A stretch of 38,158 nt of DNA from a virus, in IMG/VR virus record IMGVR_UViG_3300037540_000245, positions 1-38,158 of that record. One strand, 5' to 3'. The notes below the pieces were generated by a model, which searched no databases, was not told where the DNA came from, and was given only the letters and a program-made list of their open reading frames with translations. This document shows, one piece after another, positions 1 to 38,158 of the stretch (within the stretch, counting starts at the first letter, position 1; each line of letters opens with the position of its first letter). Both the position numbers and the translations under genes were made by a program.

Positions 1-787
1 TCTGGAATAATTTACAGGTTTTAATAGTTGCTGCTCTGATTTGAAGTTCTTCAAGGGAATTCTTTGGAATTAGGGTTTGATCAAAAATTCTTATAGGTAG
101 GGTATTTAAATATTCAATACATTCAAAATGTCTTAAAATTCTAGGAAGAAGATAATCAGCAGGGATAAACAATTTTGACATAAAATCATTGAACCATCCA
201 TATCTTCTATGAAGTTGGATGAAGAAAAGGGATACTCTTTTCAGAAACATATCTGAAGAAAATCCATGAAAATTTTTAACCATTTCATTAAATAATTTTT
301 CTGCATTTTTATCTTCATGGTTTTCATATATTTTTGTTGCAAAAGTTTCAGCTTTTCTATTTTCACATAGATCAAGTAAATGTCTTTTTCTTTCTTCCAA
401 CAATGGATATCTATGTACTGCCAATAGATTTATAAGTTCATTAATTCTCCAATCAAAATTCAGGGATTGGTTATTGGCTTTATTGAATATCTTATTCACA
501 TCATTATACAGGGCTGTAGATGATACTCCCATTGGCTTAATATCATATGTTCCATACCAATAGCAGTAGTTGATAGAGCTTGCAATTATCTCTTTAAGAA
601 CCTCAAGATAAATGCCTGTATAATAACTTTTTCCTGCTGAAGCTTCAGGGGTATTGAAGGAGGGGATTCCTTCAAGTTTCATATCATTGGCTACTCTTTC
701 TATCGTATCATGGTTTAAAGTTACATAGGTGGGTTGTGTGTTTAGGATTACTTCACATAGGTCAAAAACATATTCTATAGTTTCCAT
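1..787 (-). CDS. Queuosine-salvage (DUF2419/Qng1)-like protein, C-terminus cut by window edge
   Basis: The open frame runs off the left edge; about 262 residues are visible. Residues near 14-30 (NHDTIERVANDM), an INYCYWYG block that recalls the family's LNFCFW, a YPLLEERKRHLL block, and a terminal stretch with ADYLLPRILRHF, a short tyrosine/leucine helix and SLEELQIRAATIKTC all follow the order of conserved blocks in queuosine-salvage glycosidases. These enzymes release queuine from nucleosides or nucleotides and have a DNA-glycosylase-like fold. The ATG at 787 follows an AAAGAGA ribosome site 12 bases after the stop of the phosphoesterase, so the two are co-transcribed. An alternative is a phage nucleotide-hypermodification enzyme of the alpha-glutamyl/putrescinyl-thymine pyrophosphorylase type, which may share the fold. 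The family call is from memory of its motifs, not a search. Confidence 0.6.
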   Translation of the reverse strand, partial: METIEYVFDLCEVILNTQPTYVTLNHDTIERVANDMKLEGIPSFNTPEASAGKSYYTGIYLEVLKEIIASSINYCYWYGTYDIKPMGVSSTALYNDVNKIFNKANNQSLNFDWRINELINLLAVHRYPLLEERKRHLLDLCENRKAETFATKIYENHEDKNAEKLFNEMVKNFHGFSSDMFLKRVSLFFIQLHRRYGWFNDFMSKLFIPADYLLPRILRHFECIEYLNTLPIRIFDQTLIPKNSLEELQIRAATIKTCKLFQ

Positions 788-798
788 GTCATATCTCT

Positions 799-1320
799 TT
801 ATGCTCTCCTTATGAAATTTTTGTTATTGGGTCTTTTTTTCATTATTTCCACTATATTCTTGAATGATACCGGATAGAACTTATTATTGTCAACTCCAAT
901 ATCATGTTGTTTTCCCATAGGCTTTAATTTTCCATGAGAATGCCCATAGAGTTGAAAGCTGTTGTAATGAGACCTTGCCCAGGTTCTCATTGCATAGTGG
1001 CATACAACAATATAGCATCCATTCATTTTTCTTTCCCATATTTGCAAAGCATTGGGGGAAGATTTTAACCAATAATCATGACTGCCTTTTAGGAATACAT
1101 GTGTTCCGTTCAGTCGATTTATAAAACTATTATAAATCTGTTCCTTGTCTTTTAAAAGAGTGAAATCTCCTGCATGGATAACGGTATCTCTTGTACTTAC
1201 AACTTTATTATTATTTTCAATAATAGTTTCGTTCATTTCATTAATAGATTTAAATGGTCTATTAGAATATTGAATAATTTTTCTATGATTATAGTGCTCA
1301 TCAGCAGTAAACCAAAACAT
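799..1320 (-). CDS. Calcineurin-like metallophosphoesterase
   Basis: 173 residues, the usual length of small phage and YfcE-like phosphoesterases. The metal-binding motifs occur in order: TADEHYNH at residues 5-12 (DxH), VIHAGDF near 47-53 (GD), KGSHDYW near 78-84 (normally GNHD), VCHY near 106-109, and GHSHG near 125-129 (GHxH). This predicts a two-metal phosphodiesterase or phosphatase; the substrate is unknown. The Asn of GNHD is Ser here, which may lower activity. AAGGAG lies 9 bases before the ATG. It is the first gene of a two-gene unit with the queuosine-salvage-like gene. Confidence 0.85.
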   Translation of the reverse strand: MFWFTADEHYNHRKIIQYSNRPFKSINEMNETIIENNNKVVSTRDTVIHAGDFTLLKDKEQIYNSFINRLNGTHVFLKGSHDYWLKSSPNALQIWERKMNGCYIVVCHYAMRTWARSHYNSFQLYGHSHGKLKPMGKQHDIGVDNNKFYPVSFKNIVEIMKKRPNNKNFIRRA

Positions 1321-1448
1321 TTTGAGAACTCCTTAAAAACTCCTACGTGCCTAAAGAGGGTTGGTTTTAGGAAACATTTCGATTGTAGTTGTAGAAACAT
1401 TCCGAACTATTTTGTAGCAAAATTGTAAATGGAAAAATTAGAAGGGGG

Positions 1449-1482
1449 AAAACAAGAAAGGAATTACCGGGTAATTCCTTTC
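1449..1482 (-). terminator. Perfect 12-bp hairpin, probable minus-strand terminator
   Basis: Arms at 1456-1467 and 1471-1482 pair perfectly around a 3-base loop. On the minus strand the stem is followed by TTGTTTT. It lies just beyond the T-tract of the non-coding RNA and may be a back-up terminator insulating the downstream phosphoesterase gene. A role on the plus strand is less likely because that side is A-rich. Confidence 0.6.
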
Positions 1483-1483
1483 A

Positions 1484-1702
1484 ATAAAAAAAATGGGGAT
1501 AGAAGCTAATAAACAACTTCTCCTTTTGAATCTTTCTTTCCTTGTACTTCTCATAAAATACATCATCATTATCTTTTCAAAAGCCTTACCAATGTGGGGA
1601 GCAGTTTAAATTTGATAACAAGGTGGGATTTCCCTATTACCAATTTCATCCCTCTGCTCAATAATTGATACAAAGTACGAAAATTAGCTTCTATCTTTTG
1701 TA
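1484..1702 (-). ncRNA. Structured phage non-coding RNA (about 210-220 nt)
   Basis: No plausible ORF lies here. The ends pair: 1683-1695 with 1498-1510 (13 of 13, extendable by G-U pairs), closing the whole element. Inside, GTACTT pairs with AAGTAC, GAGCAG pairs with CTGCTC, and the GAGCAG/CTGCTC stem encloses a long bulged hairpin capped by GGGAAATCCC. The closing stem is followed on the minus strand by CCCA and eight T residues (1493-1486), as in a factor-independent terminator. A sigma-70 promoter at 1709-1737 puts the start near 1702. I do not recognise it as 6S, tmRNA, RNase P RNA or a group I intron; it lacks their conserved sequences. Confidence 0.65.
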
Positions 1703-1708
1703 TCTTTT

Positions 1709-1737
1709 ACTGTATCAAAGGATAATCCCATTGTCAA
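1709..1737 (-). promoter_or_regulatory. Sigma-70 promoter of the non-coding RNA
   Basis: TTGACA (1737-1732), a 17-base spacer, then TACAGT (1714-1709) on the minus strand. The predicted start near 1702 is a few bases before the closing stem of the RNA. It sits immediately after the stop of the SWIM-like gene. Confidence 0.7.
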
Positions 1738-1745
1738 GGATTATT

Positions 1746-2012
1746 TCATATCCTTATATCAAATTCTTCTTCTGTAAAGAATTCATCAAATTTAACATTT
1801 TCTGAAGTGCTGCCTAACCGATTGACTTCTTTAATATGTTTGCATTCAGGTCTTGGATAATTGTGTGTCCAATGTGGACAGGAACATCCCCATGTTTCTT
1901 TGTCATTTGCCAGTGATACGGTATAGGTTTTATCTGGATTTGTATGGGATTGAACATACCATCTATCTACCCATTTCAGTTTTTTCTGTAAATGAGAGTG
2001 ATTATGACCCAT
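1746..2012 (-). CDS. Small SWIM-type zinc-finger-like protein
   Basis: 88 residues from the ATG at 2012, which has AAAGGAAA 6-10 bases upstream; the in-frame TTG at 2036 has no such site. The pattern GCSCPHW...PECKHIKEV gives CxC-x(n)-CxH, the ligand set of SWIM zinc fingers, which bind DNA or protein. The region before it (WYVQSHTNPDKTYTVS) fits the beta strands that usually precede a SWIM finger. It is the last gene of the leftward unit from the promoter at 2588-2616. Function is unknown; a nucleic-acid-binding role is an inference. Confidence 0.7.
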   Translation of the reverse strand: MGHNHSHLQKKLKWVDRWYVQSHTNPDKTYTVSLANDKETWGCSCPHWTHNYPRPECKHIKEVNRLGSTSENVKFDEFFTEEEFDIRI

Positions 2013-2058
2013 AACACTATTTCCTTTCGAATTCAAGGTAATTTTTTGGTTTTTTTAT

Positions 2059-2388
2059 TTATTGTGTATTTTCAATGATTTCTCTTGCCACTCTTACAGG
2101 GCAATCTAAATTATGCTCATTTTCCGGAGCTACACAGCAAAAGGAACATTGTCTGAAAGTACCTAATACGGATTCTCTTGAAGTCCAAATACCTTGAGAT
2201 ACCCCTTCTAAAAGATTTTTCATTCTATCTGTTAGGGTTTGGTTTTTATGGAGAAAAGAAATATGTCCTTCAATTGAATGTTTAACTGCAATACAGATTT
2301 CACCTTGCATATCCATTGACAGATTTTTAAATTCTTCGATTTGACTTAATCGAAAAAATATATCATCATATAATGAAAGTTCTGGCAT
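2059..2388 (-). CDS. Hypothetical Cys-containing protein, paralogue of its upstream neighbour
   Basis: 109 residues from the ATG at 2388, preceded by AAAAAGGA; the in-frame ATG at 2409 lacks a ribosome site and overlaps the upstream stop. Residues about 15-42 (EEFKNLSMDMQGEICIAV) match the upstream 50-residue protein (PEFKKLSMDRRAEICISI), so the two genes are tandem paralogues. The C-terminal part adds a possible metal site (CSFCC and a later DCPVR). Not a family I recognise. Confidence 0.65.
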   Translation of the reverse strand: MPELSLYDDIFFRLSQIEEFKNLSMDMQGEICIAVKHSIEGHISFLHKNQTLTDRMKNLLEGVSQGIWTSRESVLGTFRQCSFCCVAPENEHNLDCPVRVAREIIENTQ

Positions 2389-2401
2389 GATTTTTTCCTT
2401 T

Positions 2402-2554
2402 TTAAGCATATCTATCCGTATCTTCGATCATTTTTGTAATTGAGATACAAATTTCTGCCCTTCTATCCATAGACAGCTTTTTAAACTCAGGAAGGGGGTT
2501 CAGCTTAATGAATATCTTGTTTATCAATTTTTTTTCTTCGAATTTTTTAGGCAT
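2402..2554 (-). CDS. Small hypothetical protein (50 aa)
   Basis: A 50-codon frame starting MPKKFEEKKLINKIFIKLN and ending in DTDRYA. GGGAG lies 8 bases before the ATG, and the predicted transcript start of the promoter at 2588-2616 is about 27 bases upstream, which supports the start. Its centre repeats the LSM(D)xxxxEICI segment of the next gene, so it is a shortened paralogue of it. Function unknown. Confidence 0.6.
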   Translation of the reverse strand: MPKKFEEKKLINKIFIKLNPLPEFKKLSMDRRAEICISITKMIEDTDRYA

Positions 2555-2587
2555 TTTGTTTTCTCCCACCTTATTTTTAATAACTTC

Positions 2588-2616
2588 ATTATATCTTGTA
2601 CAAGATTTAAAGTCAA
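2588..2616 (-). promoter_or_regulatory. Sigma-70 promoter with palindromic operator in its spacer
   Basis: TTGACT (2616-2611), 17 bases, then TATAAT (2593-2588) on the minus strand. The spacer holds ATCTTGTACAAGAT (2593-2606), a perfect 14-bp palindrome also found in the promoter at 3950-3978. A repressor bound there would occlude RNA polymerase. It would serve the genes at 2554-1746. Confidence 0.8.
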
Positions 2617-2626
2617 GATTTTTCGT

Positions 2627-2878
2627 TCATTTTTTCTGAAAATATTCCAGAAAAAATTCTTCATCCATCCCATGAATGTCTAACTTTTCATATGAAGAAA
2701 AAGGATTATCTATATCAAGTTCATCTTCCACATAATACCAATCCCCACCTTCTTCCTCAGTTCCTTCTTCGATGATCATTCTATACTCTTGACCTTTGTA
2801 GCAGAAATCATCTCCATCATCCATCGTACCATCTTTAATTGCTATGCATATTCCTTCATATTTTTTTTCTTCAGACAT
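2627..2878 (-). CDS. Small acidic hypothetical protein
   Basis: 83 residues from the ATG at 2878, which follows AGAAAGGA; the in-frame TTG at 2908 is not needed. Very rich in Asp/Glu, with aromatic residues scattered through it (DGDDFCYKGQEYRM, GGDWYYVEDEL, EEFFLEYF). Second gene of the leftward sigma-54 unit. Acidity and size are compatible with a nucleic-acid-mimic or host-enzyme inhibitor, but nothing in the sequence proves this. Confidence 0.65.
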   Translation of the reverse strand: MSEEKKYEGICIAIKDGTMDDGDDFCYKGQEYRMIIEEGTEEEGGDWYYVEDELDIDNPFSSYEKLDIHGMDEEFFLEYFQKK

Positions 2879-2911
2879 TTGATTTTCCTTTCTAAAAGTT
2901 TTTGGCAATCA

Positions 2912-3193
2912 TCAACCATCCCACAGCATATCAATACCTTCTTTGGTAATATTAACAAGAGATTCTTCATCAGCATCATAATCATCAATATGAATTAGAC
3001 CTTTTTTAACAAGAGAACTAAGAACACCTTTAACCTGATTAACAGTTAATCCTGAATCATCAGCAAGTTGATCAGTAAACACCCAAGTAGCACTTTCTTC
3101 AGTAGTTCTTGGAAGACTTCCATTAAGCTGATTCATCTCATCTGTTCCAATAAGATTTAAAACTGATTTTTCATTTTCGGTCATGTTTTTCAT
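2912..3193 (-). CDS. Small winged-helix-like protein
   Basis: 93 residues from the ATG at 3193, which has AAAGGAAA upstream; the upstream in-frame ATG at 3226 would lie at the predicted transcript start. Residues around 44-68 (GLTVNQVKGVLSSLVKKGLI) look like a recognition helix followed by a wing (HIDDYDADEESLVNITKEG), as in MarR/PadR-type winged helices. First gene of the leftward sigma-54 transcript, so it could be a regulator of this region. The fold call is by eye. Confidence 0.65.
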   Translation of the reverse strand: MKNMTENEKSVLNLIGTDEMNQLNGSLPRTTEESATWVFTDQLADDSGLTVNQVKGVLSSLVKKGLIHIDDYDADEESLVNITKEGIDMLWDG

Positions 3194-3238
3194 TTTGATT
3201 TCCTTTATTTTGTCATTTGTTGTCATGCCATACTATAT

Positions 3239-3255
3239 AGCAAGTCTTATGCCAA
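3239..3255 (-). promoter_or_regulatory. Sigma-54 (-24/-12) promoter, leftward
   Basis: On the minus strand: TTGGCAT, five bases, TTGCT. The -24 GG (3253-3252) and -12 GC (3241-3240) are separated by exactly 10 bases, as in the sigma-54 consensus. TATATAGTATGGCA follows and is shared with the other two sites. Predicted start near 3229. Confidence 0.8.
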
Positions 3256-3327
3256 TGGTATGAATTTTTTAAATTGAACAATTTCAATGAGTTATGAATT
3301 TGACCATATTTGAGATTGCCAGAATTT

Positions 3328-3362
3328 TGACGTAAATTGTCAATCCCTGACAATCTTTGTCA
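3328..3362. promoter_or_regulatory. Double dyad: putative activator (UAS) site shared by two sigma-54 promoters
   Basis: TGAC-N7-GTCA, five bases, TGAC-N7-GTCA: two 15-bp dyads with centres 20 bp apart. It is about 116 bp from the leftward start and about 130 bp from the rightward start, the usual range for sigma-54 enhancer-binding proteins. The 20 bases at 3323-3342 recur exactly at 27233-27252, upstream of the third sigma-54 promoter. Confidence 0.7.
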
Positions 3363-3448
3363 GTTTAACGGCATATTCACGAATACAAACAAAACCATTT
3401 ATTGATTTAAACTGTTGATATTGCTGAATTTAGGCAAAATATGGCTTT

Positions 3449-3465
3449 TTGGCATAACATTTGCT
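3449..3465 (+). promoter_or_regulatory. Sigma-54 (-24/-12) promoter, rightward
   Basis: TTGGCAT, five bases, TTGCT, with GG at 3451-3452 and GC at 3463-3464, 10 bases apart. Predicted start near 3476, about 27 bases before the ATG at 3503. TATATATTGTGGCA follows, as at the other two sites. Confidence 0.8.
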
Positions 3466-3502
3466 ATATATTGTGGCAAGAAAACAACAAAAGGAGTCAA
3501 TC

Positions 3503-3703
3503 ATGAATTTTGAAAGTGGAAAAATAGTTGTCGGAAAGGATTTACATCCTATATATACCATCTGGAACCCCAAAACCGTTTCCAAATATGTCAAAAAACA
3601 TAAAAAATCTTCAAGACGTTCTTATAAACAGTACTTAAAAACAGGGGATATCAGGCAATTCAATAAATCTCAAAGAATGATTACCAGAAGGGATTTTGAT
3701 TAA
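3503..3703 (+). CDS. Small basic hypothetical protein
   Basis: 66 residues from the ATG at 3503, which has AAAGGAG 7 bases upstream; the longer frame from a TTG at 3461 would start upstream of the sigma-54 transcript start. The C-terminal half is strongly basic (KKHKKSSRRSYKQYLKTG), suggesting nucleic-acid contact. No family recognised. First gene of the rightward sigma-54 unit. Confidence 0.6.
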   Translation: MNFESGKIVVGKDLHPIYTIWNPKTVSKYVKKHKKSSRRSYKQYLKTGDIRQFNKSQRMITRRDFD

Positions 3704-3704
3704 A

Positions 3705-3953
3705 ATGAATTTCATAAAATTACATATTGCCCATGAAGATTTGGATATGTTTTTTGGCCCAATCGAACCCAATGATACCTTCATTATAATAGAGGATCAT
3801 TGGATTATGGCTCATATAATTCATAAAGCAGGAATATTCCCTTCTATCTCTCAAGCAAAAAAGAATGGATGGAATAAACCTATACCTAATGGATTCACTA
3901 TGTTAACAGTCGGAAAGAAAGCCAGAAAAACAGAATTATTTATTTTTGCTTGA
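3705..3953 (+). CDS. Hypothetical protein with GIFPSxSQAKKNGW motif
   Basis: 82 residues from the ATG at 3705, one base after the stop of the previous gene; an in-frame TTG at 3696 overlaps that gene. The stretch GIFPSISQAKKNGWNKPI followed by GFTMLTVGKK is the kind of motif seen in small phage and mobile-element hypotheticals, but I cannot name the family. Its TGA stop (3951-3953) lies inside the -35 box of the next promoter, so the two units are tightly packed. Confidence 0.6.
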   Translation: MNFIKLHIAHEDLDMFFGPIEPNDTFIIIEDHWIMAHIIHKAGIFPSISQAKKNGWNKPIPNGFTMLTVGKKARKTELFIFA

Positions 3954-3978
3954 CACCATATCTTGTACAAGATATGAT
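3950..3978 (+). promoter_or_regulatory. Sigma-70 promoter with palindromic operator in its spacer
   Basis: TTGACA (3950-3955), a 17-base spacer, TATGAT (3973-3978). The spacer and -10 edge form the perfect 18-bp palindrome ATATCTTGTACAAGATAT (3958-3975). The start is expected near 3985, 18 bases before the ATG at 4003. The same operator sits in the leftward promoter at 2588-2616, implying one repressor for both. Confidence 0.85.
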
Positions 3979-4002
3979 TAAGGCATAAAGGAGATAGATT
4001 TT

Positions 4003-4221
4003 ATGCAATTTTCAATACAAATTATAGGCTTTTTCTTAGTTGTTTTGTTAGGTTGCTCTTACCTCATGTTTTGGTTTGGTCAAAAAACAGGAGTAACTGA
4101 AGGGAGAAGACAAGTTTTGGAAGAAGATATGAAAAGAACTGATCAAAAAATAAAATATACCAATGAAAATTTAATGATTCTCAATTTGTATGATACTCTA
4201 TCTATTAAACAAGGAGAGTAA
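4003..4221 (+). CDS. Small single-pass membrane protein
   Basis: 72 residues. Residues about 5-26 are a continuous hydrophobic segment (IQIIGFFLVVLLGC then SYLMFWF), followed by a charged, probably helical tail rich in Glu, Lys and Gln. LLGC resembles a lipobox, but the segment stays hydrophobic after the Cys and has no basic N-terminus, so a membrane anchor is more likely than a lipoprotein. AAAGGAG precedes the ATG. First gene of the rightward operator-controlled operon. Function unknown; host-membrane modification is possible. Confidence 0.65.
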   Translation: MQFSIQIIGFFLVVLLGCSYLMFWFGQKTGVTEGRRQVLEEDMKRTDQKIKYTNENLMILNLYDTLSIKQGE

Positions 4222-4222
4222 A

Positions 4223-5179
4223 ATGAGTTTTTTCACAAAAATAGAGACTCGTAGAATCAAATTAGCAATGGAAAGGGCAGGTCATGACTTTACAGTTAAA
4301 AAAGTACCTTTGTATATCAGAAAAAACATGAGAGAGAATATAGAAGGGGGAGATATTCTTGATCATGTAGCAATTGTCAATTCTGAAACAGGTCAATATC
4401 TTGGAACTGTAGGTAAAGGTTGGGAACCTGTTCAACCTAAAATCCTTTATGAACTTGCTAAAGAACTTATTGATGCTACGGGTGCTATTATTAATGGTGC
4501 TATCAATATGTTTGGTGGGTCTGTAATCGGTCTATCTTTTAGACTTGCTACAAAAGAATATATAGAAAATGATCCTACTGAATTGAATTTTATTATGCTT
4601 ACTGCTTTTAATGGTAGGCATGGTATATCCGGTCATGCAGTAACCAATAGAATAGTTTGTATGAATCAATGTAATACATCCAATAATGTTTATAATCTCA
4701 AACATACTAAATTTGTTGGAGGTAGGATAAATGTAGCTAAAAGAATGATGAGATATTATAATGATGAAATTAGAACTTTTGATGATAAAATGAAAAAGCT
4801 TATTCATAAAAGAATGAATATAGAAGAAACTGAAACATGGTTTCGAAGTCTTTTCCCTTTCCCTAAATCTCCTAAAGCAGAAAAGAATTTAGATGAACAA
4901 GTCCTTATATTTCTGCAATGCTTAAATGATGGTCAAGGAAGCAATCTTCAGGGAGTAAGGGGAACTTATTATGGTGCTTTTCAGGCATTAACTGAATATA
5001 TCAATCATTATAGACGAATTAATATTCATAAGATTGAAGGTCAAAAAAGAGAAGCTGATGAAGTTAGATTTCAGTCAATTCACTTTGGAACAAATAATGA
5101 CCTTGCTCAAAAGGGGTTAACTAAACTTACTCAAGACATGAAGTTTGAATTTTCGGAAAATGACTTTTTACTTGACTAA
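4223..5179 (+). CDS. DUF932 (phage/plasmid-like) protein
   Basis: 318 residues from the ATG at 4223, with GGAGAG 4 bases upstream, directly after the previous stop. Family marks visible are YLGTVGKGWEPVQ near the N-terminus, a GHAVTNRIVCMNQCN block in the middle (RxVCxN), and GVRGTYYGAFQALTEYINH near the C-terminus (GTxxGxxxAxTEYxxH). DUF932 proteins are common on plasmids and phages and expand in mobile elements; their biochemical role is not established. Position in an operator-controlled operon fits early or middle expression. Confidence 0.85.
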   Translation: MSFFTKIETRRIKLAMERAGHDFTVKKVPLYIRKNMRENIEGGDILDHVAIVNSETGQYLGTVGKGWEPVQPKILYELAKELIDATGAIINGAINMFGGSVIGLSFRLATKEYIENDPTELNFIMLTAFNGRHGISGHAVTNRIVCMNQCNTSNNVYNLKHTKFVGGRINVAKRMMRYYNDEIRTFDDKMKKLIHKRMNIEETETWFRSLFPFPKSPKAEKNLDEQVLIFLQCLNDGQGSNLQGVRGTYYGAFQALTEYINHYRRINIHKIEGQKREADEVRFQSIHFGTNNDLAQKGLTKLTQDMKFEFSENDFLLD

Positions 5180-5194
5180 AAAAAGGAAAAGGAA

Positions 5195-5761
5195 ATGCAT
5201 TCGAATAACTATGAGTGGTTTATCACTCAAACTGTTGAATCTATGTTACCCTGTTTTCATGATAAGAATATCTGTCTTACAATGAAAATTAAAATGGATT
5301 GGAATTTTTATCCTGAAGATAATGATGTTCCAGCAGGTAGAAATCGGGATGATTTTACCAAAACTTTCAGAAAAACTGTTCTGCTTGTATTCCATAGACC
5401 TACAAATTATACAAAGGTGCTGTATAGGGATATAACAAATGTGCTGCATTTCTTTATTGATAGAAAACAAATGGAAATGAAGCAAATGTCTGATCATGAT
5501 TCATGTTGGAGAAGTGATGGAATGAAATGGGTTTTCAAATCCTTCATGGAAGCATGGGAGTACTTTGATCAATTTAAAATTGAAGGTAGGAAGATTGAAC
5601 CTATGTTCCATTATGATATTTTTCATGGTTCTCCTGCCTATTACCATCTTGAAAAACTTGAGATTGAAGATAGAAGTGAAAGATGGACTTCTGATTATAT
5701 CGTAAAGATAGGAAAACAAATACCTGTCAGTGAAATTAGCCAATATGTGAAAGGGGAGTAG
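5195..5761 (+). CDS. Hypothetical protein
   Basis: 188 residues, ATG preceded by AAGGAAAAGGAA. Rich in aromatic residues and histidine with mixed alpha/beta character; no membrane segment and no recognisable catalytic motif. It lies between the DUF932 gene and the exported FN3 gene in one operon, 15 bases after the former and 1 base before the latter. No family recognised. Confidence 0.6.
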   Translation: MHSNNYEWFITQTVESMLPCFHDKNICLTMKIKMDWNFYPEDNDVPAGRNRDDFTKTFRKTVLLVFHRPTNYTKVLYRDITNVLHFFIDRKQMEMKQMSDHDSCWRSDGMKWVFKSFMEAWEYFDQFKIEGRKIEPMFHYDIFHGSPAYYHLEKLEIEDRSERWTSDYIVKIGKQIPVSEISQYVKGE

Positions 5762-5762
5762 A

Positions 5763-6065
5763 ATGAAAATGTTATGTTTAGTGGTGGTCTTTCTTTCTGT
5801 TTTTTCAATGGCTTTAGGAGAAGATAAATGTTCAAGATGTGTTACTTTTGCTTGGGATTATGAAGAAGGGGTATTAGGATATAAGCTTCATTATGGTACA
5901 AAATCAGGAAAGTATAATAGAACTCTTGACTTAGGTTTAAGAGAGGAATATACAGTCAAGGGACTTAAAAAGGGGGAGACTTATTACTTTTCTTTAACTT
6001 CTTATTTTAGTGATAGTAGAGTTGAAAGTTCTTATGCTACTGAAATTGTACATACTATAAAATAA
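5763..6065 (+). CDS. Exported single fibronectin type III-like domain protein
   Basis: 100 residues. An N-terminal signal peptide (KM, then LCLVVVFLSVFSMALG) with likely cleavage after ALG, then one FN3-like domain: VTFAWDYEEGVLGYKLHYG, TVKGLKKGETYYFSLTSY and a closing strand ESSYATEIVHT. The W, YKLHYG, L-x-x-G-x-x-Y-Y-F pattern is typical of bacterial FN3 domains. A Sec-exported, stand-alone FN3 protein is unusual for a phage, where FN3 normally decorates virion proteins. A periplasmic or surface role such as superinfection exclusion is only a guess. Start supported by AGGGGAG. The stop abuts the convergent tail gene with no gap. Confidence 0.75.
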   Translation: MKMLCLVVVFLSVFSMALGEDKCSRCVTFAWDYEEGVLGYKLHYGTKSGKYNRTLDLGLREEYTVKGLKKGETYYFSLTSYFSDSRVESSYATEIVHTIK

Positions 6066-7046
6066 TTACTGCTTGATTACTTGTGGAATTGTTTCCCCTG
6101 AAACTCCCCTTTTTTCAAAGTAATTACTGCTATGAGTTGTAGGAAATTCCTGTTGTGCTTTTCTAGCATCAGCTTGTTCTTTAGTTATTACATTGATCAC
6201 TGTTCCATGCTGTATTGTACCAGCATATAGTGGACTCATATCAGTAAAGGTTAACTGAAGATTCACAGAAGCAGGAACATGATTTATATATGGAGAATTC
6301 CATGTAGGCTGAACTGCTGTTAAGACACATGTAGGATAGTTGATGAATTTTACAGGAAGGGTGTTAACTGACCACATAAAAGGAAATTCTATATTTATGT
6401 CAGAAAGTAAATCAGGGGATGAGTACTTCATTAATTCCTGAATCGGTTTAATTAAAACATCTTCTGGATCACCACTACTTAAATTTTCATGAAATAAAAC
6501 AAACTCAAAAACAATCTGTCTTCGATCTGAATTTGAATAATATAAGGGAGTATCAACTTTTACATTTGGGATTCTTGATCCCGGAACTGCATTATATACA
6601 TCAAAAATAGCTTCTTCTACTGCTGTACCAACATTCTGTCCTTTTTTAGTGAATAAATTCTTAAATTTATCTGCAAGATTGCCCTTTTTCCCGAATACAT
6701 TAGTTAAAGCAATGCCTTCTGCTCCTAACTTAACAGCAGAACGTACTTTTTGAGCTAGTCTTGATGCTACAGATTCATATGCTTCCCAATGATGTACTAT
6801 ATTTTCGTTAAGAGTTAATGGAGCAAGAAAAAGAAATTCTGAATTCAAATCTACTGTAGCTATATCCCCTTGTGCTTTGGTGAATTGATCTGTTATTTTT
6901 TTGGGTTTCATTGAAATCCAAACACTACCGGATTCTTTTGTTCCTGCATTATTAGCCCAAGGAGTTAATCCTAAAGGTCTTTGATATATAATTTCCCCTT
7001 GGTTTTCTATATTTTTTCTTGTATTTTTTCCTTTCCTAGTAGCCAT
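6066..7046 (-). CDS. Baseplate tail-tube protein, gp48/gp54-like
   Basis: 326 residues, close to T4 gp54 (320) and gp48 (364). It follows the tape measure gene directly, the place of gene 48 in T4. The C-terminal third has the tube-domain features of this group: FPFMWSVNTLPVKFI, a PTW near a strand, and VNLQLTFTDMSPLY, the 'polarising' final beta strands. The N-terminus is basic and disordered. These proteins cap the baseplate hub and nucleate the gp19 tube. Whether it equals gp48 or gp54 cannot be decided by eye; the other may lie outside the window. Confidence 0.65.
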   Translation of the reverse strand: MATRKGKNTRKNIENQGEIIYQRPLGLTPWANNAGTKESGSVWISMKPKKITDQFTKAQGDIATVDLNSEFLFLAPLTLNENIVHHWEAYESVASRLAQKVRSAVKLGAEGIALTNVFGKKGNLADKFKNLFTKKGQNVGTAVEEAIFDVYNAVPGSRIPNVKVDTPLYYSNSDRRQIVFEFVLFHENLSSGDPEDVLIKPIQELMKYSSPDLLSDINIEFPFMWSVNTLPVKFINYPTCVLTAVQPTWNSPYINHVPASVNLQLTFTDMSPLYAGTIQHGTVINVITKEQADARKAQQEFPTTHSSNYFEKRGVSGETIPQVIKQ

Positions 7047-8765
7047 TTAATCAAAATCTCCACCATAATTTTTAACATCCATGATATAGTTGTCAAGTTC
7101 ATCTGGAATTTGTTGTGTGTCTACCCCCCCTCCACCACCTGCTGCTTGTTTTTGATTGCTAGCTATAGTTGTGACTGCATTTAAAGTACCTTCATTTGCC
7201 TTTGCTGCTTTTTCTGTTGCTTTTGTTCCTTCTTTTACAGAATCCTTTAATTCTTTATTTTCTTTTTGTTTAGCATCTATTCTTTTCTTTTCATATTCAT
7301 TAGCCATATCTAGTGGAGATTGAGCAGTTTTTTCAACAGCTTTCATTTCTTCTGCTTTTAAATCACCTATCATATCCAGTACACCACCCTTTCCTGGGAA
7401 CCACGGCAACCAATCTACTTTATCCATAATCCATTGTACAGCCGAATTCCAAAATCCAAGAAAAAAATTAACCACTCCTGCTATGATAGGTTGAATGGCT
7501 TGCATTAATGAAGTACCCCATTTATCAAATCTCCCTTTCAATCCTTCCATTACACCATTAAAGCCACCTTTGATTTTTTCCCAAAAAGTTCCTTCAGTAC
7601 CCATAAATCCTTCAATGAAATCCATTAAAGGAGCAAGAGGATTAAAATCTGCAAGAAAATCAAATGCAACATGTATCCATGCCATCATTTTATCAGCTAT
7701 ACCGTCTACTTCAACACCAAACATCCCTAATATTTTTTCTACAACCCATCCTATAAACATAACAGGAAGCTCTATAAAGCCCTCTAATGCTGCCCACAGT
7801 CCACCTTTAACTTTTTCGAATAGTGACCCTTCAGTTTCAGAAAAGCCCTTAATAAAGTCGATTATACCCATTAATATAGTGATAGGCCAACCTAACCACT
7901 TTAAACCAAATTTTAATCCTTGAAGTAGTCTCCCAAGTATTGGGACTCTTTTTAATATTTTCCAAAGTTTTGTAAACCATCCACTTATACCTTTATCACC
8001 AAAGAATTTAAGCATTCTTAATTTTAGAGATTTAAATATGCCTGTAAGTTTGAACCCCTTCCACATCATAACAAGTGACATTAATCTTGCTTTTAACCAT
8101 CCTGCAAACATTGCACCTGCAAGAAATAAAGCTAAACCAAGTGCTCCTAGTAATCCCCCTTTCTTTTTCTTATCATCATCCAAAAAACCTAATTTTACTT
8201 GCTTCATTTGCAAAGCATACATTTTACTAAGAGTACCTGTCATTTTTTTTGCCCATGCAGGAGACCTTTTGAAAAGGAATATAAACCCTCTTGCAAACCA
8301 TCCAAAAAATCCCTTCACAGAATCATATATAGACCCTAATATACCAAACCATTCAGATTCTTCACCAAATAATCCAAGAAAATGAGATTTTATTTGACCA
8401 AAAAGACTAGATAGATTCTCTTTTAATCCCTTGAAAAGTCCTACAGCAGCACTTTTTAAACCTGCACCTGCCTTGCCAAGTATACCACCTACAGATTGAG
8501 CTATACCCATAAATTTATTAGCTTGATTTTCTTTCTTCTTTATAAATTTACCATTTTCATCTCTTTCTCTTTCAACAAAAGCCCTTTGCTTCTTTTGGGT
8601 TTCTTCTGCCTGTTCTCCAACATCAAACCATTTGTCAATAGCTTCACGTTGTTTCTCATTCATATTCTTTGTTTGAGCAGGATTACCCATATAGACTTTC
8701 AGCATATTAACTGCTTCATCTACTGTTTTATTAAGTTTTTTTAATTCTGTATCAGTAGTTGCCAT
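7047..8765 (-). CDS. Tail tape measure protein (gp29-like)
   Basis: 572 residues, near T4 gp29 (590). Rich in Gly, Trp, Phe and Lys with long hydrophobic helices (GLLGALGLALFLAGAMFAGW; WPITILMGIIDFI), an N-terminal charged coiled-coil region and a low-complexity C-terminus with AAGGGGG. An internal repeat is visible: GFSETEGSLFEKVKGG and GFMGTEGTFWEKIKGG. Position between the tail-assembly chaperone with its frameshift and the baseplate tube gene is diagnostic. Its ATG overlaps the stop of the frameshift extension (TAATG). By the usual rule of about 0.15 nm per residue the tail would be near 85-90 nm. Confidence 0.85.
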   Translation of the reverse strand: MATTDTELKKLNKTVDEAVNMLKVYMGNPAQTKNMNEKQREAIDKWFDVGEQAEETQKKQRAFVERERDENGKFIKKKENQANKFMGIAQSVGGILGKAGAGLKSAAVGLFKGLKENLSSLFGQIKSHFLGLFGEESEWFGILGSIYDSVKGFFGWFARGFIFLFKRSPAWAKKMTGTLSKMYALQMKQVKLGFLDDDKKKKGGLLGALGLALFLAGAMFAGWLKARLMSLVMMWKGFKLTGIFKSLKLRMLKFFGDKGISGWFTKLWKILKRVPILGRLLQGLKFGLKWLGWPITILMGIIDFIKGFSETEGSLFEKVKGGLWAALEGFIELPVMFIGWVVEKILGMFGVEVDGIADKMMAWIHVAFDFLADFNPLAPLMDFIEGFMGTEGTFWEKIKGGFNGVMEGLKGRFDKWGTSLMQAIQPIIAGVVNFFLGFWNSAVQWIMDKVDWLPWFPGKGGVLDMIGDLKAEEMKAVEKTAQSPLDMANEYEKKRIDAKQKENKELKDSVKEGTKATEKAAKANEGTLNAVTTIASNQKQAAGGGGGVDTQQIPDELDNYIMDVKNYGGDFD

Positions 8766-8950
8766 TAGCTTTTTCCCTTACCTAGAGCTTTTGTTTCTTC
8801 TTCCATTTCTCTCATAAAGATATTTATGAAAATTTCTCTTTCAAAATCAGGCATTAAATTACTGTCTGAAAGTGAAATATTACATTTTCTGGCTAGTAAA
8901 TATTGTTGCTCTAAAATATTTTTTAGAGACCCCCACAGATTGATTATCCA
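8765..8950 (-). CDS. -1 frameshift extension of the tail-assembly chaperone
   Basis: A 61-codon frame open from the slippery site to the tape measure start, with no credible start codon or ribosome site of its own. It reads WIINLWGSLKNILEQQYLLA, then a polar helix, ending KALGKGKS. After a -1 slip at the T7 run at the end of the gp26-like gene, translation would join the first 250 residues to these 61, giving a fusion of about 311. This is the arrangement of the lambda G/GT and P2 E/E' tail chaperones, placed just before the tape measure gene. T4 has separate genes 26 and 51 here. Confidence 0.75.
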   Translation of the reverse strand, partial: WIINLWGSLKNILEQQYLLARKCNISLSDSNLMPDFEREIFINIFMREMEEETKALGKGKS

Positions 8951-9699
8951 AAAAAACTTTTTTGAATTGGTATTTCTTGAGTGTACTTATATTTGCAATG
9001 AACACACTCTACTTTGCTTTCTAACTTCCATCCAAACTCCATTTCATCAAGCTTGTCTTTAATTTTATCCATTTCCTGAATAGGTATTTGTTCTATAAAA
9101 TACATCCTATCCTTTATTGATATGTTTTCATCTAAACCATTCGGTGTTTCTATTTTATCTATTGCACATGCATGAAAAAGAACTTGAAACATATACCCCT
9201 GTTGTGAATCTGACATGGTTTTCTTAAAATAATGAGGTTTAATTTCTTCATGAATATCTTTTCTTTTCATATATCTTAGAGCAACTTTTATACTATTAGA
9301 TAACTCTAGAGTAGTATTTAATCCTGCATCTAATTTTGCAAGCTCAAGTTCATTTAAGTCTACTCTATTTAATGATTGAGAATCACATTCAGGACACTTT
9401 ATTTGAAATTCAATTATTTCACCTTTTGTCTTTTTTCTAATTTCAATTAGTAAGAATAATCTATCATAAATATACAACTCCATGATATCAAACCCTTCAG
9501 ACAAAACACTTGATGATATTAAATCATCAAGTGCCTGTTCTTGAACTACATAATTTGTCTCATTCTCATATGTGAGAAGCTTTTTTATCTGACCTGTTGA
9601 TACAGGCTTGAACTTAACTATTTGTTTACTTCCGGGTAACTCACACTCAAAATCATATACATTAACATAATCATAAAACTTAGGTTTTCCATCTGACAT
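8944..9699 (-). CDS. Tail-assembly chaperone / baseplate protein, gp26-like (T4 base plate family)
   Basis: 251 residues. The N-terminal part (ELPGSKQIVKFKPVSTGQIK) and a hydrophobic helix around 73-88 fit the T4 baseplate gp26 family. Two CxxC pairs, CPEC at 102-105 and CVHC at 232-235, probably bind one zinc. Long charged helices lie between. It follows the tube gene and precedes the tape measure gene. The last codons carry the slippery run (SFFG, stop). The start follows a run of GGGG within usual distance. Expected to work in the cytoplasm, coating the tape measure during tail assembly. Confidence 0.75.
   Translation of the reverse strand: MSDGKPKFYDYVNVYDFECELPGSKQIVKFKPVSTGQIKKLLTYENETNYVVQEQALDDLISSSVLSEGFDIMELYIYDRLFLLIEIRKKTKGEIIEFQIKCPECDSQSLNRVDLNELELAKLDAGLNTTLELSNSIKVALRYMKRKDIHEEIKPHYFKKTMSDSQQGYMFQVLFHACAIDKIETPNGLDENISIKDRMYFIEQIPIQEMDKIKDKLDEMEFGWKLESKVECVHCKYKYTQEIPIQKSFFG
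8950..8957 (-). other. Slippery sequence for -1 programmed frameshift
   Basis: On the minus strand G followed by seven T, then GGATAA: zero-frame codons are AGT TTT TTT GGA TAA. Slipping back one base keeps TTT TTT pairing and avoids the stop two codons later. P2 uses a similar T-run with G. Confidence 0.75.
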
Positions 9700-9728
9700 A
9701 TTTTACCCCCTTACACAGTTTAAAAATT

Positions 9729-10271
9729 TTATCCACCTGTTTCAGTGAATTCTAGTTCATGATAACTATATGTAAAAGTAACATCAAATGTTACTACTTC
9801 AGTAGATGAGTAGTCCATTGCCATTTGTGATACTTCTTTAGGCCATGCATCATGAAGGGTAAACTCAAGAATGACTTGTCCTTCATATCCAACCATTTGC
9901 AATCTTTGATCTGCCATAAAAACATTATGGGTAGAATAAAAATTGGTTTTAGGATCATGACATTTATTAGACCACGTTTCAAAAGTCTTCCTAATTTTAG
10001 CATCCAAGTCAACATTAAAAGTGACTACAACATCGGTGTATGTGTGCTTGCCAGGAAATTTCCAATCAAATCCTTGCCAATTCAAGGTTACTTCTTCAAG
10101 AGCAGTTGAAGGCATTTGAGCAGTTTTTACTAAATAAATAGCTTGTTGAGCATTTACATCTGCTGCTACTGCTACAGGCCATTGAGGTTGATAGTAAAAT
10201 AAACTTGTCTTTGCTCCATCTCCAAAATTTGCTTTGAAAGCTTCTATGTTAAAGGCTCTTACATCTGGCAT
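9729..10271 (-). CDS. Tail tube protein (gp19-like)
   Basis: 180 residues (T4 gp19 has 163). The order of features matches tube monomers: MPSTALEEVTLNWQG, then FPGKHTYTDVVVTFNVD, a WSNKCHDPKTN helix segment, GYEGQVILEFTLHDAWPKEV, and a final strand VVTFDVTFTYSYHEL. It lies downstream of the sheath, as in T4, and has its own late promoter at 10293-10300 and an AAGGAG site. It polymerises into the inner tube through which DNA passes. Confidence 0.9.
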   Translation of the reverse strand: MPDVRAFNIEAFKANFGDGAKTSLFYYQPQWPVAVAADVNAQQAIYLVKTAQMPSTALEEVTLNWQGFDWKFPGKHTYTDVVVTFNVDLDAKIRKTFETWSNKCHDPKTNFYSTHNVFMADQRLQMVGYEGQVILEFTLHDAWPKEVSQMAMDYSSTEVVTFDVTFTYSYHELEFTETGG

Positions 10272-10292
10272 TTTCTTATCTCCTTATTTCTC

Positions 10293-10300
10293 TATTTATA
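10293..10300 (-). promoter_or_regulatory. T4-type late promoter (TATAAATA) for tail tube
   Basis: TATAAATA on the minus strand, about 22 bases before the tail tube ATG and in intergenic DNA. This is the T4 late -10 element read by a gp55-type sigma factor. Confidence 0.75.
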
Positions 10301-10302
10301 CT

Positions 10303-10569
10303 TTACTTTTCGACCATACTCTGAAGGTCTTTTACTAATTCAGGAATTACTTTCTTTGCAACAAATCTTGCATCAGCAATTTTTGTCTTCAGTAATGATT
10401 CAAATTCTCTTTGAACTGATCTAACATCAATCTTTTCATTGGGTATATTGGAATATACTGCTTCTTGTAATTCCTCTACTGTCATATCATCTAAAACATT
10501 ATCTTTTAAATGATATCCTGCAAACACAAGCTTATATGGCCCCTCATCTAAAAACTTTTGTAATTTCAT
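10303..10569 (-). CDS. Leader-bearing small protein, class 1 (MKLQKFLDE)
   Basis: 88 residues. The first ten (MKLQKFLDEG) match the class 1 leader shared by six other genes here and end in L-D-E, a T4-type prohead-protease site. The rest is helical and charged, with no recognised domain. AAGGAG precedes the ATG. It sits between sheath and tube genes, where T4 has no gene. Inferred to be head-targeted and cleaved after Glu9. Confidence 0.65.
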   Translation of the reverse strand: MKLQKFLDEGPYKLVFAGYHLKDNVLDDMTVEELQEAVYSNIPNEKIDVRSVQREFESLLKTKIADARFVAKKVIPELVKDLQSMVEK

Positions 10570-10582
10570 TCCAATCTCTCCT

Positions 10583-10616
10583 TAAAAGGAAGGGAGCAAA
10601 CTACACTCCCCCCCTT
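10583..10616 (-). terminator. Terminator after tail sheath gene
   Basis: Arms 10606-10616 and 10586-10596 form an 11-bp stem with two G-U pairs around a 9-base loop, followed on the minus strand by TTTT. It lies 7 bases past the sheath stop and would limit read-through into the small gene downstream. Confidence 0.65.
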
Positions 10617-10622
10617 GTTAGC

Positions 10623-12434
10623 TTATTGTGGAGTAGTTGCAGCAACTAACTCTGTAAAACTTGCCCCTGTTTTGGTAGCAATAAGATTAAGAACAATAAA
10701 TTCTGCTGTTCTGGTAGGTTTAATATAAATATCACACCATAGCTCATTCCTATCAATTCTTTCAGGGGTATTGTTTCTTTCATCACACACAATTAAGTAA
10801 TCGAATATACCCCTTCTTGCTACCACATCTCTCAAGAAAGGATCAATCATATTGATGATAGCCAATCTTGTGAAAGTATCATTAGGTTCAAACAGGAAGT
10901 ATTTTAAAGCAGTACTTACTGATTTACCGATTATGATAAAAAGTCTTCTAACATTGATTCTGTTAAATGCTGAATTTTTATCAAGCATATTCTTTTGACC
11001 CCAAATGACTTTCCCTTGTCCTGGAAAACTCACAATTGGATTCATACCATTTTTATAAAGAATATCTCTTTCACCCTTAACAGGATTCCATGCAAGTTTT
11101 CTAATACTGCCTAGAATAGCTCTGTTCAATCCAGCAGGAGCAAACCAAGGTTCACTTACCTCATCCGTATTGGCATAAATTCCTGCAACATGACCAGAAG
11201 CAGGTATCCATCTATGTTTTGAATTCCATTTGTCATAGACATTCAACCAATTGGTATAGGTAGCAATATAGCTACTGTTTTCGTTCAGAGTATATGTATT
11301 ATGAGTACCTAACCTATAATCTCTGCAATCCGTAGCTTCATTGCCCTTATTATTAACCACTAAAGACTTTGGAACATCAAGAACTCCTACTGCATCTGCC
11401 CTACCTTCACAAATAGTTTGGATTGTTTGTTTAACAGTAGTAGATTTATTTGCATCAATGAAGATATTAACATCAATGTATTCAGGATCAGAATATAGCT
11501 CATAAGCTTCTATAATATCCCCATCAGCTACAGTATCCCCTTGACCTCTAACACCTCCACCTAAGTTTGTATAATTTTCCTGATATTTGTTTTTATAACT
11601 TTGATTCTTAAATGCTGCTGTAGTAGCAACTCTAATATATTGTGAATTGTCATTAACCCAATTTTCAACAAATATATTAACTCCTGAATCATCTATTGCA
11701 GTTGGGTCTGAACTTACAAGCATAGCTTCAACTACTTCATAAGGTACAGGATTGTTATTGATATTGGATTGTTTTGCAGCTTTTACGATAATTAAGAATT
11801 GTTTATCATCGGAAAATGCACTATCTACTTCTTGATCAATATCATCATATAGGGTAGCTGATATTCCAAGAGTTGCTGCTGCTGTTCCTGCCCTAACTCC
11901 ATTGTATGTGTCTCTACCGACAATGGCAATTTGAACATAATCCCCCCAATCACCCCTACTTTTTGCAATGAAAGCCATTTCAGAACCATTTTCAGGTCTT
12001 CCAACATCAAATGTGGTATCTTCATTTCCGAATTCATCAGGGTCTTGTGAATCTAAATCTGATAGTTGATATCCATTTCCTGAAGTATATTGGGTAAATG
12101 TTCCACCTGATGCTACTGTTCCATATGCCCCTGAAAAGGTAGCACTTGGAGCTAGAACTCTTGTACAATACAAATTATTACCATATTGAAGAAAACCTGC
12201 CCCTGCCATAATATCTTCATAGGATTGTCCATGATATTCATCGGCATTTGCTTCTTCAGGCAATCCAAAGACTTGAGTTAATTCATCAATATCATTAATT
12301 AACTGAACTTTTAATTCTGGCCCTTTCCAAGAGTCTCTTATAACTAATACACCTATTGAAGTAGCTACAGCAGGAATAGTAGTTGTTAAATCAATTTCGT
12401 TTACATCCACTAAAGGACTTAAATACATAGTCAT
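10623..12434 (-). CDS. Tail sheath protein (gp18-like)
   Basis: About 603 residues (T4 gp18 has 659). The C-terminal block is plainly homologous to gp18: AFNRINVRRLFIIIGKS, LFEPNDTFTRLAI, NNTPERIDRNELWCDIYI and LIATKTGASFTEL. The middle has WIPASGHVAGIYANTDEV and PWFAPAGLNRAIL, also gp18 signatures. The N-terminus (MYLSPLVDVNEIDLTTTIP) is the usual sheath start. Three ATGs lie close together (12440, 12434, 12428); AGGGGG is best spaced for the one at 12434. It forms the contractile sheath around the gp19 tube. A late promoter lies at 12493-12500. Confidence 0.95.
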   Translation of the reverse strand: MTMYLSPLVDVNEIDLTTTIPAVATSIGVLVIRDSWKGPELKVQLINDIDELTQVFGLPEEANADEYHGQSYEDIMAGAGFLQYGNNLYCTRVLAPSATFSGAYGTVASGGTFTQYTSGNGYQLSDLDSQDPDEFGNEDTTFDVGRPENGSEMAFIAKSRGDWGDYVQIAIVGRDTYNGVRAGTAAATLGISATLYDDIDQEVDSAFSDDKQFLIIVKAAKQSNINNNPVPYEVVEAMLVSSDPTAIDDSGVNIFVENWVNDNSQYIRVATTAAFKNQSYKNKYQENYTNLGGGVRGQGDTVADGDIIEAYELYSDPEYIDVNIFIDANKSTTVKQTIQTICEGRADAVGVLDVPKSLVVNNKGNEATDCRDYRLGTHNTYTLNENSSYIATYTNWLNVYDKWNSKHRWIPASGHVAGIYANTDEVSEPWFAPAGLNRAILGSIRKLAWNPVKGERDILYKNGMNPIVSFPGQGKVIWGQKNMLDKNSAFNRINVRRLFIIIGKSVSTALKYFLFEPNDTFTRLAIINMIDPFLRDVVARRGIFDYLIVCDERNNTPERIDRNELWCDIYIKPTRTAEFIVLNLIATKTGASFTELVAATTPQ

Positions 12435-12457
12435 AATCATTTCCCCCTAAAATTTTA

Positions 12458-12474
12458 TTCGGATAAAATCCGAA
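12458..12474 (-). promoter_or_regulatory. Hairpin in the sheath 5' untranslated region
   Basis: TTCGGAT and ATCCGAA pair perfectly across a 3-base loop. It lies between the late promoter and the sheath ribosome site. It may stabilise the message, or be the end of an upstream terminator, since weak T-rich sequence follows on the minus strand. Confidence 0.45.
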
Positions 12475-12492
12475 AGCTTTACTTTTCACTTA

Positions 12493-12500
12493 TATTTATA
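12493..12500 (-). promoter_or_regulatory. T4-type late promoter (TATAAATA) for tail sheath
   Basis: TATAAATA on the minus strand in the 107-base gap before the sheath gene; expected start near 12486, giving a leader of about 50 bases that contains the hairpin at 12458-12474. Confidence 0.7.
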
Positions 12501-12547
12501 AAAATTTTATAAAATAATCAGTTTTAAGGCCCATCATCTTAATTAGT

Positions 12548-13594
12548 CTAAAAATAAAATTCAATATTAGTTACTTCCCAACCTGCTATGAAATCACGTA
12601 AATCTATAGTGCCAATGTCCAATCCATTACTAAAATCTAAAGTAATTTCATCACCACTAACGTAACCAAGATCATTGGCAATAATATTATCTGAAGTATC
12701 TCTGATATAGTATCTCATATTAACTATTGAATATGTTATTCTCATCTTGGTTGGTCGAAATCCTGTTGCCCAACTACCAATTGGACGTAGAAAGACTGTC
12801 CAATCTCCACCTGGTTGATCATTGTCTCTATCATCTGACTCCCATTTTGATACATCCCAGTGTCCAAAATCATTATCAGGTTCATCAGGTTCCCAATTAG
12901 TATTATCAAAGATCGACTGCCAAGTAGGTGAAGTTGATGAACTTGAACTTGATACAGAACTTGAACTACTACTCAAACTAGAACTAGAACTAGATAATGA
13001 ACTGCTTGAAGATGAACTTGTAGAAGATGAAGATGAACTTGAGCTATATCCAAATATCGGATTATTCGTCCATCCTGTTTCTCTTATAAGAAAATAATCA
13101 TAATTAAAATTGACAGTACTTTCTAAAGTGATATCCCCTTCTCTTTGAGAAAAAGAAACTTCTCCTAATGTTGCTGGCCAAATATCTATAAATCTTAATT
13201 CTAAAACAGCATTTGCATAATTATCAGTAACAACTAATGCAGCATCTACCCCATATCTATGATGTTTTTCTGCTATCTTATCGAAATTATTATTAATATA
13301 TGCCATCCATTCAAATAATAATTTCCAGTTTTCTAATCGTGAGTCTACTACAAAGCTAACTAACCAAGGATCAAACTCAATTGGTTCCATTGAATGCCTT
13401 GTTTTGTTTCCCTGCCACCTTAATTCTTCTGTAGCAATCGAAAGAGAAGGAATAACAGCAGAAAAGATATTCATCACAAATGGATTATTGGCACTAATGG
13501 ATGTTTGCTCCGGTATCAATGGAAAGATCAACTGATAATTCGTAGGAGTTGCCTTATCCATATTGCTTAAATTAGATGAGTTGCAAGTTATCAT
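12548..13594 (-). CDS. Tail-tube-like domain with poly-serine linker and extra C-terminal domain
   Basis: 348 residues in three parts. Residues 15-172 resemble a gp19-type tube protein: a strand with LRWQGNKT, a WKLLFEWMAYINNNFDKI helix, a strand of Leu/Phe ending IDIWPATLGEVSF and a last strand STVNFNYDYFLI. Residues 184-222 are almost pure serine with a few Thr, Leu and Val. Residues 223-348 are a separate, Asp/Trp-rich, beta-looking domain (DNTNWEPDEPDNDFGHWD) of unknown kind. I read it as a tube or baseplate paralogue displaying a domain on a flexible tether. AAGG lies upstream of the ATG; the stop of the upstream gene overlaps it. Confidence 0.7.
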   Translation of the reverse strand: MITCNSSNLSNMDKATPTNYQLIFPLIPEQTSISANNPFVMNIFSAVIPSLSIATEELRWQGNKTRHSMEPIEFDPWLVSFVVDSRLENWKLLFEWMAYINNNFDKIAEKHHRYGVDAALVVTDNYANAVLELRFIDIWPATLGEVSFSQREGDITLESTVNFNYDYFLIRETGWTNNPIFGYSSSSSSSSTSSSSSSSLSSSSSSLSSSSSSVSSSSSSTSPTWQSIFDNTNWEPDEPDNDFGHWDVSKWESDDRDNDQPGGDWTVFLRPIGSWATGFRPTKMRITYSIVNMRYYIRDTSDNIIANDLGYVSGDEITLDFSNGLDIGTIDLRDFIAGWEVTNIEFYF

Positions 13595-14034
13595 TATTTC
13601 TTACCTTCTTTTTTTGCCCAATCAACTATTTGTTTGTGAATGTCATACCATCCTGCTAAACTTTTTTCTAATTTTTGACCTGAATCAGTGAATTTTACTG
13701 TTGCATATTTATCATATTTACTATCTTTGAGATTAAAAGCACCTGTCAACCTAGTCTTTAATATACCAAAAGATTTTCTTATTTTTTGTATTTGATCATC
13801 TGTTATTCCTGCATCATCTAATTTCCATTTTGAACTAGCATCAAATGTTGCTCTACTTAACTTTGATAATCTATAGAATTCTTCTACTACTTTTTTCCAT
13901 TCTTTTTCTGTCATATTCCAAGGTTCTTTTTGGGATATTTTCTTTACTTCAAAATCACCTTTAGCTATTAGTTGAAATATTTTTATTTCATGTGGTTTAA
14001 ATTTTGCTTCAGTTAGATAATTTTTAAGTCTCAT
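13594..14034 (-). CDS. Leader-bearing protein, class 1 (MRLKNYLTE)
   Basis: 146 residues from the ATG at 14034, which has AAGGGG upstream; an in-frame ATG at 14073 lies inside the previous gene. The leader MRLKNYLTEA ends in L-T-E followed by Ala, the closest here to the T4 internal-protein leader MKTYQEFIAEA. The body is helical and basic with a helix-turn-helix-like stretch (KFKPHEIKIFQLIAKGDFEV) and no known domain. Inferred capsid-targeted protein. Confidence 0.65.
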   Translation of the reverse strand: MRLKNYLTEAKFKPHEIKIFQLIAKGDFEVKKISQKEPWNMTEKEWKKVVEEFYRLSKLSRATFDASSKWKLDDAGITDDQIQKIRKSFGILKTRLTGAFNLKDSKYDKYATVKFTDSGQKLEKSLAGWYDIHKQIVDWAKKEGKK

Positions 14035-14035
14035 T

Positions 14036-15091
14036 TTATATCCCCTTAGATTTTTTCCATGCCTCATATGCAAATTTTAATAGGTCTTCTGTTTTTTTAA
14101 TCTTTGCATCTCCCTTTACCTTCCTAGCTTCATTAGTAACTTTTTCAAATGTTTTGGCTGTTTCTTCTTCTTCAGGAAGTCCAAATGCAAAATGTCCTGA
14201 TGATACTCTTTTATGTTTTAAGTATACCCCATCAAATGACCACGAACCTTTTTTAAAAAAAGTTGTTCTCCATAGTTCCATTGTATAATCTTCACCAAGA
14301 GGGATAGAAACATGAGTTTGACCACCACCATATCCAAGTTTAGCACCAAGTTTTTTAGATAAGAAAGTTTCCATATCTCTTTTCTTAAATTGTCTGTTGC
14401 TCGTTTTCCCACTAAAGATATCTTTCATCTTTTTCTTAGGAAATAGCTGTTCAGGTTTTCTAAAAAATGAATGATCTCTTGTAAATTTCCAATCACTCTT
14501 TGACATTTTTTGTTTCTTATTTAAATGAAAACCATGAGCTTCAGTATATACGGTATAAGAAAGGTCTCCTGTACCTAATTCAGCTTTAGGCCACACTATA
14601 TCATGTAGTTGAGCATGAACTTTAAATGTAAAGACTGAACTTCTATCTTTAGTAAAAAATTCAACATCAAATCCTGCTGAAGATGGAGACCTATCATTTT
14701 CTCTTGGCATTGTTCTTATGATTTCATAATTAAATTTCAATCCACTTAACTCTTGAAAGAATTGTAAGAAAACATCAGGTTGAAAATTACTTAATAAGGC
14801 AGTCTTGATTTGTGCTCCTGCCATTTTATATTTTGCATTACTTGCTTCCCAATCGAATTTACCACTTCCCCCTGATTCTGATTCTTTACCTTTAGCTAAA
14901 ATATCATAGGCAACAGTGATATCTTTCATTTTATCTTCTGATCCACCTTGATCTGGATGGTTTTTCAAAGAAAGTCTTCTATATAATTTTTTTAACTCAT
15001 CTTTATCTTTAACACTATCAAGACCAAATACCTTTAGTGCATCACTATAGCTCATTTCAGCTAGGTATAGAAATTTTTTAAATTTGCTCAT
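14036..15091 (-). CDS. J-domain (DnaJ-like) protein with class 1 leader
   Basis: 351 residues. The leader MSKFKKFLYLAE ends in L-A-E. A J-domain follows at about 13-68: SYSDALKVFGLDS, then LKKLYRRLSLKNHPDQGGSE with the diagnostic HPD at 45-47, then ITVAYDIL. J-domains stimulate the ATPase of DnaK/Hsp70. Residues 75-351 have no recognised domain; they are beta-rich in the middle and contain EDYTMELWRTTFFKKG. AGGAGAAG precedes the ATG. If the leader targets it to the head, it could be delivered with the DNA and recruit host DnaK; this is inference. Confidence 0.8.
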   Translation of the reverse strand: MSKFKKFLYLAEMSYSDALKVFGLDSVKDKDELKKLYRRLSLKNHPDQGGSEDKMKDITVAYDILAKGKESESGGSGKFDWEASNAKYKMAGAQIKTALLSNFQPDVFLQFFQELSGLKFNYEIIRTMPRENDRSPSSAGFDVEFFTKDRSSVFTFKVHAQLHDIVWPKAELGTGDLSYTVYTEAHGFHLNKKQKMSKSDWKFTRDHSFFRKPEQLFPKKKMKDIFSGKTSNRQFKKRDMETFLSKKLGAKLGYGGGQTHVSIPLGEDYTMELWRTTFFKKGSWSFDGVYLKHKRVSSGHFAFGLPEEEETAKTFEKVTNEARKVKGDAKIKKTEDLLKFAYEAWKKSKGI

Positions 15092-15125
15092 TATCTTCTC
15101 CTAAAACTTAGGAACTTAAATTAGC

Positions 15126-15893
15126 TCATGGTTCAAATAGAGTATACTTGACTAGTAAATCTCCATCCTCAACTTTTCCTTTAAGTTCATATGTTAATCC
15201 ACCTGAAGCACCTGATGAGAATGTTGAAGTAGTATCTTTAATATAATTTGTAAATGATACTTTATCAGGAAAGTAACTCCCATAAATCTTTTCAATGAGA
15301 CCTATATCACTTGTAGGTTGAAAGAACCAAGTTTGCACTTCAAAATCTAAAGTATAATTGATTACCCTATACTCTAAATCTGCCATTTCATGACTAACTT
15401 CAGGAGTTGCACTTCTAAAAATAATTTTAACGTCAAATGCTGTATTAAGTTCTTCTATTGCAACTCTTACAAAAATATGTGGACAGAAAAATGGTAGTAT
15501 TTGCTCTAGTATCTGATCTACATCCACCATATGCAAAGACCAGATATTCATGGTAAATGTTAGATTGTATGGACAGGGATGGATGTATTTTGAAAAAGAC
15601 CCTGCTTCAAAATTACATTCAGAAGCAAATTCATAAAAGCTATTGACCTTTCTATCTGCTGCCCAATCAATAGAGCTAATATAAGCTGTTATCATTGGCA
15701 ATATTTCATCGTCTTTTCTTTCATTTAGCCAATAATAAACTTTTTCTTTAACAGAATGCTTAATAGGAACTTCAATGAGTCTATCTACTGTTTTACCATC
15801 TGCTGCATATCTGGCAATCTTGATATCATTGAATGCATCAAAAAACTGTACTATAGTTTTTCTGAAGACATTAAAGAAAAAATATTGTTTCAT
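15126..15893 (-). CDS. Tail sheath stabiliser / tail completion protein (gp15-like)
   Basis: 255 residues (T4 gp15 has 272). The N-terminal block FFFNVFRKTIVQFFDAFNDI followed by KIAR aligns with gp15 (FYNSSFRRY...LFSNIQIKR), and DQILEQILPFFCPHIFVRV aligns with its EQILPYFQPHF block. The later WFFQPTSDIGLIEKIY also matches in style. gp15 forms a hexameric ring at the head-proximal end of the tail and joins it to the neck. No leader motif is present, unlike its neighbours. Stop to the next gene is close, so it belongs to the same late operon. Confidence 0.85.
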   Translation of the reverse strand: MKQYFFFNVFRKTIVQFFDAFNDIKIARYAADGKTVDRLIEVPIKHSVKEKVYYWLNERKDDEILPMITAYISSIDWAADRKVNSFYEFASECNFEAGSFSKYIHPCPYNLTFTMNIWSLHMVDVDQILEQILPFFCPHIFVRVAIEELNTAFDVKIIFRSATPEVSHEMADLEYRVINYTLDFEVQTWFFQPTSDIGLIEKIYGSYFPDKVSFTNYIKDTTSTFSSGASGGLTYELKGKVEDGDLLVKYTLFEP

Positions 15894-16172
15894 TTATTTA
15901 CCTATATTGGTTTTAGTTTTTAGAAGTTCTGAAAATCCCCTATTTTTTTTCATGAACAACCAAGCATAATCTTTTTTTGCTTTATATACATTCATTGCTG
16001 CTGATTTAGAACTAACAAAATGTCTTACAGCATTAGTACTATTCTTGACAATTTTTTGAATTTTGCCCGTACCTGTATCATAGATAATCCAATCTGAATC
16101 TTTGACTTTTTTATAATCAATTGTTGGTGTACTTCCTTCACCTAAATATCTATCTATTAAGTCTAAGTCCAT
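15894..16172 (-). CDS. Leader-bearing small protein, class 2 (MDLIDRYLGE)
   Basis: 92 residues. MDLIDRYLGEG is the class 2 leader, ending L-G-E. The body is basic with aromatic patches (SDWIIYDTGTGKIQKIVKNS; DYAWLFMKKNRG) and no known domain. AAGGAG precedes the ATG. It abuts the gp15-like gene. Inferred head-targeted protein. Confidence 0.65.
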   Translation of the reverse strand: MDLDLIDRYLGEGSTPTIDYKKVKDSDWIIYDTGTGKIQKIVKNSTNAVRHFVSSKSAAMNVYKAKKDYAWLFMKKNRGFSELLKTKTNIGK

Positions 16173-16183
16173 TTTCTTACTCC

Positions 16184-16468
16184 TTATCCTTCATATTTCC
16201 CTGTTATTTTTTTGACTACTTTTGCTGCTGATGAATTCATATCAAGTTTTACTTTTTTCTTTTTGCCTTTGTATGATACAGTTATTTCGTTTTCAAATTT
16301 TCCAATTGGTTCTATACCAAGAATTTCAACACCTGCTTTTTTTAAAGCACTAGCTAAAACTGTTCCGAATGATCCCAATCTTTCTCCCCATTGGCCCGGC
16401 ATTCTTCCCATACTACCAATTGTTGCCAATATACTACTCTCACCTAAATATTTGTTTACTAAATCCAT
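16184..16468 (-). CDS. Leader-bearing small protein, class 2 (MDLVNKYLGE)
   Basis: 94 residues. Leader MDLVNKYLGES ends L-G-E. The mature part has a Gly/Met-rich stretch then EITVSYKGKKKKVKLDMNSS, a basic beta segment that could bind nucleic acid. AAGGGAG precedes the ATG. Inferred head-targeted protein; function unknown. Confidence 0.65.
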   Translation of the reverse strand: MDLVNKYLGESSILATIGSMGRMPGQWGERLGSFGTVLASALKKAGVEILGIEPIGKFENEITVSYKGKKKKVKLDMNSSAAKVVKKITGKYEG

Positions 16469-16479
16469 AATAATCTCCC

Positions 16480-16716
16480 TTATCCCATTTTATAAATATA
16501 CTTTCCTCTTTTCATACTCTCTTGTGCTTTACCTTTTCTTACCAATTCCATTAAATGAGCTTGAAGACCATGTTGGCTCATAGGAAAGCCAACAACTTTT
16601 TTGGCTATATCATCTATACTCATCCAATCACCATTTGATAAAGCTCTTGTTAGAGTACCAAAAACCTGTTTTTTTGTTAGTTCATTTACTCCTAAGTATT
16701 TTTCTATTAAGTCCAT
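16480..16716 (-). CDS. Internal in-frame start: class 2 leader protein nested in the metalloprotease gene
   Basis: 78 residues from the ATG at 16716, with AAAGGAGAG ending 4 bases upstream. The N-terminus MDLIEKYLGVNE is class 2, although the usual Glu after LG is Val. The body (GTLTRALSNGDWMSIDDIAK; HGLQAHLMELVRKGKAQESM) looks like a winged helix. No stop codon separates it from the protease upstream. Either two adjacent genes lost the intervening stop, or both a fusion and a short form are made by design. Confidence 0.6.
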   Translation of the reverse strand: MDLIEKYLGVNELTKKQVFGTLTRALSNGDWMSIDDIAKKVVGFPMSQHGLQAHLMELVRKGKAQESMKRGKYIYKMG

Positions 16717-18012
16717 TTTACTCTCCTTTATATTTGCTCCACCTGAACGAACTACCTCTTTAAAGAAGTCTCTTGTCCATTCACCTAATCTTCCTCTTGC
16801 AACAACCCATAATGCAAATGCTTCACAAAATGCTTCTTCTGTATTTTTCCTTGCATAATCAGTTATGAATTCAATATGAATACGTTCTCCTTCATAAGAC
16901 AATAATTCCTTTAATGATGTACTCCATGATATCGTTTGAACTAAATATTGATATACGGCTTTTGTATTTGGATCATTTTCATTCTTTTTTATTGAATCCA
17001 TCAATTTATTTCTTTCTGGTTTTTTTATTTCTGTATATTCATTTGGATCATCCCATTTTTTTTCAAATTTACCTTCTATATATTTTCTGAAAAAATCTTC
17101 AATATGATATTTTTCTATATGAACAAATTTTTTCCATATTGCTGAACTCCATGCATCCTGGGCATTTTTAGGCAATGTCCTTCTATAGAATCTATGCCCA
17201 ATTTCATGAACTAAAGTATGCAATGCTGTTTGCTTATCTGCCATACCCCATGCATATATAGCTAATGTATCTTCATGAGTGATATATTCTCCCCCTTTTT
17301 CACCTTGCCCCGGTCTTTCTGTTAATCGTAATTTGACAGTCAATCCTCTTAATGAGTCTTTAAATCCTGATTGTTTTATTGCTTTAACTGCTTTAGGTAA
17401 CGTATCAATAAACATTTTTAGCTTTTCTTTTGCCCAATCACCTGTATCTTTATCTTGTGTTATAAGTAGATTTATACCTGCAACATTTATTTGATCTCTA
17501 CTATCGGGAGTAACCAATTCAAATTGATATTTTATCAATTCTTCCATAGCATTAAAGGCATTTTTAAATGCTTTTTGATATACTATTATTTTATTTTTTC
17601 TTGTGTCTCCCTTATTATATCTTGGTCTGTCTAACAAATCAGGTCTTGGTGTGAATTTACCATCATTATAATCATCAGGAAATATGTTATTTATTGCCAT
17701 TTCTGCTTGCCAACCCTTTACTCTTGCTTCCTTTGAATAAATGGATTCTGTGTTATCTTCACCGGGTACAAATTTCTTTTTAGTAAACTGAGTGTACCAT
17801 CTTTCCCAATTTTCTCTGAATGTTCTGAATAGTTTCATACCTTCTTTGAATTTTTTAACAGCTTTTGGTGTGTTTTCAGCTTCTACAGATTTATATATTT
17901 TCGTCATTTTTCTTAAATCGGATTTCCACCCTTCTAATTCCTTTAGCCATTTGTCTTTATTTCTTTCACCTGTAAGGGATATCTTTTCATTTAAATATCT
18001 TTTAAGTTTCAT
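16480..18012 (-). CDS. HExxH zinc metalloprotease with class 1 leader, fused in frame to a leader-bearing small protein
   Basis: 510 residues. The leader MKLKRYLNE (L-N-E) is followed by a long basic helical region (10-165), then a metalloprotease domain with HEIGH at 269-273 and a later acidic helix NTEEAFCEAFALWVV at 390-404 that probably gives the third zinc ligand. The last 78 residues, from Met433, start with a second leader, MDLIEKYLG, and continue into a winged-helix-like region. A strong AAAGGAGAG lies just before the Met433 codon, so the tail can also be made alone. The substrate is unknown; if injected, host proteins are candidates. Confidence 0.8.
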   Translation of the reverse strand: MKLKRYLNEKISLTGERNKDKWLKELEGWKSDLRKMTKIYKSVEAENTPKAVKKFKEGMKLFRTFRENWERWYTQFTKKKFVPGEDNTESIYSKEARVKGWQAEMAINNIFPDDYNDGKFTPRPDLLDRPRYNKGDTRKNKIIVYQKAFKNAFNAMEELIKYQFELVTPDSRDQINVAGINLLITQDKDTGDWAKEKLKMFIDTLPKAVKAIKQSGFKDSLRGLTVKLRLTERPGQGEKGGEYITHEDTLAIYAWGMADKQTALHTLVHEIGHRFYRRTLPKNAQDAWSSAIWKKFVHIEKYHIEDFFRKYIEGKFEKKWDDPNEYTEIKKPERNKLMDSIKKNENDPNTKAVYQYLVQTISWSTSLKELLSYEGERIHIEFITDYARKNTEEAFCEAFALWVVARGRLGEWTRDFFKEVVRSGGANIKESKMDLIEKYLGVNELTKKQVFGTLTRALSNGDWMSIDDIAKKVVGFPMSQHGLQAHLMELVRKGKAQESMKRGKYIYKMG

Positions 18013-18022
18013 TTTTAGTTGC

Positions 18023-18871
18023 CTATAACTGATTTGGCTTTACAAAAGCTTTCATATTTTTACCTAATAGTTTTTCTCTTGCCATTCTCTTTAAAAGAGT
18101 TTTCTGCCATAAGTCTAATACATCTTTCCCATGCCTTTTAAGACTGCTTGCTATTGAATACAATGAGGTATAGGTATTAAATACGTCTAATAGAGTCATT
18201 TCATCCCATATGTCTTTATTAGCTCTTTTTAATTCCTTTATGCCATGTATTTGTCCATCTATTTCAAAGTAAGTCATATTCACGTCTTTTTTACCTAACT
18301 TAACTAGCTCTGTATTTGTTAATTCTGCTGCCAAGTCTAAGACATTTGATATATGCTTATTATGTAGGGAGTCTGATATCCAATGGGATAGCTCATGTGA
18401 TATTGATGATTTAGCTCTAGTAGATGATAACTCATTTGCAAATCTTACCAATTCTTTATCTTCAAGTGAACTTATATTTCCCTTCATCACTATGTCTAAA
18501 ACGTGTGGATTTATAGATATTTGAATTTCTCCCTTTTTTCCACTACCACCTGCTTGTCTTCCTATTATTACTGAAGGTCTATAGAAATTACCATCTATAT
18601 AGCTTCCCATATCTATTGTTACGGGATTTACATTGTGTGCCATTACTGCTTCAGGTGTTTTAAGAATAGAACTATCTGTATTGAAAATAGTTGTACTTCT
18701 GTCTTGTCTGAATATATTTCTTAGTTTTTTTTGCATTGTCTCAAAGTCATTTTCTTGGAAGATTTTAAATACTTTCTTAAATGCTTTGTTATATAGAAGA
18801 TCAACATCCTTTTTGATATTGAATGTCTTCTCTAATATTAAATGTTCCTGTAGATATTGTTTGAGTTTCAT
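18023..18871 (-). CDS. HExxH zinc metalloprotease with class 1 leader
   Basis: 282 residues. The leader MKLKQYLQE ends L-Q-E. A zinc-protease motif SISHELSHWISD sits at about 156-167, with HELSH at 159-163; FEIDGQIHGIKEL about 40 residues later may supply the third ligand. The region before it (GEIQISINPHVLDIV) supplies the edge strand usual in such proteases. It is not closely similar to the 510-residue protease upstream in the window, so the two look independent. The ATG overlaps the upstream stop (ATGA). Inferred to be head-packaged. Confidence 0.75.
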   Translation of the reverse strand: MKLKQYLQEHLILEKTFNIKKDVDLLYNKAFKKVFKIFQENDFETMQKKLRNIFRQDRSTTIFNTDSSILKTPEAVMAHNVNPVTIDMGSYIDGNFYRPSVIIGRQAGGSGKKGEIQISINPHVLDIVMKGNISSLEDKELVRFANELSSTRAKSSISHELSHWISDSLHNKHISNVLDLAAELTNTELVKLGKKDVNMTYFEIDGQIHGIKELKRANKDIWDEMTLLDVFNTYTSLYSIASSLKRHGKDVLDLWQKTLLKRMAREKLLGKNMKAFVKPNQL

Positions 18872-19056
18872 TTTTCCTCTTGTGGAATAATTCTGTACTT
18901 GAGTAAAGGTTTACCGTTTATCGTGATATCTCCTTTTGCATTTTTGCCGATATCTTTGACTTTAATCTTTTTGTTCTTAAATTTTCCACCTAGCACAATA
19001 TCTCCAACATTTATAGGTACTTTAATATCTTCTTTTAAGTAGTTTTTAAATTTCAT
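18868..19056 (-). CDS. Leader-bearing small beta protein, class 1 (MKFKNYLKE)
   Basis: 62 residues. Leader MKFKNYLKED ends L-K-E. The body VGDIVLGGKFKNKKIKVKDI and GDITINGKPLLKYRIIP is a small beta barrel of KOW/SH3 style, like short T4-type phage proteins that carry the same leader. It overlaps the metalloprotease start by 4 bases. Inferred head-targeted protein. Confidence 0.65.
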   Translation of the reverse strand: MKFKNYLKEDIKVPINVGDIVLGGKFKNKKIKVKDIGKNAKGDITINGKPLLKYRIIPQEEK

Positions 19057-19058
19057 AA

Positions 19059-19253
19059 TTAAAATCCTGACATTTTTTTAATAGCTTTTAAACTTATACC
19101 TGTATTAGTACTAAGAATATTTTTTAAGGCTGTTCTAAAAAGTGATTTATTATCTATTTTAGGACTAACTTGAAGAATCAATTCAATAGTAACCTCTTTC
19201 ATTTTTTCTGCAAAAATGTCTGTTTCACCTAAATATTTTTCTGTTAAATCCAT
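19059..19253 (-). CDS. Leader-bearing small protein, class 2 (MDLTEKYLGE)
   Basis: 64 residues. Leader MDLTEKYLGET ends L-G-E. The body is helical (FAEKMKEVTIELILQVSPKI; LFRTALKNILSTNTGISLKA) and unrecognised. A GAGA-rich site precedes the ATG, 11 bases after the gp14-like gene. Confidence 0.6.
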   Translation of the reverse strand: MDLTEKYLGETDIFAEKMKEVTIELILQVSPKIDNKSLFRTALKNILSTNTGISLKAIKKMSGF

Positions 19254-19264
19254 TTTTTTCTCTC

Positions 19265-19933
19265 CTAGTACCCATATATATTAGTGTCATAATCAGGCCC
19301 ATAGTCAAAGATATCATCACTTTCTTTATCTAATGGGTCATTATCACCAAATGCTGAAAGTGGTTCTGTTGTAGTATCCAAATCTGTCCGTCTGTTTACA
19401 TTACTTTGATCTGTAGGTAGTCTTGTACCTCTAAATATATTTCTTGCTGAATCAGACTCATCTGAAAATCTATAAGGTTTAAGCACTAATCCCCAAATCA
19501 TCTTTTTTAATTGGAAGATTTTTTCTTCTTCATGAATATCAGCTATCTCATATGATCTATTGTTCCAGATAGTGACTATAGCATCCCCAGGTTTAGGATG
19601 ATATCCTGCTGATACATCTCTTGTAAGTGTCCATTTAGGAATACTTGACCATGAGATAACTTCTTCAGAGTTTATACCAAATCCTGTTGTGAGAGTAGGT
19701 TCTTCAGTAGGTTCATATATAAGTTTTGTTTCATATGGCCCAAGATATCCTGTATGCATATTCTCTCCATACAGATAATCTTTTTTGCCTTGCTCACTTC
19801 TTATATAATAGTCAGTTACTATACCTGATATATCGGTGAACTCTACAATGATACTTTGAAAAAGATCATGTTCAACATTACCTTGTAGTTGATGCAAGTT
19901 CCATAAAGGCTTAGTAGTTTGTATATCTGTCAT
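19265..19933 (-). CDS. Neck protein (gp14-like)
   Basis: 222 residues (T4 gp14 has 256). The N-terminal part SIIVEFTDISGIVTDYYIRS recalls gp14's short strand, V-x-x-YY and basic residue, and GDAIVTIWNNRSYEIADIHE followed by IFQL matches gp14's GDLIYFPMDNSLFEINWVE block in order. The acidic C-terminus is variable. Its place between gp13-like and gp15-like genes agrees. gp14 forms the neck ring with gp13 that seals the filled head. Confidence 0.75.
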   Translation of the reverse strand: MTDIQTTKPLWNLHQLQGNVEHDLFQSIIVEFTDISGIVTDYYIRSEQGKKDYLYGENMHTGYLGPYETKLIYEPTEEPTLTTGFGINSEEVISWSSIPKWTLTRDVSAGYHPKPGDAIVTIWNNRSYEIADIHEEEKIFQLKKMIWGLVLKPYRFSDESDSARNIFRGTRLPTDQSNVNRRTDLDTTTEPLSAFGDNDPLDKESDDIFDYGPDYDTNIYGY

Positions 19934-20307
19934 TATCTACCTTCTATAAGTTTTGTTTGAGAATCCATAACCAATGTCATAGCTTCTTCTAATCTTTTTA
20001 CTCTTTTCTTCAAAGAAACAAATTCATTGGAACTATGTTTTTTTCCACTCATTCTTAACTCATGCATTTTCTTTTCCATTATTGAATCAAATTCACCATA
20101 CCCATCATCTTCAACAATGTTACTCCTACGATTGTTAATAGAATCATCATTTATAGGATCACCTAGAGGATTATCGTTTAATGCCCCTGTAGCTGTTGAT
20201 AAATCTGGTTCTGTAACCATTGAGGTATCTATTTCTTGGAAGGCTGTTCCATCTTGCAACATTTTTTCATACGCTGAAATCATTTTTCTGTTATCATCTC
20301 TTGACAT
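19933..20307 (-). CDS. Hypothetical coiled-coil protein of the neck region
   Basis: 124 residues. Polar N-terminal half (DPINDDSINNRRSNIVEDDG) and a C-terminal coiled coil (FVSLKKRVKRLEEAMTLVMD). AAGGAG precedes the ATG, and its stop overlaps the gp14-like start. No leader motif and no family I recognise. The position suggests a structural or assembly role. Confidence 0.6.
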   Translation of the reverse strand: MSRDDNRKMISAYEKMLQDGTAFQEIDTSMVTEPDLSTATGALNDNPLGDPINDDSINNRRSNIVEDDGYGEFDSIMEKKMHELRMSGKKHSSNEFVSLKKRVKRLEEAMTLVMDSQTKLIEGR

Positions 20308-20308
20308 T

Positions 20309-20686
20309 TTATTTCTCCTTCTCCATTTTTAATAATCTTGAATAGTAATCAGGTAATTCTGCTAAATGATCTAAAGCTATTCTTTTAGCAATGGCTTTAT
20401 TTTTGGTATGTTCCATTTCTACTTTTATACCAGTTTCAAGTTCTTTTTTATCGGCATCTTTTTCTGTGAATTTTTCTTTTTTAGCTTTACCAGTACCTAA
20501 GATAGCACCTAAAATAGCATAAATATGTTCTTCGAATCTATCAGGATCAAGACCCAATTTCTCTCCAAGTTTATGAATTTCATCATCAGGTGGTTTTGGA
20601 TTATCGGCAAAGAAATCCATTATGGTAGTAAAAATTTTATTTTCTTTTTCTGATCCTTCATTCATAAACTCTCTAAGTTTTCTCAT
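20309..20686 (-). CDS. DUF5661-like protein with class 1 leader
   Basis: 125 residues from the ATG at 20686, which overlaps the upstream stop (ATGA) and follows GGAG by 9 bases; an in-frame ATG at 20701 is less well placed. Leader MRKLREFMNEG ends M-N-E. The C-terminal KVEMEHTKNKAIAKRIALDH followed by LAELPDYYSRL is the pattern of DUF5661, a small phage-associated domain of unknown role. Inferred head-targeted. Confidence 0.7.
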   Translation of the reverse strand: MRKLREFMNEGSEKENKIFTTIMDFFADNPKPPDDEIHKLGEKLGLDPDRFEEHIYAILGAILGTGKAKKEKFTEKDADKKELETGIKVEMEHTKNKAIAKRIALDHLAELPDYYSRLLKMEKEK

Positions 20687-20916
20687 CCTCTTTTTCTCCA
20701 TTCTGAAGCTGTTCTTGCTATTATGTCTTTTCCTATTTTTACTGACACCATTGGAATTGAATATGTTTTGGTATCTATGCCTTCTATTTGTCCTTTTCCA
20801 AATCGTGGATGAGTAACAATATCTCCCGGTCTTATCGGTCTCCCATCCATATCTTTTGCTATTTCACCCGGTTGAATTATTCTTACTTCACCTAAATACT
20901 TCTCTACTAAATCCAT
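20683..20916 (-). CDS. CarD/tudor-like small protein with class 2 leader
   Basis: 77 residues. Leader MDLVEKYLGEV ends L-G-E. The body (RPGDIVTHPRFGKGQIEGID then VSVKIGKDI) has the G-D-x-V-x-H-x-x-F-G-x-G pattern of CarD-type and UvrD-C-terminal tudor folds, which bind RNA polymerase. If delivered with the genome it could contact host polymerase early. Function is inferred from the motif only. Confidence 0.65.
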   Translation of the reverse strand: MDLVEKYLGEVRIIQPGEIAKDMDGRPIRPGDIVTHPRFGKGQIEGIDTKTYSIPMVSVKIGKDIIARTASEWRKRG

Positions 20917-20917
20917 T

Positions 20918-21214
20918 TTATCTCCCCATATCCCCTATTATCTTTGATGAATCAGGTAGTTTATCTACATATTTTGTTAAGGCTAATCCTGCTGCTTTTG
21001 CATTTTTAGTTGCTTTCATTTCTTTTCCACCATGAACGGGTATCCATTTACCATCTCTATATAATATAGTAAGATCATATCCATGATATCTTCTCATATA
21101 CACAGCATCATATAATTGTGGTATATCTTTAGTTCTCTCATCTGCATAATCCCACCCCATTAAATATGGATGGTTTTGTTTTGCTTCTCCTAAATATTTC
21201 TCTACTAAATCCAT
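20918..21214 (-). CDS. Leader-bearing small protein, class 2 (MDLVEKYLGE)
   Basis: 98 residues from the ATG at 21214; GGGGG lies 5 bases upstream, and an in-frame ATG at 21226 overlaps the gp13-like gene. Leader MDLVEKYLGEA ends L-G-E then Ala. The body has aromatic, basic segments (YDAVYMRRYHGYDLTILYRD) and a helix of Lys/Ala, with no known domain. First small gene after gp13. Confidence 0.65.
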   Translation of the reverse strand: MDLVEKYLGEAKQNHPYLMGWDYADERTKDIPQLYDAVYMRRYHGYDLTILYRDGKWIPVHGGKEMKATKNAKAAGLALTKYVDKLPDSSKIIGDMGR

Positions 21215-21216
21215 TT

Positions 21217-22080
21217 TTACCCCCATATTATTCCATACCCTTCATGTGATTCTTCAAGTCTTAAAGTTTCATCCAGTCTCTCTTTCTCTGTTGTCCCTTC
21301 CTGTAGTAATGTATCCCCATCTAATCCTATTCCTATATTACCGATAGAAGTAAAATTGGCAAATTTACTTCTGATCCTACCTAGTACAAGTTTGCATTCA
21401 GCTAAAGCATAATCAAATATCCAATCAGAAGTATAAAAATGCTCATCTGAATCACCTCTTTTCCATGTAGATAATTTAGGATCACTTTCCATACCTGCAT
21501 AATGACTACCTTCAATCATATATGATCTGATGAGTATAAACCCAGGGGAGTCATAGGTAACATCTTGACCATTCTCATCTGGTAACAGTAAAGCATTTCC
21601 TGAAGGTGGTTGAGGATGTACTTCTAACTGATTGGTGTACTTATGATATTTGTAATTATATATGGAAGGAGTATATCTATCTAGTGTTTTTAAGAAGTCT
21701 AATGCAACATGATAACTGAGTATTGAATGTCCTTGTCCACCTGACCACATTACAGGATTGAAAACCCCTCTTGTATATAAAAAGTTTTCAATAGTAAATA
21801 AGGTATTGATACCATATTCTGATCCTCTATCATCATAATCAACAATATCCACAACACCTATAGGTAGATCATAAAAATTTTGACCTGCCAGAAGTAAAGT
21901 AGTAAAATAGGTTTCGACAATTGAATTTCCTGCTCCCCACTTTACCCACTTATATTTAGCATAGTCTATTGTATCATAAATTTGCTGTTGAGTTAGCTCA
22001 ACTTTTATTACGGGATATCCCAATCTTCTTTTTATCAGTTCTGCTAAATCAGACTTACTTTGTCTAATATCTAATGGCAT
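21217..22080 (-). CDS. Neck protein (gp13-like)
   Basis: 287 residues (T4 gp13 has 309). The N-terminal IKRRLGYPVIKVELTQQQIY followed by DTIDYAKYKW matches the gp13 start (LRRLG-PV-I-V---Q--D-ID-A). The C-terminal DWIFDYALAECKLVLGRIRS corresponds to its YA-A--K---G motif. It lies directly downstream of the terminase. Late promoter at 22110-22117. It works with gp14 to close the head after packaging. Confidence 0.8.
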   Translation of the reverse strand: MPLDIRQSKSDLAELIKRRLGYPVIKVELTQQQIYDTIDYAKYKWVKWGAGNSIVETYFTTLLLAGQNFYDLPIGVVDIVDYDDRGSEYGINTLFTIENFLYTRGVFNPVMWSGGQGHSILSYHVALDFLKTLDRYTPSIYNYKYHKYTNQLEVHPQPPSGNALLLPDENGQDVTYDSPGFILIRSYMIEGSHYAGMESDPKLSTWKRGDSDEHFYTSDWIFDYALAECKLVLGRIRSKFANFTSIGNIGIGLDGDTLLQEGTTEKERLDETLRLEESHEGYGIIWG

Positions 22081-22109
22081 AATTCTAACTCCTTAGTGTT
22101 TCTAATTAT

Positions 22110-22117
22110 TATTTATA
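22110..22117 (-). promoter_or_regulatory. T4-type late promoter (TATAAATA) for the neck-tail operon
   Basis: TATAAATA on the minus strand, about 30 bases before the gp13-like ATG and just before the terminase stop, so in the gap between the two genes. Confidence 0.75.
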
Positions 22118-22121
22118 TATT

Positions 22122-23678
22122 TTAACTAAAAACAGTCGAATTGGTTAACCAACTCCAATCATCAATATCATCTTCGATATCTGATAGAATACCCCATGCA
22201 TCATCTTCTGCATTGACATCTCCACCCTTAAATTGCCATTCTTCATCTAAAATATTCATTTCAAATAGGTAACAGGCCCAAAATAAAGCATCAACACAAT
22301 CATCATTTTTATCTTTGCCATAAAATTTATTCTCATCTTCAATATAAGAACCTAATTGCTCAATAGTTTCCTTATCCTGTAGCTCTATACTTCCATCTTC
22401 TATTAATTTTTTCATTAATAGAACAGCTTTAGGTTTAGTATTTCTGTTTGATCTGACACCAAGACTAGCTGTTTTAGCACCTGAATTGACTAAATGCTCA
22501 TTTTCCCAATGCCACCATAATTGACCAATTACAGCACTACCTTCCCCATTATTCTCACATAGGATATGACCATTATTGTAGTAGATGGATAATCTATGAA
22601 TGATTTGTGCAAACTCATAAACATCTGTTAAATTATCTTCAAATGTAGCAACCTGAATCATATCAATAGGCATTACAGAGTTGATTCTAAGGATTTGAAT
22701 GGTTGAAAAGTGCTCCCCTGTACCCTTTGCAGGATCAACACCAAGGACATATTTAGCACCTTCAATAGGTTTCTCCCAAATTCTTAATCTATCCTTCAAA
22801 TCAAAGAATCTTGGGTCTCTACTCATAGTTAACAAGGTTCTTAATACTTCGGGATTGATAACAGTATTGGTTGAACCAAGGAACTTACAGGCAAACTCTT
22901 GATTGAATCCATGAATTCCAAGGTTAGCAATTTGTTCTTTTGCCCATGCTTTATCTCTGTTAGGTACAGCTTCCCAAGTAACCTTAAATGGTATAAAAGA
23001 ATTTTCCTTTGATACTGCTTGACTATATAGCCTATGGAAAATATTAAACATACCATTAGGAGTAGATATGATTACTATTCTTGATTTTTGAGAAGAAGAA
23101 ATGGTAGGATAATTTGAAGACCAGAATTCATCAGCATTATTTGAAGGAACAAAAGCAAACTCATCACAAATAACTAAGTTCATCGGCCAACCACGAAAAG
23201 CATCTTGAGTAGTAGCTGAAATAATCATCTTTGATCCATTATCAAAGGTAATGGAAGTTTTTGCCCATTCAGTTACCCCAGGTTTTAGCCACGGAGGAAG
23301 TGACTCATACATCTTTTTGATATTATCTAAAATTCTTTTAGCTGAAGACTCCTTATTAGATACTATTCCAATATTTTTGTTATCATTAAAAATTGCATAC
23401 CATAAAGCATAATCAGCTACAATTGTAGTCTTACCTGATTGTCTTGCCCATAGACCAATGAAGAATCTATTTTCTTCTAAAATCTCTAAAGTTTTTATCT
23501 GATATTCATATGGATGAAATAGTACTTCTCCAAAGTCTAATGTAATAATTTTTACATAGTTTCTTGTGAAGTATAAAATATCATCTCTACACAATAAAAG
23601 CTCTTGAACTTGATGATCTGTATATTCTATTTCAATATTTGGTCTTTTTATATATTCGTTATCATACCGTATAGCCAT
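22122..23678 (-). CDS. Terminase large subunit (gp17-like)
   Basis: 518 residues. ATPase: Walker A WARQSGKTT at 77-85, Walker B NLVICDEFAF at about 167-176, and a SxPNG-type motif STPNG near 205-209. Nuclease (RNase H fold): GVDPAKGTGEHF at about 313-324 with Asp315, CENNGEG with Glu375, and KNDDCVDALFW with Asp near 459-460. It drives DNA into the prohead and cuts the concatemer. Shorter than T4 gp17 (610). GAGGG precedes the ATG at 23678; a late promoter lies at 23710-23717. A small subunit is not adjacent in the window. Confidence 0.95.
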   Translation of the reverse strand: MAIRYDNEYIKRPNIEIEYTDHQVQELLLCRDDILYFTRNYVKIITLDFGEVLFHPYEYQIKTLEILEENRFFIGLWARQSGKTTIVADYALWYAIFNDNKNIGIVSNKESSAKRILDNIKKMYESLPPWLKPGVTEWAKTSITFDNGSKMIISATTQDAFRGWPMNLVICDEFAFVPSNNADEFWSSNYPTISSSQKSRIVIISTPNGMFNIFHRLYSQAVSKENSFIPFKVTWEAVPNRDKAWAKEQIANLGIHGFNQEFACKFLGSTNTVINPEVLRTLLTMSRDPRFFDLKDRLRIWEKPIEGAKYVLGVDPAKGTGEHFSTIQILRINSVMPIDMIQVATFEDNLTDVYEFAQIIHRLSIYYNNGHILCENNGEGSAVIGQLWWHWENEHLVNSGAKTASLGVRSNRNTKPKAVLLMKKLIEDGSIELQDKETIEQLGSYIEDENKFYGKDKNDDCVDALFWACYLFEMNILDEEWQFKGGDVNAEDDAWGILSDIEDDIDDWSWLTNSTVFS

Positions 23679-23693
23679 ACTTTTACCCTCAAT

Positions 23694-23717
23694 TATAAAT
23701 ATCTATTGATATTTATA
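23694..23717. promoter_or_regulatory. Two divergent T4-type late promoters forming a palindrome
   Basis: TATAAATA at 23694-23701 faces right and TATAAATA at 23717-23710 faces left. Together they form TATAAATATC, four bases, GATATTTATA, a perfect 10-bp dyad. The leftward one serves the terminase (about 32 bases to the ATG); the rightward one serves the gene at 23764. Confidence 0.75.
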
Positions 23718-23763
23718 AAAATTTAGGGTAATTTTCTAATTAATCGTCATAAAAGGGGAAGTT

Positions 23764-24357
23764 ATGGATACAACAAAAATAAGAGCATTCAAAAGATATG
23801 TAGAAAACAATCTTGTAACTCCTGTAAATATGCAAGAATGTCAAATCCGTAAAGGTGAAGGACTTATAAATGGAAAGTCTTATAAGTTTTGGACAGCAGA
23901 CCTATGGACAATAGAAATATGCGATCATCTTTTAAATCCAAAAGCAAATGAAAACAAATATCCTGATGATTACCCACATAAAGGGAGATTAGGATATCAA
24001 GTATGGGAAACATGGAAACATAAAGTCAATATGTATAAAAACCTTAATAAGATAAAGGACGAATCAGACACCATTGTAATAGGTGAAGTGGGAAGGGGAG
24101 TTGATCTGCTATTAGCTCAAATGATAAAGGATTGGAAACACATCCTTGCATATGACCATGCTCTACCATATGAACCCCTTTTAAGGCTATATTTTAAAGA
24201 CTTCGAATATCACAAAACAAGTACATTTAAATTCTTGACAACGGACAAGTATATAAAACAAGATTGTATCCTGATTATCAATGAGAGCAAGTTTAGGAAA
24301 TGGGATATAGTCAACCCTCACATAAAACATATCATATGGAATGGAGAGTTAAAATGA
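23764..24357 (+). CDS. Hypothetical protein
   Basis: 197 residues; AAAAGGGGAAG precedes the ATG. Alpha/beta composition with Trp-rich blocks (KFWTADLWTIEICDHLLNP; GYQVWETWKHKVNMYKN) and a strand-Gly-Glu segment TIVIGEVGRGVDLLLAQMI. No catalytic motif or family recognised. First of two rightward genes expressed from the divergent late promoter. Confidence 0.6.
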   Translation: MDTTKIRAFKRYVENNLVTPVNMQECQIRKGEGLINGKSYKFWTADLWTIEICDHLLNPKANENKYPDDYPHKGRLGYQVWETWKHKVNMYKNLNKIKDESDTIVIGEVGRGVDLLLAQMIKDWKHILAYDHALPYEPLLRLYFKDFEYHKTSTFKFLTTDKYIKQDCILIINESKFRKWDIVNPHIKHIIWNGELK

Positions 24358-24518
24358 ATGAAAAAGAAATGTTTGAAAAGTCTTTTGAGAGACCTTCAAA
24401 TTATTTTCAATTAGATGCAAGAGAACAATGGAGAATAGATGAGGAACTAGGAATACTGGATTGGAAAGGGGAAATTACAAAGGAAGATAAAGAGAGATTT
24501 GAAAAACATTACAATTAA
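24354..24518 (+). CDS. Small hypothetical protein (54 aa)
   Basis: 54 residues from the ATG at 24354, which overlaps the upstream stop as ATGA and has GGAGAG upstream. Very charged and helical (AREQWRIDEELGILDWKGEI). Translationally coupled to the 197-residue gene. Function unknown. Confidence 0.55.
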   Translation: MNEKEMFEKSFERPSNYFQLDAREQWRIDEELGILDWKGEITKEDKERFEKHYN

Positions 24519-24519
24519 T

Positions 24520-24531
24520 TCTTGTACAAGA
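24520..24531. promoter_or_regulatory. Third copy of the TCTTGTACAAGA palindrome
   Basis: A perfect 12-bp palindrome lying between two convergent genes. It matches the operator cores at 2594-2605 and 3961-3972, but here no good -35/-10 pair flanks it at the usual spacing. It could be an isolated repressor site or a relic promoter. Confidence 0.5.
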
Positions 24532-24532
24532 T

Positions 24533-25171
24533 TTACAATCCTGCTGTAATAATGGCATTTTTCGGGGAAAGACAGAAATTATCAATGTAGAGTTTAGAAT
24601 TTCCTTCGATTTTGTTCTGAAGATACAAACACCACCTTAGATACTTGCCTATTTTCTTCACTATGACTTCGGGAAGTGAGTATCCTGCTGTTTTCCCTTG
24701 GCAACATGGCATGAGTATCAAATAATTCGATTTGGACGTTCTATGGATGGATAAGATGGTTTCAGCAAGGTCAATGCAGGGATGGACAGACATAATTATA
24801 GTTTTTATATGAGGATGTATTTTCTTAAATGTTTTGATTAACAATCCCCAATCTTCTTTTCGGATATCACTATTCAAATATTCAAAATTTTTAACTTTTG
24901 ACCATTCTCTTTCTCTTGGACGTATATCTATAGCAAAACAAGATACATTTTTGAATAAAAAGGAAGCTATCACAGAAGTAAGTGCATTTCCTGCACAAAA
25001 GTCAAAAATTTGATATTGAAAGTCTTTTCTTTTTAGAACAATTTTCCTTAATATCTTGATCATTGCCATTGATTCAGTGATTTCTTTTCTTTGTCTTTGA
25101 ACAGGCAACACAACATCAAGAATTTCAGGATTACAATTTAAATTATTGAATTCTTTAACATATTTTGTCAT
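24533..25171 (-). CDS. SAM-dependent methyltransferase-like protein
   Basis: 212 residues. IFDFCAGNALTSVIASFLF at about 55-73 is a motif I (strand, D-x-C-A-G-x-x), CFAIDIRPRERE is the acidic second strand, and VHPCIDLAETIL followed by LILMPCCQG is the HPCxDL...PCC pattern of TRM13/METTL25-type class I methyltransferases. A substrate cannot be assigned; RNA is the usual one for relatives. The ATG overlaps the stop of a 35-residue ORF. The ribosome site is weak, consistent with translational coupling. Confidence 0.7.
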   Translation of the reverse strand: MTKYVKEFNNLNCNPEILDVVLPVQRQRKEITESMAMIKILRKIVLKRKDFQYQIFDFCAGNALTSVIASFLFKNVSCFAIDIRPREREWSKVKNFEYLNSDIRKEDWGLLIKTFKKIHPHIKTIIMSVHPCIDLAETILSIHRTSKSNYLILMPCCQGKTAGYSLPEVIVKKIGKYLRWCLYLQNKIEGNSKLYIDNFCLSPKNAIITAGL

Positions 25172-25275
25172 TTACTTTTGTCTTTCTTCTTTCTTTTCCA
25201 TATTTTGCCATATCTTTTAGGTTTGATAATAAATATTAAAGATATAGTTAGTAGGAGTAAAAGATAATCAGGCAT
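25168..25275 (-). CDS. Small membrane peptide (35 aa)
   Basis: 35 residues: a hydrophobic helix (YLLLLLTISLIFII) followed by a very basic tail (KPKRYGKIWKRKKKDK). It starts one base after the upstream stop and ends overlapping the methyltransferase ATG (ATGA), so it is positioned as a coupled gene although no ribosome site is seen. Topology predicts the basic tail in the cytoplasm. Confidence 0.5.
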   Translation of the reverse strand: MPDYLLLLLTISLIFIIKPKRYGKIWKRKKKDKSK

Positions 25276-25276
25276 T

Positions 25277-25543
25277 TTAAATAAATTTAAGAATTTTATC
25301 ACTAATCTCTAGCATTTTATGGAGAAGTACTGTATCTTCAGTTCGTGATTTTAAATTTAATGTTTGGGATTCTCCATAACACTGCATAAAATCATCAATA
25401 AATCCTGCTGATATTACTTTATTGAACCTAATTCTTTTTAATGCATCTGACATGTTTTTGTGACTTATATTTGAAGGGAAAACAATAATGGAAGGTGATT
25501 TAACAAAGTCATTTTCTACAACAATGTATTTGGTCTGATTCAT
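25277..25543 (-). CDS. Hypothetical protein
   Basis: 88 residues from the ATG at 25543, with AGGGGAAAG upstream; the longer frame to 25573 lies inside the J-domain gene. Alpha/beta with FVKSPSIIVFPSNISHKNMS and a C-terminal helix. No family recognised. Overlaps the preceding gene by 4 bases. Confidence 0.55.
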   Translation of the reverse strand: MNQTKYIVVENDFVKSPSIIVFPSNISHKNMSDALKRIRFNKVISAGFIDDFMQCYGESQTLNLKSRTEDTVLLHKMLEISDKILKFI

Positions 25544-25851
25544 TTTAAATCTTTCCCCTTGACTCTGATCCATCTTTTCTTTTTGATATCGTATATGCTA
25601 TTTTTAGAATAAAAACGTAAATTAGGATTGAAAAACTTTTTGCTTTCTTTTTTCAATTGCTGTTTTTTTAGGAGTACTATATAATCATAAGCATCTTTAA
25701 TAAACCTAAATGTAGTAACATCCCCCTGATGATCTGGATGATGTTTTAAAGCAAGAGTTTTATATGTTGATTTGAGTTGTTTGAGAGTTATTTCTTTGAT
25801 TTTTTTTATTTTAAACAGTTTAAAGTAGTCATTGGTATTAACAGTTCCCAT
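25540..25851 (-). CDS. Small J-domain (DnaJ-like) protein
   Basis: 103 residues from the ATG at 25851, which has AAAGG upstream; the in-frame ATG at 25908 overlaps the previous gene. J-domain: YFKLFKIKKIKEITLKQLKS, then YKTLALKHHPDHQGD with HPD at 38-40, then FIKDAYDYI. A basic tail follows (RWIRVKGKDLK). Unlike the 351-residue J-protein it has no leader peptide. It probably recruits host DnaK for a phage purpose. Confidence 0.8.
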   Translation of the reverse strand: MGTVNTNDYFKLFKIKKIKEITLKQLKSTYKTLALKHHPDHQGDVTTFRFIKDAYDYIVLLKKQQLKKESKKFFNPNLRFYSKNSIYDIKKKRWIRVKGKDLK

Positions 25852-25867
25852 TTGAAACCTTTCTGTT

Positions 25868-26077
25868 TTATTTTTCAGCAAACTTTCTTGCTGATTGAAA
25901 AGCATCAATAACTTTTTTTTCTAGTATTTGTCTTGAAGGATGAGGTTCAGCAATTGCATGAGATATCTCAGAGCAAAGAACACCAAGAAATTCATCAACT
26001 CTGTCACTTCCAATACCTTTAGTCGATTCAAGAAGTTGTCTTGAAATATCAGATGCTCTTTCCCAATAGCTCATCAT
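25868..26077 (-). CDS. Small hypothetical helical protein
   Basis: About 69 residues from the ATG at 26077, which overlaps the previous stop (ATGATGA); an in-frame ATG at 26089 is possible. All-helical by composition (YWERASDISRQLLESTKGIG; ILEKKVIDAFQSARKFAEK). No family recognised. Confidence 0.5.
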   Translation of the reverse strand: MMSYWERASDISRQLLESTKGIGSDRVDEFLGVLCSEISHAIAEPHPSRQILEKKVIDAFQSARKFAEK

Positions 26078-26265
26078 ACGTCTGTCCATCCTTTTTCATA
26101 TTTTGCTGCTAGTGGATTGAATCTAATAAAAGATTCACCGTTTATGCAAATCCATATTCGACCATCTTGACCAATTTGAATTCCTAAATCACATATTCCA
26201 GATTCAAAATTATTTTCTTCAATGGTCAGTAGTCCTTTCTGATGAGTTTCTGGTATTTCTTTCAT
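26074..26265 (-). CDS. Small hypothetical protein, possibly leaderless
   Basis: 63 residues with a beta-rich centre (DLGIQIGQDGRIWICINGES). No ribosome site lies before the ATG at 26265, and the sigma-70 promoter at 26272-26300 predicts a transcript start at or within a base or two of that ATG, so the message may be leaderless. First gene of a tightly overlapped leftward operon running to 24533. Confidence 0.5.
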   Translation of the reverse strand: MKEIPETHQKGLLTIEENNFESGICDLGIQIGQDGRIWICINGESFIRFNPLAAKYEKGWTDV

Positions 26266-26271
26266 TTTGTG

Positions 26272-26300
26272 TTTATTTCACATTTGAGGGTAAATGTCAA
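26272..26300 (-). promoter_or_regulatory. Sigma-70 promoter with dyad in spacer
   Basis: TTGACA (26300-26295), 17 bases, AATAAA (26277-26272) on the minus strand. The spacer region contains ACATTT, six bases, AAATGT (26280-26297), a dyad different from TCTTGTACAAGA but placed in the same way. The -10 is weak, which fits a regulated promoter. Confidence 0.5.
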
Positions 26301-26353
26301 GTTTTATTTTAGGGCAAATACTCAACAATTACAGTACTTTTGAATTACTTCAA

Positions 26354-26399
26354 GGAGCTAGCCCCCCTTATCTCCTAGCTCCCCCCATTCGTCAATGGG
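26354..26399. other. Two adjacent GC-rich hairpins in an intergenic region
   Basis: GGAGCTAG (26354-26361) pairs with CTAGCTCC (26375-26382), and CCCATT (26384-26389) pairs with AATGGG (26394-26399). The C-runs stand out in AT-rich DNA. No T-tract follows on either strand, so it is not a standard terminator. It follows the sigma-54-driven gene at 26473-27069 and may be a structured RNA end. Confidence 0.5.
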
Positions 26400-26472
26400 T
26401 ATCGGGGTAATCTAAGGTCACAAACACATTTTTTACACTCTCCTTTATGGTTAACTAACGGTTATAGATTCA

Positions 26473-27069
26473 TTAGAAACGAGCACATGAAGGACAACAA
26501 TCATCATCATTCTTCATAATCGGGATATACATTTTACGGCAACCCGTACACATTTTCTTGCTGGCATTATTAATATCAACATTCCAATGAGTGAAAAGGT
26601 CAGAGTAAAATTCATCTTCTTCAGCTTCATTTTCTTGCTCTGTCTGAAAAAAAATACTTTCAATCTGTTGACAAACCTCATCAATTCTATCTTTAACTTC
26701 TTCAAGTTTACAATCTTTAAAAAATATTTTCATTTCTCCTTTAAAGAAGTCTAAAACATCTGATTTATCATCAGTCCATGAAACTTCTTGCCAACCAACA
26801 CCACAACACAACCAAAGTTTATTTGTTTCCGTATCTTCAACCACATCACCAACAGAAGTTGAACGACTTTCCTTTATTAAGGTAACTCCCTCATTTTCCC
26901 ACCAAGAAAAATCTATGTGATTAGTCAATTGAAAAGTTTGACCAATTGAATCACAATCAATATTTGCAACATGATCATAAAGGTCTTTATGAGCAACATA
27001 AAATTCACAATTAAGAAAATGAAGTTGACTATTTAATTCCCATTTTTTGCTGTGATAAATTTTAAACAT
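26473..27069 (-). CDS. Hypothetical zinc-ribbon protein under sigma-54 control
   Basis: 198 residues. The N-terminal half has EFYVAHKDLYDHVANI and SRSTSVGDVVEDTETNKLWL, the RSTSVGDV motif found in hypothetical proteins of plasmids and phages. An acidic, helical middle follows. The C-terminus is a probable zinc ribbon: CTGC and, after 15 residues, CCPSC. AAAGGA precedes the ATG. It is the only gene between the sigma-54 promoter and the next promoter. Function unknown. Confidence 0.65.
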   Translation of the reverse strand: MFKIYHSKKWELNSQLHFLNCEFYVAHKDLYDHVANIDCDSIGQTFQLTNHIDFSWWENEGVTLIKESRSTSVGDVVEDTETNKLWLCCGVGWQEVSWTDDKSDVLDFFKGEMKIFFKDCKLEEVKDRIDEVCQQIESIFFQTEQENEAEEDEFYSDLFTHWNVDINNASKKMCTGCRKMYIPIMKNDDDCCPSCARF

Positions 27070-27104
27070 TGTTTTTTCCTTTCGTTAAAGTTGCCATACT
27101 ATAT

Positions 27105-27121
27105 AGCAAGTCACATGCCAA
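27105..27121 (-). promoter_or_regulatory. Third sigma-54 (-24/-12) promoter
   Basis: Minus strand TTGGCAT, five bases, TTGCT, with GG (27119-27118) and GC (27107-27106) 10 bases apart, followed by TATATAGTATGGCA as at 3239-3255. Predicted start near 27095, about 26 bases before the ATG. Confidence 0.8.
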
Positions 27122-27232
27122 CTTATGAAAAAGTATGAAAAAACAAAAAAAAGTTTTAAATATCTGAATTAACTAATGATATTATGAGAGTACGAATTTT
27201 TCCCCTCACATGTTTGGAAAGAAAAACATATC

Positions 27233-27261
27233 AATTTTGACGTAAATTGTCAGTAGGTGAC
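27233..27261. promoter_or_regulatory. Second copy of the putative sigma-54 activator site
   Basis: AATTTTGACGTAAATTGTCA (27233-27252) is identical to 3323-3342, and GTCA-N5-TGAC continues to 27261. It lies about 150 bp upstream of the third sigma-54 start, just beyond the SpoVR stop. The last half-site (GTCA) of the first copy is missing. Confidence 0.7.
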
Positions 27262-27273
27262 AATTTTGAGTAT

Positions 27274-28803
27274 TTATGTGGATGTTTCAAATAAATCTTG
27301 TATATCGTCATGGTATGATATAGTTTTGTTTTTGGATGTATATGTAAATGGTATTTTTGCCCTGATGGTCTCTAATGTGACTTTGCCCCCCCATAAGAAA
27401 GCAATATGATCTAATGTTTTTTGAGCATACTCTATATCCAAGTCTGCTCCAATATGCTCATGTTTGGCTAATAGTTCGCCTTTATCTTTATGATTACCAT
27501 CCCTAATGAATACTTTAGGAATTCCACTATGAGAAAAGCTTTTAATAATAATATCTTTTAGTTCATTTGTTTTTTTGTCTGTTATGACTAGTTGTTCAAA
27601 GAAAACATTGCCTTGCTTTACATATAAATAAAGCTTAAGCTTTTTAATAAGGTCATTTGTGAGAAAATTGCTCATAAACATCCAATCATTAGATGTTCTC
27701 ATAACTTTGAACATTTTTTCTCTGCCCTTCATGTCTTTATTATCAAATTTTAATTTTTCTTCATGATCTTCAATTAGATTCCAATTATCTCCATGTTGCC
27801 CTTTATCCCATCTTTTAACAACTTCTTCCCATACCTCACAACCAACTAGATATGGATTCATCGAATATAGATTTTTAGCCTTTACTAGAGAATTACAATA
27901 ATTTGATTCAGCATGTTCATCATCATTTAAAAATTTTTCCCTGAAAAGTTGTCTTAAAATAACCTCATGCCAGTAAGTAGCAAATCCTTCATTCATATAT
28001 TTTGTTTTGATCATAGGCCAATAATATTTACCCATTGACCTAATTATTTCAAGTACATCCTTTTGCCAATCTGAAAGACTTCTTGAGTTATCAATGATAT
28101 ATCTTAAAAGGTCTTCAGTCGGTTCAATAGGAGTTTTATTTTTTAGGTTCATGTAAAGTTTATGGTTCCATTTCTCCCTATCAATATGAACGGGAACATC
28201 ATCTTCAAAAAAATCAGAATATTCTGTATTGGTCTTGTCATGCTTCCTTTTTTTCATTTTCTCAAAGATTCTTTTCAGCTTATCACCTTCAGTTTCTTCT
28301 TTTAACCAAGGATTTGAATGGAGCATAATGGAATGACCTGCATCAATCGTTTTTTCCACTATATCAATTCCATATGTTCTCTCATATTCTTCAAATCGTT
28401 GAGAAGCTATTGAAAGTCTGCTTGCTATATCAGAATCAGCTTCAATGAAGTTTTGGTTCATTGTAAAAAAAGCAACATGACCAACTACATGACTTAAAAT
28501 CAAAGATTGTACAGCTATGGTATTATCCTTCATCAAATATGCTCTTGAAGGATTAGTATGGACAACTACTTCATAAGGCAACCCTGTTCCCATTTTTTCA
28601 TAGATGGTTCTTGTTTTCTCATAATCTCTACCATATTTCCAGTTAGAAATCTGCCCTGGCATTCCATAAGCCATGATTTCAAACATTTTTTCTTTAGGAA
28701 CAATATCAAATTCGATATCACCAAATAAAAGACCATTTTCCCTTGCAATCTCATAAACTCTTTTTTCGATTTTCTGTAACCGTTTTAGCTCACTATTAAT
28801 CAT
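27274..28803 (-). CDS. spoVR: SpoVR/YcgB family protein
   Basis: 509 residues, the length of E. coli YcgB (510). Family features: a KMFEIMAYGMPGQISNWKYG block (YGMP...WxxG), GLPYEVVVHTNPSRAYLMKD, LILSHVVGHVAFF, EGFATYWHEVILRQLF, and NPYLVGCEVWEEVVKRWDKG. SpoVR was found as a B. subtilis cortex-formation gene; in most bacteria it is linked to prkA and yeaH/yhbH in stress operons. It directly follows the YeaH gene with AAAGGA before its ATG. The protein looks complete, so selection has kept it. What it does for a phage is unknown. Confidence 0.95.
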   Translation of the reverse strand: MINSELKRLQKIEKRVYEIARENGLLFGDIEFDIVPKEKMFEIMAYGMPGQISNWKYGRDYEKTRTIYEKMGTGLPYEVVVHTNPSRAYLMKDNTIAVQSLILSHVVGHVAFFTMNQNFIEADSDIASRLSIASQRFEEYERTYGIDIVEKTIDAGHSIMLHSNPWLKEETEGDKLKRIFEKMKKRKHDKTNTEYSDFFEDDVPVHIDREKWNHKLYMNLKNKTPIEPTEDLLRYIIDNSRSLSDWQKDVLEIIRSMGKYYWPMIKTKYMNEGFATYWHEVILRQLFREKFLNDDEHAESNYCNSLVKAKNLYSMNPYLVGCEVWEEVVKRWDKGQHGDNWNLIEDHEEKLKFDNKDMKGREKMFKVMRTSNDWMFMSNFLTNDLIKKLKLYLYVKQGNVFFEQLVITDKKTNELKDIIIKSFSHSGIPKVFIRDGNHKDKGELLAKHEHIGADLDIEYAQKTLDHIAFLWGGKVTLETIRAKIPFTYTSKNKTISYHDDIQDLFETST

Positions 28804-30105
28804 TTATATTCCTTTCGTTTCTTCACTCATGCCTAGCATGAATTGCAAGGAAGGCCAAATATGAGATTTATCTTTAATAACTGATAGTAAGAATCTAAGG
28901 TCTTTGTTAATCCAAAATTTTCCATCTTTAGATAAAGTACTTTCTTGAAACTTCCATTTTTTCTTACATTCGGGAAGTAAACTAGAAAAACCATAGTCAT
29001 AATCAGGAGTAGGTTTGATTTCAATGTAGCTTAACATATTTATTTTCTTTAATATCATATCTTCTATTGCTGAAATAGCTCTTAATGGTTCCCAATCTTC
29101 CCCATCAGAACAGTAGATGGTATAGATATTCCATTCATCAAGTGGATATTCGGTATCTATAATATAATTGGCTTTTCTAAAAGCAGATTCAGCTAAAGTT
29201 CCCCCCGTTTCACCACCATGAAAGAATGTATCTTCATCAACCTCTTTAGCTGTTTCAGTATGTTGAATAAATCTAATTTCTACAGCTTCATATTGTTTTC
29301 TTAACCATGAGACCATCCAAAATAAAAGACTTTTCATGAGATATTTTTTATCAGAAGTCATAGACCCTGATACATCCATAAGAGCAAAAACAACAGCTTT
29401 AGAGCAGATTTCAACATCTTCTTTAATCTGCTTATATCTTATATCATCATCATGAATAAGAAATCCTGAATCTTCATTTTCTGTATCAAATTCTCCATTT
29501 TTAATAATCTTGATTGCATTTTCAATATCACCTTTGGATTGATGGAGTGCTTTACCTGCATCTTCATAAGAACACTTTGTTTGTTCCATTATTTCTTGGA
29601 TAAAAAGGACGTTTCTTTTTATTGCTTCCTTCATAGTCCTTTTTTTATGAATTCTTGAATAGACTCCCTTTTTTGAAATAGCTTCAAATTTCCATCCTTT
29701 GGGGATTTCAATAGCATTTTTCTTTTTTGGATCAAGCCAAGGCAACCCTAAGTCTTCAAACATAACATCTAACAGATAATCAACATCAACTTCAGCTTCC
29801 ATATCTTGACCAATACCACTACCTTTTCCGGGGTTTCCTTTGCCTTGTCTTCTTCCAATTATATCCCCCGGTTGACCATCACCTTGACCAAGACCACCAC
29901 CTTTTCCACCATAAATAAAGCTGTAGTCTTTTAATCCTTTTACAGGAACACGAACTTTTTTCTTTCCTTGAGTAGTTATAATGGATTCATTGCCTATAAC
30001 ATTTCGAACATTTTTTCTGATAGCTTCGTCAATTTTATGTTGGTGACGTTTAGCATCTTTTAAACCTTTTTTTATTTCCCAATCATCATGATAGACAATG
30101 CTCAT
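28804..30105 (-). CDS. yeaH: YeaH/YhbH (DUF444) protein with VWA domain and UBA-like insertion
   Basis: 433 residues. The N-terminus (YHDDWEIKKGLKDAKRHQHK) and a Gly-rich linker at 66-100 (GGGLGQGDGQPGDIIGRR) are typical of DUF444. The VWA domain has its MIDAS: DVSGS at 244-248, a Thr in GGTLAE near 303, and YCSDGEDW near 331-338. Between the basic KKRTMKEAIKRN block and the VWA domain, residues about 168-203 (EQTKCSYEDAGKALHQSKGD, then IENAIKII) look like a UBA domain, which I do not expect in bacterial YeaH. Partner of PrkA; the cellular role is tied to nitrogen starvation and stationary phase in E. coli. Confidence 0.9.
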   Translation of the reverse strand: MSIVYHDDWEIKKGLKDAKRHQHKIDEAIRKNVRNVIGNESIITTQGKKKVRVPVKGLKDYSFIYGGKGGGLGQGDGQPGDIIGRRQGKGNPGKGSGIGQDMEAEVDVDYLLDVMFEDLGLPWLDPKKKNAIEIPKGWKFEAISKKGVYSRIHKKRTMKEAIKRNVLFIQEIMEQTKCSYEDAGKALHQSKGDIENAIKIIKNGEFDTENEDSGFLIHDDDIRYKQIKEDVEICSKAVVFALMDVSGSMTSDKKYLMKSLLFWMVSWLRKQYEAVEIRFIQHTETAKEVDEDTFFHGGETGGTLAESAFRKANYIIDTEYPLDEWNIYTIYCSDGEDWEPLRAISAIEDMILKKINMLSYIEIKPTPDYDYGFSSLLPECKKKWKFQESTLSKDGKFWINKDLRFLLSVIKDKSHIWPSLQFMLGMSEETKGI

Positions 30106-30115
30106 TATTATCCTT

Positions 30116-30367
30116 TCAAACTGCCATTCTTTCTTCTTCTAATCGGTCTTGTGAAATTTTCCAAAATTTAGAATTTTCAACAGTAGGAAATCTTTTTGGT
30201 TTAATCACCTTATGATTATTATGAGAGATAGAATATTTTTTCTTTGACTCAAGATTAATAAATCTGTTTAATAAAGTTAAATGTTCTAAATCATCATTAC
30301 TAATTAATCCTTCCAAGTAAATATTATTAATCTTCATTTGAAGTTCATTAAAGTCTCCATTGCTCAT
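30116..30367 (-). CDS. Small hypothetical protein between prkA and yeaH
   Basis: 83 residues. Helical N-terminus (FNELQMKINNIYLEGLISND) and basic C-terminus (KVIKPKRFPTVENSKFWKIS). AAGGAATG precedes the ATG. It is not part of the bacterial operon as I know it, so it may be a phage-specific partner. No family recognised. Confidence 0.6.
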   Translation of the reverse strand: MSNGDFNELQMKINNIYLEGLISNDDLEHLTLLNRFINLESKKKYSISHNNHKVIKPKRFPTVENSKFWKISQDRLEEERMAV

Positions 30368-30380
30368 TAAGTTTCATTCC

Positions 30381-32363
30381 TTAGTTCTCCCTTCTCAAAA
30401 TTTCTCCGACAAAACCAAGGAGTTGTTTTGCACAATGATCACAATAACCTTTATTTCTTAAGGTTTTAAGTGCTTTATTTCTTCTTTGTTTTATTTTAGG
30501 AGAAGTGGAAACTGTATTAGCAATTGAAAGAGTAACAACATTTTTAAGATCGTTCATCAATTTTTTTTCGATTGCTTCTTTTAAAGGTTTATAGGTATCC
30601 CATGACCATTTTTTGCCTTCTTCCAATGTATCTGACTTGTAGACATATATATGTTTTCTAAATTCCCTTCTTGATTCATTAGGAACAGGAATTAATTCTT
30701 CAATTGCCCTCATAATAGCTTCATCGGGTTCTCTATGCTCCCCCGTAATCTCATCATAAACAGTTTCTTCTTTACAGAAGGCTTTACAGTTTAAGTCATA
30801 TCTCATAAAAAGTTCATCAGCTTGATCATCAAAAGCATGAATGAAAGCTTTACTTACTTCTTTTTTGGCAAATTCTTTATATTCGGAAGCAACTGATTCA
30901 TCTTTACTGATAAGAAGATTCATATAGGTTTCTTTGTCTTTTTCCTGTCCACCAATATGATGCTCAAAGTTATCTCTTAAAGCTCTAATCATATCAAGAG
31001 CAGTAATACATCCTTGATTATCATTATTACCTGTTTCAACATTTTCTTTTTGACCTAGACAAATATTGATAGCATTGATAATAAATCTTGGAGAAATACC
31101 TGACATACATTCTCCATTTTTTCTTCCTTCTTCTCTGATAGCTTTAACATCTTTATCTTTACCCTTTGTGAATTCTTCAAGGTATTCATCATTATAAAGC
31201 TTCATTTTTTTGATCAAATCAATTTTACCAGAAGTGTAAAGCCTAGTCAATATGGCAAATTGAGCAGCAACTTCTAATGCCCCCGGACTAGCATGGATAT
31301 TACAAAATTCGGATTCAGCAATGAGTTTTTTATAAATTTCAATCTCATCTTTGATGGTATCATTCCACGGAACACGAACATAGTACATCCGGTCATGCAA
31401 TGCTTCATTTTCTTGATTATTTCTGAATTTATCGAATTCGGTTTGATTGGTATGGGAAATAATAAGCTCATCAAGATACATTTGGGGAAACCCCGGAGCT
31501 TTAATGACTTGCTCTTGAGCAAGAGTAATTAAAACATGATGAAATTTAATATCAGCTTTCAAAATTTCAATGTATTCGATTACTCCCCTGTTGGCAACTT
31601 GCAGTTCACCGTCAAACTGGTATGCTCTAGGGTCTGATTCCCCAAACATATGCAGTTTAGACATATTGACCTTGCCAATCAGTTCTGTAATATCCTGACT
31701 TTTAGGATCAGAAGGAGAAAAGGTTCCAATCCCACACCTTCTTTGTTCAGAAAGTTGAAATTTCTCTACAGGCAAGTCATGCCACCTTGCAAATCCTTTT
31801 TCATCGGTAAAATTTGTATCAATATTTAACTGACAGACAGGACAAAGGGTTCCTTCAATTCTGACACCTAATTTTTCATTCCACTCAAGTCTATTTTTCA
31901 GTGGAATAGCATGTAATGGGTCTTCATGTATAGGACACCCTTTGATTCTATAAATAGGAGCATCATCTAATTCCAATCCATTTTTAATCAGATATGCAAT
32001 GGTTGACTTGCCTGAAGAAACTGGCCCCATCATCATTAAGATTCTTTTTCCGGTTTCAGTTCTTCTAGCTGCTGCTTTTAAAAACTTACATATGTCATGA
32101 ATTGCTTCATATGAACCAAAGATTTTTCCTTCAAAAAATTTATATTTTACAAGGTCTTCATATCCCTTAGTCTTTCTGTTTTCAGGTACGGGTTCAAATC
32201 CTTTTTTAAAAATCATGTCGAAGACCCTTGCAGGAGATAGCATGGATACTTCAGGGTGTTTTTGAACTAGTTCCATGTAATCAACTACAGTTCCATCCCA
32301 TTTTTTTGGCCCTTCTTCTTCCTGCTGCTGTAAAATAATTTGTCTAAAATCTTGATTCATCAT
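30381..32363 (-). CDS. prkA: PrkA/YeaG-type serine protein kinase (AAA+ fold)
   Basis: 660 residues (E. coli YeaG 644). Walker A is GPVSSGKS at 113-120 (GPVGGGKS in most relatives), followed by KGCPIHEDPLHAIP, and CPVC at 174-177. Later blocks IGTFSPSDPKSQDITELIGK, NRGVIEYIEILKAD, and HALL-type TLAQEQVIKAPGF fit the PrkA AAA domain; the C-terminus (EEGKKWSWDTYKPLKEAIEK) fits the PrkA C-terminal domain. PrkA proteins act with YeaH and SpoVR in stress responses; kinase or protease activity has been reported. GGAG lies 8 bases before the first ATG. The gene looks intact. Confidence 0.95.
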   Translation of the reverse strand: MMNQDFRQIILQQQEEEGPKKWDGTVVDYMELVQKHPEVSMLSPARVFDMIFKKGFEPVPENRKTKGYEDLVKYKFFEGKIFGSYEAIHDICKFLKAAARRTETGKRILMMMGPVSSGKSTIAYLIKNGLELDDAPIYRIKGCPIHEDPLHAIPLKNRLEWNEKLGVRIEGTLCPVCQLNIDTNFTDEKGFARWHDLPVEKFQLSEQRRCGIGTFSPSDPKSQDITELIGKVNMSKLHMFGESDPRAYQFDGELQVANRGVIEYIEILKADIKFHHVLITLAQEQVIKAPGFPQMYLDELIISHTNQTEFDKFRNNQENEALHDRMYYVRVPWNDTIKDEIEIYKKLIAESEFCNIHASPGALEVAAQFAILTRLYTSGKIDLIKKMKLYNDEYLEEFTKGKDKDVKAIREEGRKNGECMSGISPRFIINAINICLGQKENVETGNNDNQGCITALDMIRALRDNFEHHIGGQEKDKETYMNLLISKDESVASEYKEFAKKEVSKAFIHAFDDQADELFMRYDLNCKAFCKEETVYDEITGEHREPDEAIMRAIEELIPVPNESRREFRKHIYVYKSDTLEEGKKWSWDTYKPLKEAIEKKLMNDLKNVVTLSIANTVSTSPKIKQRRNKALKTLRNKGYCDHCAKQLLGFVGEILRREN

Positions 32364-32364
32364 A

Positions 32365-32853
32365 CTAATGCTCCTTCTTAATGTTTTCTATTTGGTGTAT
32401 TTCTTTTGGTTTTTTATTTTCTAAAACTTTAAGCAAATCTTCTCTTGTAGTAAGAAGAACATTGGTTTGGTTCATAGGTCTGATTACTTTTTGTTCTTTT
32501 ATTTCTATTTCTTTAGCTTTTAGCTGAACTAATGCTTTTCTTATTAAAAGATATTCACCATAATTTCTATCTGATATGATTTCTTTTGATGCTTGAGTAA
32601 TAGAATTTATAATACCAAATGCTACTTCAGATAATCTTGCACTAAAATTACCATTATTCATTTCATGTTGAATTTTTTCAAGAAGCTGATTAGCATTATG
32701 GATATTATTCTTTAATGCTTCTAATGGATCATCATACCCTATATCAGTTTGAAAGTCAATATTTTTTTGTTCAAGGTCTCTATCTATTTGATCCTCTACA
32801 TTAAAGATATCGTTTAATCCATCTAAATTTATTTCTTGTGTATTGGTTGGCAT
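32365..32853 (-). CDS. Hypothetical first gene of the prkA operon
   Basis: 162 residues from the ATG at 32853, with GGAGGA 8 bases upstream; an in-frame ATG at 32871 has only an A-run before it. Acidic N-terminus, then helices with coiled-coil character (ALKNNIHNANQLLEKIQHEM; LIRKALVQLKAKEIEIKEQK). It ends 1 base before the PrkA gene. No family recognised; an adaptor for PrkA is possible. Confidence 0.6.
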   Translation of the reverse strand: MPTNTQEINLDGLNDIFNVEDQIDRDLEQKNIDFQTDIGYDDPLEALKNNIHNANQLLEKIQHEMNNGNFSARLSEVAFGIINSITQASKEIISDRNYGEYLLIRKALVQLKAKEIEIKEQKVIRPMNQTNVLLTTREDLLKVLENKKPKEIHQIENIKKEH

Positions 32854-32894
32854 ATATGATAAATCCTCCATGTTTTTTTTTAATCTATCATATA

Positions 32895-32902
32895 TATTTA
32901 TA
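32895..32902 (-). promoter_or_regulatory. T4-type late promoter (TATAAATA) of the prkA operon
   Basis: TATAAATA on the minus strand, expected start near 32888, about 35 bases before the ATG at 32853. A second candidate lies upstream: TTGACA (32942-32937), 17 bases, TAGAGA (32919-32914), a weaker sigma-70 match. The operon may thus be expressed both early and late. Confidence 0.6.
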
Positions 32903-32951
32903 GTTTTCTTAATTCTCTATCATATTTTTTTGTTTCTGTCAATAAATTTCA

Positions 32952-32980
32952 TTAACATTTTGGTATTTTCGTGATATTAT
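32952..32980 (+). promoter_or_regulatory. Sigma-70 promoter of the dCMP deaminase operon
   Basis: TTAACA (32952-32957), 17 bases, TATTAT (32975-32980), about 17-24 bases before the start codon. It diverges from the prkA operon promoters. Confidence 0.6.
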
Positions 32981-33003
32981 AAGAAAAAAAGGAGAAATAT
33001 GCT

Positions 33004-33498
33004 GTGGATATGAAAAATAATGAATTAATGAAAAGACCACCTTGGGATGAATATTTTATGGAAATAGCTGAAGTAGTGGCTAAAAGATCAACTTGTTTAA
33101 GAAGGGCAATCGGGGCTGTTGCTGTTAAAGATAAAAGGATTTTAGCAACTGGATATAATGGTCAAATATCAAAGGCTAAACATTGTCAAACTTGTCTTAG
33201 AGCAGAATTAAATGTTCCATCAGGTGAAAGACAAGAACTATGCAGAGTAATCCATGCAGAGCAAAATATAATTAGTCAAGCTGCAACTTATGGAGTATCT
33301 TTAATAGGGTCTACAGTTTATTGCACCAATAAAACTTGTAGCATGTGCTTTCGATTATTAGCTAATACACAAGTAGTCAAGATAGTTTATAAAAATAAAT
33401 ATCCTGATAAAATAGTAGATATGTTAATTGAAGAAGCAAGTTTTATAGAATCAAAAAAGGGAAAATATTTTGAAATTAAAAAGGTTAATAATGAGTAA
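33004..33498 (+). CDS. dCMP deaminase (ComEB/T4 CD family)
   Basis: 164 residues. RPPWDEYFMEIAEVVAKRST, then LRRAIGAVAVKDKRI and ATGYNGQ, are the family's opening. The zinc site is VIHAEQN (His, Glu) with KTCSMC supplying two Cys; the usual Pro before the first Cys is Thr. It converts dCMP to dUMP for thymidylate synthesis, a common phage nucleotide-pool enzyme. GGAG is best spaced for the GTG at 33004; the ATG at 33010 is the alternative. A four-codon ATG frame overlaps the start region and may couple initiation. Confidence 0.9.
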   Translation: MDMKNNELMKRPPWDEYFMEIAEVVAKRSTCLRRAIGAVAVKDKRILATGYNGQISKAKHCQTCLRAELNVPSGERQELCRVIHAEQNIISQAATYGVSLIGSTVYCTNKTCSMCFRLLANTQVVKIVYKNKYPDKIVDMLIEEASFIESKKGKYFEIKKVNNE

Positions 33499-33892
33499 AA
33501 AACTTTCTGATTTAGAAAATAGTGAGAAACAACAAATTGAACATCAGCTAGAATCACTATCAACTGAAATAGGATTAGACCCTTACGAGTCTCATGGAAC
33601 AAAAGATAATAATGTCTTAAAAAATCAAATTGGTATGTGCTATAATTGTAAATTTTTACAATATTGTAGAACAGAATTTGGTAATGTCTTTGCAAAATGT
33701 TCAGAACTTGAATTTAAGTTAAGTGGACAAAATAGAATTGAGGAATGCAATATTCATTCACCTAAAAATGTGCTATCTTTAAGTGAGATGTATAATATGG
33801 CATATCTTATAGAAGCATCAGAAGAAAAGGTTAAAGGATTTATTACTACAGATAAAAAATATATGAAAAAAGAAAGGGAGTCCAAAGATTAA
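33491..33892 (+). CDS. Cys-rich hypothetical protein
   Basis: 133 residues from the ATG at 33491, overlapping the deaminase stop by 8 bases with AAAAGG upstream. Cysteines at MCYNCKFLQYC and later FAKCSELE and ECNIHSP suggest a metal site, zinc or iron-sulphur. N-terminal helix, C-terminal basic helix. No family recognised. Its end lies within a bidirectional terminator. Confidence 0.65.
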   Translation: MSKKLSDLENSEKQQIEHQLESLSTEIGLDPYESHGTKDNNVLKNQIGMCYNCKFLQYCRTEFGNVFAKCSELEFKLSGQNRIEECNIHSPKNVLSLSEMYNMAYLIEASEEKVKGFITTDKKYMKKERESKD

Positions 33893-33904
33893 TGAACTCC
33901 CTTT
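33873..33904. terminator. Bidirectional terminator between convergent genes
   Basis: Arms AAAGGGAGT (33873-33881) and ACTCCCTTT (33896-33904) with a 14-base loop. TTTTATT follows on the plus strand; CTTTTTTC follows on the minus strand. It ends the deaminase operon and the capsid gene transcript. Confidence 0.8.
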
Positions 33905-33943
33905 TATTCGTAGCTTCAAAGTCTTCCTACAGCTAAACCCTTA

Positions 33944-35188
33944 TTATTGAGGAATATTAGTCAACTGAACCATCTGATAATATTCTCTTGCTCCGAACAA
34001 GTGGTTATGAATTGCATATCTACTCATAAGTCCTACAGTCGGATGGAACGAATTCTCAAAGACTGCTCTACTTGCAAGCAACTGGATATAAGGTAGATAA
34101 ATTACACCCGTATCATACTCTGATGGCCCTTTATACCCTACAATAAACTGGTCTCTACTCTCAAAGGTATCTCTATAAACTACAAGTCTACCGTCAAGTG
34201 AACCAATTCTGGAAACACCCGTAGGTTGTGTGGTTACATCCCCTGGAACGGGAGCAATAGCAAAAGCCGCTAGAGTTTCAAGAATAGCAACACCTCTTGG
34301 ATTACCAACAATCCAATTACCTGAACCCCTACGTGTATTGATTGCAATGTCTTGGGTACGTCTGATGATGTGGTGATATAGCTCTCTATATCTTTCCATT
34401 TCCCATCTACCCTTAACACCTTGAGCACTTGCTAGGAAATCCCATGTGGTATCATACCCTGATACTCCCCTAACTGTGGCATCAATAGCTGCAATAAGTT
34501 CACGGTCAATTTCTTGAGTGATTTCATAGGCAAGAATGTCCATCATTTCTTCCTCAAGATCAAGGCCATGCATAGCTTTCAAGTCTTGAGCAATCTCAAG
34601 AGACCATCTGCTTCTCAACTTTCTAGTTTTTGCTTCTACTTGTGTTTTCTCAACTGTTAGGTTGACCTCACGAATATGATCACCTGAACCTAGTCCAAGA
34701 CCAATATCATTGCCAACACCTGAACCTGCTTTTGAACCAAGCACCTCACCTGCTGATGTGATATATGACCCTGAGAAAGTGGAGTCAATGTTATTGTACC
34801 CCAATTCAGTAGAGTTAGCTACATATGTTCCGAATGATGTACCTGCTCTAAATCTCAATGCAAATGCAAGACCAACTGGCCCTGTCAATGGCTGAACACC
34901 GACTAACTGATGAGCTACCAATTCAGGGAATGTTCTTCGAACCATCGGTACAGCAATTTTATGAAACATACCTGAAGTAGGATAGGTTGCACCGTCAATA
35001 CCTCTACCATCTCCTGCCCCTAGTGAGTCACCACTAGTATTTGTACCACCCCAACCAATTGTTTCCATAAGGAAGTTATGTTGGTTCTCAAGCATGATTG
35101 CAGTAGACTTTCTTACTCTGTCAGATTTGATTTCATCACCCTCTTTCAGAACTGCATCCCACTTTTTTACTAAATCTCTAATATTCAT
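33944..35188 (-). CDS. Major capsid protein precursor (gp23-like)
   Basis: 414 residues, shorter than T4 gp23 (521). The N-terminus (IRDLVKKWDAVLKEGDEI) and NFLMETIGWGG align with the gp23 propeptide and its cleavage region (FLTE then AEIGGD). VRRTFPELVAHQLVGVQPLT followed by GPVGLAFALRFRAG matches gp23's hexamer-forming start (RRAIPNLIAFDICGVQPM...GQVFALR). Predicted prohead-protease cut after Glu42 (L-M-E). AGGAGG lies 8 bases before the ATG, the strongest ribosome site in the window, as expected for the most abundant virion protein. It follows the scaffold gene. Confidence 0.9.
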   Translation of the reverse strand: MNIRDLVKKWDAVLKEGDEIKSDRVRKSTAIMLENQHNFLMETIGWGGTNTSGDSLGAGDGRGIDGATYPTSGMFHKIAVPMVRRTFPELVAHQLVGVQPLTGPVGLAFALRFRAGTSFGTYVANSTELGYNNIDSTFSGSYITSAGEVLGSKAGSGVGNDIGLGLGSGDHIREVNLTVEKTQVEAKTRKLRSRWSLEIAQDLKAMHGLDLEEEMMDILAYEITQEIDRELIAAIDATVRGVSGYDTTWDFLASAQGVKGRWEMERYRELYHHIIRRTQDIAINTRRGSGNWIVGNPRGVAILETLAAFAIAPVPGDVTTQPTGVSRIGSLDGRLVVYRDTFESRDQFIVGYKGPSEYDTGVIYLPYIQLLASRAVFENSFHPTVGLMSRYAIHNHLFGAREYYQMVQLTNIPQ

Positions 35189-35240
35189 AATCTTACCTCC
35201 TGTTTTATTATACTCATACTCTTACTAAACAGTTTGGTTT

Positions 35241-36056
35241 TTACAGTTTATTTTCCTTCAGAACAGAAACATATGTCTTTAAATGAGCATTGAAAGGATT
35301 GCTATCATCGTCTTCATCTAACTTATCATCTCCGTCTTCGTTAATGACTTTACCCTTTCCCTTTTCATCAGACTCATCTTTCTTGTCCTTGTCCTTTTTC
35401 TTCTTCTTCTTTTTTTCATCATCATCATCATCATCGTTATCATCATCATCATCATCATCTGACTTATATGCTTCAACGATCATGTCAAACTTTCTGTCAA
35501 TCTCACTTCGGTCACTGACACCCTCTAACATCTGAAAAACGTGGGTCTTCTGCCCTTCTGTAAGACCATCAGACTTTCTTCTAACATAAAGCTCTGCTGC
35601 TAAATCTTGTGCATCTTTGGTTACATCTAATTTACCAGAAATAGACTCATCTAGCTCTTTTCGTAGTCTCTGAATTTCTGCTTTAGCTTCTTTTAACAAA
35701 GCTTTGATTTCCTCATCTAACAGACCTTCATCAACTCCAAGTCTTACCTTAAACTGCTCAATTAGATCAGCATAAAGTTCTCCCTTACGTGCATACTCAA
35801 GGACTTTATCAGGGATGGTCAATTCTTGTTCAAGAATCTCATCTACAAAATTTGAAAACTTAGAAGTAATGTCTTCTTTGTAAGCATCAAATTTTTGTTC
35901 ATACTGCTCAATAAGCTGATCCCTTTCCGATTGTAGCTTCTCGTCAAGTGCTTCTTTGGCTTTAAGTTCAATCAAAGTTTCTAATTTCTCTTTGATTGCT
36001 TGCTGTTCTTTCTCATCCAATTTCTGTACACCTAACATCTCAAGAAGTTTTTCCAT
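35241..36056 (-). CDS. Prohead scaffold/core protein (gp22-like)
   Basis: 271 residues (T4 gp22 has 269). Almost wholly helical and charged with coiled coil (EKEQQAIKEKLETLIELKAK; EEIKALLKEAKAEIQRLRKE). Near residues 200-225 a run of Asp is followed by a run of Lys, a low-complexity stretch not seen in T4 gp22. Directly upstream of the capsid gene, as gene 22 is in T4. It forms the inner core of the prohead and is expected to be degraded by the prohead protease. Two late promoters precede it. Confidence 0.85.
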   Translation of the reverse strand: MEKLLEMLGVQKLDEKEQQAIKEKLETLIELKAKEALDEKLQSERDQLIEQYEQKFDAYKEDITSKFSNFVDEILEQELTIPDKVLEYARKGELYADLIEQFKVRLGVDEGLLDEEIKALLKEAKAEIQRLRKELDESISGKLDVTKDAQDLAAELYVRRKSDGLTEGQKTHVFQMLEGVSDRSEIDRKFDMIVEAYKSDDDDDDDNDDDDDDEKKKKKKKDKDKKDESDEKGKGKVINEDGDDKLDEDDDSNPFNAHLKTYVSVLKENKL

Positions 36057-36092
36057 AAGCTATATACCTCCTATAATTGATTTCCTACTATA

Positions 36093-36109
36093 TATTTATA
36101 GTATTTATA
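36093..36109 (-). promoter_or_regulatory. Tandem T4-type late promoters of the scaffold-capsid operon
   Basis: TATAAATA twice on the minus strand, at 36109-36102 and 36100-36093, offset by 9 bases. The doubled element fits the need for very high expression of scaffold and capsid protein. Confidence 0.75.
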
Positions 36110-36118
36110 CAAAGTGAA

Positions 36119-36160
36119 CAAAAAAAGCCCAAATGTCAGAAATAATCCAACACTTGAGCT
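36119..36160 (-). terminator. Terminator upstream of the scaffold operon
   Basis: Arms 36150-36160 and 36126-36136 form an 11-bp stem with two G-U pairs and a 13-base loop, followed on the minus strand by seven T residues (36126-36120). It ends the transcript of the leader-bearing genes at 36191 and above, separating them from the scaffold. Confidence 0.75.
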
Positions 36161-36190
36161 TCCCATTTACCTGCTAGCTAAAAATTAAAA

Positions 36191-36661
36191 TCAATATCTT
36201 TTCTTTAGATTCCCTGAACTAACTAAACTTTGCCCTATTAGTTCTCTAAATATATCATGGAGAAATGCTGTTCCATAATTCTTAATAAACATATTAGCAT
36301 CTTTATTCAACTTATACTTCTTTTTTATTGCATCTTCAGATTTCTTTATTCTAGGAATAATATCATTCATTACGATTTTATTTACATCAATTCTGATATC
36401 TTTTAAAATCTTTTCTTTTAATTCAGAATCATCTACAAAATCTTTAATGCCTTCCTTAACTATTTCAGAACGTATATCATTAGGTTTAGCCAAGTCATTT
36501 TTCAGAAATTTTTCTTCCATATCTTCCATTTCTTTTTTTGACATTGGCTTTTTATTAGCTTTTTTGCCTTTAACATACAAATCCCATTTTGATTCATCTA
36601 TTCCTATTCCAAGAATGCTTGTCTTATAAGCACCAAGAATCTTTTCATTTAATTCATCCAT
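36191..36661 (-). CDS. Leader-bearing protein, class 3 (MDELNEKILGAY)
   Basis: 156 residues. The first 18 (MDELNEKILGAYKTSILG) are nearly identical to those of the next gene upstream, and GIDES supplies an I-D-E cleavage motif at about 20-23. The body is basic and helical (DLYVKGKKANKKPMSKKEME) and unrelated to its neighbour's. AGGAG precedes the ATG. Sited next to the scaffold gene, it is a good candidate for a prohead-core or internal protein. Confidence 0.65.
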   Translation of the reverse strand: MDELNEKILGAYKTSILGIGIDESKWDLYVKGKKANKKPMSKKEMEDMEEKFLKNDLAKPNDIRSEIVKEGIKDFVDDSELKEKILKDIRIDVNKIVMNDIIPRIKKSEDAIKKKYKLNKDANMFIKNYGTAFLHDIFRELIGQSLVSSGNLKKRY

Positions 36662-36675
36662 GATTACTCCTATTT
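36606..36675 (-). repeat. 70-bp leader repeat, copy 1
   Basis: Matches 37188-37257 at 67 of 70 positions. It spans the ribosome site, start codon and leader codons, but the genes diverge beyond it. Confidence 0.85.
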
Positions 36676-36679
36676 CATA

Positions 36680-37243
36680 TTAAAATGGCATAAATGCATT
36701 CCCGCTTTTTTTATCATACCAATACCCACCAAAGATTAGTTTTGGTGAATCTTTCCATATTAATTTTTTCTTTTTTACATAATCATAGATTATATCAGGT
36801 GTCCCTTTGGCAACTGTCTTTCTGTTTGGTAATGGAGTATCATTCATTACATCTTCCATAGTCGTTATTTTTAATTCGAATTGTGATTTTGCCTGTACAC
36901 CCATCTTCGGTGGCATGTTGTTAAATACATCACTTCTTGTTGCTTCATCTAATTCTGTAATAGTGGTCAATGAATTGGCCCATTGATTTCTAACATTCAT
37001 ATATCCAATACTAGGATCATCAGGATCACCGTATTTAAGAAGTACTTTTGAAAAACTATTACCTAGTTTTTTCTTTAGTTCTTTATGAACTTTTAATGCA
37101 GTTTTTGCATCTCCTGTATGTCTAGCATCAATAAAATCAATTACCTTTCTAATAATTGGTTTACCAATTTTCTTTGATTCATCAACAATTCCAAGAATGC
37201 TCGTATTATAAGCACTAAGAATCTTTTCATTTAATTCATCCAT
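36680..37243 (-). CDS. Leader-bearing protein, class 3 (MDELNEKILSAY)
   Basis: 187 residues. MDELNEKILSAYNTSILG is followed by IVDES (V-D-E). The body has a helical, basic first half (KKIGKPIIRKVIDFIDARHT) and a second half ending WKDSPKLIFGGYWYDKKSGN; no family recognised. AGGAG precedes the ATG in a context identical to that of the gene at 36191. Inferred prohead-internal protein. Confidence 0.65.
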   Translation of the reverse strand: MDELNEKILSAYNTSILGIVDESKKIGKPIIRKVIDFIDARHTGDAKTALKVHKELKKKLGNSFSKVLLKYGDPDDPSIGYMNVRNQWANSLTTITELDEATRSDVFNNMPPKMGVQAKSQFELKITTMEDVMNDTPLPNRKTVAKGTPDIIYDYVKKKKLIWKDSPKLIFGGYWYDKKSGNAFMPF

Positions 37244-37257
37244 GATTACTCCTATTT
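37188..37257 (-). repeat. 70-bp leader repeat, copy 2
   Basis: Partner of 36606-36675 (67 of 70 identical). The near-identity at DNA level suggests recent exchange or duplication of the leader module alone. Confidence 0.85.
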
Positions 37258-37533
37258 AAACATAGCTTTGGACATTTTCCAAATCCATTTAGCTTGATCA
37301 GTGGAAAATCCTTTATTTTTCTCAAACGATTTCTTCATGCCCATTGCCATTTTATAAACATCTCCACCATCTTTTTTAGTAGACCCAATGATAGCATCAA
37401 GAGTCTTCTTGGCATCGGCTGTTGCATCTTCATCCAATGGGGGATTAAGAACCTTCATATAAGCTTCTTGGATTCTCTCATTTACATCTGTACTCTTAAA
37501 ATCTCTATTTAATTTTTCGGGATATAATCTCAT
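37252..37533 (-). CDS. Leader-bearing protein, class 3 (NERIQEAY)
   Basis: 93 residues. The N-terminal RLYPEKLNRDF, then NERIQEAYMKVLNPPLDED, has the class 3 pattern with a longer lead-in and ends L-D-E. The body is a small basic helical domain (KWIWKMSKAMFK at the end). It precedes the two MDELNEKIL genes in the same transcript. Inferred prohead-internal protein. Confidence 0.6.
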   Translation of the reverse strand: MRLYPEKLNRDFKSTDVNERIQEAYMKVLNPPLDEDATADAKKTLDAIIGSTKKDGGDVYKMAMGMKKSFEKNKGFSTDQAKWIWKMSKAMFK

Positions 37534-37546
37534 TTTTTACCTTCCT

Positions 37547-38158
37547 TTAAACTAATTTTTTTAAAGCAGTAACATCATCATACTCAAGCATTAAATGTAA
37601 AAGTGCTCCTGCTGCTTCAATTACTGAATAAAGTGGTCTGCCAGCACTACCTTTTTTTGTATGTATTGCTCTAAATTCCTTTTTTCCTTTTTCTTTATAA
37701 ATTGCATAATTACCATACAAATTGATTGTATTAGTTCCTATGTCATTCATATAATCACCAGTAACCTTTTTTAAGAAGTCCATTTCAATCTTTTTAATAA
37801 GCTTGTCCCTGAATTTCCAATCTATTTCAACAAAAATAAAAAGATTCCCCCCTCTTAAAATACTACCAGTATATTCATCATAATCTATTTTTTCTTGACT
37901 TTTTCCTATTTCTTTAATTTTATTATAATATGGTAATGCTTTAGCAGTTTTTATTTCAACATTGACAGCAGACCCCCGGCTAGACCTTACTGATACATCC
38001 CTGCTAGTGAGTTTGAATCTTTTTTTAATCTCATCACGAATTACTTGTGCTTCATTCCTTGCTTCTAATAGTGTATCTAACATATTTTCATAAGCTTCTT
38101 GGATTCTGTCCGGTTTATCAATGCTAGACTCTCTTTTTATTGTGTTTTCATATAGTGC
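37547..38158 (-). CDS. Leader-bearing protein, class 3 (DRIQEAY); start beyond the window edge
   Basis: At least 203 residues; the frame is open to the edge. The visible start, ALYENTIKRESS then DRIQEAYENMLDTLLEAR, lines up with the previous gene's leader (LYPEKLNRDF, NERIQEAY), so the start codon is probably only one or two codons outside. L-L-E then Ala is the predicted cut. The body has an alternating beta pattern (GGNLFIFVEIDWKFRDKLIK; NLYGNYAIYKEKGKKEFRAI) and a C-terminal helix. An internal ATG at 38083 is probably not the start. No family recognised. Confidence 0.6.
   Translation of the reverse strand, partial: ALYENTIKRESSIDKPDRIQEAYENMLDTLLEARNEAQVIRDEIKKRFKLTSRDVSVRSSRGSAVNVEIKTAKALPYYNKIKEIGKSQEKIDYDEYTGSILRGGNLFIFVEIDWKFRDKLIKKIEMDFLKKVTGDYMNDIGTNTINLYGNYAIYKEKGKKEFRAIHTKKGSAGRPLYSVIEAAGALLHLMLEYDDVTALKKLV

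Follow-up and report, generated by a model that had tools for sequence, protein, structure and literature searches.

Candidate sigma-54 promoters with pilA-type enhancers in a T4-like phage point to probable control by the host PilS/PilR pilus circuit

A small set of genes in a T4-like phage appears to be driven by three sigma-54 promoters whose enhancers would be copies of the PilR box found at bacterial pilA genes, and we consider it probable, judging from the sequence comparisons below, that these genes are connected to the PilS/PilR-sigma-54 pilus circuit of the host and not to a generic nutrient sensor. The DNA analyzed, hereafter the window, is an IMG/VR virus record of 38,158 bases whose terminase matches that of the T4-like phage S-SM2 at 38%. 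We infer that host PilR, phosphorylated/activated by PilS, would bind the TGAC-N7-GTCA dyads, that the DNA would loop and that PilR would use its ATPase to open the sigma-54 RNA polymerase of the host at the -24/-12 elements. Two divergent promoters would be activated from the enhancer at 3328-3362, and an uncharacterised gene, called here gene A, from a second copy of it, while one or two genes outward from the divergent pair a second tier of sigma-70 promoters with a common palindromic operator would presumably answer to a phage-encoded regulator. Phages exploiting host transcription factors are already known, and in most descriptions phages rely on the host housekeeping sigma factor, on a sigma factor of their own or on their own polymerase. 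If the present reading is true, the phage gene set would require sigma-54 together with a two-component regulator in its activated form, and infection would therefore be tied to a state of cell signalling, that of the type IV pilus. For a phage, PilR would be an attractive regulator: pilA is a gene in heavy use, and the pilus, whose state is reported by PilS/PilR, often serves as a phage receptor.

An earlier note on this DNA had described positions 2588-3978 as a mirror-symmetric control region, and every element that it listed was found in its place when the window sequence was checked (Table 1). The motif TTGGCAY-N5-TTGCW containing GG-N10-GC has three exact sites in the window, the third of which, upstream of gene A, was absent from that note. 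The enhancer core of this third promoter is identical to that of the divergent pair, although the pair has two complete dyads and gene A one (27238-27252) plus a half site. Chance occurrence was estimated by dinucleotide shuffling of the window, repeated 300 times. The composite of a dyad, 50-130 bp and TTGGCAY-N5-TTGCW occurs 5 times in the window, against a mean and a maximum of 0 in the shuffles. On the other hand, TTGGCATN5TTGCT with up to two mismatches occurs 8 times against 5.0 expected by chance, and since this loose motif shows no excess, it is the three exact copies with their common enhancer that are significant. The dyads begin 88-132 bp upstream of TGGCA, within the usual activator distance of about 80-200 bp. 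The exact elements and the dyad spacing thus lend support to the earlier proposal of sigma-54-like promoters sharing an upstream activator site.

Table 1. Predicted control elements and associated genes in the window
Feature	Position	Strand	Remark
Outward sigma-70 promoter TTGACT-TTAAATCTTGTACAAGA-TATAAT	2588..2616 (2616->2588)	-	N17 spacer, palindrome TCTTGTACAAGA
Gene 2 of leftward sigma-54 unit, 83 aa	2627..2878	-	family: none matched
Gene 1 of leftward sigma-54 unit, 93 aa	2912..3193	-	weak winged-helix matches
Candidate sigma-54 promoter (-24/-12) TTGGCATAAGACTTGCT, leftward	3239..3255 (3255->3239)	-	GG-N10-GC
PilR-box-like dyad TGACGTAAATTGTCA, left half of common enhancer	3328..3342	.	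same arrangement at bacterial pilA
PilR-box-like dyad TGACAATCTTTGTCA, right	3348..3362	.	common enhancer; 20 bp from left dyad
Candidate sigma-54 promoter (-24/-12) TTGGCATAACATTTGCT, rightward	3449..3465	+	GG-N10-GC
Gene 1 of rightward sigma-54 unit, 66 aa	3503..3703	+	family: none matched
Gene 2 of rightward sigma-54 unit, 82 aa	3705..3953	+	conserved in relatives: L040 72%, L140 62%
Outward sigma-70 promoter TTGACA-CCATATCTTGTACAAGA-TATGAT	3950..3978	+	N17 spacer, palindrome TCTTGTACAAGA
Third exact TCTTGTACAAGA	24520..24531	.	between two convergent genes, outside any such promoter
Gene A, 198 aa, behind third promoter	26473..27069	-	TNHI..WWEN..RSTSVGD family, uncharacterised
Third candidate sigma-54 promoter TTGGCATGTGACTTGCT	27105..27121 (27121->27105)	-	exact TTGGCAT-N5-TTGCT
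Enhancer of third promoter, TTTTGACGTAAATTGTCA-N5-TGACAAT	27235..27264	.	full dyad and half site

The pattern TGACN7GTCA-N5/6-TGACN7GTCA-N75-105-TGGCN8TGC was scanned across the genomes of 84,980 species and gave 59 loci, where our own estimate of chance matches is below one. The resulting gap between bacterial box and promoter, about 75-110 bp, is a range censored by the search pattern. At 45 of the 59 loci a type IV pilin (GFTLIELMIVVAIIGILAAIAIP and near variants) lies downstream of the promoter or, in a Desulfobulbaceae locus (L188), divergent from it; in this locus the box stands between pilA and a gene pair for a histidine kinase and an NtrC-type response regulator. Activation of pilA by PilR together with RpoN has been reported (PMC6058289, PMC2725144, PMC10714779), and in Xylella the only activators are NtrC and PilR and the best-scoring RpoN promoter is that of pilA1 (PMC3224663). 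The dominance of pilins among the loci, taken with this published control of pilA, indicates that the TGAC-N7-GTCA box is most likely a PilR site. The suggestion of the earlier note that the phage reads nutrient or stress state was not borne out, the 45 pilin loci pointing instead to PilS/PilR.

The tandem box was also searched without the promoter requirement in 150 whole genomes, namely one Xanthomonas, one Desulfobulbaceae and 148 more of the family of the Xanthomonas genome. TGGC-N8-(T/C)GC was found 62-141 bp away, on one strand, in 11 of 11 cases, and the reversed promoter pattern had no match near these 11 boxes. The strict box is held by only 7 of the 149 genomes of the Xanthomonas family, which means that the boxes of most pilA promoters in this family must be degenerate. 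Of 16 cases, 9 had an IHF site between box and promoter where 6.3 were expected; three matches were exact, and no enrichment was clear overall. When a 36-base synthetic box was compared with the phage collection, the top match was an Acinetobacter pilA in mislabelled chromosomal DNA, with TGACAATTTTTGTCA and TTGGCATGGTTGCTGC upstream of the annotated pilin. The record labelled Acinetobacter phage MD-2021a (L253, CAKLQF020000004.1) carries genes for a type IV pilin and an O-antigen ligase; it seems to be mislabelled, as these are bacterial chromosomal genes.

The non-pilin minority of boxes lies before a PEP-CTERM-like gene (L176), a PilZ-like gene (L159/L241) and others, and a related activator could therefore use the same box. 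We consider it improbable, although less so than the other alternatives treated below, that the phage elements are sigma-54 promoters under another NtrC-type activator with a near-identical box, such as PrsR, a PEP-CTERM regulator, or a further envelope/adhesin regulator belonging to the host; the boxes before the PEP-CTERM-like gene and before further non-pilin genes (L242, L243/L244, L246) would fit such an activator, whereas the large majority of promoter-associated boxes adjoin pilins and the single box of one Xanthomonas genome is at pilA. PEP-CTERM proteins were our first guess for the main target of the box, a candidate rejected when searches for the C-terminal motif were essentially empty and pilins dominated. 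In the Desulfobulbaceae genome a tandem box and a sigma-54 promoter lie upstream of the gene for the PilZ-like protein (L241, L159), which is possibly a further target of PilR.

Relatives of the phage were gathered through the terminase. Two sigma-54 promoters facing away from tandem dyads were found in three of them (L040, L140 and L133), in each of which homologues of the genes at 3705-5761 adjoin the divergent design; one of the two dyads of L040 has one mismatch. As the outer pair of sigma-70 promoter and operator also recurs in L040, the mirror layout proposed earlier holds as a unit. The genes downstream of the inner promoters vary among relatives. Three further relatives (L081, L091, L202) keep sigma-54-like sites and have no dyads. 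One of these carries five TGGCAY-N5-TTGCW sites, three plus and two minus, within about 420 bp (L202:6815-7236, contig G024 18814-19235) in an apparently non-coding stretch where TGAC dyads are absent, and these sites are possibly sigma-54 promoters under another activator. A scan of viral contigs with the plain sigma-54 pattern caught L027, L040, L041 and L051, and its matches are probably mostly chance. A DUF932 gene used as query against viral contigs gave no match, and no tRNA genes were found in the window.

The third promoter was compared among five close orthologues of gene A (window, L051, L207/L095, L072 and L136), and all five have a -24/-12 element and a box, those of L051 and L207 with one or two mismatches. 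Alignment of the five upstream regions showed conservation of TTGTCA-N5/6-TGACAA, of TTGGCAY..TGC and of a T-tract, whereas the intervening DNA has diverged. In farther homologues of gene A the promoter is mostly absent; three of them (L234-L236) have a -24/-12 element with degenerate dyads only. This joint conservation bears on whether the dyads could act chiefly as a sponge, by which replicating phage DNA would titrate PilR, host pilin would fall and other pilus-using phages would be excluded, with transcription secondary. The three to five dyads in a row in L130, L134, L141 and L061 are more than a promoter needs and would suit a sponge, but the dyads of the window and of its relatives are spaced from exact -24/-12 elements as in a promoter, are conserved together with them and have genes led by ribosome sites behind them, and we regard titration as the principal role as decidedly unlikely. 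Control of transcription through PilR remains our preferred reading.

Gene A matched no family at a convincing score in Pfam or PHROG, and a core model of good quality had a best match of E = 0.43 against the PDB. In the annotated phage collection gene A has distant relatives only, as has the terminase. The gene A family (TNxI..WWxN..RSTSVGD; L214-L237) also has members in virus contigs as long as 619 kb.

In both outward promoters of the second tier, the palindrome TCTTGTACAAGA sits directly upstream of the -10 element. The composite of TTGACN-N17-TATNAT with a palindrome in the spacer occurs twice in the window and in none of the 300 shuffles, and TCTTGTACAAGA itself occurs 3 times against 0.003 expected. 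In relatives the form of this tier is conserved and the operator sequence is changed: L040 has TTGACAACCTTTATCTTATATGAGATA on both sides, and the spacers of L081, L091 and L086 hold TCTTATATAAGA or TCTAATATAAGA. The promoter spacer is a typical place for repressor sites, and the outer promoters are therefore likely to be governed by a phage-encoded switch protein. The product of 2912-3193 gave winged-helix matches, which are weak. In contig G019 (L205:8218-9501, minus strand), sigma-70 promoters carrying the operator TCTTATATGAGA come after the unit of sigma-54 promoter and gene A, and the two-tier order thus recurs at the gene A locus.

In the virion region of the window (13594-21226 and 36191-37533) many open reading frames have near-identical short N-termini (MDLVEKYLGE, MDLIDRYLGE-like, MKLKRYLNE, MKLKQYLQE, MKFKNYLKE and MDELNEKILGAY), which look like a common targeting tag, as for the internal head proteins of T4. 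One of the tagged frames, at 16480-18012, contains an HExxH-like stretch, HTLVHEIGHRF.

Among viral sequences, box and promoter were found together in 20 stretches with a gap of 80-110 bp and in 23 with a gap of 49-79 bp, a few contigs being in both lists. About 40 viral contigs have the design, against none for a control with a dyad gap of N8. Sorted by protein sharing, the carriers form about twenty groups without a detected common protein, with GC from 0.28 to 0.65, although some groups may merge, as the comparison covered only parts of contigs. Portal or terminase genes confirm several carriers as phages (L142, L129, L124, L125, L130, L060 and L061). The box-plus-promoter was absent from Tiera, PaMx41 and Mwe-JY13, isolate phages that are distant relatives of other carriers, and from EBPR podovirus 3. 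A contig binned as Acidimicrobiia (L165, L186; JASJBC010000049.1) has several box-plus-sigma-54 promoters and no pilins, and is possibly a mis-binned phage contig.

The same distribution bears on the idea that the elements are a phage-specific promoter type, for example T4-like middle or late, that merely resembles -24/-12. T4-like phages do own middle and late promoters, and most clade members have a TATATA run after the -12 element; nevertheless the composite is found without that run in unrelated phages (GC 0.58-0.65) as well as at bacterial pilA promoters, and the enhancer would be left unexplained, which makes this idea very improbable. With sigma-54 promoters retained as the preferred reading, the source of the activator was considered. 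Sigma54_activat (PF00158) had no match above cut-off in 42 viral records, all fragments, and hence the activator is probably supplied by the host. No pilin was found behind the window promoters or their viral copies; the window promoters are therefore, as far as their elements tell, pilA-like in form and yet not pilA promoters.

The presence of the design in about twenty viral groups without a detected common protein suggests convergent selection. We advance more tentatively, as a possibility on the doubtful side, that many unrelated phages acquired PilR/sigma-54 promoters convergently because PilS/PilR reports pilus state. If so, the PilS/PilR signal would change when a phage infects through the pilus or close to it, the phage would time or gate its first genes by that signal, and some of the products would feed back on pili or superinfection. 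The design may also be of use in metagenomics, as a signature in the sequence by which phages of pilus-bearing hosts can be recognised.

The earlier remark that sigma-54 promoters are rarely reported in phages agrees with our literature search, in which, with many subscription papers beyond reach, no report of PilR- or sigma-54-dependent phage promoters was found. The nearest known system is the bacterial pilA promoter under PilS/PilR and RpoN (Pseudomonas, Xylella, Geobacter), which like the window has tandem TGAC-N7-GTCA boxes 20-21 bp apart, placed about 75-110 bp (the searched range) upstream of TTGGCAY-N5-TGC. Unlike bacterial pilA, the phage copies precede phage genes, their divergent promoters often share an enhancer, and an activator was not detected. 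Phage phi1422 is likewise tied to sigma-54, but by a gene for a sigma-54-type regulator (PMC3391216), whereas the window has promoters and enhancers with no activator gene detected. The PilS/PilR circuit is also touched by Pseudomonas phage LSL4, whose PIT4 binds histidine kinases, including PilS (PMC10714779); PIT4, however, is a protein, whereas in the window the likeness to the circuit lies in pilA-like cis elements in the phage DNA.
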